From Rhytidiadelphus loreus (taxonomy: Eukaryota > Streptophyta > Bryopsida > Hypnales > Hylocomiaceae): DNA of 64,000 nucleotides. Below are positions 1 to 64,000 of this stretch, piece by piece. The first letter of the stretch is position 1. Every line of letters starts with the position of its first letter. The stretch spans positions 27,912,863 to 27,976,862 of the forward strand of contig OX344761.1 in NCBI GenBank assembly GCA_947034895.1, read 5' to 3'. Position numbers and translations under genes: made by a program. A model generated the notes under the pieces. It did no database searches, was not told where the DNA came from, and saw only the letters and a program-made list of their open reading frames with translations.

Positions 1-1003
1 GATTAGAAATTTGTTGAGTGTATAATTAGGAATTTTACTATATTGTTTACAATATAAAAACAAATAAGAACTTATGGTGTGTAATCTAAAAATTACCGAA
101 TAGGTGTTGAATGAATACATGTGTTGTAGTTCAATTTGTAGTTTATTTTGATGTCAGTTTTTAATTTCCAGAGTTCCACAAATTGTCTTCTTATCCAAAT
201 TGATAGTGTAAGGCAATTGTTGTTGTAAGTCCTAATTGGAGAGGTCAATAAATTACATATCCTAGTTTAATCAACTATCACTTGAGTAGTAGTTGTAAGA
301 TGTCTATTCCAATTTAGAGTAAGGAACGACAAATGAAAGCAAGTATCGAATGGGAGTAAAGTTAGAGTGAAGAATAAAGAGAAGAATTTCTAATTGGAAT
401 AAAGCTAAAACAATAAAGAGGATTAATTTGAGAGGTTTGTAGCTATGAAGAGTGGAAGGTCAAACTGTGTAAATAGACCAAATGGTGAGAAATAGCAATG
501 CCTAGTTGGAAAGAAATTTTTCTTATCCATGTGTTGTGGTTTCCAATTTGAATTGTTGTACAGCAAGCCCATTAGTATTGTCTCCTTGAGCAAACTTCAC
601 ACTAGGATTTAGATCTCTAATTGGATTTCAAAACTCCTTCTACATTTGTGAAGATTTGAAATTGTTGTAACCTTTCAAAGAAAAAATAGGAAAAGTGCAT
701 ATCAAATACAAAATAAGATGAAAAAGGTATGAAAACATCATCATATTAGTATATTGCATTATGATAACCTAAGACAAATCCCTATGTCATTATGTTTTTA
801 GAAATGTGGTCATAGATTCCTAACCTTGAAATTGCAATGAATTATCTATTTGAGAATATTTTTTAAATTTGCAAGGGCAATAGAAATAGGCTTCAAGAAG
901 CTTCATTTTGTAAGTTTTGAAGATCAAAATCAAGTTGTAGGAAAATATGCCTTATGTCTTACATGTGCAAACACCATTAAACACATTATACAAATAATTG
1001 GAT
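1..1003. other. AT-rich non-coding DNA
   Basis: I see no gene, RNA or structured element here. The sequence is AT-rich with short homopurine and homopyrimidine runs and no open frame of note. It ends at the AAAT duplication that flanks the first GGGT-type transposon. Confidence 0.6.
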
Positions 1004-1007
1004 AAAT

Positions 1008-1731
1008 GGGTAGATGCAAGAAACACCGAACGATTTAGGGAGCGTTCTGCCAAAATTGTGTTTTTTCTGCCTAGTACTGCTAGTACTCGTAGTACTGCAA
1101 AACGGAGCAATCTCTGCTGTTGATCCAAAAAATCAACGGCCAGTAGTACTTTTGAGTACTTAATAATACTGAAATAGTACTCTTTGAAAAAAATGACAGT
1201 TTGTCACAAAAAGTAGATAAAATTAAATATAAATTAATAATTATTAGAAAATCATGAATAAAAAAAACTAAAAATTGGCCATTTGTAGAGACTTGATAGT
1301 GATTACATTTCACCAAAAACTAAAAGTTGAAACCATCATAAATGTTTGGAGCGCTATGGGCAAGGGACCCCTATTTGCATGCATATTGAGGACAAAGAAT
1401 TGTGTTTTTTTTAATGCCCTTTGGTGGGCACATGCCCTTCTATTGTAGCAATAGCCCACAACAATCCTAGACGTACATCATCATTTTTGGATGCTCCACA
1501 GTACTAAAAAACTCTAAAACGCAAAGTGTGACAAATTAGGTAAATTACAATTTAATTAAATGATTTTTTTTCAAAATTTCTCAAAAGTAAGGAATCTGAG
1601 GACTTCCAAGTTAGCCATCTCCAATAAAAATTTCAAATACATGGACTTCATTTCCCAAAAGATATGGCAAATGGCATCTCCGCCATTCCAATTGTGACGC
1701 AAAATAGTACCGGTGTTTCTTGCATTCACCC
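1008..1731. mobile_element. GGGT-type TIR element, copy 1 (non-autonomous)
   Basis: The left end reads GGGTAGATGCAAGAAACACC and the reverse complement of the right end reads GGGTGAATGCAAGAAACACC, so the terminal inverted repeats match over about 20 bp with two differences. The element is flanked on both sides by AAAT (1004-1007 and 1732-1735), an apparent 4-bp target-site duplication. It is 724 bp long. The interior has a run of (G/C)TAGTACT motifs near 1070-1180 and no credible coding frame. Inverted, diverged copies of the same interior lie at 49.9-50.5 kb and 53.84-54.55 kb. The superfamily is unassigned: known groups with 4-bp duplications (for example Chapaev, Ginger, Sola1) are possible, but nothing internal identifies one. 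Confidence 0.75.
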
Positions 1732-1735
1732 AAAT

Positions 1736-2325
1736 ATTGTCCATTTTTTTTCCTATAAACAAGAATTGGTGAACCATTCTTATGCCACTTTTGGTGAACC
1801 TTACACGAATTTTTTTGCATTTATTTTCCTATTTTGGAGGACTCATAATTAGTGTCACCTACAAAATTAGCATTAGTATAAAAATTTGCAGAGAAATTAG
1901 TATAATCACAATATTTGTTTCAAGGTACACTAATTAATGATAGTGTGACTTTGATAAATTATTGTCATTTGCATTTATGGGATAATCCAATAGGTAGGAG
2001 GTACTAAATAACTTATATTCTAATGCCTCTAAAAGCATTTTCTGATACAAAGGGACATATTACATTCTTCAATGTACCCATAAAGAACATGTCAAGGTAG
2101 AAACACTTTTAGAGCCTTATGTACCTCAAAATTTATAACTAAGTATTTAAAAATCCCAAAAATTTAAAATAGCTTGTAGTAAATGTGTCTTCCATTTATT
2201 TCTTAAGAAAATTTTACTAAAAAAATTTAGTGGGGATAATAATTGAAATCAGCCTTAACCTTGTAAGGATGTTATATGGTTCTTTTGGATGATTTAAGGA
2301 ATAACTATAGGTAAGAGTTAAAAAT
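1736..2325. other. non-coding, no recognisable element
   Basis: AT-rich sequence without a supported gene. Short frames here are broken and low in complexity. Confidence 0.5.
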
Positions 2326-2329
2326 TTAA

Positions 2330-3175
2330 AAATTATCTTTGCATATATATGACGATAGGATCTTGCACTAGAATAGTATAAAAATGTGTGGAAGAAATTT
2401 TAGAAACTTTGACCTCAAGGATTGCAAGATGTTTGCATTTGAAGTGAAGTAAGAATCTCTTTTGGGCACAATGGCAAACTAAATTATAAGACTTTGAATA
2501 CTCTTAACTTAAATTTTTGCATTTTAGACATTAAATTAAAAAAATTTATGCATGGAATAATTGAGTTGAAACTTGAGAGTCTATGAAAAAAGATTCCAAA
2601 ATATAAACTTGATTTTTCATTTAAAAAATTATTATTATATAGAAATAGGTACAAGATTGAAGAAAAAACTAAATTGTCAATAGCTCTTACAATGAAATTG
2701 AAACACACTAATCACAACGGTGAGATTGTTCTAGCAAGTGAACTTAACCTTGTGAATTTATTTATTTTTTAAATTGTGAAATTGAGTTGAAAAATGAATC
2801 CTATAAGTTTGTTTTTTCAAGAAAAAATTCTAATTGTTCAAAATACAAGATTGTCCATAACTTTCTCATTACTAGTCCAAATATAATGAACTAAATCTTT
2901 GCATGTAGAAAAAAATATTTCCTATGAAAAAAAAGATTTGAAAATTTAATTTTGATTTTTGTGATTTTTTCTTGCTACCTGGTGAACTCTATGTTGGGCT
3001 TAAGGTGGCATAATTTTTTGTTCTCAGACACTGATTGAAATTAAAATTATATTCCTAAAAGCTAATGCATTTTCTAATCTTCAAAAAAGGTTTTGAAAAA
3101 TCGCAATGAAAATTGAGATTGTAGGAGCCTATACAAAATCCATTTTGTCCCCCATAGGGACATTGAGACTTTAGG
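2330..3175 (+). repeat. dispersed repeat family R1, copy a
   Basis: The stretch starts near 'gatcttgcactagaatag' and contains 'tttgcatttgaagtg' and a closing 'gggacattgagactttagg'. The same ordered phrases recur at 4010-5440 and 61020-61850 in this orientation, with shorter or more diverged pieces near 8.96-9.17, 19.5-20.35, 48.65-49.0, 58.32-58.9 and 59.58-59.76 kb. No coding capacity remains. The family is an old interspersed repeat of unknown class, and the ends are approximate. Confidence 0.6.
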
Positions 3176-3179
3176 AAGT

Positions 3180-4009
3180 GTAGTGAATAGTATTGAATAT
3201 TCTCTCACTATTGTATATTAAATTTTCAAAAGAAAAGGATGCATAATCTACAAATGACACTTGCATAGTATATTGGTCATTTTGATGTGAATTTTAGCTA
3301 TAAAAATGATATTTTTTGAATTTGTGCCCAACAAATGAAATGAACTTGATGAAATTTAGTTTCTACTCCAATTGGAAAATTGGAAAAATTCAATATTCTA
3401 TTGCATTTCGAACTTTGAGCCCATACCCATGGTTTTCTTATTTTATAATTTTATATTGACACAATAACTTTGGTTTATATTATAATGTTATACATTATAA
3501 TATTCACCAATGGTAAATTTTTCATATTTTTTTTTATTAAATTTCTTATCAATGTGAATTTTCTTCACTTTTTTTGTAAGAAAATAAGAATAATTTTCAT
3601 TTCAATTTTTTCACTAGAAAAATTGAATTTTTTATGACTCATAGAAAACATGTGATTCCATCATAGAAAAAAGTCCATTCATTAATACATAAGGCCAACT
3701 AGCCTATTACCACCTAAATTTGCAATTTGGATATTTTGTACAATGTGTTTATTGTTGTCTCTATTTTTAATAGAAAGAACTAGTTGAGTGGATTCAAATA
3801 CAAATGAAATTATAATAATCCAATAAGAATTGAAATTGATTTGTGATTTCAAACATGTTTGGTTCAAAAATATAAAATCGTCATTAGATGGGGATCATGA
3901 CCATCTTAACCCTGGTAATCCTAAGACCTTTTTTCATCAAATTCCATTCAAAATTGTCATTTCTATTGCAAAGTGCAAAAAACTTTTGAATTTTTTTCCT
4001 CTAGATATC
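3180..4009. other. non-coding, with a diverged repeat from about 3680
   Basis: There is no gene. The part from about 3680 to 3960 (ordered phrases such as 'tttgcaatttggatattttg' and 'ggggatcatgaccatc') is similar to 6060-6290, so it is a second diverged dispersed repeat. Confidence 0.4.
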
Positions 4010-5440
4010 TAACTATAGAATCTTGCAACAGACTAGTATAAAAATGTGTGGACGAAATTTCAAAAACTTTGACCACTTGGATTGCAAAATATTTGCATTT
4101 GAAGTGAATAAAACCATTTGTTTTTGCACCTTGTTTGCTTTGATTTTCATCATTTTGAAAATTGTTAAGTAGAAGTAGTTTTGAGATTGAACAAAAAACT
4201 AAATTGTTAATAGCTGTAAGATGAAATTAAAACACAATAAGGGTCGTTGCAAGAAACACCTGTCGATTTTGGCTCAAACGGCCATAGTATTGGAGTCCTA
4301 TGAATTTTTGGAATAATTTTTTTTAAATGAAATAAAATATGGATAATTTGTAAAGCATTCTAAAAAGTACGAGTGTGAAAATTCAAGACAAAAAAAAATT
4401 ATCTCTAAAAGTTATATACACTCGAAGAATGATGGAAAATACCATGAAAATAGACACTTTGGAATTTTATTTTTAGAAATATTTAAAAATTTTAATTTTT
4501 TTTAAAACAAAGCCATTTTTCCTAACTTAAAGATGCCCCTTCTCAACCATTTTTATCTTTGAAAAGAAAAATTGTGTTCTCTGCACTTGCGCAAAGGTAG
4601 TGCACTTTGAACACATGTGGAAGGTGGACAATTTATTATTTTTAGAAATCCTTTGGTAAGATTGTGTAACTTTAGAATAAATACTTGTATACCAATTTTG
4701 AGCTTCAAATTCTTATTTTTGGGTCAAAAATAGTACTACAAACCCCCAAAATGGCCAAAGTAGACATCCAATCGGGGTTTGCTTAAAAATAGTAAAACAA
4801 TTTCTAAAAATCCCAAAAAATTACTCAACATTTGAAACTACTACATGTACCTTCACTTCAAGTTTCATATAAATTGGACAAATGATGCAAAAATTATGAG
4901 CAAAAAACTACATGTCCAAAGTCAAGGGGACACAAAATAGGACAAGTGTTTCTTGCAATCACCCATAATCCCAATAATGAGATTGTTTTAGCATGTAAAC
5001 TTAATCCCGCCCAATGATTTTTTTTTAAATTGTAAAAAATGAATTCTATAAGTTATTTTTTCAAGAAGATGCTTGGATTGCCTCTAAAACAAGATTGTCC
5101 ATAACTTTCTCATCACTAGTCCGAATAGAATGAATCAAATCTTCCCATCTAGACAAAAATACTTTCTATGAGAAACAAATTTCTGAAAATTTTATTTGGA
5201 CTTTTTGTGACTTTTTTTGTGTTGTCCATTGACCTATGTTTTGGGCTTAGGGTGGCATAAATTTCGCTTTGGGGCACCGATTGAAATTTAAAAAATTATA
5301 TTTATTGAAAGATGATGTGCTTTCCTATCTTCAAAAAAAGTTTCCAAAAAATCATGATTAAAATTGAGACCATAAGAACCTACCTGAAATCCTAGTTTGT
5401 CCACCAAAGGGACAATGAGACTATATGGGTTAAAAAGTTT
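4010..5440 (+). repeat. dispersed repeat R1, copy b, split by a transposon
   Basis: The left half (4010-4240) and the right half (4965-5440) match consecutive parts of R1 copy a at 2330-3175. The break falls exactly at the ends of the 724-bp GGGT element at 4241-4964. Copy a therefore acts as an uninterrupted comparison for the insertion. No coding frame. Confidence 0.65.
4241..4964. mobile_element. GGGT-type TIR element, copy 2 (non-autonomous)
   Basis: The left end is GGGTCGTTGCAAGAAACACC and the right end, reverse complemented, is GGGTGATTGCAAGAAACACT. ATAA stands on both sides (4237-4240 and 4965-4968), again a 4-bp duplication. It is 724 bp long, the same as copy 1, but its interior is unrelated to copy 1, so only the ends are shared. 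It has no coding capacity and must rely on a transposase encoded elsewhere. It sits inside dispersed repeat R1, which supports the boundaries. Confidence 0.75.
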
Positions 5441-5444
5441 CAAG

Positions 5445-6380
5445 AGCATTGACCCACCGTTGTAATCCTATTTGATGAGTGTTTTGAAAGCAGAAGTTTA
5501 ACATTCTAAAAATGCTAGCCTCTTTTATTTGGCTTGAAACTGCAGCTTCTTCTAACAAGCATTTATTCACAACTAAGCCCACTTGAACCAACATTTAATG
5601 AATGAAATCTTTATCAACTTTAAACCATCCATAAATAGATATGAACCTATTATCATTCTCTAACAATAGCACCCAATTGCTTGTCCCAAAAAAACGAGTT
5701 ACACAGTCTGTGAAAATGGATGGTGTTTGTTTGTGCAAATGTGAGGGTCCAAAAGATGTCAGAATTGGGTGATTGACACTAATAGGCTTATGTACCTTAA
5801 CTTAGTTGCAAAATGGTAGCCTACAGTGAAGGATTGGAAGGCATGAACCCATGGTCATGTGCCCGTCCTTCCCGGTTAAATGGTCAATCCCGGATGCACT
5901 TGGGAATCGAACTGGCTGCAGACTTCTAGAATGTCGTCGCACAAGCATCGAAGCTTAAGTTGCATTTCACACTGTGATTAAGTTAGCTGCTGTTGCTGCT
6001 GGCTGGCTCTCAAATATTGGTTGTTTTCAAATGTGGGGCTAAAGGCATTAGGTAGAGAAGCCTATTTACCACCCTAATTTGGAATCCGAATATCTTGGGG
6101 CCCATTCCAAGAGGGGTACATATTTCTCAGAGGTGCACGCTTGTTTCATGGATCAAACCCAAATGGAATTATAATCTTTTGATAAAAATTGTAATTTTTG
6201 TGAATTTTTGAAGTGGTTTGCCCTGAAATTATAAAACTGTCCATAGAGTGGAGTCATAAACACCCCAATAACATCCCATAACCACCCGTCCATGTATCTA
6301 TTGGCACTTAAGTTCCTACCATTTAAGGATTGTCACAAAATCCATTTTCAAATTAACTCACTGATTTTGTTAAAATCTTG
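5445..6380. other. non-coding, mixed repeat remnants
   Basis: There is no supported gene. A slightly GC-richer patch at about 5830-6010 carries a GTTCGATTCCC-like box on the minus strand (near 5907-5917), reminiscent of a tRNA B-box or SINE, but no A-box was found at the right distance. 6060-6290 is related to 3680-3960. Confidence 0.4.
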
Positions 6381-6381
6381 A

Positions 6382-6547
6382 GGGGATTTGGATATTTTCT
6401 AGGCAAATTTAGATGTTTGAATGGATAAAATTGGGACCAAAAGTAACGAATGGAATTGGGCAATGGGGATTTGGATATTTTCTAGGCAAATTTAGATGTT
6501 TGAATAAATAAAATTGGAACCAAAAGTAATGAATGGAATTGGGCAAT
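6382..6547 (+). repeat. 83-bp tandem duplication
   Basis: Two consecutive copies begin GGGGATTTGGATATTTTC at 6382 and 6465 and run through the same sequence with few differences. It is a simple local tandem duplication and non-coding. Confidence 0.85.
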
Positions 6548-6549
6548 GG

Positions 6550-7985
6550 ATGAAATTGGGCTAGTCTACCTTATTTAGCTTTTAGTTGCAAACAGAAAGT
6601 AAATGATATCCACCTGAAGTATAGGCTTAAAGTAAACTACCCCATCCCATGTCAAATGAGAGCAAGCCCATTGTGGACAAAATTATAAAAGTGATATACA
6701 TTCAAGTTCTGAAATTTACATTACTAATACAATTTTGCCCATTTGGCCTAAAATGGGGTAGTTTACCTTGTATTGAAGTGTTGAAGTGGCGTGCAATATC
6801 ATGGCAATATATTCGCCTTGGATCTTGGATTTTGGATTTTGGTTGGTTTTTAACACCTAAATGCCCAAACTACATTTTGGGCAGTTCACTACAAATGAAT
6901 TGAAAAAAAAATTCTTGGAATCTTTTATTTTTTGTAAACACATGGACAATTTCCATTGATAAGGGAAACAATACACAAAACCAAAGGAGAGACTCCTCGG
7001 TGGCAATTTTTACTTTTCTTAGAAATTTTCACACAACATGTGCTCAAAGAGTAGCTTTAAGGCTCAACAATTTTTATAACTTTCAACTAAATGGTTAAAA
7101 AGTTATTGTATAATATGCAGTTTTCATTGCTCGGTGGGCAACCAAAAAAACTTCTTTGAAAATCACTTTAAAAAAAAAAAATTTAAAGTTGGTTCTCTAG
7201 ATTTATACGTGGAAAGCTTTTAATCATTCCATTTTCATTAATGAAATGAAAGTTATGAGGAGTTTTAGTTTAGGGTAGTTTGTGGATAGTTATGGAATCT
7301 CTACTCTAAAATAAACTTTGAAGTCCTTTATTTGACTCTATTTTAAATATTTTTGGAAAAATATAAAAACAATAGGTATAGATTGTTAAATACAACATCA
7401 CAACCATTGGGATTGGCATTTTTCAATTTTATAAATAAATTGTTAACAATTTAGTATTTTTATTCATTCTCTACTTCTTTCTACTTACTATTTTTTTCCT
7501 ATATGTTGTATAATTTCAAATGATTTAAAAATTTTCAAGCATGTAGCCAACTTGGCTTGAGGAATGAATCCAAAGAGTAACCACCATTTGGGACATTTTT
7601 TCATACAAATGTGACCTTGTGAAGTGCAGTTGCCCGTATTTTCACAGGGCCCCAAAAAGGATTTTTGTCCCTTCAAACATTAATATCTTGCAATCTACAT
7701 GGTGAAAAATTCTGAAATTTTTTCCACATCTTTTCAACCTATTTTACTTCAAGATCCTACGGTTACATGTGTCCAGAATTCTTTTCATCTAAAATTTGAT
7801 GCTTGTAAATGCAAGGGCAGTTTTGGAGCAGTTTTGGTGAAAACATAGTCTCTAACGTTTAGTATGGGTCACATTTAGGAACCTTGAGTATTATTTTTTT
7901 TGAATGCCTCACTGCTTGTTTTTGTTTAGCCATATCTTTTTTTAAGACTATGCATGTGTGGGTTTTGCAAGGCCTAGGATCAAGA
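6550..7985. other. non-coding AT-rich DNA
   Basis: Several short open frames occur on both strands, but none shows a conserved motif, splice context or biased composition. 7680-7870 resembles an inverted piece of the dispersed repeats (phrases such as 'atcttgcaatctacatggtg'). Confidence 0.45.
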
Positions 7986-7989
7986 ATAG

Positions 7990-8190
7990 GTGCCTACCGC
8001 AGAATTCTTTGAAAATTCTTAAGTAATTCATAAACGCTCTGAAAAATATGAAATAACTTGTGTTAGATTTCACATCAATTTTTCTTCAAGTGAAAAATAA
8101 GTGAATATTTTCAGGCATCTGAAAACCATCAAAAAGGCCCAACAGCCCTTAAAGCGACGGTTTATGAGCACATTACCTTAGCCATAATCA
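7990..8190 (+). repeat. dispersed repeat R2, copy 1
   Basis: Ordered phrases ('aaaaatatgaaataacttg', 'gttagat', 'caatttttcttc', 'aaggccc...gcccttaaa') recur in order at 18510-18700 in the same orientation. Non-coding and of unknown class. Confidence 0.5.
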
Positions 8191-8194
8191 GGAG

Positions 8195-9599
8195 GTCAAA
8201 TCGATATGCACCATGGTTTTTTTATTGGACCAGCATTGTACATGTGAACTTGTACAGTACTGTACAATATATTCCCATATCACTCCATCTGTATACAGTA
8301 TAGGATCTGCCGAAGAGAGGAATATTGCATTATATATCATAGCATATTATAGTCAAGGGTCCCCCAAAGATGTGTCCCCAAAGCCTCACGTGAAAGGCAA
8401 AAAGCATTTGAACATGTTAAAATATGTATATCTGGAGATAGGTAGTCAAAAAATTGATATTTTTTAAAAATGCTTCATAGGATATGCGAACACTTTTAGG
8501 TTTGCATTTGTCATATGTAGTAAAATTCAATGATTATAGGTCCAAAAGCAAGAATCATACTTTTGATTCAAGATCTATTGAAGTCGTTCATTTATTACTC
8601 TATTACCCCCCAAGGACCAAGTGTCCGTTCAACGCAAGAAATTTCGGGTAGGTTCCTATTGAAAATCAAGTTGGTTGGATGTTCACGAAATTTTGATGGA
8701 AGGTGTGAGCATGTACCTCTTTCTTCGGAATGTAATTTTTTTTTCCAACAAGGTGCGTAGATCATAAGTTCTGTTGCCTTAACCTTGTGGGGTAGCTTAG
8801 ACAGCTTTGGACACAATGTGCAAAACTCCTCCTATAAGTTTGAAATTGGGTAGGTATATAACTTACTTGATACAAGATGCAAATTTCAAAAAATTTAACC
8901 ATTTGTATTGTAATAATCTCACTTTAGGGGGAGTTTGAGTGTACTTGCACTATCGAGTAAGATCGGAAAAAAAAACTTTTTTTAAAACTTCAAACATTAT
9001 AATCTTTCAATCCGTATGGTCAAAGTTTCTGAATTTTTTTCCACTCATTCCCATAGTAGCCTAGTACAAATTTATATGATTGAATTTTGAATTAAAAAAA
9101 TTTCTCACTGCCCTAGAAAGTGGCAATTTTCCACAATTTCTTACCCGAAATGTGCCTTGGTCCTTTATAAGTTAATGCACATGGTATAGGGGATTTAATA
9201 AGATCATTTGGGCATCAATTTCTAAAAGCAACTACACCATGGAGGTTGGCTTGTCCTTGCTTTGTGCAATGCCCCACTGTGCCATAGTGCAAAGTAAACA
9301 TGGGCGTGTTAAATTAGATAAAGAATCCAATTATGCATGTACTACTGTAAGTTACTTTTTGTTATTTGTGTTTTGAAATAGTCTTTGCAAGCATATTTCA
9401 GAAATACTAGTATTAGTATAGTCATACCTATATGTGAATGTTTTAGAAGACATATGGCGTTGTAGTGTGGATTCACAAGATCTTTACATAATAGATGCAA
9501 TTTCTGGAAAGATATCAAAAGTTTTGGCAAGTTTCAAATATCCCAGGAATGGAATGGTGAAAATCCTAATGAATTAGGCAACGTTATTTGTGTATGTTG
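8195..9599. other. non-coding; inverted R1 fragment at about 8960-9170
   Basis: There is no gene. The stretch 8960-9170 is the inverse of the R1-type sequence found at 20140-20350 and 58320-58530 (the block ending 'accaaggcacatttcggg' when read on the minus strand). The remainder is unremarkable AT-rich DNA. Confidence 0.45.
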
Positions 9600-9602
9600 T
9601 AA

Positions 9603-10104
9603 GAGCATCGCCACTGTGGGATGCTGAACCCCCCCACTAGATACCTGACATGGCGGGCTCTGTTGAAGAAGAGGGCCCGGTGAGTAGGGACCTCCCCACT
9701 GTCAAACGGAGTCCAGTTCTTCATTCTGCCAGTTGTTACTAATTTAATGAGCTGCTCTTAATTAAGAGAGTTGGGCACATTAAAGCTAATCCACATTAAT
9801 CTACATTAAGTCATGAATTCAGTCATGAGTCATGACCTGGGGATCTGCTTTTGGCTTTTGGCTGTGGCCTGACCATTATGAGAAACAACAGATCACCAGA
9901 AACCAAGAAAAAATCCACAGAAATTGGTCAACTCAGGGCTCACTCAAAACTTCCCCGTCCACTGGAAGCTGAGGTATTTTGCTCAAAATTTGGTGAGCCT
10001 GGTGCTTGGAAAACTGCGCCCCGTGCCACAGTGGGGACTTTTTAGCTCCCGGGCCCTGTCAAACCCCACCTGGCCAGGTGTAGTGAGTCGGGGTGGGGAT
10101 GCTC
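9603..10104. mobile_element. Tourist-like (PIF/Harbinger-type) MITE
   Basis: The ends are GAGCATCGCCAC (left) and the inverse of GTGGGGATGCTC (right), with TAA on both sides (9600-9602 and 10105-10107). A 3-bp TAA duplication and a GAGCATC-type end fit the PIF/Harbinger Tourist pattern. The element is 502 bp and noticeably GC-richer than its surroundings. It has no transposase; the short frames inside carry no known motif. Confidence 0.75.
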
Positions 10105-10107
10105 TAA

Positions 10108-11637
10108 GTGAATAACATTCTTCATTGGTGCCCTTGACTTTTGTATTGACTTGAAGTAGATTTTGTTATATTGATGTAGCTTTGCTTTAACAACTCATTT
10201 GATATGATGTTGTGTTGTTTTAAAGATGGAGTTGGCAATGACAAATCATAATATAAGAGAAGAAGACTACAAAGAACATCAAGTGAAAATAATGAAAGTA
10301 CAAGAACATTTGTACAAGTGTGTTCTTTTTATAAAGTGTGTAGATCATTGACCTTCTTTTTGCATCACTAGTTCATGGTAGTAGATTAGATAGTGATTCT
10401 ATTTGAGATGTAACTTTATATTGCATTATAATGCATAGTGAGAAATTGTATAGTTTTACAAAAAGCTGGTGAGAACAAACATCCGTGAGTCCAAAAACAC
10501 AAAGATCCGAATTGTGAGTCAAAAAATATGTCTCCTCAAAGTTGATAGTGTCATGGCCGTGAACCCAAGGTATGGGATGTAGGAGTGGGGTTTATGGGAG
10601 GAATCCCTAGTCAAAATAGGGCATGCCACATATTGTTGAAAAGCGAAGGAGCCAAAGATTTCAAAATGCTAAGACTCACAAATAAATTACTACTATGAGC
10701 TAGAAGTGATAGGGAACAAAGGGGGTAGAGTAATAAAGAATTACACCTCACGAAGTAATTAGACTTTTTGAGGGTCATAACCTACTTAATACTTGTTTCA
10801 TTTCAGAAAGTGAATAGTCTATGCTGTGATCTTTCCAGAAATTGAATCATGAAAATGAATTGACGCTTTGGATTTGGAGTCTTGAGCTAAAAGTTATTCC
10901 AATGGAAAGATTGAAAGTTTTCTATCCCACCCCTTCTCAAGAAAAAGTATATCTTAGATGTCTCGCGACCTATAGGACTACGGGGTCTACCAAATCTTGT
11001 AGAGTGTACTGTGTAGAAGAACAATCTCCCTCTTCTCTCTTGAATGGTGTTGTAGTGAACAAAAATGGTCATGGGCATTGAAGTTGGCATGGTGCCTCAC
11101 TACTTCTTTCATGACACCGCGAAGTGCTTTTGGGCTCTTTTTAACATTGTTTGGATGGTGTCCTGCTCTATTCTAGGCTATGACATTAAGTCCTGACTAG
11201 TGAGTCTTGAGGTGAGTTCAAAAATGAGGTTGTTTAGTTCTAATGGAGAATGGGTTCTGTTCAAGGATGATCAATGTTAGTGGTAAGTAGTATTGGTCAC
11301 CACTAAGCGCTTTGACATCAATGGAAGTTCTGCCCCCCCTCCCCGATTCTACCTTATGTCATCAAATGACATGCCTAGTGTCTTGTGGGAGTTAAGTGAT
11401 GGAAGCCATGCGGGATTGAAGGTCATGAATGAATAGTGTTGCAATCCAATGTTATCAGTGTAGTATCTGCAGTTTTAGGAGATCATGCCCCCTGGTGTTA
11501 TTAGAAATGAAGTGCCACAAAGACATGTTGGAGAGTTTAAAAAAGTAAATATCACTAGGGGTGCTACAAATAAAGGTTGCTTCTTCTAGAGGTCTATGTT
11601 TGTGCCAAACTTCACACAAATTTAGTTTGAAGGTTGA
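10108..11637. other. non-coding DNA before CACTA copy A
   Basis: There is no recognisable gene. The open frame at 10842-11081 and its antisense partner lack any known motif and do not extend. Composition is a little more balanced at 10840-11100, but nothing supports an exon. Confidence 0.4.
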
Positions 11638-11934
11638 AAAACACTAAAACAAAAGCAGTGTTTTATGACTGTAATGAGTGATAAAATCGAAAAAAATGAC
11701 TCATGCAGAAACCACTGTAGATGATCTAGAGCATGACTGGGTCTAGTCATTAGCAACGAGTCACTTTGGACATCAATCATATTTTGAGTCATATGTGTTG
11801 GGGGGTATAATTAGCCATATTTTGCCAATGTGGCGTATATATTGACTATCCTTGGGGGGGTGACTTTTTCTTGAGCTACCTGAACCAAAAAAATCCTACG
11901 TGTCATATGACTCCATTTAGTCATATTTTTGGCT

Positions 11935-12215
11935 AACGTGGAATATGACTATGGTAAGTCATATTTTGGTTGACGTGGAATATGATTGCAATGAGTCATA
12001 TTTTTTGTTGATGTGGAAAATGACTATGATGAGTCATTTTTTTTGTTGATGTGAATTTTGGAATATCATTGTTGTAAATTTTATTTATTTTTATATGAAA
12101 AATAACTCTCATGAATCATATTTTTTGAATGATGTGGAATATGAATATAACTCTTGTGAATCATATTCTATGCTAATGTGAAATATGACTCTTGTGAGTC
12201 ATATTTTTTTATTAA
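11935..12215 (+). repeat. about 37-bp palindromic subterminal repeats of CACTA copy A
   Basis: Units of the form ACGTGGAATATGACT...GAGTCATATTTTGG repeat about seven times, with growing divergence. Each unit has an inverted core, AATATGACT/AGTCATATT. Subterminal short repeats, often inverted, are the usual transposase-binding region of CACTA elements, so this is probably such a region. The corresponding block in copy B is 22700-23040. Confidence 0.7.
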
Positions 12216-12779
12216 CATGGTAGTTAATGTGGATGTCATTAGTAATTTTATGATTGATTGTAGTCATATTTTGGGACGTGAAGGTTACAGTCTAACACAC
12301 ATGAATATGAGCATTATATGACTATAACTAATTATATTTTGGCCAATATATATTGTGAAATGTAACTTAAGCAAGTGATATTTTAGATAATTGAGAGTCA
12401 TATTTTTAAAATCTATGTAGTTTGTGATTAGGATGATTGAGGTCCAAAATAACTTTAATTACAAACTACAATTACATTTTTCATGCATTTTAAATGAACA
12501 TGACACATTGCAATTATACATCAAAATGATTCAACAATTGAAAAAAGACTTAATGTAGTTAAAAACACATACACATGATTTTAGAGATATACACGAGACA
12601 ATCATATTGGAGAGGGAGAATGCAAGAAGGAATGCAACTCTCTTCATTGACATTTATTAGCCAACAATATAAAACATATATATCACAATGAATCATTTAC
12701 AAAATCCAATAGGGCCTATATTCCTTACAACAATGTGAAGATGGCTCTATTGGGTTGCAAATAGCCTTTAACAACTTTG

Positions 12780-13362
12780 CTAGGGGAGGACACTCTCACT
12801 ACATTTGGGGTACCTACGTGCGGCGGTGGAAAAAGTAATACATGTAATTCACCTTGAATAAACTATAATTTCATTCTAAAATTTTGAGCTTTGTTTAACA
12901 ATGACTAAAGGTTTCTATTGACAAAAAATTCAATTCCAAATAACATAAGATATATTGTCTAGAAAGGGTTGAAAAATGAACTAAAATGGCATGTTCTCCA
13001 ACTAAAATATTTATAGAGCTCACATGAAGATGACTATTGCATCAATATTCAACCAAAATAAACTTTCAATAGAAAGCTATTCTATATAAATTTTTTTTCA
13101 TTTTTCAAATTTTTTTTCTTATATAATATAGAGGTGTGAAAGTTATTTTCAGCTTTACAGTGTATCTTTTTTCTTCAAAAATTTATAACTAATTACTATT
13201 AGCACAAAAAAATACCAATAATTCAAAACATAAACTTCTAAAGTAGTAAAATCTATCCATAATTTTTTTTTTGAAAAAGAAATTAAATTTTAAGGTGTAT
13301 TACTTGTTTTACTTTTTCCGCCGCACGTAGGTTGCTAAAACATAGGGAGTGTCCTCCCCGGG
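12780..13362. mobile_element. hAT-like MITE inserted in CACTA copy A
   Basis: The ends are CTAGGGGAGGACACTC and, inverted, CCCGGGGAGGACACTC. A second inner inverted pair, CCTACGTGCGGCGG, lies about 30 bp further in. CAACTTTG flanks both sides (12772-12779 and 13363-13370), an 8-bp duplication as made by hAT elements. CACTA copy B has a single CAACTTTG at 23616-23623 with no insertion, which is a paralogous empty site. The AT-rich 583-bp interior is non-coding and is the reverse complement of the MITE at 22078-22641. Confidence 0.88.
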
Positions 13363-13519
13363 CAACTTTGTTTTAATTTTTGGTGCTTGCATATACAATT
13401 AAAGAAATGAGAGGTTAATTTTTAGTGAATGAACAACAAAGCTCAACCTTCTAAGGTTTATAACAACACAAAATATGTAGCACAAGTTTAGAGTAGGAAG
13501 AATAAAAATGGTGATGAAG

Positions 13520-13850
13520 GAAATTTAAAAATAAATGTGGCAAGTGCTAAAAGATAACAACAAACAAGAGTTAAGATGCAACAAGAAATAACAACTAAGA
13601 AGCAATAAGAAATAAGTGTTAAGGGGCAATAAAAAGAAACAAAATATAAGAACTAAAAAGCAATAAGAGTTAAAATGCAAGAAGAAGAAACAAGATTCAT
13701 AAACTAAAAAGCAACAAGAGACAAAAGCTAAGATGCAACAAGAACTAAAATGCAACAATAAACAAGTAAGAGTCAGAAACAACAAGAAGCAACAACTAAG
13801 AAGTAACAACAAGAGTTAAGAGACAACAAAAGGCAAAGAAGAAGAGTCAC
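13520..13850 (+). repeat. purine-rich AACAAGAAGCAACAACTAAG tract (CACTA copy A)
   Basis: A degenerate low-complexity array built from AACAAGA, AGCAACAA and CTAAGA words. The long minus-strand frame over it (leucine- and cysteine-rich) is a by-product of the repeat and not a gene. The same tract is at 23755-24200 in copy B. Confidence 0.8.
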
Positions 13851-14291
13851 GAGAAGTGGCGGCTAGGGTTTCAAAATCCTAAAGAAATGACGGCTAGGAT
13901 TTTAAAACTCTAAAAAAGTGGTGATTAGGTTTGAAAATCCTAAAAAAGAATTAGCTAGAATTTCAAAATTTTAAACAATGACTTATCCATATATTTTTTG
14001 GATTGCCCATATTTTTCTTGGGCTACCCGAAAATAAAAAAATGTCACTCCTATGAAAATATGACTAGAAATATGACTCAACGTTCCCCAAACATGTTCCC
14101 TATGTTCTCTATGAAATACTTTGGTGTTTCCAATGGGCGTATAGTATATGCTTGTAAAGTACAAGGCCCAAAAATGACTAGCAGTCATATTTCTCCCCAA
14201 GGTGTTGGCATCCAAGAATATGACTGTGAGCAGTCACTAGTCATCTCCAGTCATATTTTTGCAGTCATAAAACATTGCTTTTGTTGTAGTC

Positions 14292-14970
14292 GAAAGAGCT
14301 TTGTGACATATTTCATATATCTGTTTTTTCAATTGGGTTCTATGGACTATGAGACGTTGACTTTGTTTGGCCGAGTATTGGTGTAGAGTCCTCAACTATT
14401 CTAGGGTTTGGATAATCAAAGGAGTTCTCAAAAACTTTAGAAATTTCAAGCCACAAATAAAATGACCATATTGGGATTTTATTTAAACTATAATATTCAC
14501 ATAACTAAGGTGATGATGTAAATTGTCTAGGTTTTTAAAAAATAAAAGAGAATTTATGAGTATTATATAGCCTATTTAATGGTTGTGCATTTGTATTGTG
14601 GAAATATTATACTATTCTATGATCCAAATTGATGCAATTGGAATTTTGGAAAAATTACAATACAAACTAATTTATGATTGTTTAATCTATTTATTGTATT
14701 CATGTCCAAAGGTTGGTTTCATTACTCTTCAAAGGAAATGAATGGCACACTTCAAGAATATACAATACTTTACACTTAATAAAGTTTGCTATTTTGGCAC
14801 ATGATCACCACAAGTGTATATGCACAACCCTTTCTACCAATACAAATAAATTTACTATGTTTTTCATCCTCTCGTTGTATAAATATTTTTCTCAAGAATT
14901 TCACACATGATTCCATGGAATGTATGGTACAAATTTTTTACTAAAACAATCTTCTTGGTTTATATGTCAA
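14292..14970. other. non-coding AT-rich DNA
   Basis: There is no gene or structured element between the right end of CACTA copy A and the foldback at 14971. Confidence 0.5.
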
Positions 14971-15089
14971 ATAGGCAATTTCGTTAAAATGGCGGTATTC
15001 CAGTATAATGGCACTGCATTTGTTAGAAAATAACACTACATTCCGGTAAAATGGCAAAAAACTACCGCCATTTTAACGAAATTGCCTAT
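14971..15089. mobile_element. 119-bp foldback MITE with 27-bp perfect arms
   Basis: The left arm 14971-14997 begins ATAGGCAATTTCGTTAAAAT. The right arm 15063-15089 is its exact inverse over 27 bp. CAA lies directly outside both ends, a possible 3-bp duplication. The perfect arms suggest a fairly recent insertion. It is too small to code, and its RNA would fold into a stable hairpin. Confidence 0.7.
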
Positions 15090-16030
15090 CAATGTATACA
15101 AAAATTGTCGTTTGGTTTAGGGCTTTCTTCCATTGTGAATGCCCTATTGAAGTCATTGTATATGATGAAGTGTACCATTTTTTCCTATTTTAAGTATATA
15201 ATCTTTTTTGAATAATCTTTTCCACTATCACAAAAAATGGAATTGTACGTAGTAGGAACATGCATTCACAAAAATTCAAATCATTCCAAACTTTCTTTTC
15301 CATTCAAACACAACTTTGTATTCCAAAACACAACTTCTACACCTAGGGGTCAAATGAACTAAAGCTCCTTAAGGGATTAAAAATACAATTTCTTAGAATA
15401 TAAATTTCTTTTTAATTTCTATACTTATGACTACAAGATTTTTTTATTCTTATTTACCTAGTTTGTGATATTTCCATTTGAAGAAGTGGGAAACGTTATG
15501 TCTTCTAGGAAATTGACCAAATTTCTCAATAAGTGCAAATGTGCTCTTACTTTCCATTGTGCTCCAAACAGGGATGGGAATGCTAAGTGAGTCTTCTAAC
15601 TTTAATATACACCATCCCTTTGTTGGAAGTTATGATGTAATTACACAAGATAAGTACATCCAAAATGGCCCCCAATCCAATTATACCTTCTTACATTCTA
15701 ATGTTAGTGGTGAAAACTATGAAGGATTTGCATTAGACAATTCTATAGTAGACTATGAGTTGAAAGCGGTTGTGGAATTGGATTGAATGGTCATAATTTA
15801 ATAACCTTGATGAACACCTCCAAGTGGTTTAGACTCATCAGCAAAGGTTCCTTCATTATTCCTCAATTTGAATCCATTGCTTTTGGATTACCATTGCAAC
15901 CATGTTGGGAATCTAAAAAACCACATTAGAATCCAAAAGACAAGAGTAGCCCCTCCTAGGAACAATAACAAGAGGCTATATATTTTGACTTTGACCACCT
16001 ATATTGTGTCTTTTTTTAATTGAAAAATGA
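15090..16030. other. non-coding, one short unplaced frame
   Basis: A frame at 15541-15786 is open for about 80 codons, but I recognise no motif in it and see no matching splice context. Nothing else is evident. Confidence 0.35.
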
Positions 16031-16036
16031 GCTAAT

Positions 16037-16790
16037 CAAAATACTTGTGAAAAATTATCTAATTTTATATTATACTGCAACAAATAAAAATTCACATGAA
16101 AACAACCAATCTAAAAATGTGCATTGACCAAAGGGACTACAATGGATATACTTACCTCAACAATTGAAGAATCCAAAGGCTAATGACATGCACGTGGTTT
16201 TTTCTTGCATCACAAGGTGCATCATTCATTGTTCACATTAACGAAATTTCGTACTAAATATAAGTAGGTCTAGTATTCTACTCTACTCCATCTCCAATCA
16301 AAATATGTGTCGAAAACTTTCTAATTTGCCACAATTAATATTGCACCAAAAATAAAAATGTGAAACCAATCAGTCTAAAAATGTACATTGACCAAAGGGA
16401 CCACAATGTACATACTTACCTCATCAAATCAAAAACCCAAAGACATGAGATACACATGGTTTTCTCTTGCATCACAAGGTGCATCATTCATTATTCATGC
16501 GTATTGTACTAAGAAATTTCATACCGAATATAAGTGGGTATAATACTTTCCTCTCCTCCATCTCCAACCAAAATACATGTGAAAAATTCTCTAATTTGCC
16601 ACAATATTGCAGCCAAAAAAAAAAAAAAAATCGGTCTAAAAATGTGCATTGACCAAAGGGACCACAATGGGTATACTTACCTCAAGAATTCAAAAACCCA
16701 AAAGGCATGAGAGATGCATTGACGTCATACCGTACTACAAAGAAATTTCGTACTCAGTATATAAGTGGGTCTAAGTTATTACTCTCCTCC
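16037..16790 (+). repeat. three-copy tandem repeat, period about 261-270 bp
   Basis: Units start near 16038, 16299 and 16569 with CAAAATA(C/T)(T/A/G)TGT(G/C)(A/G)AAAA. They share the phrases 'aaaaatgt(g/a)cattgaccaaag', 'acttacctca' and, in the first two, 'cttgcatcacaaggtgcatc'. It is non-coding, and the divergence suggests an old local amplification. Confidence 0.8.
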
Positions 16791-17740
16791 GTCCCCGAGT
16801 AATTCTCGGGCCACACCGAAAGTTGGGTGTGGACCTCACACCTGTACTCCCTACTGTCGGGCTAGATAACATTTGGCAGGCAAAAGTGAGACATGGCTAC
16901 AAGTTAAACTCAATAACCGAATTCTTCTTCTCAAAAGAAAGTCCACCGGTGGGACCCACCCACTAACTTGTAAGCTGGGTCAGTGGCTGTCAAGTTAGAG
17001 TGAGGAAAAGAATTTGGCTGCCAAAGGCTTGACTTGCAGAGCCGGGGGCGGGACACGTGGCAGGGACTGATGAGTTTCGGTCCATGGTTTTGCTTCACAT
17101 GGTATGTGCTTGTGGGGGACTCCAACTGCCATGCTGGGGCATGGACCAGCCATTGGACCGAGGCCAAGACTCTGGTTAGGTTAAGTTAGCCTGGAGCACA
17201 CACAACATGGAACCCAGCCTGATTGGGGTTGAGTGAGTGAGTGAGTAAGTACCAGAACAACTGATAATTTTGCTGACTTTTGGAAAACGATGAAACCCAA
17301 AATTTACGGTAACTTAGACTTTTTCGCAAGGTCCGGTCAGTCCCACGTGATGAATGAGTGACTCCAACAGGTGCGGCACAACTTCGTCACGGGAAGAAAA
17401 AAAGTGGGGGATCACATCTTTTGAGGTGAGGCGGGGTGGATGAGTTATTGGTAACCAAACAAACAGAAATTTTGTTGTTCAACGTTAGGACTATTGCCAA
17501 AAAATAATTTAATTGAGTTTAAAAAAGTTTAGGTATGGTAGATTGACTTTTTTAGACAAGTTTTCTCCAAACGTATGAGGTGATCTTCACAAGTTACAAC
17601 AAAAGTTCGTCACATTGGAAGAAACATGTTTTTTTCCTTGGTGCATTTTTTGTGATGTCCATGTATTTTTATGTAAACAATGGCATCAAACGTAACGTCA
17701 AGTAGACTTCAGTTGTAACATCAAACGTAACATAAAAACA
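16791..17740. other. GC-richer non-coding patch (16.79-17.47 kb) and AT-rich tail
   Basis: This patch has visibly more G+C than its neighbours, including GAGTGAGTGAGTGAGTAAG at about 17231. No open frame with a recognisable motif was found on either strand, and it may be a remnant of a GC-rich element. 17480-17740 is AT-rich and featureless. Confidence 0.35.
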
Positions 17741-17745
17741 AGTGG

Positions 17746-18138
17746 ATGTCTCACAAAATGCATAAAAAAGAAACCCCATGGGTTTCTTATGGTGTCGTGT
17801 TAAATAGTTGGGTAACTTGTTTAGGAAAGTGGATCCCACCCAATCTATGCAAGGAACTCTTACTATTCGTTGTTCCACCCAATTGCAAGTATACCCGGTG
17901 TCCAAGAGCAAAAAGAATCTTCATCATTTCTAGTGTCTCCCGCCCGTACGAAGAGAAAAGGTATATTTGTCTAAGTTGCCAATCCCCACAAAACCGGCAC
18001 TTTTTCTTGCCACAACCATGGAAAGACGGAATCCCTCAAGATGGGTCCCAACCTCACTATTTCATTCCCTTTTCATCCAAAATTTGTCATTGTCTAGTTT
18101 TGACATACGAGTGGCAATGCCCTAAGTATGTACGATGA
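17746..18138 (+). CDS. cysteine-rich open frame, possible zinc-finger remnant
   Basis: An open frame of about 130 codons has a cluster resembling a GRF-type zinc finger in its middle: CKYTRCPRAK, then RPYEEKRYICLSC, then an aromatic stretch ending HFFLP. GRF fingers have C-x-x-G...GR-F-Y-x-C...C spacing; here the first glycine and the order of ligands are not canonical, so this is only a resemblance. The frame is isolated, has no clear exon partners, and lies in a GC-richer patch. It could be a fragment of a transposon-borne or host gene, or chance. I would not assign a function. Confidence 0.2.
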   Translation: MSHKMHKKETPWVSYGVVLNSWVTCLGKWIPPNLCKELLLFVVPPNCKYTRCPRAKRIFIISSVSRPYEEKRYICLSCQSPQNRHFFLPQPWKDGIPQDGSQPHYFIPFSSKICHCLVLTYEWQCPKYVR

Positions 18139-18509
18139 CATGCAACATGTGTGTAGACGGACGCTTGGTTGCATCTTCAAAGGGGGAGTAATAATTAGAT
18201 TGTGTCGAACATGCCCTTGTACTATCAATGAAATTCAAGTACATGCAAATGGCATCCAAGACTGTTTCATTGAAAAGCAGTGTTCTTTTCTTTTTTGTCA
18301 TCACACTTACATCAATCCCCCCCTCCTACCCCAACCCACCCACAAAAAATAAAAAATAAAATAGACTAAAGCAGAGACTTGACCTAGCTAGGGGTGGAAC
18401 TTCTTGCAATTCTAAGGTAGTTAGCTCTAAAAGAGATCATGACACGGGAGACATTTTTCTTTCTTCAATGTATCGACAATGTACATTTCAGGAGATGGTC
18501 GCTTCTAGA

Positions 18510-18700
18510 AACTCCTGCGTTTCAACATCAAAAAATCATAACTAATTCCACAAAGGTCCAAAAAATATGAAACAACTTGGGTTAGATGCTAGATCCATTT
18601 CTCTTCCTGTGAAAATTTACTGAAAATTATTTAAAGGAGTTTAGCTTCCCCCGAAAGGCAATTAGCTCTTAAATGGTCACTTTAAGAGCAGACTACCTTA
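18510..18700 (+). repeat. dispersed repeat R2, copy 2
   Basis: It matches 7990-8190 in order and orientation (shared phrases 'aaatatgaaacaacttg', 'gttagatgc', 'gcagactacctta'). Non-coding. Confidence 0.5.
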
Positions 18701-18777
18701 GTTCCAATTTGGAGTCTGTTTGAGGTTGTGCAGCTTCCTCAAAGCAGACAACAGCCAGACTAACCACAAGTATTCCA

Positions 18778-18882
18778 CTGACCCCTCCCGGACATATTTC
18801 GCCGCTGACCCCTCCCGGACATATTCCGCCACTGACCCCTCCCGGACGTATTCTGCCGCTGACCCCTCCTGGTCGTATACTG
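18778..18882. repeat. 27-bp tandem repeat, four units
   Basis: Units CTGACCCCTCCCGGACATAT... start at 18778, 18805, 18832 and 18859, and the last is diverged. The period is a multiple of three, so both strands stay open and read as nine-residue repeats (TDPSRTYSA on the plus strand). The frames on either side are short and have no motif, so I treat this as a GC-rich minisatellite rather than a gene. Confidence 0.85.
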
Positions 18883-18889
18883 CTGGGGT

Positions 18890-19475
18890 GTGTTGTATTT
18901 TACTCTTGCAACCACGTCTCTTTCGTTTGTGTAAGGAAAAACAAACAAATGGACAGTCCATACTTCAAGCGAATGAATGCTTTACTTAAGTTACATTGCT
19001 TGCATGCTTTTAAGCGTTTTCAACGAGTGCATGCTTTTAAGCATTTTCAATACTTTTGTGCTGTGCAGCAAATTCAAACTAGACCTATAAATACTCAGAT
19101 AATCACCCACTCCCACATGCCTCACATGGTCGAGGGCACAAGCTTTCAAGAGTGGAGGGAAAAGTAATGAGAAAAAATGTTTTTCTTATGTATTGGAGTC
19201 TTAAGTACAATAGTATATAGCATTATTCATGGCTTTGGACATGGAGTAGTTGAGATAAGTGTAACTTGTTGGTCTCTATTTGCTTAAAGTGAAGTACATG
19301 ATATCTTTTGGGATACTTTGGGGATATTTTAGAATTTTTTTGGGGGCTATTTACTATAGGCTATGTTTTGACTTGCTTAACCGCCTCAAGACAACTATGA
19401 TAGATTTTGGGTTTAGAAATTGTCAAAAATTGCAAAAAAAATGGAATTTCAATATTAAAAAATTCAAGCATGCAA
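18890..19475. other. non-coding DNA
   Basis: There is no supported gene. A short motif (TGCATGCTTTTAAGC followed by TTTTCAA) is repeated at about 19001 and 19029. Nothing else is recognisable. Confidence 0.4.
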
Positions 19476-19479
19476 AATT

Positions 19480-20390
19480 GCGCTAAACTATAATGGCAAT
19501 GTGTAGAAAAACTATAGAACCTTTGACCATATAGTTCAAAATATTATAGTGTTTGAAGTTGGGAGAATTTTTTTCTTCCAATCGTGCTTGACAAGGTCAA
19601 CAAACTTTGACTCATCTTGAAGTGAGACTTTTGTAACAAATCTATTTTTCATAAAATCCACATTATATCATGATAGTTATCATCATGCCAAGTTTTAGAA
19701 GTAAAAGAGGGATTTTGCATAAGTTTACCAAAATTGCCCGACCTACCTAAAAACTTTGGGTGGCATAATGTTTGATCCAAGAACTATATCTTCAAATTTT
19801 TTAAATTATTGCAAAGGAGGTACATGTCCAAATCTTGTGTCAAATTTTCAAAAAGATTTCTCAAAAATTGACTTCATAGGAACCTACTAAAGTTTCCAAT
19901 TGTCCACTTGGTGAACAATTGTCTTTTAGAGGTTGACCTCTAAATGCTTTGAAGTCCCTATTATTTTAAATGATGAACATAGTGCTTTATGATAAACTTT
20001 TGTTCAAACAATTTCTCATTTATCCTAAATATTGGTAGAATCTTCTTCTTTTGAAACCCTCTAAAACTGCTTTGATAAAATTGATGTGAATTACATAATT
20101 GTACAAAGATACAAACACAAGTCAATGCAAAATTTAGAGTTATCCCCTAAAGGACCAAGGTACATTTCGGGCAAAAATTGTTAAAAATTGCCACTTTGTA
20201 AGGCAATGAGAAAAAATGAAAAAGAAACAAGATTCTTTTTTTCAAAATTCATCTATACAAATTTGTTCATGAGAATGTGTGGAAAATAGAATCATAAACT
20301 TTGGACCACACAAATAGAAAGATTATAACATTCGAAGTTAGAAGAAAAGACAACATAACTTTCGATCTGTACACCCGATCAAAATAAAAT
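19480..20390 (+). repeat. dispersed repeat R1, diverged copies
   Basis: 19490-19960 keeps R1 phrases ('cctttgaccatatag', 'gtttgaagttgg', 'ccaattgtccacttggtg'). 20140-20350 matches 58320-58530 (the 'ggaccaaggtacatttcggg' block through 'ttcgaagttagaag'). No coding capacity. Confidence 0.5.
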
Positions 20391-20394
20391 TGAG

Positions 20395-21635
20395 TTCCCA
20401 CTAACTAGAAGTAGCATACAAGTTCACACCTTGTATGTCAAAAAAATCCGTGAACGTCCAATCCGACCCAAATTGACTTTGTGTGTAAACTACTACTATA
20501 TTTGAGATCTCTTGCATACGCTGAATGGTTGGTTACTTGGTCCTTCCGCCCATCCGCCCATCCATCCGCGGTCCGGGATTCGGTTAAAAGGGGTTAATAA
20601 TAAGTTAATGTTATATAAGCATTGCTCCTATTTTTAGCGCAAGGGGACCCAACCCTATTCTTGGTCAATGCATCAGTTTCCCATAAGCCAGACAGGTAGG
20701 TGCTCTAATGATGATCCAAATCATATGGACTATGGACCAAGTGGTGAGGGAGGTGGGATCCAAGTCCGTCTTGGACTTGAGTCCATTCTACACATTACCA
20801 TTGTTATGCCTACCAAGTGTACAGTTCAAGGGAAGGGAAGAAGGGATCCAGGGACCGACTGGCCTTTTCAGGGACTGGTCTTAAGGATGCTCTGAAGTCC
20901 AGACTCCAAAGTCCAGACCAGACCAGTGTCGTAAAAGTTTTTCTTTTCACATTTGTTCAGTTTGCTGCCCAGAGTAGGGCACCATGGAGAGTTGAAAATA
21001 TTAAAAGTTTTTTTTCCCCACACAGGAAGCCACCTATAACCAATCAAATAAGCAATTATGGATATAGTATGGAGTAATGCAGGGCGAAGCAAATATTTTT
21101 AGAGGTGGAAGGATAGAAATGATGGGGATTGCAAAAACTTTGGTAATTTTATGACTTAAAATTGTAATTACTATGAATTTTGAAAGGCAAAAAGTGGTCT
21201 AGAACCCACTGCCAATCTCTAGACCCTTCCAATTCCAATCACTCAAAAACGACAATCTTACTCAATGCTTTCTGTTTTCTTTCTTACTCACTACTTTGGG
21301 ACATGTGTTATTAGTCTCAATTTTGAAAAGAAAAGAAAAACACATTCTAGCTATGGTTGGAAACAAGTCAGTCTATAGGCTAGTTATTGGGCCTTGATCA
21401 GGAATGGGTGGTTCCACCTTACTATACGTGAAGGTTTGATTTGGCACCTAAGTGCCAAAATTGAGTTTCTACGTCAAGATTCTCAAGGGTCCACGTCACC
21501 TCAAACCATTCACAAGATGACATGTGTCCCATTTTTTTCAAAAAGGACTTAATTTCTACCAAATATGACCTTTGCGTAGGATATTATATCAATTGAAACT
21601 AGTCTACCTTGTATGTGGCCTTGCCACATTATAAT
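20395..21635. other. non-coding, GC-richer at 20.54-20.96 kb, possible MITE remnant
   Basis: There is no gene. A GGATGCTC at about 20885 resembles the right end of the GAGCATC Tourist-like family. A weak left partner could be AGCATTGCTCC near 20618. The inverted ends match poorly and no duplication is evident, so I do not call an element. Confidence 0.3.
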
Positions 21636-21639
21636 AAAA

Positions 21640-21850
21640 CAATAAAAGTAAAAGTAATTTTCTAAATTTTTAATTCATAACTTTTTTGAAATTCAACATC
21701 TTTTTTGCAATGAATCAGAATGCCACAAAACAATTTGCATGCTCACCTCCTCGTTGAGGGCTTTTCAACGGTACCATGAACGTGAATGGAGGATGTATGG
21801 TTCTAGAGATTTGATTGTAACAAACAAAACAAACAATCTACTTTAATAAC
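21640..21850 (+). repeat. dispersed repeat R3, copy left of CACTA copy B
   Basis: Phrases such as 'aagtaaaagtaattttctaa', 'aatgccacaaaacaa', 'gtatggttctagagat' and 'aacaaacaaaacaaacaa' recur at 29050-29270 and 29325-29530. CACTA copy B splits what was a cluster of these units. Confidence 0.65.
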
Positions 21851-22077
21851 CTACTAGCACTACAACCCAAGCAATGTTTTATGACTTCAGTGAATCATAA
21901 AATAAAAAAATATGACTCACATAGAAATCACTATAGATGATTTGATCCAAGTTGTTTCGGACATCAATCATATTGGCAGTCATATGGATTTGGGGGTATA
22001 ATTAGTCATAATTAGCTATATTTTGCCAATGTGGCATATACATTGACTATCCTTGGGGGCTTGATTTTTTTTTAGCT

Positions 22078-22641
22078 GGGGGGGGTCATTTAGAATGTCG
22101 ATTAGAAACCATGTGCGAACAAAACTTTGGACCCCCTATATACATTTTGAATTTTAAATAAAACAAAATTAAAAAAATATGAGTAGATTTTCCTACTTTG
22201 AAAGTTTATAATTTGAATTATTGATATTTATTTTTGTTAATAATAATTAGTTACAAATTTTTGAAGTAAAAAGATACATTGTAGAATGTAGAATTGAAAA
22301 ATAACTTTCACACCCTATATTATATAAGAAAAAATTGTCTAAAAAATGAACAAAAAATTCCTAAAAATAACTCATTATTGAAAGCTCATTTTGAATTGGA
22401 TATTGACTCAATGATCATCTAAATGTGTCTATAATTATTTGAGTTGAAAAACATGCCATTTTAGTTCATTTTCAACCTCTTCTAGAATCATTTCATATTT
22501 TATTTGAGTTGGAAATTTTGGCAATAGAAAGCTATAGTCATTATTAAATAATGTTCAAAATTTTAGGTTGAAATTATAGTTTATTAGAAACCACTTGTTC
22601 GCACGTGGTTTGTTATAGTAGAACTAAGTGCACCCCCCGAG
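22078..22641. mobile_element. hAT-like MITE inserted in CACTA copy B (opposite orientation to that in copy A)
   Basis: The interior is the diverged reverse complement of the MITE at 12780-13362: 'taataattagttacaaattt' here corresponds to inverted 'aaatttataactaattact' there. The inner inverted pair includes AACCATGTGCGAACAA and its partner near 22598. Copy A has no insertion at the equivalent point (about 11855-11880), so copy A is the empty site. The duplication is diverged (TTTTAGCT against CTTGAGTT). Ends are good to a few bases. Confidence 0.75.
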
Positions 22642-22699
22642 TTCTTGAGTTACCTGGGCAAAGAAAAAAAATCCTACATGGCATATGCCTCCGTTTAAT

Positions 22700-23040
22700 C
22701 ATATTTTTGGTTGACGTGGAATATGACTGTGGTGAGTCATGTTTTGGTTGACGTGGAATATGACTGCAATGAGTCATATTTTGGTTGACGTAGAATATGA
22801 CTGCAATGAGTCATGTGTTTTGTTGATGTGGAATATGACTGTGATGAGTTTTGTTTTTTGTTAATGTGGATTGTGGAATATTACTCTTGTGAGTCATATT
22901 TTCTGCTATGTGGAAAATGACTTTCATAAGTCATATTTTAAATGATGTAGAATATAAATATGACTCTCGTGAATTACATTCTTTGCTAATGTGAAATATG
23001 ACTTTTGTGAGTCATATTTCTGGTTGACATGGTAGTTAAT
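22700..23040 (+). repeat. about 37-bp palindromic subterminal repeats of CACTA copy B
   Basis: Units (GTTGACGTGGAATATGACT...GAGTCATATTTTG) repeat from about 22708 onward, equivalent to 11935-12215 in copy A. They are better preserved here than in copy A for the first three to four units. Confidence 0.7.
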
Positions 23041-23754
23041 GTGGATGCTAGTGCGGGTGTCATTAGTAATTTTATGACTGACTGCTGAGTTGATTGCAAT
23101 CATATTTTGAGAAGTACACAATGATATTTTGACACAAAGAAGTATGAGCATTAATATATGACTATAACTAGTTATTTTTTGGCCAATATATATTATGAAA
23201 TGTAACTCAAGGCCCAAGTGATATTTTGGATAATTGAGAGTGATATTTTTAAAATCTGTGTAGTTTGTGATTGGGGTTATTGAGGTTCAAAATAGCTTTA
23301 ATTACAAACTACGATTACATCTTTCATGCATTTTAAATGAACATGACACATTGTAATTATATATCAAGATGATTTAATAATTGAAAAAAACACTTCATGT
23401 AGTTAAAAACACATACACATGATTTGAGAGATATACACGAGATAATCATATTGGAGAGGGAGAATGCAAGAAGGAATGCAACTCTTTTCATTGACATTTA
23501 TTAGTCAACAATAGAAAACATATTTATCACAATGAATCATTCACAAAATCCAATAGGGCCTATATTCCTTATAATAATGTGAAGATGGCTCTATTGGGTT
23601 GCAAGTAGCCTCTAACAACTTTGTTTAATTTTTGGTGCATGCATATACAATTAAAGAAATGGGAGGTTAATTTTTAGTGAATGAACAACAAAGCTCAACC
23701 TTCTAAGGTTTACAACAACACAAAATATGTAGTACAAGTTTAGAGTAAGAAGAA

Positions 23755-24200
23755 TAAAAATAGTGATGAAGGAAAGAAGAAGAAAAAAGTGGCAAGTGCT
23801 AAAAGATAACAAGAAACAAGAGTTAAGATGCAACAAAAAATAACAAGAAGTAACAACTAAGAGACAACAAGAAACAAGAGTTAAGAGGCAACAAAAAGAA
23901 ATAAGAAGAACTAAAAAGCAAGAAGAAGAAATAAAAAGCAAGAAGAAGAAATAAAAAGCAAGAACTAAGAAGAAAAAAGAGTTAAATGCAAGAAGAAGAA
24001 ACAAGATTCATAAACTAAAAAGAAACAAGAAACAAGAGCTAAGATGCAACAAGAACTAAAATGTAACAAAATCAACAACTAATAAACAAAAAACAACAAA
24101 TAACAAATGAGAGCTAAGAGACAACAAGAAGCAATAACTAAGAAGCAAAAAATAAGAAGTAACAAGTAAGAGCTAAGAGACAACAAAAGGCAAGGAGGAA
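23755..24200 (+). repeat. purine-rich AACAAGAAGC/AAGAAGAAATAAAAAGC tract (CACTA copy B)
   Basis: A low-complexity array equivalent to 13520-13850. It includes exact short duplications of AAGAAGAAATAAAAAGC near 23920-23960. The minus-strand frame over it is a repeat artefact. Confidence 0.8.
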
Positions 24201-24442
24201 GAATAAAGAGAAGTGGTGGCTAGGGTTGAAAACCCTAAAGAAGTGACGGTTAGGGTTTCAAAACTTTATAAATGTGGTGATTAGGTTTGAAAATCTAAAA
24301 AAAATGTGGCTAAGATTTCAAAATTTTAAACAACGACTTGTCCATATATTTTTTGGATTGCCCATATTTTTTCTTGAAATACTTGAAAATAAAAAAATGT
24401 CACTCATATGAAAATATGACTGGAAATATGACTCAATGTTCT

Positions 24443-27400
24443 TGTGAGTGCTTATTTATCCACCCTTAATAAATACACATGCACAACTAGATTCTAGCAA
24501 TCACAGTTAATTTCTATGGGTGCCTAATGTCGATTCATTGTGCCTTCCAAGCAATGAATCTTTTTCTATATCTTAAATATGCAAAACATGCCAGATAAAT
24601 AAGAAATCCTAAAAAGATCCAAGATTTTACCTTATGGTGTCAAGTAACTAAGCCACTATGCTTTTTAAGTCAAAGTAAATTCAGTCTAAATTTATCAATC
24701 TTAAGTGATAGACAATCTTATGCCAATTTTAAAAACATAAAATTCACCTGGTTCCAACCTTCTTAGCAAGAATTATGGACAGATGAAGTTTAGCTTTTAC
24801 AAGGCTCCAAAAGTTTCATCCACTACCTTAAAAGGGTTCCCAATTTCAATTCCTTTTTAAATTTAATCTTTGAACTTAAGTATTCTACCTCTACTTAGTT
24901 TCCAAATTTGAGTTTGAATGGATGATTTTTGTCCTACTTCATCCAATTTCTACCCTACACTTCATCTATCTCTATCTTCTTCGTTTTTTTATATTTCTTC
25001 AAGTATAGGGTATATATGGACTTCCCTTGATCAATGTTAAGTATTTGAATTTCTGAATCTTCTTTTCAAAACTATCTTCTAAGTGTTTGATTAAGTTTAC
25101 ATCGATTCTAAGATTTGGGCCTACTTCTTCTAGTTTATTATTTCTAAAAGCTTGATGATTTTGTCTTTTAGGGTCTAATTAAAACTTTCCAAATTACTAA
25201 GATACTTGTTAATTGGACTTTCCTACTAATTGGTTCTTTGAATTTCATTGGTCATCTTCTCCTAATCTATAACTCCAAATCGACTTCCGTTTTCGGCTAT
25301 GAGTTTGAAATATTTGTATCTTCCTAAGTCTACACTCTTGTTCCAAAATTTTAGTTTATGCTAATCTTCATCTGTTTTAGGTCATAAGTTTCATTTGTTC
25401 ATATCTTTCTTGATTTAACTCTAATTTCTAAGTGTCATATGTTTTTAGAAACCTCTAACCAAACTCTACAAAGTTCTTTATTTGAAAGTTGATAAAGTCT
25501 TATTCTCAACACTGAGATTTGCATCTGAAGTTCGGCTAGACATAGAAATCACTAATATTGAAAATTGAATAGAAATTAGAGGAATTAATAGCTTACCTTG
25601 AAATTTGCCTCATCTAGGAGGTGGTCAAATACTCCTTTCAAATCTCCATCGTTGGCCATGGTTGAATCCCTTGTGGAATTTTGTTCACCACTTGAAAATG
25701 TTTTTTTAATATAAGTTGCCATTTCTTTGGACTTCTTTATCTTCTTTTCTTTCTTATACTTTCTTTCTCTCTAACACTGTTCATCTCACTATTTCAAAAG
25801 TTGACTTTGACTACCTACTGTTTACATTCTATTGGTTCAAAGTGATCCCCTAGGATTTCCTCTCAATCCTTGTCTCTCAATCCTTGTCTCTCAATCTTTT
25901 CCTTCCAATCCTTTCTTCTTTCCTTCCCACAATTATAAACGATCTAAGTTTTTTGTAGTTCAAACACAAACTATCATTCTATTTGAGTTTTTGAATTCAA
26001 CTTCTATTTTTTATTGTAGTTGTAGGCTAATTGAGTGAAAACGTGGTGAGTTTAGGGAACTAAGTTCTACACTCGTTGATGCTAATTGATGTTTCTATCC
26101 TCTAATTTCTTCTTCTAATTGCTAAATTTCTTTTCTCTACTTCTACTTCTATGTATTCTAGCTCTCGGTTAGTGTTGTGGAAGATTAATATTTTTAGAAA
26201 CTGATAGTTTTCAATGAATAGATACTCTTACTAACTTTACGAAACTATAAGACACTGGTAATTTGGACTATCCTACTAAAAGTTATGCATGGATGAAGTT
26301 TAGACTCTAATTAGTGCTTAAAAACTTCATCCGCTCATAACTTACTCAATTCAATTTGAATTTTTGCATATATTATATTTTTTGAGAGCCCTTAACCTCT
26401 AATTTGAGATTCTAAGCTCAAATTTATACTAAATCTAATTATAATTGTTAAATTTCTTTTCTCTACTTCTACTTCTATGTATTCTAGCTCTTGGTCTTTG
26501 TTTTGACAAATTATTATTTTTAAAAGTTTGTAGTTTTCAATGAATAGAGCCTCTTATTATCTTTTCAAAAATATAAGACACTTGTAATTTGGACTTTCTT
26601 ACTAAAAGTTAAGCATGGATGAAGTTTAGTCTCTAATTAGTGCTTAAAAACTTCATCCGCTCATAACTTACTCCATTCAATTCGGATTTTTGCATATCTT
26701 ATGGTTTTGAAGAGCTCTCAACCTCTACTTTGGGATTCTAAACTCAAATTTATATTGTCACTACTTCTCCTTACTCTTAGCCTTGGCTCTAATTAAATAC
26801 TAATACAAAGAGATGGCCAACTTGGCTAAACTTCTATTAACAAAGCTAAATGGTTTTAAAAACATAAAAGAGGTATAAGAGGAGGGGGTTCAAAGCTTTG
26901 TTGTGATTCTGGAATTTTACAAAATTTCTATAGAAACTCTAAAGACACAGAGCCAAAACTTTGCTGTGTTTTTGACATCTATAACAACTTTAAACAAATT
27001 TCCAAGTTCCCAAAGTTAAAGCTTCACCATCCCAAATGGAACAAGGGAAAATATAGACAACAAATAAAACGTTGTTAGTACAGGAACAAAGTTACACACG
27101 TGTTAGTTTAAAAGTTAGTACAAACTAGAAACAAAACAATAAGTTAGTATAAGGGTGTTAGTATTCAAAAGCACTCAAATCAAGCACTAGAGGTCTTTTC
27201 TAAGTGGCATCGCCAATCATAAGGGAAGAAAACTTTCTAGGATTAGTACAAATGTTTGAAATAAACACCAAAAACTTCAACAAGGTACCAGCTTTCAACA
27301 AAACATCCACGAAGGCTCCAAAAAAATGCAAAAAAATGCAAAAATGATAGCTAAGCTTGAAGGGACCCCCAAGTCTTTCAAGAGAGCTCAAAAACAACAA

Positions 27401-28809
27401 CGAAAGAGTTTGAAATGCTCCAAAAACAAGAGAATTTGGCGACATGGCCTAAAATGGCCAAAATTCAACTAAATGGACCCAAATGAAAACAAGGCAATTC
27501 AAATTGAACCTAAAGAGTGATTTGAGAGGAGAAGGGGTTCCCTTATATAATCTTCCAAGGGCACCCACCTCCTCTCATTTCTACAAGGTAAACTTATCAC
27601 TTAGGATTTTCATCCAATTTTCCCAAATTTTGACTTCTACGCTGATAAAAATTTTTAACTTTTGAATATTAACTCCAAATCACAAACGGATTGTGCCATT
27701 GGCTTTAGAAAGCCAATTTGTAGTCCTAGAAAAACCCCACCCCTATTTCCTACACTCAAAACGCAAAGAATCCTAGTGCCAATCTAACACCGAAATGGAG
27801 TAAAAACCCAACTTTTGGAGTTTGATTTTTCTATAAAAATTAATTAGCCTAGGCTCTTAAGTAGGTATAAAGGGGTAATAAAAGACCCCATTTTGACTTC
27901 AATCTGACTTTTTGTGCTCCTGATACACCGATCAATTTCAAATTTGATCTTCAATTTTGTCAGTTTTGAAGGATCTTGTTGTTTTTGATACTTTTGACTA
28001 TCGAAACACCACAAAAAATTTCAAAGCACTTTATTAATATAAAATAAATTATGCTAATTTTTAGTGAGATTTTACCGCATGCCGGATAATTTCTATGAAT
28101 TTCTCATCGTGAATTTTGGCGGTTGACCGTTTGGAAGAATATCTCCTAACTATCAAAAAATTCCGAAACTTTTTGTGGAACCTCTCATAGAATTCCACAA
28201 GACACGTGCAAGTTTATATTTTTACTTTGCACCTTCGCCAAGGAGAATCAAAACCCGCTACCTCCTTCAACTTTCGGTAAACAAGGAATCTTCCAAATGC
28301 AAGGAAATCTTGGCAACTTGATTGTGCCGCTGGACTCCTAGCATGATTCCTACTTCAAATTACTATACTTAAGTCATAGATGCCCTTCACTAGTCCGTCT
28401 TGAGTTTTCTTCACTTGTAGGTTAACGATTAGGGTTTCTACTATTTTGTTGATAGAATGGATAACTAAAATCTTTCTTTGGGAATCTATATTAGGATTCT
28501 TACATAGTTCCCTTGGACCATTTTTAGCCAATTTGTGTTCACATGCACAATAGGTTTAGACAATCGGACGTTTCTACTTAAACATACTATTTATGTACAA
28601 TTTGTGGGGTTTTATACTATTTACTGGCGGGATTAGGGTATTTTTGTAGGAAAACACCCTATTTGGGATCAATTGCTATATTGGTATGTAACATACATAT
28701 TTTGGTTTTACACTCTTTTTTGAACTTTTTGTATACTAAACTATACTCAAAATTGTAAGAAATTTAAAAAAAAACTTTTGAGCCCTAAGTGACAAATATA
28801 GGACTCACA
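24443..28809. mobile_element. 4.37-kb insertion with TG...CA ends and 5-bp duplication
   Basis: GTTCT flanks both sides (24438-24442 and 28810-28814), and copy A has an uninterrupted 'caacgttccccaaac' at the matching point (about 14089-14103). The ends are TGTGAGT and ACTCACA, the short inverted TG/CA form typical of LTR retroelements, as is the 5-bp duplication. I found no direct long terminal repeats, primer-binding site, polypurine tract or gag/pol frame, so it may be a very long solo LTR or an unclassified element. It contains a 325-bp tandem duplication at 26120-26770 and repeated 'cttcatccgctcataactta' phrases. Confidence 0.7.
26120..26770 (+). repeat. tandem duplication, about 325-bp units, inside the 4.37-kb insertion
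   Basis: Both units start with 'aaatttcttttctctacttc' (about 26123 and 26450) and run through 'taatttggact', 'gcatggatgaagttta' and 'aacttcatccgctcataact'. It is non-coding. A more diverged relative lies at about 24760-24830. Confidence 0.8.
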
Positions 28810-29049
28810 GTTCTCCAAACGTGTTCCCTACGTTCTTTATGAAATATTTTAGTGTTCCCAATGAGCGTATAATATATGCTTGTGAAGTACAAGGTCCAAA
28901 AATGACTAGCAATCATATTTGCAGTCATATTCTCTCCAAGGTGTTGACCTCCAAGAATATAACTGTGACTAGTTGCCAGTCATCTCTAGTCATATTTTTG
29001 CAATTATAAAACATTGCTTTTGTTGTAGTCTAGTGTGCCATGTGCCATA

Positions 29050-29535
29050 GTCAAAAGAAAAATTAATTTTCTAATTTTTTTACTCATAAAATCTTTGTAA
29101 TTCTATAACTATTACACCATAGGTTCAAATGCCACAAAACAAAGCCTATGCATCCTTCCTTGACGAGGGCTTTCTAACAATACTAAGAATGCAATTGGAA
29201 GATGTATGGTCCAAGAGATCTCATCATATCATACAAGCAAACAAAATAAACAAATAAATAAATAAGCTATCTTAATGGATGGATATAAAGTGTGCCCTAT
29301 GTTTTGTTATAGGAAGGAAGCAAAGTAAAAGTAAAAGTTGAATTTTCTAATTTTTTAATTCATCAAAACTTTGAAATTCTATAACTTTCACACCATAGGT
29401 TAAAACGCCATGAAACAAAGCTTGTGCAACTCTCCTTGCAAAGAACATTTTGACGGTACTGAGAATGCAATTAGGAGATTCAAGGTTCCAGAGATCTCAC
29501 TATAACAAACAAACAAAACAGACAACCTAATTTAA
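29050..29535 (+). repeat. dispersed repeat R3, two tandem copies right of CACTA copy B
   Basis: Copies at about 29050-29270 and 29325-29530 share 'ttttctaattttttaattcat', 'attctataactttcacaccataggtt', 'gaatgcaatt(g/a)g' and a closing 'acaaacaaaa'. A third copy is left of CACTA copy B at 21640. Confidence 0.7.
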
Positions 29536-29539
29536 GATA

Positions 29540-32500
29540 TGGATAGAAGATAGACACATTGTACTTTTCCAACAAATTATTACATAGAGAGAGAGAGAGT
29601 TGTTAAAAATGCCTCAAAGAATCACTAGGCCCCCTTGATCTAATGAAAATTGCATTCACAATGGTCATCTTACTCACCCGCACAATGGTCACAATATTTT
29701 CCTAAATAATCATGACATCATGACTCTAGAATTGCCACATATCCTATAGTTTAACAACTAATCATTTGTTGTTCCTATTGTGGTTATTTAGCCATTCTAT
29801 TATTATCACTTAAAACTCTAACTAAATCACCCTGTTGTGGATCAAATCTCACTTATTCAAAAAATGGTAGTTTCAAGATGGATACGATGATTGGAATAGG
29901 CCCATTCCGGAATGCATAGAATGGATATTTTTGTCTAATATGGGCTCATCTACCTTATATACTGATTTTTAGATTTCATTTGAATTAGCACTAGTATAAA
30001 TCTACATTGAAAAAAAAGTTGTCTAAAATGGTTAAGCTAATTTTGTATTGAAACTAGCACAATTGCATTAAAAACAACATATATTTAAAGCCATTTTAGA
30101 CCATGATTTCTTTAGTTTGAATTTATTCTAGTGTCAAAATTTGAAAAGACATATATATGTCTCCTCAAATATATGTGTCCTTTGGATGCCATTATAGGGA
30201 ATCCTATTGAATGGAAAAAATTATTTTTTGAGTTTAGTTTATATTTGATATTTTTTTTTCACTTCTTACTTTTATAAATCCATAGTGATTTCAAATTTTT
30301 AATAAGAGAATTGAAAATTTCATAAATTTTGGAAGACATATGTTTTCATCTCTTATAAATAAGCATAAATTATCTCAAAATAAGAGAATACAAAGTAGAA
30401 GGATTTTGATGTTAAATTCCATGGCTGTAGGCTTGACCTTTCATGACCAATTGGGTAGGCTATACACCCACATTATTACCATTTTGTATTTGTATTAAGA
30501 GCATTGCCAACCTTACTTTGTATATTGGCCTAGGCCTGTGGAGGTGGGAACTAGTTATGACTTTTGGGCCACCATTTGTTGGGACGACAACTTTATCCCT
30601 TAGTCTTGCCATATTTTGTCTCTGAACCCTCAACTTTTGTACAATTTGCATATTTTTTTCATGCTCAATCATTGGCGTTAGATTGAATGTAATCTTATTG
30701 CTTAGTCATAAATTCAATGGCAAGTTGTATTTGTAGTCTATTCACAATGGATCGGAGAGCATAAAAATTTAGTTGCAAATTAGAGAGAAAACATTATGAT
30801 GTTTGAGGGTTCTTTAGGGGAAGAATTAGGGTTCCAATATAGTCGCATGGAAGGCTCAGAAGAGTTGATTGGGGGTCATAAAGGACCACAACAAATTTCT
30901 CAAAAGGTGACTTTCCAAGGAGTGCAACAGAGATCATGGATGGAAATATTGCAATGGCAATTTTTGGAGGCGTGACTGGCATTGGCACTCCCAAGGGCAA
31001 GAATTTTGTGCACAAGGAGAAGCACTAGCTCGCTTAGTTTTAGCCATCATCTTGGCCCCATGCAAGGTAATGAGTAGAAAGGGTATTGTTTAGGGGAAAG
31101 GATTGGTGAGCACTGTGTAGATTAGCTTTAGAAATCTAATTAGGAAAACTAAGCTTTTAATATAAAGTTTGTTCAAAGAGGCTAAGTAAATAAGCTTACT
31201 TCTCAATATAACCTAATAGATCATTGCAACCAAAAGATAATAGAAAATATTCCTTCAATTTGGACAATATGTTTTCCTTATGCAATATACTAATTCCAAA
31301 ATTTTCCTATCCCCTCTTAAAGGCCTGAAGGGTTAATATACTTCTAATCTATTTTTTTTCTTAATCTTTTATTGTTTAATATTTTGAGACTTCAATCTTT
31401 TTTCTAAATCAGAATTCCATAGCAAAGTCAACTTTGTTGTGCTCTTTAGCTTCCAACTTGACCTCATTTTCACTAGAGCTTAGTATGTATTCTTTCACAA
31501 GTACACTTGAAACTATATTAACCAAATCAACTTTAATCTTCTCCAAAGCACAGCTCAACCTTTTATAACTTTTACAACAACAAAATTTTAAAACCACTAT
31601 GCACCAATTTGGAATTGGCCTTCTTAATCTCAAACTCATTGATTGCTCGAACATTTCTTTCTTTCAATTAACATATGAATTTGAATCACTCACAAATAAA
31701 AGTGGACCATTGATAGGAATATAAAACACACCCTCAATCGACTCTATTAGGAACTATTTATAAGACAACATTCAGACCTCTTCCAACTTGGTTTTTTTGA
31801 GTCAACAAGCACCACTCTAGAATCAATGAATTCATACATACTTTATTGCACATCAAATTCCTTATAAGACTAAGACTGAATACTTTCCATTTTATTAATT
31901 TAAACACATATTTAAGTACAACCAAAATCAATCATTAAGCATTTCCAACCTGAACTTAATATTCCGACTTGTAAGACAACCACGAACTTAACTATCATGA
32001 CACACCGCACTTTGGCTCGAACTCACAAATTTTAGACTACCCATCTAGCAAGCATTCTACAAATCATACATCCAAATTGGTAATCATCTCATTTGCACTC
32101 TAGAACATTATGTAGAATAAACATTTCATTGCAACTACTATTTGGACTCACACTATTTCTCTCATGCACATCAAACTCCAAATTAGACACAAGTATACAA
32201 CTCATACAATAATAACAACTGCATTAGCAATTAATCAATTTAGCCGACCACTTTATCTCAAATTGGACATACACTATGCAAATAGGACATACAATAACAT
32301 AATAAATAGACTCACAAATCATACTTTCACACCTCCACAACTTAAAATCAATTACATTTACATACACATCAAAGTTGAAACTATATCATATTAATCAGAA
32401 TGGGGAATACACCACCGTAAACAACTTTCACAGTTTGCTCATTTACAAATTTGTCATCCCAGAACATCTCAACGAAGCTAGTATACGAGCGTACAGCATA

Positions 32501-32595
32501 GAACCTAGAATTTTGAACGTGGAGCATGGATTTAGGGTGAATTTTATAAAAAAAGAAAAAAAGAAGGTGAAAAATAAAAGCAATGTAGATGATAG
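29540..32595. other. non-coding DNA upstream of the minisatellite
   Basis: There is no supported gene in 3 kb. Short frames at 30443-30672 and 30794-31015 lack motifs. GAGAGAGAGAG lies near 29587. 31680-32400 is unusually C- and A-rich on the plus strand with few G, similar in style to 49.6-52.7 kb. Confidence 0.45.
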
Positions 32596-33185
32596 ATTTG
32601 GATGAATATGGATGAAAAATACAAGGATTGCCGATGAAAAATATGGTGGAGGTGGATGAAGAATACACTGAATTGGGATGAAAAGTAGTGTGGATGTGGA
32701 GGAAGAACTAGATGGATGTAGATGGAAATTGGGATGAAATGGATGAAAAGTAGGATGAATGCGGATGAAAAATAGGGTTACTGTGGATGAAAAGTGGGAT
32801 GACTGTGGATGAAAAATAGGATGACAGTGGATGAATAAGGATGAAAAATAGGGTGAAAGTGGATGAAGAAGAGGATGAATGTGGATGATAAATACGATGA
32901 CTATGAATGAAAAGTGGGATGAATGTGGATGAAAAATATGATGAATGCGGATGAAAAATAGGGTGCATAAGCATGAAAAAAAGGCTCGGAGTGGGAAACA
33001 AAGGTGGGCCATGCATGGAAAATAGGATGTATGTGAATGAAAAGTTTGGTGGACATGGATAGAAAATAGGGTGGATTTGGATGAAAAAAAGAATGATATA
33101 GGATGAAAAGTGGGATGATAGTGGATGAAAAATAGGGTGGATGTGGTTGAAAAATGATGAGAACATGGAGGAAAACCAAGGTTCC
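32596..33185 (+). repeat. GGATGAAAAATAGG minisatellite
   Basis: About thirty degenerate units of 15-20 bp of the form GTGGATGAAAAATAGGATGA fill this stretch. Minus-strand frames across it appear long (up to about 250 codons, histidine-, proline- and phenylalanine-rich) only because the repeat lacks stops; I reject them as genes. The array lies 0.65 kb beyond the end of the transposase gene. A shorter inverse array (CATCCA(A/C)TTTGTT) is at 49125-49290, beyond the other side of the coding block. Confidence 0.9.
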
Positions 33186-33189
33186 ATGT

Positions 33190-33830
33190 ACTGAACATAG
33201 AGGATCATAAATTTGGGATTGTTAGATGTATAACTACCTTTTTTGTTGTATATTAGATGGACATCAAAGATAGGTCCATATTAGAGCTCAGAGTTCCTCA
33301 ATGTGGGAAATAATTGCCAATTGGATTTGGGTTTAAGAGTTATCATTTGTAACATGTTCAAGTGCAATCATGCCTTCATAAGATGGCCCAGTGTATACCT
33401 TGGGAACCTCTATTAGGACTCTCGGTACCAAGAGACATCCCATATGTGGTCTACTTATGCAATATTTATTGTGGTGTCTAGGGTGTTGAGGAATCTGAAA
33501 TTAGAATTTATTTTAGCTATTCCAAGACGCGTTGGAATAGGTATAGGCCCACAATTTGATCTTCAAGATTTATATAGTACTATTGTTGGATTTCAAAGAC
33601 GCATTTTAAATTATCGGATTAATGAGGGCATTCAGGTTATTACGTAGATATTGACAATATCATGGAAAGCAACAAAGAAACAACACTGTAAAACATGCAT
33701 ATATCTAGTGACCGTTAAATGGAGTAGTGGCCCTTTTAGTCTCACTACTTTTTAAAAGAAACAGAAATACAAGCTAGAATTTGAGGTGACTCGCTTTAGT
33801 AATGGCGTTCATCTTGACGCTAGCTAACAC
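33190..33830. other. 3' flank of the transposase gene, with one CTCGGTACCAAGAG palindrome
   Basis: There is no gene. At about 33417-33434 it contains ACTCTCGGTACCAAGAGA, a variant of the palindrome that recurs at 40.36-41.88 kb between the two divergent genes. I looked for the terminal inverted repeat of a MULE here and found no convincing partner. Confidence 0.5.
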
Positions 33831-36800
33831 CTACATACTGCTTGTGCAACGGAAGATACTGCTCTCCATAATTCGTTTAAGCTCATTGAAGCTGAAACTT
33901 GTAGCATGAATGAATACATCTACTTCTGGATCAAAGCGGTAGATGACAATGAATAGGAAATACAAGTGCTTGCAGTTGATCCATTGCCCTCTCTTTCCTA
34001 GTGACTTTGTCAACATTTCTTTGAAATAAGGACAAGAGCACTCTGGATACGAACCTACAGTGACTACGTACTGCTGAATGTTAGGGTCTAAACCTGAGTC
34101 AAGTAGAACAATGCATCCAAACCCTGGATGAGGTATCAACGTCACTTGACGAACGATGGCTTTCAAGGTAAGTGCAGAACCACAAGTGTTTGCTTGTTTT
34201 GTTGTAGGTGCAGTCTTGTTTCTTCGTATTTTCCTGCCACATCTTGTACTTGGATGCTCCGCAAGAAAATCAGGAACCGGGAAATCTGTTAAATCGGCTA
34301 GTACATCATGGTATTCAAATAGTCGGCGAGGGGAAATTACAACACGTTCAGGGAGACGAAAGCTAGAATTCTGGAGCTGCTGGATCTCTGTAGGCGTAAG
34401 ATTTGTTCCCGTCTTCACTGGCCAAATGTGAGGCACATCAGGTTTAGACATAACCCACTTCCTCTTTGAACCTTTCACGCAACGCTCAATGTCGTCGTTG
34501 CAGAAGAAAAATTGCGTTCTCTCAATTGTTTTCTTCTGATAACAGTCCATGTCGCCGGTGTAAGTTGGAGCTGCGGTTCCTTTGTTGCCTTGAACAATCT
34601 TTGCAACACACTTCTTGCGCGTTATGGCGTGCAAGGCAAAGCACGCCTTCGACAAAGTCTTCGGCAACCGAGCTATATGCCACATTTTCTCATCACAAGA
34701 GGTCTCTTCGACGCTTGTCACTCGAAAGGACTCCGAGGTGGATGGCGCTATCATGGGACCAGTAGGTCTGTGCAACTCTATTTGAGTATCATGTAGGGAA
34801 CCTTCTTCATAGACCGGTTCTAGAGGAGGGGCAGATGCACTTGCTCGTGTTGTCCTTATTCCTCCTCGGGGTCTTGAGAAATTTACTTTGTCGGGGCGGT
34901 GGGAATCGTGCTGGGACCCTGGAGGAAGATTAGGCATCCGTGCTTGAGATCCAAAAACCTCTTCTCCTTCAAAGTGAGGATTCCTTGTGCAGTACTCACC
35001 ACCACCCGGGACGGTTGCCATTGCATCATTGAGGCCTTTTGGATTCCCAGTGCGCTGCGCATACCTATGTGCAACTCGAAGCTGTAGTTCTGCTTTTCTT
35101 GGACCGGTTCCAGGGTTATCACCTTTGAGAAACTGATAATACCGAACCATCTGCATGAATGCTCGTACATAATCATCAACCGTCGCAACATACAAATCAT
35201 TTCCTCGCTTTCTTGATTGTTGCAACCATTTGTTATGGATGGTCTCTGCGAGGTTGCAAGAAGGCATCTCTGCAAGTTCATGCATTGGCAAATCCTGCAA
35301 TTAGAAGATCATGAGTAAGATAGGAAGGAAATTATCTTCAATTGATCACTAAATGCCTGAAATCATCAAGGGATAGGAGAAGCTTGAGGACAACAGTGGT
35401 CATTGATGACAATGTCAATATCTCTATAACAGAATTAGACCAGGGCATTAGAAAGAATTGAAAGGAAAAATAAATGCAAAAAATGGTGCATCTTACAATT
35501 TGCATGAAGCCCCCCCACTGTCGGTATCGAAAGTGCCAAAATGCAAGCCAGAGCTCCAAGCGGCGAATTCCTTCTTCCGTAGCGGCTCCAGAAGAATGCC
35601 ACCAAGTTCGAATGGCGTGAAATTGAATCTCTGCCATAGCTATGGAGGACGCATCCTTATATTGCTTGCACAATTGGCGGTGTTGATCTTGAAGGTCCGA
35701 GCGAATGTCAGCTTTTGTATGTTTTTCCATGGATTGCGTCCAATGGAATAAACATGTACGCTCTCGATTGGGCATTGGGTGCTGTGGGTTACCATTTCCA
35801 TAAATAACCCTCACTGCATTCCAATTGGCTTGTGCACAGTCTACCATAAAGCCTTTAAAATACGGCAAAGGAATTCCATGCCGTCCCATTACCGCGTTCA
35901 AATTAGTCCAAAAAGAGGATTGCGCTGCAGTATCCTCGGATTGCATGTCGCAAACCGCAATTGTCATCACACGACAATAAATTGGATCATAAACATGACA
36001 TGCAAGAGTTGTCCACTGCTTCACTCGCTTGACATGGTCAAACATGATCCATGAGTCCTGGAGGTCACCAGTAAGTTGCATGCGTGTAACCAGATCAACG
36101 CCACTGCCAGGGCCCATTTCTGACATTTTAAAAACGAAAACCTTCTCCAAATCCGAACCTTGACCTGGAAATTTATTCTCTTGAACATAAGCCCAGTTGC
36201 TACATCCTCGCAGCTTTAGAATGCTATCCATAACTCCAAATCGCCGGAAGTATTTGAAGGTGTTCACATCATTTCTAATGCTCGGAGAGCTTATGTATTT
36301 GCACTTTTCTATAATTGGCAAGAGTTCATCTATCCCGAAATTCCCAATGGGTGCTCCTTTTGGATGAAGAAGCATCTCTCCTAAGAGCTCCTTGCTTGCT
36401 TCCAAAACAATTGAAGAGTTCGTCCCAGATGGATTCCTCTCCACTTGATCTGAAATCAGAGATCGAGTTCTCTCCTTTGATCCACGACAATCGCCATCTT
36501 TCACGGGGTGATCATGTAATCCAAAATGAACACACGCTCGGTGCATCCTTGAAATCCCAACTACATAATAAATTTTGGCAGGGCAAACCGCAACGCAAGA
36601 AGGGACCTCACCACAGATTTTGCACGTTATTGTGGAAGTAGGAGGTGGATAAGAACCAACTTGAAATGGAATAGGAGAACACCCATCCCATTCCGTCTCA
36701 TTGATGGGCGCCACACGGTGTTTGCGAGTAAGGTACTCGCAAGAGTCGTTATTACACCGAAGGTGTCCCACACACGAAGATAAACGAAATGTCAAACCAT

Positions 36801-37608
36801 CCTCGTTTCTAATGTTAGTGGTGTGTAAATTGGACCACACATGGCCATCAAAGCGTTTCTCCATCCCACTCAAAAGTTTTCCTTGGCAGAGGTGACCGGA
36901 AAGGGATATGGGCGGCAATTCAAAAATAACATCACCGTTAAATGCGGAAGGGACAAAATTGACCTGATGAACCGAAATGGAATCATAATCAATCTTTTTA
37001 AAAGTGTTTCGCGACCATTTGGTATGACATAACTTTCGAAGGCAAGGAATAATTGACAGTCCTTCAACGACCTTCGACATATTCACGAGCACTACATCAG
37101 GCTTCAAGGAGATGGAAGAGATTGGACAAGAAGATGAAGGCATATGTTTCAAAACCTTATGGGGAGGAGAGGAGTCGTTTGAGTCGTCGCTCCCGATGAC
37201 AATGACATCGACTCCAGGCTCGATTTTAACGCGAGATACCATCGGCGTCCGGAACGAACTAGTTGATGACAATTTGATAGCGTCCTCGCCGAAAGACGAC
37301 TTGGGACCAGGTACTGGTAGTCCATACACTAAATACCTTCTTGGGCCCAGATGCCATTCTCTGCAGGAACTTAGCTCAATAGGTTCTTGACCTAATGTAT
37401 GAATCAATTCTCCGCTATCCTTGTCAAAAATCTCCTTGTCAATGTGTAATGAACTAGGACAGAGACTAAACCGAATACTCAAGCGCACTGCACTAACGAC
37501 TGCAAATCCCGTATTTCCGATAGGAAACGATATTGGAACAAATTCTCCCCTTGCCCTCACAATTGCCACTGAATTAGACATCCCACTAAGGATCATTGCC
37601 AAATACAA
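33831..37608 (-). CDS. MULE-type transposase with WRKY-GCM1 and SWIM zinc fingers
   Basis: Two exons, 37608-35497 and 35294-33831, are joined by a 202-bp GTAAGA...TTGCAG intron in phase 0, giving about 1191 residues without a stop. The start may be the first Met or the Met nine codons on (37581). Residues 127-143 hold VKIE then VDVIVIGSDD, a SUMO-site and SUMO-interaction look-alike. Residues 280-370 resemble a WRKY-GCM1 finger: C285, C290, CKIC 329-332, HFGLHDHP 361-368. The DDE core follows: D524 (IMFDHV), D590 (FMVDCAQ), CLFHW 619-623, and a likely acidic residue at E660. A SWIM finger closes the protein: CSC at 1123-1125, CKH at 1145-1147. This order is known for plant MULEs. The protein should bind and cut element ends in the nucleus; an intact frame suggests a recent or domesticated copy. 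No MULE terminal repeats were found. Confidence 0.88.
35295..35496 (-). other. intron of the transposase gene
   Basis: On the minus strand the donor is ATT|GTAAGA and the acceptor TTGCAG|GAT, both consensus. It joins QWGGFMQI to DLPMHELAEM in phase 0. Reading through the intron would end in unrelated hydrophobic residues and a stop, so splicing is needed for the C-terminal half and its SWIM finger. Confidence 0.85.
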
Positions 37609-38650
37609 ATAAGGAACGAGTAAGCATTTTTTAGAAGCGACTCCGATAGAACTAACCGTAGAAAGAGAAATGGATTGTACATATCAAGAGACAATATAAG
37701 GACTCCAATATTGAATCCTTCTTAAACTAAGGACGGCTACATTAAAGAGCAGCCCACCATACAACATTGAACTTCAAAGGCAAGGTATTGTTAAAGTACA
37801 CGATATTTAAGGTCTCAACTGTATTTGTAAGAGTGGTGGCCCATTACTCAGAAATGAATTATCTCGTTTTGTCAGTAGAGACAATGATAAATTATGCTGA
37901 CAATATATCCATATAGCCAAACATTAGCAGAGTGACAAATCTCTAGCAGTAGACTTCATTATTAACCTTTGAGCGCCCAGGAGGAAATCACCAAAATAAG
38001 CATGCTGCAGACACTGACAGAAATAAGAGGCTCCTATAGATGCAATACTTTCATCCGACAAACTTCACCGTTGGAACTTTGAGAGGGGTAGAGTCTGAAG
38101 GTTTGCTGAGAATCTGCAGAGACTTGACCGTTTGGATGCAGAGATTATAGCAGTCAATTCTGCGTTGACTGCCTCGTTTTAGGCGATTTTTGAGAGGTCC
38201 GTGTTATTCGGAGGCCTCCCCCACCCTGAAGAAGTGCCCAACGCTGTCGATTTTTTGCCGGTGGCTGAGCCCTCTCATGATCGTGTAGTGTATAAAATTG
38301 CTTGGATTTTCGATGCCTACAGCTTTAGTCGATGCCGCATTGAATTCGGTGTCCTCACATTGGAGAGATGAGTGCAGACCGGGAGCACAAAAAAGACAAC
38401 TGACAGGTAGGACAGGGGCTCGGTGGTATACATGCCATCCGCATAGCCTAGTCAGCATTCCCGTAAGTAGAAGCAACTGCCCATACCAGCTGAATCGTGG
38501 TTGGACAGGTTGGCTTCAGGCAGGTCCAAATATAGAATACTATTTGCACATCAAAAATTCCGTGTTCAAAACCACATGTAGGTAAGGTAAGAACATCTCC
38601 TGTGGCCCTTTTGGTTTAAGCCCTTCAAATGGGTTTTGGAAGGTGATTGG
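37609..38650. promoter_or_regulatory. 5' flank of the transposase gene (start of the divergent intergenic region)
   Basis: There is no supported gene. Sequence at 37980-38560 is GC-richer and holds short frames without motifs. A TATAAAA at about 38290 on the plus strand could serve rightward transcription, but I cannot tie it to a start site. The region presumably holds the transposase promoter. Confidence 0.3.
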
Positions 38651-38659
38651 TAGAATCAA

Positions 38660-39285
38660 ACTCAGTGGGGCTAGAAAATAATTGCCTTTTCAAAATCAAA
38701 ACGGTCAAAAAACTTCCATACCCTTATAGAGAGTCCCAAAGAAACACACCGTGAAAAAAAATAGAAACAAGAATGTCCAATCCTATTTTTCTAAAAATAG
38801 ACAGCTAAATCATTCAAAAAAATGTAAAAAATTCCAACATCGTCCAATGATTCCACAACTTTCCATCTAGGTGCAACCTACAGCCACAAACATGTGCACC
38901 AAATTTTGCACAATTCCAAGCACCCAATCAAAAGTTATGGCCCATTTGATAAACTGTGACTAATGTGTCTAATGCCTCCTAGGGGCATTAGACACATTAG
39001 TCACAAGTGCCCAAATCTCCTAAAATAACTGCCTTCTCTAATTCAAAATGGTCCCAAAACTTCCATACCCTTGCACACAGTCCCAAAGAAGCACATTGTG
39101 TAAAAAAATTGAAACAAGAAGGCCCAACTCTATTTTTTCTAAAAATGAATAGCTAAATCATTCAAAAAATGTAAAAAATTCCAAGAGCATCCAATGATCT
39201 CACAACTTTCCATCTAGGTGCAACCTACACCCACTAACATGTGCACCAAATTTTGCACAATTCCAACCACCCAATGTCTAATATC
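38660..39285 (+). repeat. tandem duplication, about 325-bp spacing, between the divergent genes
   Basis: The block at about 38670-38940 is repeated at about 39020-39277 with high similarity (shared 'aaaacttccatacccttg', 'caactttccatctaggtgca', 'gtgcaccaaattttgcaca'). The 22-bp-arm palindrome at 38955-39005 sits at the junction. Non-coding. Confidence 0.85.
38955..39005. repeat. perfect palindrome, 22-bp arms, 7-base loop
   Basis: TGTGACTAATGTGTCTAATG..., arm 38955-38976, is exactly complementary to 38984-39005. It lies at the junction of a tandem duplication between the two divergent genes. It could be a foldback element end or a cruciform-forming site. Confidence 0.9.
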
Positions 39286-39289
39286 TATT

Positions 39290-39786
39290 AATTTAATAAG
39301 GCTTGGGTAGTACTTGCATGTTAAAATAATATTCATTCACACGAACACCGAAAGTGCGCTGTCAAAATTTAGGTACATTTTTAAATACATATGATCATAA
39401 GAACAATTGGGGATCCACTCCATATCATGTGTGTAATGAATGGGGCCTCCAAAATTAAGGGTTTTGACACCGAGGCAATATTTTAGGCCTCCCATACAAT
39501 GGCACTATATCCCATAAGATGTGGATAGGGCGTCTTATATCCCAATTACGACTGTCGAAAACCTAAAGGCAGCCCTGCGGTGGTATGGTCTGTCATCGCA
39601 GGAGGTCGCCATTCCCAGCCAACAAACTTTTGTATCCAGCTCGTGCTGTCCTCCAAGTAAACTGTGTAAGCCGTTGGTGCCGTCCCTCCTGTGAACTTTG
39701 TGTTTGTTTCAGGTTGTCCGATGCTTTCTGCCTGTTGCTCACAAGTCGTGGAACTCGCAATTTTTTGTTTTTTCAGCCAGGTTGGG
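39290..39786. promoter_or_regulatory. presumed promoter side of the ParB-methyltransferase gene
   Basis: The sequence becomes GC-richer from about 39545. It holds open frames without motifs that overlap the candidate first exon. No clear TATA box or initiator can be assigned. Confidence 0.25.
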
Positions 39787-39885
39787 ATGGCAAGATCTGG
39801 TCCGAACTTGTGGCCGCGCCGCCACCACGCGAGCGGAGCTCCACTAGAAGCTCCCGCAACAATCTCTGAGAACGCTGAACTCCAG
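39787..39885 (+). CDS. candidate first coding exon of the ParB-methyltransferase gene
   Basis: ATGGCAAGATCTGG opens 33 codons, rich in arginine, histidine, alanine and proline, that end at CAG|GTTTGA in phase 0. The donor is of the GTTTG(A/T) type used by two certain introns of the downstream gene. Phase 0 would join directly to the exon at 41781. The 1.9-kb intron this implies would contain the CTCGGTACCGAG palindromes. There is no protein motif to confirm it; the gene could instead start at 41781. Confidence 0.3.
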
Positions 39886-40354
39886 GTTTGAGGCTGCTCA
39901 CTCTCGCTTGTCTTTCTCGGTCTATTTTACGGGGACATAGCGTTGAGGAATTCACAGGGACAGAGCTGAATATTCTACGGGAACAGAGCATTAAGTATTT
40001 CACGATTAGAAATGAACATATATTGTTCGGTCCTTAGTACCTTGAATTTCTAATTTTCGCAGGCAACCTTGAGAACTATAGTTGACGAAATGTCAATAGT
40101 ACATCGACGAGTAGGGTTCAGTGAGAAACGTTTAATCACCTTCATTTCCAGAGTATAAATTTTCAATTAGGTCTTTAGCTATACAAACACTAAGGTACTC
40201 TCTAAGTATTGTTGGCCGACAAATCACTGAGATCAATACTAGAACTACGAATTTTCATTAATTTATTTAAGGATTTCACCGTGCTCTTGATAGCACGTCG
40301 CGCTGGTACGATGCTCTGTTCCCAATTCCTAGTGCTCAGGAAAAGCTTGTCGAC

Positions 40355-41885
40355 TTCCATCTTGGTACCGAGAAGGACTTTTCCGGGGCCTTGCCTTGCA
40401 TTAGTTTCCAGGTATTCGAGGGCCACATTCATCAAGCTATCTGGAATTGGACAAGCCTAAATCCAGTTTCGCATTCAGTTAGCAAAGACAAAGGCCTCTC
40501 GGGCCCGAGAAGTAGATAATGTCCTAGTCATCATTGATACCATTATAGATGTGATTGCCTTTGAGCTTCGAAATTTTGTTTATTACCAAGCTTGCAATGC
40601 TGCTGTAGAAAGTGATCTTGGTACCGAGATCAAAGGATCACTGGATTGACCATGCATAGGAATGTCCATAACCTCTTTTCAGCAATTTCCCTAATTTCGA
40701 TACAGTATAGTTTTAGTGATATTAGCTTTTTCGTCTGCACCCCAGATTTGGCATTTGTTGTCACGAGTCGGGTGCCTGCAAGAATTTTAACGCATCAGGA
40801 GTAGTCTTAGCATCAACGTATGCATACGGAGAGCAGGCCAAACTGAATCTCGGCACGGGTAGAACGACAGTTTCATTTTGCCCCAAACTTTGCTGGGTAG
40901 GCCCGGATATGTCTCAACCGTAAACGTCTAGGGTCGGTTTTATTTATGCATAGATTGGCAGTGCAATCAGTCATCTCGGTACCGAGATGAAGAAAACACA
41001 AGGATGTCCATGCATACATTGACTGGTTTAGGGTCAGTTGGAAAGCTAAAGGTAATTTTATCCAGAAATGTAGCGTTCAAGTTGCGAGATTTCAACTACT
41101 CAATATCATATTTGATTCCTTACAAAATGAAGTCAGTAGTATGGCCAAAACTATCGATAGATTGAATAATGTATGCATTAATCATTTATATCTCGCTTGA
41201 TGACAATCGAACTTGCTCTTGGCACCTGTGAAGATCATGCATAGGTAGCTGGAGAAATTCATGGTCTCAGTATTGAGACTCACTGTCCACTACGATATCT
41301 GTGCAAGAAAACTCGCAATTCGCTTTCTAACATATCTGGGTTTTTTTAATGCGTATCCAGGTTGCGGGATCAGAGCCCATATCACAGCCTCCAATCAGGG
41401 ACGATATCGCAGCCTCCTCGTCACCGGAATCTGTAAGACTGATGTCCATCTCACTCTCCCTAAGCAGTATTGATTAGCAAATGATTCCTCTTGTAATGCT
41501 AAGTAGAATGCATTACATCATCCATTCTATGTGGGTCGAAGCGTATCCGGTTACAAATGATTCGGGAGCCATGTTAATAAACTAAATTTTCTGAATACCT
41601 ATTCCTGAATGCTAGAGGCCAGGGAAGTGTCCATTGCATGCCATTTAAGTGCGTTGTACCCTCTCGGTGTCGAGACGTAGTAGGACTGTGCAGATGTATG
41701 CATAATTTAATTTTATTCGGAGATTGAGATTCTGAAAAAGGTGATAATCTGATACGTTTAAATTCTCAATATTTGTGCAGATGGAGGTTGTTCTTGAGCC
41801 ATCACCACCTGTGGTATGCTTCTAACTTATTAGTATGCAAGGATATACTTGACCGAACGTCATCTCGGTACCAAGACTGCAGATG
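40355..41885. repeat. scattered palindromes with consensus CTCGGTACCGAG
   Basis: Copies are at about 40361-40373 (CTTGGTACCGAGA), 40614-40631 (GATCTTGGTACCGAGATC), 40971-40990 (TCATCTCGGTACCGAGATGA, a perfect 20-bp palindrome), 41267-41278 (CTCAGTATTGAG), 41662-41674 (CTCGGTGTCGAGA) and 41864-41876 (CTCGGTACCAAGA), with spacings of 190-400 bp. Several are followed by ATGTCC and TATGCAT words, so they may belong to a degenerate longer repeat. Another copy is at 33417-33434 beyond the transposase gene. They look like binding sites for a dimeric protein. A site for the transposase or the ParB-like protein is a guess. Confidence 0.6.
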
Positions 41886-44800
41886 AAATGTCCTGCCGAA
41901 GCAAACTTATCCGAGTGAATCAGCTCCTTCTGCTCGAAATATTCAAATCAATCTTCAATAGGTTTAGGTCATGTGTTGTATTGTACTTTGGTATTTGTTA
42001 GACATTCCTAGCTATCAATGATCGAGAGACTCATGATTGTCGAACCTGCTTGCTTGTACAAGATCATGGTGGATTTGGAGAGGCCAATATCTCTCAACAT
42101 AACGACCTCTCTGGGCAAGCTTCTGAAAATGATCTAGTAGTTAATCTGGATGAAACTGGCATGGAGACGCAAGACGATATCACTGATCACGTCCCTGGAG
42201 TCGAATCTAGCTTCATGGAGGAAGATATTAGGCGGACACAGACCTTGGACACGGTCTCCGTCATCAATTCCTTAAAGATGATGAGCAATGACCTATCACG
42301 CATGAAGATCCCATTGTGTAGGTTGGTCCCAATGCCAATGGTCCGGCCAACCTTATCCTGTGATTTAACGCAGCTCGACAACCAGTTCAGCCGAGGATAC
42401 GATGAAGGTGCGCGAGTTTTTTATGTGTCCATATCAGACGAGCAAGGAAACCTCGAGGTTTTCAACGACTCAGAGAAGAAGGAGTGGGGGCCAATTTGGA
42501 ACTTGGTTAACGATACCTTCAATGCGCACCTCCTTTCTATACCTGCGTTGCAGCATCTTGTGGACTACAAGTTCTTCGTCTGTGATGGAAATCACAAGCG
42601 AATTGCTTGGATGAACCACATTGAGCGTCTCCATAACCTGGAGAGGGATTGGCATATTAGTGTTGACTCCATTGTCCTTGACACAAGAGACCGAATTGGC
42701 ATAGCAATGCAAGCTATGCATGATATTAACACGTAAGTCCCTACTACTCTATGTGCCTAATGAGTTCATATTTTCAGAAAACCAAGAATTCTCTCCACTA
42801 CTTGATTAAACCTTGTTGTGATGAAATTGTGACAGGCATACTGAAAACTCGCATGTGAAGACAAACCATGTCCATACCCTCTACCGGGTCCAAAAATATG
42901 GAGTCATGGAACTCCAAAAGTTTCAAGAGTTACTGAGTACGGAGGAGGTCCAGTCTTGTCACATGAACACGCGAAAGACTTGGTATACGATGCCGTTGGA
43001 CGTTTTCACCAGCTTCATCTTCAAGGTTTGAAGCTGACTTCTCTTTATTACTACATGCTCTCCCTCTATGTTGTGATTAGTCACATTGTTGCATTCTCTC
43101 AATTGATCATTATTTTTGTATTCAGCAAGAAATAGGTGCAGCGGCTGATGCTGGAATACGGAAGTTCAAAGAGGATACTCCACCGTCGGAGGTAACCAGA
43201 GAGGGGGTAGCGGCCGCTATGAGATCTTTTATTAAAGATTCCACGGAGAGGCATTACAAGAAGCTCTCTAAAATAGTCGCGGTGGCTAATCCAGCCCTGG
43301 GTTTGGAATGGCTCCATGAGGTACGATTATTCTAAACATAATCGGAATTGAATTGATCTTGTTATGTTTGTATGATTCTGAATAATTGGGATTTTGACCT
43401 TGCCAGATTGAGAGGCATTGGAGCCATAATGCAATTCCAGAATTGACATTAGAGAAGTTGCAACTCATTGCAACTGCAGCCGTTAGTCCATTGTATAAGG
43501 TAAAGTGGTTGAAATGGATCAACTCTAGTGCATCCACGAGAGAGGCACGCCGATTTCCAGCCCGCCCAGTGAATGAAGACAAGTTAGGGGTCTTCCTTGC
43601 AAAGGCATGTTACTACACCGGGGTAAGTGGTCTCAACTGCAACGAATGTTGAATATTCATGTTTTTTTTAAAATTTGGCATTGACTGGTATTCATATATC
43701 GCCTGCTCCGTCGTACTATTCAGTTGGATTTGATAGTTTCTCTCGTGTCATATATTTTCCAGCTTGAAGAGGATGCACTGGAGATGTTTGAGTCCATCAC
43801 CAAGTCTAATAATATTTCAATTGACATGTCCGTCCCCACTAAGCCCCTGTCACTCGTTGAATATATTGAGGTGTGGCGGATGAAGCTTTGGGATCAAGCC
43901 TACACGGGGGCGTTCAAGGGCACTGATGCCTTCAAAAAATCAGATATATTTTCACTGTATCAGGGGGCCCAACAGACAGTGCAGCGAGTGATTTATAGGT
44001 ACCGGAATGATTTTCTCTTTGTGGTTATTTCTGTACCAAGATATGCATCTCTAGTGTGTTGGTATGCATGCAATTAGTTTTAATATTCGGGGGTCTTCCA
44101 AGCATTAATCTGTATGATCGTGTCTGCTTGAAACAAATTTTGAGTTGAATTAGTTTTGATGGCCGAAAACTTAGCTGGTATACTACCATTGAAACTAAAT
44201 TCCAAAAATCCTAATGACTATGTACAGGTACTTCAAGTTTGAATTGTATGGGAAGAAGGCCATTAAAAGGGAGGATTTACCGCCTTTTCTTACCACATGG
44301 TTGGATCGGACCTCGCCGGACTGTATGTTCTCTCCAACACAGTTGCAGAAGTGGACTAGTGCTCATCTCCAAGCTTGTCCGTGGTATCTTGAGTGCTCCG
44401 TTGGTGTTACTCCTACAGAGGAAGAGACGCTATTTCAGAAGCTGAACGAGGCAGTGGTGGCTGATGCGGAGTTCAATGAGTTTGTTGGACTTGATCCAGA
44501 AGCCCGTGACAAGGCCGTGAAAAAACGAGAGTTAGCCGACAAGAAGAAGGTGGAGAAATTAGAGGAGGCTAAGAAGAAGACTGAAGACAACAAGAAGAAA
44601 AGATTGGCCGTGCAGACTGAGAGAAACCTCGAGAAAGAAAAGAAGAAACGCCGCATTGGAAAGGATGAGGTTCGAGTACCAGAGCCAGCTACAAGCGCAG
44701 CAGATGTGAACATCTCATCATCCAGATTTTCCCTAACGCAAGAGCGCTTGGTGCATCGATTGACGCCAACAACTAACCGTATTAATCATGTTCCTGACAT

Positions 44801-46060
44801 TGACAAGTGTATTTTGAACTACTCGTTGGGTACTCTCGATATGATGTCTGATGCCTTCAAGGACGTTGAAGCCTTCTTGGCCATGGTAATTATGTTCAGT
44901 CATTTGTGAAGTTTTAGTAAATTGATCATTTTTTAACTTTTGGTATTCAGTATTCATCATTGCATTCCCTATCTGTATAAGGATGCTTGTCATTGAACTA
45001 AATGTAAGGGGATATATATAACAATGCTTGTCATTGTAATTTATTTTCTAATGCATTTTCATTTGCAATTATCATGCAGCATTCCAGTGACAAGAAACGT
45101 TCCTTCAATGGAGTCATTGGATCTGAGCCAGCGGTGGACCTCATGATTGTTGATGTGCCGGAAGGACTCCATGTTCCTACCGTTTCATCAGCACCTCAAC
45201 CAATTCCGCCATGGAATGTTTTTAAAACCGACTACTTATTTCCCGTATTTGATTTTGCTCAGGAGTATCTCCATGACACTGGTGGTCTGATCTTGATGTA
45301 TCCAAGCCCCTCTCCTGCACACAAAGGCCACATTCTAGGATGCTGCAAGGAATACAAGTTTCGCATTTTGTATACTTATTTCGGGACGAATCATCTACAT
45401 ACAACATCACCAGCAGACTCGTCGAGGACGGTAATTCACTTTGTATTCACTTGCAATTTTTTCTAAAATTATTAAATGTTTCAGAGATTCTTACATGCTT
45501 TTCATGCAGACTATGAGGTTCTCCATCTCCCTTCTCGTGAAGGAGTCGGGTCCGAAGACCCTTGAAGACTTCCCATTCCAATTTGTTCCGTCCCATGATG
45601 CGGTGGGTGTGAACCTTGCTAAGGACGACATCCTCCGGAACATGCTATTTAAAGAAGACGTTACTATGAATGGAGACGTACCTTGGCGTGGACCTCGTGA
45701 AAAAGGCCGGGAGTTCATGCAGATGCTCATGGAGGCCTTGTCTGCATCAGGGGATGTAGTTGTTGATTGCACCGTAGGAACAGGTTTGTTGTTCACATCC
45801 AAGCATGTTTCTTATCTGTAGTACACCAAGCGCAATTGAATATTAACATCCTTGTGAATGTTTTGCTGATAGGTTCCAGCATTCAAGCATGCCATGCTAC
45901 ACGTCGCCATATTCTGGCATTTGAGGAGGATAAGGCTATCTTTGATGCCCTCATTGCTCCGATATTACGACCTACTGCGGTTAATCAACCAGAACCAGAC
46001 ACCTCTATGGCAGCCCTGGGAGGTGACGACGAGGAAGATATAGTGATCCAAAAAGTCTAG
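41781..46060 (+). CDS. ParB-like domain plus beta-class DNA amino-methyltransferase-like protein
   Basis: Ten exons were read by eye, and all phases join: 41781-41813, 42002-42732, 42836-43025, 43126-43320, 43407-43622, 43763-43998, 44228-44885, 45080-45430, 45510-45783, 45873-46060, giving 1023 residues. The first one or two exons are the least certain. Residues about 140-250 resemble a ParB/sulfiredoxin-like fold, with FVCDGNHKRIAW near 204-215. Residues 629-679 are Lys/Glu-rich, probably coiled coil. From 754 a permuted methyltransferase follows: VDLMIVDVPEGL (motif IV place, 778-781), GGLILMYPSPSP, WRGPREKGREF (motif X place, about 929-939), VVVDCTVGTGSS (motif I, 953-964), LAFEEDKAIFDA (motif II). 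This order is that of beta-class N4/N6 DNA methyltransferases. DVPE in place of (D/N/S)PP(Y/W) puts activity in doubt. It is divergent from the MULE transposase gene. Confidence 0.78.
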
Positions 46061-46421
46061 AAGACCAACCGATTCAGTAAGTAAGTCATCCATTGAGTTC
46101 CTTTATTGATCCATCATTTTTCCTTGAACTTCCAGTGATCTAAATAATTGTTTATTATTGTGCAAGCAAAGCCAGAAAGTGACTTCTAGAAGGCACATAC
46201 CTTTTTACGCGAATCCTAAGTTCTTTCGGAGCCCACCTAAACCATTTCTGCTGCCGGTATATGCTGAGGCTCTATCCCGAGATTTTGTTGCAATAAACCC
46301 ACAGCCATCATCGAGGGCATGTTCGATAGATCCTCGTGCACTGCAGTTTGTAGATGATCATGCAATAGAGTCAGATTCTCATACATCTGATAGTGAGGCT
46401 AGCTCTATGTCAACTCTTTAG
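46061..46421 (+). CDS. possible alternative C-terminal exon of the ParB-methyltransferase gene
   Basis: After the stop at 46058-46060 there is a consensus donor, GTAAGT, at 46081 and an acceptor, TGCAAG, ending at 46166. They are followed by an open frame to 46421, a basic then acidic/serine-rich tail ending SSMSTL. Splicing from 46080 would be out of frame and after a stop. A weak in-frame donor, ATA|GTGATC at 46043, would add this tail in phase 0. The exon may belong to a longer ancestral form, or be 3' untranslated. Confidence 0.35.
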
Positions 46422-47340
46422 CTGTTGAACTTTTCTTGTTCTTCCTACAGCATACTTATGTTTTTTGGATTAGAGTTTTTCTAATTCACTTATATTTTCT
46501 GCTTACTTTGTACTACTTTGGCACATCCTTCTCTAACTAAGATTAGATGCTTTGTAAGCAGCCATTCATGTGATAATCCATTTTTTTCATATGCTTGAGT
46601 TCTATACAATTGCTCTACATCATTTTTCAGTGACAGGCGAAAAGATGAGGAACCTAAAACAGTTGGTTTTGTATTTTTCCAAACATTTTCAAAGATTTAG
46701 GTGAAAGCCACCAAGTTGCGAACATACGTCTCCCAAAATACGTCTACTTGCAACTTGTACAGAGATGTGCCGAATTCAAAGACACTGAATTTTTCTTGCA
46801 GTATAAAAAGTAATTTTTCCCAATTCATTCGAGTGCTACAATGGTCCGTTTTAGGATCACACCATCTGTATTCTTCACCTCAAAATAGGAGCAATTTCTG
46901 GAAGATGGGCACGTTTAGAACATCCTACATTATTATTCTTGGTTGTCTTTTCTTTTGCCTACAAAACTATATCTACATTTCTAGTAGGTACAAATATTTT
47001 CTATTATTATATATAATGTATCTCTAGTAATTACTATTATTCTATTTTCTTGTATAGTAAATATTTTGCTAGATGGTACTTGGTCCTAAATGCCACTCGA
47101 ACCCGAGAACAATCCATATAGGTCCTAGGCACGGTTTTTGTACCCTTGAAGCAACGTTGCCTATTGGTTTGCTTGTTCTGTGGACGACATTTGTACCCAA
47201 ATTAGGATCTACATGTCCATTGGATGAGCAGCCTATCTCTTATCTGCTCCAACCCAAACAAAGATGGTCCACTTGTTGAACTCCCAACGTGTCTAGCCCG
47301 GGGACGGTCCTCATTGTAATAAAAGAGAAGGGCTCCTCTA
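46422..47340. other. 3' flank of the methyltransferase gene
   Basis: There is no supported gene. The sequence returns to AT-rich by about 46.9 kb. Frames at 46701-47027 and 47073-47279 carry no known motif. Confidence 0.45.
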
Positions 47341-47358
47341 CCGCAAACCATTCGGTTC

Positions 47359-48235
47359 TTATGACGATGCGATAGAAGGTCTTGTTTCCATAGTCAATAT
47401 GGTCATCAGGTCGTGAATTTGAGGAGAGGTTGGTTTCCTTTGGTTGTGTACCATGGTTGTGTCATCATGGTTTGCACACAGGCAACGAATTTTTTCTTCC
47501 ATCATTTCTCGAAGACCATCGTTCAATGTTTTTAGCCCAAGTATTTTGGCAGTCCATTTACTGGGGCTCCATATACCGCTCCCTTGTTCTTCCTTACGTG
47601 GATGAAACGCACTTAGAGTTCGGACAAGGTAGCGATGAACTGTGCCACAAACATTGAACAATTTTGTAAGTTCAATTTCCTTTTCTGTGTTTATGATATT
47701 CTTGGAGTTGCATATAGTTGGATTCGATTTATTTTAGATTTGTAACTTGTGTAGTTAAGGTCCAATAGGTCTGGGAGAGGCAGACATTCATCTCTTTCAA
47801 AATCCAACATCCTCACATTGTCCATTGTTCCATGTACAATAGCATTCAGATATGTCATTGAAGCCGGATGTTTGCATTGCCTTATAGGACCAACCACTCC
47901 ATGCCAATCATCATGCATTATCTTCAGCCATGTTGTGTAATTCTCCACTACCGCTTTTGAAATACCAAACTGTTGTCATGTTTAATGACAACGCAAAGAG
48001 GGTCCGACTCAATGTTGGAAGCAAAAATAAAATATGATCTCCGAACTGTATCTTGACTTTATGATTAGGCAAGCACACAATTTTTTAGTTCAGCGATGTT
48101 AGTGGGGATTAACACAATGGGGCAAAGGCAATGCATGGTGATTGACAAGAAGTCGGTGTGCTCATGGTCAACATATGAGTCTTCAATATCATCACCTTCC
48201 TTGGTGCAGGGGTCTTCATTTCCATAGTGTTTCTA
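47359..48235 (-). pseudogene. broken coding fragments of an unrecognised protein
   Basis: Three minus-strand pieces look like exons or exon relics. At about 48235-48075, GDDIEDSYVDHEHTDFLSIT continues to a stop. At about 47975-47700, after a CAG acceptor, SKAVVENYTTWLKIMHDDWH leads into RMLDFERDECLPLPDLLDL. At about 47680-47359, EKEIELTKLFNVCGTVHRYL leads on to a lysine-rich end. Composition and charge pattern are protein-like and unlike the surrounding AT-rich DNA, but frames shift between pieces, and I see no complete gene or known domain. It may be a transposon-borne or host gene fragment. It lies 1 kb downstream of, and convergent with, the methyltransferase gene. Confidence 0.4.
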
Positions 48236-48239
48236 GTAA

Positions 48240-49120
48240 GTGCTAGGACCTGGACATCTACAATCATTGAGTGTAGTTGGTCTTTCAATTTGGTCTCTTG
48301 CAGACGCTACACTGATTATGCTTCAGTGGAACTCCATGTCATTTTTTGAAGTGGGTTCTTTGTAAAACCAACGAATGCTCATTTGTTGGTAGTGTCTCTT
48401 GCTTATGAATAAAATAAACTTTTATCCTCTCTGACCGCTGAACGCACTTGTCTACAATATGTTATAGTTACTCTTTGTACTGGATTATTTATCTCTTTGT
48501 TTTATAAAATGAGCCCTTCAAGTATTTGTCATTCACTACCAAATGTGTTGAGGGGCAACGATTATGAGTCCAATGGTCATGCCCCGTTATTAGGTAGACT
48601 TTCAAGGAAAAAAATTGTATTATCAGACCTTGCTTGACAGGCAAGCACCCTAAAACTCTTCTTAGAGTGAGATTGGTACACTACACATGTTTGTTTTACC
48701 ATTTGGGCTTAGTATGATGTAAGTTACAAACTCGGTTTAAGCAATCAAAAGTAAAAGAGGAATTTTGCAAAATCAGTCTGTAGGTGCCTAAGCTGGCAGA
48801 AAAGTTTAGGGTAGCATAACTTTTGATTGCTTAAACCAATCACAGAATTAATAAAATTCCCAACAAAGGGGTATATATCTAGACCTCGTGTCAATATTTC
48901 ATAAACATAATCCCAAAATTTGCTTCATTGGAACTCTAATTAGATTTTTAATTGTTTGTTCAATGGACAATTGTCCATTAGGGATTAATGAAAGAGCCTA
49001 TACCCAAATACGGTGCCCATTTCCACTGGTATGCACCGTTTTTCCAATTTTCACTGCATATGTTTTCTCTTCTTTAGCATTCTACAATTTATTAAATTTG
49101 AAATTGAAAACCGTTTTTTA
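48240..49120. other. non-coding, diverged R1 repeat at about 48.65-49.0 kb
   Basis: There is no gene. 48640-48980 has R1 phrases ('cttgcttgacaggcaagcac', 'gattgcttaaaccaatcac', 'ggacaattgtccatta'). Confidence 0.45.
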
Positions 49121-49124
49121 TCAC

Positions 49125-49290
49125 CCAATTTTTCCATCCAATTTTTCCATCCAATTTTTATATCCACTTTGTTCATCCACTTTGTTCATTCACTTTGTTC
49201 ATTTACTTTGTTCATCCACTTTGTTCATCCATTTTGTTCATCCAATTTTTTCATCCATTTTGACCATCCATTTTGTTCATCCAATTTGAT
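49125..49290 (+). repeat. CATCCA(A/C)TTTGTT minisatellite
   Basis: About thirteen units of 10-13 bp of the form TTCATCCACTTTG. Read on the other strand they resemble the GGATGAA array at 32596-33185, so like-sequence arrays in opposite orientation bracket the coding block. The phenylalanine/histidine-rich frames across the array are artefacts. Confidence 0.85.
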
Positions 49291-49299
49291 CCATTTCAT

Positions 49300-49900
49300 T
49301 GAACTACTTCCATCCACTGTCTCGTAATTGTCTTCAAATTTTTTTACTAAACTTTCATCCATTATTTCCTAAAACTTTCATGAACTTTGACCATAAATTT
49401 ATCCATTTTCTCTTAAATTTATGTCAATTTCTTCATACTTTTCTTCCAAATTCTTCAATAAATTTTCCATATTCCCGCTCACCGCTCACCGATCCCCGCT
49501 CCCCGCTCGCTGCTCTACGCTCCATGCTCGCATACCAGCATTCCCCCAGAACATCTCTACCAACTTGGAATTTCACACTAGCTTCTCATTCGATTAACAC
49601 TTTGACACTTAATACTCATCACCAAAACTCACATTCACCATCTTCTAAACTCTCATAAACGAAAGAAATTACACAACCAACTTCAATGGGATACACACTC
49701 AACTCTTTTAAAGTGGGTGACCACGAATTGAAATCCAAAACCAAATAGGATGCAAAACCAATGGCTACCAGACAACTTGAAAACAACCTAATGCAACCTA
49801 ACTACTACACAACCTAAATAGCTTCCAACCACTCGAACAATTAACTCAGACTACATAAATCCAAGTCAATATTGCAACCCTACTACACCAATTATGTTAT
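49300..49900. other. non-coding, plus strand poor in G
   Basis: C- and A-rich on the plus strand with a short CCGCTCACCGCTC / CCCCGCTCCCCGCTC stretch at about 49484-49510. There is no gene; the open frame over it reflects scarce stop codons. Confidence 0.4.
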
Positions 49901-49904
49901 TGAT

Positions 49905-50546
49905 GCGCCCACCAAAGGGCATTCAAAAAAACACAATTCTTTGACCTCGACATACATGCGAATATGGGTCCCTTGCACATAGTGCTCTGAACATTCACGA
50001 TGGTTTCAACTTCTAGTTTTTGGTGAAATGTGATCACTATCAAGTCTTTACAAATGGCCAATTTTTAGGGGTTTTTTTCATAATTTTTTAATTATTATTA
50101 ATTTATACTTAATTTTTTCTATTTTTTGTGACAAATTGTCTTTTTTCCAAATAGTATTGTTTAAGTACTTATAAGTAGTCAAAAGTACTATTACTTGTCG
50201 ATTTTTCAGATCAATGGCTTGAGATTGTTCTGTTTCATAGTATTGTAGTACTCATAGTACTGAGAGGAAAAAATCACAGTTTTGGCAAAACACTACACTA
50301 ATGATGATAAATAGTGTTACCTACACTAATTGATTTAAAAGAGCTATAAGTTTTTACTGTTGATGAATATTTTTACCAACTATAGGTGTAAAGTTCTCCC
50401 ACTTAAAATGACATTAGGATCTATACACTCAGTAAAAATATTCATCAAAAGTAAAAACTTATAGCATTTCTAAAATAGTTATTATGGCTAACACTATTTA
50501 TCATCATTAGTGTACCAAAATTGTTTGGTCTTTCTTGCAATCACCC
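49905..50546. mobile_element. GGGT-type TIR element, truncated inverted copy
   Basis: It is the reverse complement of much of the element at 1008-1731: the (A/G)GTACT run, the 'ggtttcaacttctagttttt' and 'gcccaccaaagggcattc' blocks are all here. The right end keeps TTTCTTGCAATCACCC (ending about 50546). The left end is lost near 49905. A 217-bp MITE (50296-50512) is nested inside. Confidence 0.65.
50296..50512. mobile_element. 217-bp foldback MITE with TA duplication, nested
   Basis: Ends are CACTAATGATGATAAATAGT and its perfect inverse; including the flanking TA the arms match over 26 bp (50294-50319 and 50489-50514), and inner arms match again around 'ataagtttttac'. The related copy at 53.84-54.55 kb reads 'gaacactaccaaaatc' without an insertion, so the unoccupied site is visible and the duplication is TA. 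That fits a Stowaway/mariner-like MITE, though the terminal sequence is not the classic Stowaway one. Confidence 0.75.
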
Positions 50547-50616
50547 CTTTAGCATTTCTATCCCGATTTGCATAAATCCATTTTATCAAAGCAATCCAAC
50601 TGTAATCTTCTCTTAA

Positions 50617-50772
50617 CACTACTAGAAAATGGTGAAATTTCAACACAACTCTGTTGATTCGGTCACGTTGTTCCGGTCACTGTGCAACCAAACTCTGTTG
50701 AAATCACAGTGACCGGAACAACGTGACCGAATCAACAGAGTTGTGTTGAAATTTCACCATTTTCTAGTAGTG
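50617..50772. mobile_element. CACTA-type foldback element with perfect 68-bp arms
   Basis: It begins CACTACTAGAAAATGG and ends with the inverse, with TAA on both sides (50614-50616 and 50773-50775). Arms 50617-50684 and 50705-50772 are exact complements over all 68 bp around a 20-base loop. Both the terminal sequence and the 3-bp duplication fit CACTA. The perfect arms imply a young insertion. A transcript would form a long hairpin, a potential small-RNA precursor. Confidence 0.9.
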
Positions 50773-50775
50773 TAA

Positions 50776-51488
50776 GTTCACCATCAACTACACAATTGGT
50801 TGAAGCTTCACAACCACAAGGCTAACAATTACTAACAATCATTCATGTACTCCTTATTAATATGGATTCAGTCTCATAAATATTAACACAACTTCAAGCT
50901 ATTAACTTAATCTTTCAATTATCCAATCCTTGGATATATTTACACATTCTCACAATACCTAATCAATGGGATTTCCACAATTAAATACATAGTCTAAACA
51001 TCCTCTCCATCCACATTCTTACCCATTAATAATGAGCTTGAAGCCATTCATCCAATTATTACATATAACACTAAAAGTTTATTCATAATATACACAATTG
51101 AGTACACAATACAATTGCTTTAAAACATAACTAGACATAATCTAGCTTTAAGCACTTACACAAAATACTCAAATTAACTTGGAATACATATATTATTTAT
51201 AAGTCAACTTTAAGCATACTCATTATACACAACACTTGAAGCACACACTAACTGGTACAACCATTCAGTAGAAATTCTTACAGATATCTGCTTTAAGCTA
51301 CAATTCTCTCACTCAACAACTACTTCAAGCTTATACAAACCAACATAATTATTTAATTAGGAATTGACTCACACACACATAGATAAGTGCTCCAAGCAGA
51401 AGAAATCAATAATCCTATCACATGAAATTACACACAACAAAGAATTCTCCAATTCTTAGGACTTGAATCTCAAATAAAATACACATAC
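50776..51488. other. non-coding, C/A-rich plus strand
   Basis: There is no gene. The plus strand is poor in G and rich in ACACAA-like words, similar in style to 31.7-32.4 kb and 52.2-52.7 kb. Confidence 0.4.
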
Positions 51489-51490
51489 AA

Positions 51491-52162
51491 CACTAGTAGA
51501 AAAACAGTGACTACCATAACAAAAAATCAACGAAAAAACTGTTAATGTCGTTTGTAACCTTGATTGTGTTGTCTTGAATAGTACTTAACAAAAAATTGTT
51601 GTCTATTTTATTATGGTGGGCAAGTCAAAAAAATAAAATAATAATTCATTTATAAATTTGATCAATAAATGGCTGTCACATGGCAAACCAAAAATTGGCC
51701 CTATAGAGAATGCCACATAGGCAAAAACTGCCATGTAGATAGGAAATTAAATTAAATTAGAAAGAAGAAAATAAACTTATTTTAACTTGGTGATAGAAGA
51801 GAGGTACTGATTTCAGTGGTAGATGAGAGGAGAAGGCAAGCTCTTAATAGAAATGGGGTGGTAGAAGGTAGAACAAACCATATTGGACATGTGAATTAAG
51901 ACTATGAGTGGTTCACATATCCCATATGGTTTGTACTACCTTCTACCACCTCATTTCTACAAAGAGTTTGTCAAAATGAAGAAAAAAGTGTTAACAACTT
52001 TGTTGATTTGGATGTTGTACTATTTGAATCAACAAAAATTCAGTGAACATTTTGTGAACTTGTACCAAATCAACAAAATTTTGTTAAAATGGTCAATACA
52101 ATATGCCAATCAACAAAAAATTGTTAATTTATTGTTGTCTTGGACACCATTTTCTAGTGGTG
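51491..52162. mobile_element. CACTA-type non-autonomous element with internal foldback
   Basis: The left end is CACTAGTAGAAAAACAGTG; the right end, inverted, is CACCACTAGAAAATGGTG. CAA flanks both sides (51488-51490 and 52163-52165). The centre (about 51836-51974) is a large imperfect hairpin with arms containing 'ggtggtagaaggtag' and 'ctaccttctaccacc'. Further 'caacaaaaatt' and 'aattgttg' words form more inverted pairs. The frame at 51904-52212 crosses the element end and is not a gene. Confidence 0.75.
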
Positions 52163-52165
52163 CAA

Positions 52166-53495
52166 GTTGCCCTATCATTGGGACTTACACACAATTAAAA
52201 ATATTTGCTTAAAGCTTTATTACACAAAAATTGTTCAACAAAACTACACACAAAAAAATATCAAGACTTACATAGACACACAAGTGAACTAGAGAGAGAG
52301 GAGATCCACTTATCTATTCATTGAAGTGACTATCTAAATCTTCACTAATTTAACTGTTAATAACTCAACAGGTGCTCACACTTGGAATCCCACAGCAATT
52401 TCTCAAATCATTTAGCATTTCAAACACCTATACCATGAATTCTAAAACCAAGTGTAAAATAAATTATATTCACACAACAAAACAAAAAGAAGCCTTTACT
52501 TACAATTTTTCACACTTACAAAACTTGACTCTTTTCAATTGCAAGTCACCTCCCCCTATGAAACCCTCATAAAATGTTGTCTACTACATGTTGTCGCCAT
52601 ATACAATCCACCACACTTGGAATTGAATTGGCCACCACTTAGGTTCTCATTGTGCATGCCAATCCTATTTAAGGGCCCTAAAAGCCCCTACTTCCATATC
52701 TTGCCATCCACCAAATCAACCCACCAAATCAACTTACCGAAATAAAAAATCTCAATGGTAGAAGTTGCAATCAAGTTTAATGATCTAAACTGTAGAATTT
52801 ATAAAAAAAATATAATACAATATAATACAATCATTCCAATTATCCCAATAGAGTCAAGTTTACAAAAATGATTCAATTTCAAACATCTAAAACAATCAAA
52901 TGAGAATTTTTTGATGCTAGCTTCACATTCCAATCCAAGTGAAATGAAAACGCAAAATTATAGCCTCTTAATTTGGCAACCTTGGAGTTGTGGGGCAATC
53001 TTTTAAGTCATGGCCCTAGGGTTGAACTCTTCCATTTCCTCATGAAAAGTCATCTCCAAGGATGAAGTTAGATATTTTTTTGGAATAATGTTCTTGGATA
53101 TATCCCAATTCTTTGCCCATCAAAGGTATTCTCCGATAAGCTCCTAGATGTGCTAAAATGCAAAGTCCAAGTGCTTTGCACTCGTAGCTTGATGCAATTT
53201 CCTTGTTTACCGTTGTGTGTTTATGAGACTATTTCCTATTTTCCATAACCCAAAAAATTATTGATATATGCTTAATCTAGCCCCATTTCATTTCAAGCAA
53301 GTATGATGGGTTTTTACCATAGGGCTAATCTGATTGTAATGTGTGAAGTGCGTAGTTGGATGAATTTTTGTCATTTTTGTTTTCAATTTGTGAATCTTTT
53401 TGTTTCAAATAGGTATTTAGTTCGTCAAATTGGTGTTATAAAGAATAAATTAGCAAATTTAGTGTTGATTTGAAGACTAGTTTTTGCAGCTTGTC
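52166..53495. other. non-coding DNA
   Basis: There is no supported gene or structured element. A short AATATAATACAATATAATACAATC run lies near 52808. Confidence 0.45.
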
Positions 53496-53499
53496 CAGT

Positions 53500-53790
53500 G
53501 TGGAAATAGCCCACAAAAAATTCAAGTGAACATCATAATTTTTGGATACTCTATAGTACTAAACCCCCCTAAACTGCAAAATGTGACAAATTAGCTAAAT
53601 TGAGATTTAATTATAATACTATTTTTCAAAATTTCTGAAAAATAACGAATCTTATGATTTTTGAGGTAGCCATCTTCAATAAAAATTTCAAGTGCATTGG
53701 TTTCGTTTTCCAAAAGTTACAGCTAATGGGAACTCCGTCACTTCAATTCTGACGTGAAATAGGACCAATCTTTCTTGAAATTGCTTAAGC
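53500..53790 (+). mobile_element. GGGT-type element, 5'-truncated copy
   Basis: It matches the right part of the element at 1008-1731 in the same orientation (phrases 'tttttggata', 'gtgacaaattag', 'tagccatct', 'caataaaaatttcaa'). It ends in a degenerate terminus, CTTTCTTGAAATTGC, near 53785. It forms an inverted pair with the copy at 53840. Confidence 0.6.
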
Positions 53791-53839
53791 ATTATGAAAA
53801 TGGTGATTTAAAAACAAAGTTGAATATACTAATTGTGGA

Positions 53840-54549
53840 GGGTGATTGCAAGAAAGAGCGATACTATTTTGCGTCACAATTAGAGTGACAGAGTTACTAT
53901 TGGCTATAACATTTGGGAAATGAGGTTGATGTACTTGAAATTTTATTAGAGATGGCTAACTTGAAAATCATGAGATTCATTGTTTTTAAAAAAACATTTA
54001 AAAAAATTCTATAATTAAAATTCAATTTAGATCATTTGTCACACTTTGCGTTTTAGGATTTTTTAATACTGCAAAGTATCCAAAAATTATAATGTATACC
54101 TGGAATTTTTGTGGGTTATTTCCACACTAGATGGGCATAAGCCTACCAAAGAAAATTTAAAAAAACATTATTTTTTGTCCTCCACGTGCATGCAAATTAG
54201 AGTCGGTTGTGTGCAACATTCCAAACATTCAAGATGGTTTCAACTTCTATTTTTTGGTGAAATATAATTACTATCAAGTCTTTACAAATTGCCAATTTTT
54301 AGGGGTTTTTTATTCATGATTTTCTAATATTATTAGTTTATACTTAATTGTATCTATTTTTTGTGACAAACTATCTTTTTTTTCAACAGTACTTTTTGAG
54401 TACTTACAAGTAGTCAAAAGTACTATTTGCCATTGAGTTTTTAGATCAGCGGCCAAGATTGTTCTATTTTGTAGTACTGTATTGAGCGCAAAAAACTGCA
54501 AGTTTGGGTAGAACACTACCAAAATCATTTAGTCTTTATCTCAATCAAC
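53840..54549 (-). mobile_element. GGGT-type TIR element, nearly full-length inverted copy
   Basis: The left end is GGGTGATTGCAAGAAAGAGC and the right end a decayed inverse, GTCTTTATCTCAATCAAC. The whole is the reverse complement of 1008-1731, including 'gtcacactttgcgtttta' and the (A/G)GTACT run. The duplication is no longer legible. It preserves the empty site of the MITE nested at 50296-50512. Confidence 0.7.
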
Positions 54550-57500
54550 TTAGTTGTTGAGTGACATTTTAAGCAGAATATTGTGAGCCTATGCTTTAAA
54601 CAAAATGCAATAGGGAATGCAAAATTGTATGCTTTAAGCTATGTATTATGTTTACCTTCACTTAAGTGTGCTTTTGCTTGAATCCTAATACTATAATAAG
54701 ACTAGAACTTCATGATTGTATTGTTGCATCCATATAAATCAGACAAAAATTAGAAACTAAATAAGTGAGTAAAACCTTTTCCTAAAATTAATGGAATATT
54801 ATAACTTTATTTTCCATTAGAATTAAAATTATAAGACATTTTTATTTTAAAGTGACTTCAATCACAATGCATTAGACTATTTGATCATTCCCTAGATATC
54901 AAACTTCTATACTATAATCCTAAGTGTTTGCAGAATAGGCAAAAATCTAGACTTTAAGTTTTATTGAGATAGAGTAGACGTAGGTGTGCATTTGTGTAAT
55001 GTCCATATCTATATTTATCTTAACCATAGTTACACTAATTAGTAGGATGACATTCAACATAGGAACCCTTAAATGCAAACTTAGTGGAAAGTGCTAGTGA
55101 ATATCAAATGAGTAGACACAATTGTAGAAGACTTAGTGGTGAATGAAGATAGCGATGACAATGTGATTACAAGCCCAGTATTGAAAGATGACGTAATGTG
55201 CATCATCTATTAGTTGAAATTGACATCTTCATTTGTTGAAAGGGAGTGTTTAGTATTGGAAGTTGTTTCTCTCAGTAGCTTTGTTGTTAGTGGCTAGCTG
55301 CCTTAAGTAATAGCTACTTAGAGGCAAGGGCTACCCCCTCTCTCTCTCTCTCTCTTCTTGTTGTGGGAGGTGTAGGAAGCACTTGTGTGAAAAGTTATGT
55401 ATTTTTATTGATTTCTATTTTGAAAGAAGCTTTGATATGGAGGGTTTTGAGTTGTATTTTACAAAAGTGTTGCATTAGAACAAAAATTTTAATCTGTTTT
55501 TTTGACAAGGTGATCTACTATGACCTCCAATTTTGGATCTAGAACTTTTATAGTTATGGAGATATGAGGCATCAAAGTTGAGGTGCTTGAAATCCAAGGT
55601 AACTAAGAGGAGAGTATTTGGAAGCTTCAATACTCTTGAGTTTTTGTGTTCTACTTATGAAACTTGGAGGGTACTTTTTTTCACTTATCTTCTATCATGT
55701 TTCAAAATCTTGGATTCTATGGAGTTGAAAGCTATGGGCAATGCACAAATCAACAAACGGGTCAGTTTCTTGTCAAAATCAATAGAGAAATCATCTAGAT
55801 CAATGCAACCAAAACAACAAAAATTTCAGATTTTCTACTAGTGTTATTACTAGAGGGATTAACATTTCTCAATTTCTTCTTAGCAATTTAGTTTTTTTCC
55901 TTTACCAATACCACCTTCCACTTTATAATTTTTCTAAGATGAGTATGAAAGTTGTTTTGTTTAATTTTTTTTCATATGTTCACAACCCATTTTCCAACAT
56001 ATTGACTAAAATGCACAAATAGTACATATGATGTTTTTCCTTAAAATGTTAAAAGATAAAACTTCACCTTTTGGAATGGCTAGAAGAAAACCACATTTTA
56101 AAGTTGAGGCACATGAAATTGCAATTGGTGGGGTATTCACTTTGAAAATTTGGGACAATGAACTTAATCAAGTTAACCAAACAATCCTACAATTAGATTC
56201 ATTAAATAAATAAATATTGGTGAAGACTTTAATTAGCTTGTTTTGGAGATGAATATTTGAAGCAATTTTGGGACTCTAAATACAAAGAACTTTAGGGGTT
56301 AAGTTAGTTGTGTAATGAATCATATAATGGAGGGGGAATGTTAGAAATGGATTGAAAGACTATAATGTTTGATCTCTAAGTGTGTGTGTGTGTGTTTTTG
56401 TGTGTGAAAGTGATTTGAAGCCTTTCAATTCTCTTTTAATATATCAAACCACATTTGAATTAAGGCATCTCAAAATCTATTTTATAAATGTTTTGCAATG
56501 TGATTTCACTCAAAAAATTGAGTGTATATTTAGAAAAATCTTAAAATGTTTTTAACATTGAAAAAATCAAGAATTACAATGCACTTTTTATACAAAATGT
56601 TGAATAGAAAGTTCTAAATTTTTTAATTCTAAATTAAATTTTTGGATGATTAAAATAGACTCAAAAGAATACCCACATTGACAAAAAAAAATTCTAAAAT
56701 TAATATTTTGGAAAGATTTTATTTAACTTCGAATTTTTGTTGATAGCCAAATGTGGTGTCTTTAGCACTTAGGAGGTATTACCAAGTACCTCTTTATTCA
56801 ATCCCTCATCATGGATCGAGTGCAAGGCTTTTTCAATCAACTATAGGAATATATAGGTGCAATTTTAATTGAAAGTTGATTTTCTACAATGGAATATTTA
56901 TAAAGTTCAAAACTAACACACCAAACACCTAAACCCCATTGGAAAATGGGAAAGGAAAATTTTACATTATGGTACCAAAGTCCCATCATGCACTAAAGGT
57001 GCATAGAAATGATTGATTTATGTAGTTTTGAACCAAAAAATAGAATATTCACCTCTCTTGCCACAACTAATTTATGAGCTATATCCAAAAATTCAAGACA
57101 AATTGAACATAAAAATTACAATCCTTATAATTCCAAAGGATTGAACTAAAATAATTAAAAATTATTTCAATTTAGATCAATGAGATTTTTAACTTTAGAT
57201 TACACAATAAACTATGATAAGGCCTTCTTTAAATGTAAAATTCTCAATTTCAAGCACTTAGAGATTTTTAATTTTATTTGGTGGTCCTATAGCTCAAGTA
57301 GCCCTAGTCTTCCCAAAATTGATTTCCACCCTAAGTTCAATGTAAATTTGTCATAGGTATTTTTCAAGTTTATCAAATCATAGCCTCATAATGCATTGTG
57401 ACAAAAAAAACTTGTGTCCTATAGCTTGCAAACCCTTGAAACAAATAATTATATATATTCATAATTGAGTTGTTCACATTTGGTGTTTGCATAGAGAGTG

Positions 57501-58310
57501 AATTTAGACATGAGATTTTCCAATGTCTTAGGGAAGTATAAATTTTTTAAGAGTGGTTAGGTTTTGGTTGGATATTATGTTTGGTTGGAATTTTTTGACC
57601 CACAACAAAGTTTGGGTTCACTTGTGGGAAAAATGTACCATTAATGCTCTTAAATTCATTATGAACTCAAATTCTTCTTTGCATCATAAAGTGATGCAAG
57701 AATGTATGACAACCTAAAGAGTTGTAGGAATAAATGGCAAGCATATAAAATAAAGCATAAATTTGCAAATTTAAAAGATGTGAACTAGAAGAGTTGGGGT
57801 AATTTAAATTTAATTGCATTAATCATGTGTGCATAACTGAAAGGACTTTTTTAGCAGCTAAGTATTAAAACAAAGCATTCTCAAATCCGATTCTATCAAC
57901 TTGTATTGTAAGCATCCATTTAGGATTATTAAACATGGATTAATGAGAAATTGATCCATCACTTAAATTACAAGATCTTAAACTTGAGAACTAACTTAGT
58001 TTGCATTAGGTGTAAACAACCTATCAATTATATTATTTGCATTGAATTTTCTTGCAAAGCATTAGACAATAAGACTTATTCCTTGCTCCCAAGAAGCAAA
58101 CAAGAAGCAAACTATTTCACCTTGCTAAACAATTAACAAATAAGTTTCTATGGTTAGAAAAATAGGCTTTGGGATGTTCTAAAAGTTTAGATTAAATTAG
58201 AAGGAGCGTAAGAAGCAAAGTTAACAAATACAACTACAAATCTTCATGGCAATCTAGATTCCTTGTTAAATAATTTTGTGCTACAAGCATTTAGATTAGT
58301 TTTGCCATCT
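54550..58310. other. long non-coding AT-rich stretch with microsatellites
   Basis: There is no supported gene in 3.8 kb. A (CT)n run lies at about 55341-55360 and (GT)n at about 56380-56404. The frames at 55578-55841, 56028-56213 and 57951-58136 are isolated, have no motif or splice partner, and are at background length. Confidence 0.5.
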
Positions 58311-58314
58311 TTAA

Positions 58315-58980
58315 CCCCTATAGGACTAAGGCACATTTTGGGCAAAAATTGTGAAAAACTGCCATTTTTTAGGGCAATGAGAAAAAAATGAAAAAGAAAA
58401 GTGCTTTTTCAAAATTCAACTGTACAAATATTAAATAGACTACTTTTGGAGTGTATGGAAAAAATTCATAAACTTTGACCACACGGATTGAAAGATTATA
58501 ACATTTGAAGTTAGAAGGAAAAGTTTTTTTCCGACCATGCTTGATAAGCATTAGATGGGATTCCGGGGGGCTGAAAGGCCGTTTCGGCGCTGTTCCCAGC
58601 TCCGTTCCCCGGGAACCCCATTGAACGCGACGGCAAATTTTTTTTTTTTTTCAAATTTTTTTTAAGTCCTTAAAATGAAACACAAAGTTAATATTTTTTT
58701 TTTTCAAAAACTCTGACCTGGCAATCACTTGGCCAGGTTAGCACAGACGGGGAATAGTGGGTATCGGCGGGTTTCAGACTGGTTTCAACTAGGGAATTCA
58801 CAGCCCTCCTCGATGGCTTAATCCCATCTAATGACCAACACACTTTAAGTCCTCCTAGAATGAGTTTTTTACACTACACATGGTTGTTTTTTGACATTTG
58901 CATCTTGTATCATATAAGTTACATAATTGCCAAATTTCAAAAGTAGAGGAGGAGTTTTGCACATGTTGCCAAATTTCAGA
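58315..58980 (+). repeat. dispersed repeat R1-like copy, split by a GC-rich MITE
   Basis: 58320-58545 matches 20140-20350 ('ggactaaggcacattttggg' through 'gaagttagaagg'). 58834-58975 continues with 'gaccaacacactttaag' and 'aaaagtagaggaggagtttt' as in other copies (48.65 kb). The split is occupied by the element at 58549-58833. Confidence 0.6.
58549..58833. mobile_element. GC-rich foldback/TIR element, 285 bp
   Basis: CATTAGATGGGATT (58549-58562) and its perfect inverse (58820-58833) bound a GC-rich segment that includes 'gttccccgggaacccc' and a second inverted pair, 'acctggc'/'gccaggt'. It interrupts an R1-like repeat. No duplication could be read with confidence. It is non-coding and differs strongly in base composition from its host. 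Confidence 0.65.
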
Positions 58981-59017
58981 ATTTCAGAATTTCAAATATT
59001 TGAGAATTTGAGAATTT

Positions 59018-59111
59018 CTATAAGAAAACCAAATTAAAATAATTTTCAAATTTTCAAATTTCAAATTTCAAATTTCAGAATTTCAAATATTTTAATTTGG
59101 TTTTCTTATAG
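59018..59111. repeat. inverted repeat with 24-bp arms around a TTTCAAA tract
   Basis: CTATAAGAAAACCAAATTAA... at 59018-59041 is the exact inverse of 59088-59111. The spacer is made of (A)TTTCAAA heptamers, and similar AATTTCA words precede the left arm. It is probably a decayed foldback or a hairpin made by inverted duplication. Confidence 0.75.
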
Positions 59112-59114
59112 ATT

Positions 59115-60320
59115 ATATTTTTTTCTAAATGGAAAGTTTTGATTCATTTCATTAGGATAAGTGATGTAAAAGTCATAGATAATCATGTTTTGGGGGGCAA
59201 TCTAAGCAAATTCTTGAGAAAATAACTTGTAGGATTTATTTTTTAATACAATTTTTACAATTAAAAAAAAGAAGTTCTTCATGACTTCTTTTCTTGCTAA
59301 AACAATACCACCATTGGAACTAGTGCATTTTAATTCCATCTTAGAGATATTATTAATTTAGATTTTCCTTCTATTTCATACCTACTTCTACTTAATAATT
59401 TTTTTAAGAATGAAAATTAAATTTTTTAGAATTTTTTTTCCTCTTAGACTCTCAACTCAATTCTCCACCACAAAGATTTAAACCTCAAAACTTTGTAGTG
59501 CAAAAAATTTAAGTTAAGAAGGTTCAAAGTCAAACATTCTAGTCCCACAATTTGCAAAAAAACTTGTTTTCTTCAATTTAAATGTAGATATCTTTCAATT
59601 TGTGCGGTCAAAATTTTTGAAATAAATTCCACACATTTTCATATTAGTTAGGTGCAAAATCCTGCAATTAGACGTGAAAAAAAAATTCAATTTTTTTTAC
59701 TCTTTGCAATAGAAATGACAATTTTGAGTGTTCTTTGGCAAAAAAAAGGCCTTGATCCTTTAGGGGTCAAACTATTCAGAAAATACACCTTGTAAAAGAT
59801 GTCCAACACTCCAACGTATACTACTATCAACTTGGTTGATGTATACCTACAAAATTGATAGCAATCATATAAAAGTTCATGCAAACCATATGTGATGCAA
59901 ATGAAATAAGGATCGAAGGGTTCATATGAAAATAGTAGAACATTTAAATCCAAATTCTTGTCATATATAACATATATTAATAAATAAGCTAAAAGCATTA
60001 TAAATGTGAAAAATTAAACATTGTTCTGTAAACATGCATGTAAGAAAATGTTAACCAATATAAATTGAATTGTGATTTAAAATCAATATGAAACAAGGAC
60101 CTTTTTCAAATGTCTTTTTTCCAAATAGGATTTGATGATATGTATGTATATGTCTTTTCATACAATCTTCACTACAACCTTCTATATAATCTTCTCAAAT
60201 AGGAAAATCCAAAAGTTTTAATTCTATTAAATAGTTTTAGAATACTAATATTCTTATAACAAGATGTTACAATTTTACCAAACCAATTTCATTAGATAAG
60301 AATTGAGGCCTGTGAGAGAC
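59115..60320. other. non-coding; inverted R1 fragment at 59.58-59.76 kb
   Basis: There is no gene. 59580-59760 is an inverted R1 piece ('gatatctttcaatttgtgcgg', 'ccttgatcctttagg'). Confidence 0.4.
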
Positions 60321-60322
60321 CT

Positions 60323-60360
60323 TCCGGCCATGGTTCCCCATGCTGCGAACCATGGCCGGA
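60323..60360. repeat. GC-rich hairpin, 14-bp perfect arms
   Basis: TCCGGCCATGGTTC (60323-60336) and its inverse (60347-60360) are separated by a 10-base loop. The hairpin stands in very AT-rich DNA, next to a low-complexity AATTAAA tract at 60366-60475. It may be the core of a small foldback element. Confidence 0.7.
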
Positions 60361-61019
60361 CAGTCTGATTAATTAATTATTAAAAAAAATTAAAAAATTA
60401 AATTAAAATTATTAAAAATTAAATTAAAAATTAAAAAAAATTATTAGAAAAATTATTATTAAAATTAATTCATTAATGCAGTTCAACCTCGTAGTCTCTA
60501 TGCCAGGTCGGACTGTTGGTTCTACGACGTTCACATAGTCTAGGAACATTGGAAAACTCAAGGTCTCCCAATGGCCTGAAAATTCTTCTAATGATAACAT
60601 TTCTAAACCATCACATAGTATCTTCAATTACAACAATCATATAAACATCAAAATTTGAAGGAATAAATATTTATTATTTACTTGTAAAGTAGGTCCAAAT
60701 TATTGTGGACAAAAAATGATGTTACATAAAATATACATGAATCTTCATAAGGAAAGTAACCCAATATAGCACTAATGGGTTGGAAGTTAAAACATTTTGG
60801 AATTGGTTAAGGTACCATTAGTAGTCATATTTAATAGTGTACTTGATAGTACATCTTGGTATTTATTACTTCTTTTCATTGAAACATATAGAATTGCATT
60901 GTTGCAAACCTTGACTTGTTGTTCATTTTTAAGTGAACCCTAAAATCCGAAGGTTTATATTTCATTAAAAAAAACTTTCAAAATTGTCATTTCAAAGAGC
61001 ATAAAACTTCCTTTTTTAA

Positions 61020-61855
61020 TAATACATATAATCATAGTATCTTGAACTAGACTAATATAAAAATATGTAGAAGAATTTCCACCACACAAATTGAAAGATA
61101 TTTGCATTTAAATTGAAGAAAATGTTCTTTTGTCCACCTTCTACAACTAGACTATAACACTTTACATCTCCTTAGCATAACTATATGTACTAAAAACTTT
61201 TAATTTACAAAAGAAATTACATAATTAAATTGATAGTTTGAGAAAAAAAAATTAGAAAATAGATACTTGATCAATTGTGTTCTTTAAAAAATTACTAAGT
61301 AGAAGTAGATATGAGATTGAAGGAAAAATAGATCAATAGTTCTAAGATGGAATTAAATCACACTAATTCCAAACGTGAGGTTGTCTTAGCAAGTACACGA
61401 AACCTTGTGGAACTTTTTTGGGGGAAATTGTAAAAATTTAGTTCAAATACGAATTCAATATATTATTATTTTAAGGAGTTTCTATGATTGCTTGAAAAAC
61501 AAGAAGCTCCATAGCTTTCACATCACTAATCTAGATAGAATGAATCAAGTCTTTACATGTAGATAAAAATACAATCTATGAAGAAGAAAATTAAAACTAA
61601 TTTCAAGTTTTTGTGGGGTTCTTTTGTTGCTCAACAATCTAAAATTTGTGCTGAGAAATGTATATTCTTTTTGGGGGGGGGGCACCAAATTGAAACAAAA
61701 ATCATATTCTTAAAAAGGGATTGTGTTTTCTATCTTCACAAAGAATTTCAAAAAATTGCACCAAATATTGAGATTACAGGAACCCTTCCCACTTTCATTT
61801 GTTACCAAAAGGGCAATGGGACTTTAGGGATTAAAGAATCTAAGACCATCTAATA
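61020..61855 (+). repeat. dispersed repeat R1, copy c
   Basis: It follows copy a (2330-3175) from 'gtatcttgaactagactaat' to 'gggcaatgggactttaggg'. A short frame within it is not a gene, because it is the same non-coding repeat. 60480-61015 before it holds nothing recognisable. Confidence 0.6.
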
Positions 61856-61859
61856 TTTA

Positions 61860-64000
61860 CAAAAAAATTAAGTAATATTTGATGGGGTTAGGAATTTGTT
61901 TAAATGATATTTTATTCCAAAGCCCTTCTCTAACTACAACATGCCATTGGCATTGTAGTTTGATTTTATAAAGCCTTTGTCTTCAAATTTTCAATTTAAA
62001 ACATACCTACAATTTGTACCATATGTGTAAACTATTACTAAAGAAAAAAAGGCAATTTTGAGGCAGCCTTTAAAGACATTAGTGTTAGCCATGATATATT
62101 CATAGAAAGTTCAATGAATTATTTGTACTAGCATAATCTTATAGTAACATACAACAAGAATTCAACTTTACAATATTAACAATATGGTGAAATTTGTATA
62201 ATACTCCTTGGGATGAAAAAATAAGATAATCATTGTTTTGAACATCAAAGTCTTCCATGAAAATTCAAAATTAAGCTAAGACATCAAATACCATAGATTA
62301 GAGTCTTTTGCTTTAAATAAATAGCAGATAATTCAAATAATTATACTTTGATCTCTCTAACTTATAGAATAAACATTTTTCAATTTATTGTCTTAAAAAT
62401 AAACCATGAAATAATATGTACAACTATTCATTATATTTTTGCAAATAAAATAATATTGGTAATATAATTCCTTCACCCCTAAATGCCCAAGCCTCTACAT
62501 TTACACGTTGATTTTTTTTGAAGTTAAAGGAATTTTAATTTTTTTTAAAATTTTAGTATTTGCAAATACATTCATTCACTTAAGTATATTTTTAAGTCTC
62601 AAAATTAGTTCAAAAATGCTAATGAGTTTTTTTAATTCAAGTTTCCATTTATGGAGATCTTTTGCAAAATTAAGTTTAGTGTTACAATTTTTTTAAATAA
62701 TCTAGAATTCTACAAAAATATCACATTTCAAATTTATTTACATTACTTTTGAAGTAGATTTGAAATGGAATGAATTGATAATGTCTATAACTACGTATTA
62801 TATTTTCTAGCCTTGTATTTATTACATAACCATATACTCTATTAGATTAGACTTGTGAATAAAGAATTTTAAAACTTTGAACAACATCCACATTTTTTCC
62901 CCTCCCATGATCTAATTTTTTAATATTTTATCCTTATACAATACTATCTTGTTTTTTCCTCATGTGATCCTTAACCAATAAGTCTTAATCTTAAAGGGTA
63001 CGGAACTAAATTGAATTTTCTTATAAAATATGGTTTCTTCAACCTTTGTGATGTTTGCATTAAAAGACAAGGTCTTAAGCATCAAGATTAGAAATCATTC
63101 CTACCAAAATTTGAATAATATTTCAAATATCTCTTCTGAATCAATTTTGAAACAATTTGTAAGGAAAATTAACCTAGGATTTATAATTTTTGCTTATAGC
63201 ATTTCATTTTTAAGGTGAACTAAAATTGAAACTTCAATTGATTTGTGAAAACGGAAAAAGGTTTAAGGATGATACATGAATACTTTTTTCCAAAAGTAAA
63301 CTTTTTAATACTTAGAAATATTTAAGTTATTTTTCTAACTAGCTATTTTTACCATAGCAATCTCAAAGAAGGATTTCCACTAGAAATAAACCCCAAAATT
63401 TGGCATTGATCAATTAGGAGGTAACACATTTAGTTTAGCTTTTCAAACTCCAAAGATTTTAAAGAATATTTAGTATTTCTTTTGTAAAACATTTTTCTTT
63501 TTTAAATATGGAAGAGTGAATATAGATTTCAACAGTAATGAATGGAATTGTTGTATGATATCTTAAATTTGGTGCACATCCACCAATGTTCTTTTTAACA
63601 AATTTTGTGCATTGCAAGGAATTTGGTTGGAATACTTGTACAATCTTCAATGGATTCCTCGTCTTACAACAATTGGGGCCAAAAAAAATTCAATGTAATA
63701 ATCTATAGAACTTTCTACCATTCTAAAAACTTTTGCAACTTGAAATTCAACAATTTTTCTACCATTTAAGGTATACAAACCCAAATCACTTTCAATTCAA
63801 TTGTACCCCCCTACTTTGGGGTCTACTTGTGACTTCTTACATCTTTATGTAGTGAAAATTAAAAAAGGTGGCATTATGCATGATAAGCCTCACATTAGTT
63901 TGGAATTAGGTTGAAAAGTCACAATTTTATGACTTCAATGAACACCATCATGTATTTTTTACATATGGAAAAATGTTCCTTCCTTATTCCAAAATCTTGA
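61860..64000. other. AT-rich non-coding DNA to the window end
   Basis: There is no supported gene, RNA or structured element. Short frames (62508-62696, 63030-63218, 63459-63650) are at background length and lack motifs. Confidence 0.55.

Follow-up and report, generated by a model that had tools for sequence, protein, structure and literature searches.

Do the two divergent genes at positions 33831-46060 of a Rhytidiadelphus loreus contig belong to a single mobile unit, and what would the second gene do for it? The window analysed was the whole stretch of 64,000 nt from assembly GCA_947034895.1 (OX344761.1, positions 27,912,863-27,976,862, forward strand). The initial annotation had described an adjacent, divergent transposase and ParB-methyltransferase gene as the sole intact coding genes of the 64 kb, GC-richer than their flanks and sharing a palindrome-bearing region, and these observations were reproduced. 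Both genes were multi-exon. Seven stop-to-stop open reading frames of at least 150 aa were found in the window, of which five were parts of the two genes and two were reading frames of one simple tandem repeat. GC content was 0.40-0.47 at 34-46 kb, compared with 0.24-0.43 in the rest of the window, and a palindrome of 33 nt (85%) was located between the genes at 38944-39016. The exons were assigned as follows.

33831-35294, minus strand: transposase exon 2 (splicing model; proposed last catalytic E, AETIHNKW)
35497-37581, minus strand: transposase exon 1 (splicing model, fold matches, homologues)
42002-42732, plus strand: ParB-methyltransferase exon 1 (ParB/sulfiredoxin-like fold at about 42290-42700)
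42836-43025, 43126-43320, 43407-43622, 43763-43998 and 44228-44885, plus strand: exons 2-6, linker (splicing model)
45080-45430, plus strand: exon 7, methyltransferase domain (initial part), motif IV as DVPE (alignment to bacterial DPPF)
45510-45783 and 45873-46060, plus strand: exons 8-9, motif I DCTVGTG and the next acidic motif (splicing model, alignment, profile)

The transposase exons (37581-35497 and 35294-33831), separated by one GT-AG intron of 202 nt, encode a stop-free protein of 1182 aa. Exon 1 contains an N-terminal ubiquitin-like fold and a zinc-rich middle (weak GCM-domain match), followed by an RNase H-like catalytic domain at about 36123-35497. A SWIM-like CSCPYF...CKH stretch lies in exon 2 near 33945-34064 (weak SWIM match, E 0.49). 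Zinc-finger or SWIM motifs for DNA binding are frequent in MULEs. Homologues in public proteins numbered 36, and the E motif was present too in homologue P0001. A profile search of the PDB with the transposase gave no meaningful match; the best fold match of the transposase model was the ISCth4 transposase (PDB 6xgx, 6xgw, 6xg8), which we take to be an IS256-family member, IS256 corresponding in bacteria to MuDR. A Mutator-like element (MULE) was therefore the best fit, with a MULE/IS256-type DDE transposase.

The second gene comprises nine exons on the plus strand (42002-46060) and eight GT-AG introns of 79-229 nt; splice sites were picked by hand and the start codon is provisional. Its predicted product of ~1012 aa, without internal stop, combines a ParB/sulfiredoxin-like fold with a beta-class N6/N4 methyltransferase domain. 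Matches of exon 1 to the ParB/sulfiredoxin-like fold were weak in score and unanimous in family. The exon-1 profile found 383 homologues at E<=0.001, and among the 120 of them listed the G..HR-type loop of this fold was read as DGNHR in 111. A search with the full-length accessory protein gave no match among 7978 scored candidates, because public gene calls split this gene by exon. The ParB region had no match in a PDB sequence search, and the ParB exon was not confirmed in any GTDB genome contig. Two other assignments were rejected: KMP-11, the sole profile match in the PDB for the ParB region (E 0.03), was taken as chance, and Pfam DUF1015 matched the ParB exon in 6 of 49 members, below significance (best E 0.092).

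The methyltransferase domain matched PF01555 in six of six aligned copies, with a profile match spanning residues 20-231 and motifs in beta-class order. The D of motif IV was kept in 22 of 23 copies, the motif being conserved and not scattered. These features speak for an active DNA methyltransferase (6mA, 4mC or other target), one able to put a mark of its own on the element even with E in motif IV. Against this, the aromatic residue of DPP[YFW] was replaced by E in 23/23 copies, so that the active beta-class form [DNS]PP[YFW] occurred in none of them, and in motif I, A or S often stood in place of the first glycine. In motif IV, the role of the aromatic residue is to stack on the flipped base; the lack of this residue weakens the case for active methylation, and we regard an active enzyme as unlikely. 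The C-terminal part of the domain, with motif I and the motifs after it, resembles DpnA, and gave a profile match at E 0.003 to adenine-specific beta-class methyltransferases (PDB 5hfj, 5hek). In the compared bacterial sequences motif IV reads DPP[YF], as against DVPE here. DNA methyltransferase families of PHROGs were matched only at E 0.059 or worse. Elsewhere in the assembly, eight PF01555 matches to bacterial-type methyltransferases were set aside; they lay on small contigs, probably bacterial contaminants, and none was at an element.

Comparison of copies placed both genes inside one pair of outer ends, 5'-CAACGAAGCTAGTATACGAG on the transposase side and 5'-GGGGAATGCTGGTATGCGAG on the methyltransferase side.

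32460-32469: target-site duplication, left copy, CAGAACATCT (same as 49547-49556)
32470-49546: whole transposon, 17,077 bp (common outer ends, bounded by the duplication)
32470-32498, plus strand: terminal inverted repeat at the left end, short and imperfect (GAAGCTAGTATACGAGCG; opposite end, GAATGCTGGTATGCGAGC)
32561-33155, plus strand: subterminal GGATGAA array in tandem on the transposase side, facing inward (TRF)
49121-49288, minus strand: subterminal GGATGAA array on the methyltransferase side, facing inward and read as TTCATCC on the plus strand (TRF)
49518-49546, minus strand: terminal inverted repeat at the right end, short and imperfect (end comparison)
49547-49556: target-site duplication, right copy, CAGAACATCT (same as 32460-32469)

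A perfect 10-bp duplication surrounded both divergent genes in all five copies with both ends read. It was identical within each element (5/5) and in none of 20 cross pairs between elements; since its length was 10 bp in all five, the transposon ends at 49546. The stretch 33831-46060 holds the genes only, and the mobile unit is larger (32470-49546). MULE target-site duplications of 8-11 bp are given in the available part of PMC6446971, and that observed here falls in this range. The same text gives MULE terminal inverted repeats as commonly hundreds of bp, with 20-38 bp in some groups (its Table 1); those found here are ~25 bp and imperfect, with outermost bases CAAC versus GGG. Some MULE groups have short repeats of this kind or lack them. 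Of what the initial annotation had expected from an alignment of copies, the shared outer ends were found, long terminal inverted repeats were absent, and the duplication measured 10 bp where 8-9 bp had been predicted. In no case (0/5) did the outer ends of the transposase copy fall between the two genes, an arrangement that would have spoken against a joint element.

The pairing recurred across the genome. A listed ParB exon lay within 15 kb of 63 of the 121 listed transposase copies, in divergent order in 63/63 pairs, where random placement would give 1.8 + 2.1 (about 4). Chance proximity of a transposon and a host gene, left open by the initial annotation, was rejected in view of these pairs and of the duplication enclosing both genes; the two-gene MULE that it had suggested, with both genes inside one end pair and one 10-bp duplication, recurs genome-wide. 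A two-gene MULE-like transposon structure is thus strongly supported. The paired loci fall in two transposase clades, divergence is correlated between the paired genes, and the accessory gene evolves under strong purifying selection. MULEs often take up host genes (PMC6446971, available part), and the second gene might accordingly be a piece of a host gene picked up by the element (Pack-MULE type), or a chance neighbour, without a role in the element; the shared arrangement of the 63 loci across both clades, the selection and the correlated divergence make this very improbable. A distant ParB query for partners of the unpaired transposases returned mostly known places (judged by eye). Two regions beside second-set transposases had no mutual similarity, so that their element ends were not found.

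Derivation of the unit from a large DNA virus or other viral element is scarcely credible. Bacterial-type domains in a large element would suit such an origin, and methyltransferase-bearing giant-virus transposons exist (PMC3627910, available part), but eight introns and a MULE-size target-site duplication argue against it, as does the lack of relatives of the transposase and ParB exon in IMG/VR (pattern-limited search).

Between 32470 and 33500, GGATGAA occurred 20 times and TTCATCC not at all; between 48701 and 49547, TTCATCC occurred seven times and GGATGAA not at all. This polarity was the same in 6/6 transposase-side and 7/7 methyltransferase-side ends read. The oriented end arrays are a concrete candidate binding site for the accessory protein. 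The initial proposal from the sequence, in which the accessory gene could control transposition or silencing by reading, marking or unmarking DNA, is plausible. With moderate confidence we favour an apparently complete two-gene land-plant MULE, whose IS256/MuDR-type DDE transposase is accompanied by a ParB-methyltransferase-like protein that would shield or mark the element's DNA. We infer that this protein binds the GGATGAA arrays, binds SAM and acts on DNA. It would be drawn to its own element, probably via the inward-facing arrays of the two ends. The SAM-pocket domain, whose active site is altered, would then protect or mark the DNA there, and the copy so treated may escape host silencing or stay able to move.

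A less probable, tentative alternative is a transposition helper (mudrB-like, or an architectural factor of the transpososome), in which the ParB-like domain would bind the subterminal repeats and assist end pairing or integration, with the methyltransferase-like part as scaffold only. Inward-pointing arrays at both ends are expected of helper or transposase sites, the domain is conserved while its catalytic motif is altered, and mudrB is reported necessary for integration (PMC6446971, available part). A helper acting in trans should, however, decay with the transposase in stop-bearing copies, whereas in one young copy pair the accessory gene was constrained and better conserved and the transposase was not; the retained SAM-pocket motif region also sits poorly with a mere scaffold. 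It is also conceivable, if improbable, that the protein is a selfish eukaryotic ParB-type loader, which would load at the GGATGAA arrays (as ParB at parS) and spread along its own copy, a dead or re-purposed methyltransferase domain serving as SAM sensor or blocker of host methyltransferases. On this reading every copy would have a shield of its own, and the retention of the accessory gene in young copies with a broken transposase would be explained.

Distinct places of the ParB exon number at least 383, so the family apparently runs to hundreds of copies, and the many copies with intact exons suit long-read methylation calling. The conserved motif change under strong constraint raises the question of what a methyltransferase-like domain, possibly non-methylating, does for a transposon.

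Neither a MULE with a ParB-methyltransferase gene nor a land-plant case of such a gene was found in searches of open-licence papers, the former in agreement with the first description. Bacterial IS256-family insertion sequences (ISCth4), alike in transposase fold, have a single gene and no accessory methyltransferase. Maize MuDR (mudrA and mudrB) is likewise a two-gene MULE; in the available part of PMC6446971, mudrB encodes a protein of unknown function required for integration, with no ParB or methyltransferase domain mentioned, unlike the accessory protein here, and MULE terminal inverted repeats are said there to be commonly hundreds of bp, compared with ~25 bp here. Arabidopsis VANDAL MULEs, with their VANC anti-silencing system, share an accessory gene and noncoding short-motif arrays in a single orientation, as the GGATGAA arrays are; the VANC motifs are reported to occupy introns of both vanB and vanC as well as sequence upstream of vanA (PMC5735166, PMC10398659, available parts). 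The arrays here are subterminal at both ends, and VANC is not described as a ParB-methyltransferase in those parts (PMC5735166, PMC10398659). Fungal TET/JBP transposons also carry a DNA-modification gene aboard a DNA transposon, but with a methylcytosine dioxygenase and other transposase superfamilies, where a methyltransferase fold is found here (PMC12730594, available part).

A further likeness is to algal transposons. ParB-methyltransferase accessory genes have been reported in Sola1-1_Ec32 of Ectocarpus and in related transposons of green and red algae (PMC12477816, available part, which credits Iyer 2011 and Petroll 2025). Sola1-1_Ec32 is likewise large (21.5 kb), and its accessory gene, on the strand opposite the transposase, encodes ~1100 aa with a ParB-like and an N4/N6 DNA methyltransferase domain; for that protein, binding and modification of the element that carries it have been proposed (PMC12477816). 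The element described here, likened by description, also has both domains in one protein encoded opposite the transposase. It differs in transposase superfamily (IS256/MuDR-like, as against Sola) and in host (a land plant, as against an alga), and so extends these accessory genes to a land plant and an IS256/MuDR-type transposase. The same kind of accessory gene across transposon superfamilies would, if true, represent a general transposon strategy.

The host assembly (407 Mb, 489 contigs), in which the window occupies C1:27912863-27976862, was searched with the transposase and with exon 1 of the accessory ParB-methyltransferase gene (the ParB exon). The transposase search scored 58 places among 1695 candidates, and a distant-query transposase search scored 63 among 1703, with zero overlap between the sets. 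Three ParB-exon searches, each returning the best 150 of about 1400 candidates, gave 450 rows representing at least 383 distinct places. Among the matches listed, the transposase had a ParB exon within 15 kb at 31 of the 58 places in the first set and at 32 of the 63 in the second, and all 63 pairs were divergent. Random placement (300 runs) gave means of 1.8 and 2.1 such pairs, with maxima of 5 and 6. Divergent order within 15 kb, the check named in the initial annotation, thus recurs in this genome far above random placement. Among the same matches, extension to 30 kb paired 34/58 transposases, all divergent, in the first set and 36/63 in the second, where 34 pairs were divergent, one was convergent and one ran on the same strand; the reverse count placed a transposase within 15 kb of 63 of the 383 ParB places. 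In the first set, 23/58 transposases had neither a ParB nor a methyltransferase exon within 15 kb among the matches listed; several of these had one at 25-110 kb, a spacing that nested insertions would give, and others may have a partner that ranked below the best 150.

Seven small contigs, C295, C426, C309, C318, C174, C245 (loci L055-L061) and C394 (L064), carried bacterial-type N6/N4 methyltransferases and bacterial-type RuBisCO and are probably contamination of the plant assembly. Contig C489 carried what we take to be a plant-type plastid rbcL adjoining an accD-like frame, which identifies the host as a land plant, possibly a bryophyte.

Exons of the window copy were modelled with splice sites chosen by us from genomic DNA alone.

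37581-35497 and 35294-33831, minus strand, transposase, two exons, 1182 aa
42002-46060, plus strand, accessory gene, nine exons, 1012 aa, 8/8 introns GT-AG

Both reading frames were uninterrupted, so this copy may be autonomous. Transposase residues 1-88 (37581-37318) were unexpectedly predicted to adopt a ubiquitin-like, Raf-RBD or DIX-like fold. A near-perfect palindrome between the genes (38944-39016, 33-nt arms, 85%) is possibly a shared promoter feature.

Similarity of the window copy to other copies ended near 32470 and near 49510-49546, with end sequences 5'-CAACGAAGCTAGTATACGAG and 5'-GGGGAATGCTGGTATGCGAG. Five elements with both ends read (16.9-20.6 kb) each enclosed the divergent transposase and accessory gene, and all five were flanked by an exact 10-bp repeat (CAGAACATCT, CATGGAATAT, GCGAGAGGTC, TTGAAGCACT, CCAAAAGAAT). 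Flanks cross-paired between elements matched in 0/20 cases (best 5/10 positions). Three further ends, methyltransferase-side or transposase-side, were recognised singly. Elsewhere in the window, 7337-7864 belongs to a different repeat family and was 85% identical in DNA to sequence flanking the ParB copy L011 (C5 near 14.91 Mb); two tandem duplications lay at 16100-16712 (unit 270 bp) and 26116-26754 (unit 326 bp).

Percent identity to the window copy correlated between the two genes (Spearman 0.80) at the 21 loci where they were paired no more than 40 kb apart. The element at C3 near 67.04 Mb (transposase 75%, ParB exon only 63%) is perhaps a mosaic of two subfamilies.

Median dN/dS, over pairs that share history and are non-independent, was 0.065 for the ParB exon (15/20 copies stop-free; 42/105 pairs used), and 0.137 and 0.140 for methyltransferase exons 7 (15/18; 96 pairs) and 8 (14/20; 75 pairs). 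The accessory gene was open in 4/5 young sister copies; the fifth had stops, and its exons 6-7 fell outside the fetched stretches. The transposase had stops in all four young sisters with exon 1 covered. Between copies C5_26.77 and C1_53.83, the accessory gene had 26 synonymous and 21 nonsynonymous changes versus 11 and 44 in the transposase (Fisher p 0.0004); p was 0.049 for a disjoint pair and 0.39 for a third. These results are suggestive, though not proof, of copy-by-copy selection on the accessory gene. The young sisters (L002-L005 and the one at C3 near 33.38 Mb) had diverged less at synonymous sites of the transposase than at those of the accessory gene, a hint that copies recombine or that mutation is uneven.

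Public contigs held 36 transposase-like proteins (41-73% identity) and 383 ParB-exon homologues, of which 120 were listed. Because homologues of both genes occur there, the family, as judged by sequence similarity, extends beyond the host genome. No MULE with a ParB-methyltransferase gene was found in the open-licence papers searched; such accessory genes have already been reported from algal transposons (PMC12477816).

The most frequent 7-mer at both element ends was GGATGAA, found in the first kb 20-26 times at 6/6 transposase-side ends and 3-10 times at 7/7 methyltransferase-side ends, always directed inward, with none on the opposite strand. Away from the ends, the window held 5 in the 15-kb middle and 6 in the 47-kb flanks (opposite strand, 1 and 8). 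Arabidopsis MULE VANC proteins, according to PMC5735166, bind dense motif arrays of single orientation, and by this analogy the GGATGAA arrays are a good candidate binding site for the accessory protein or the transposase.
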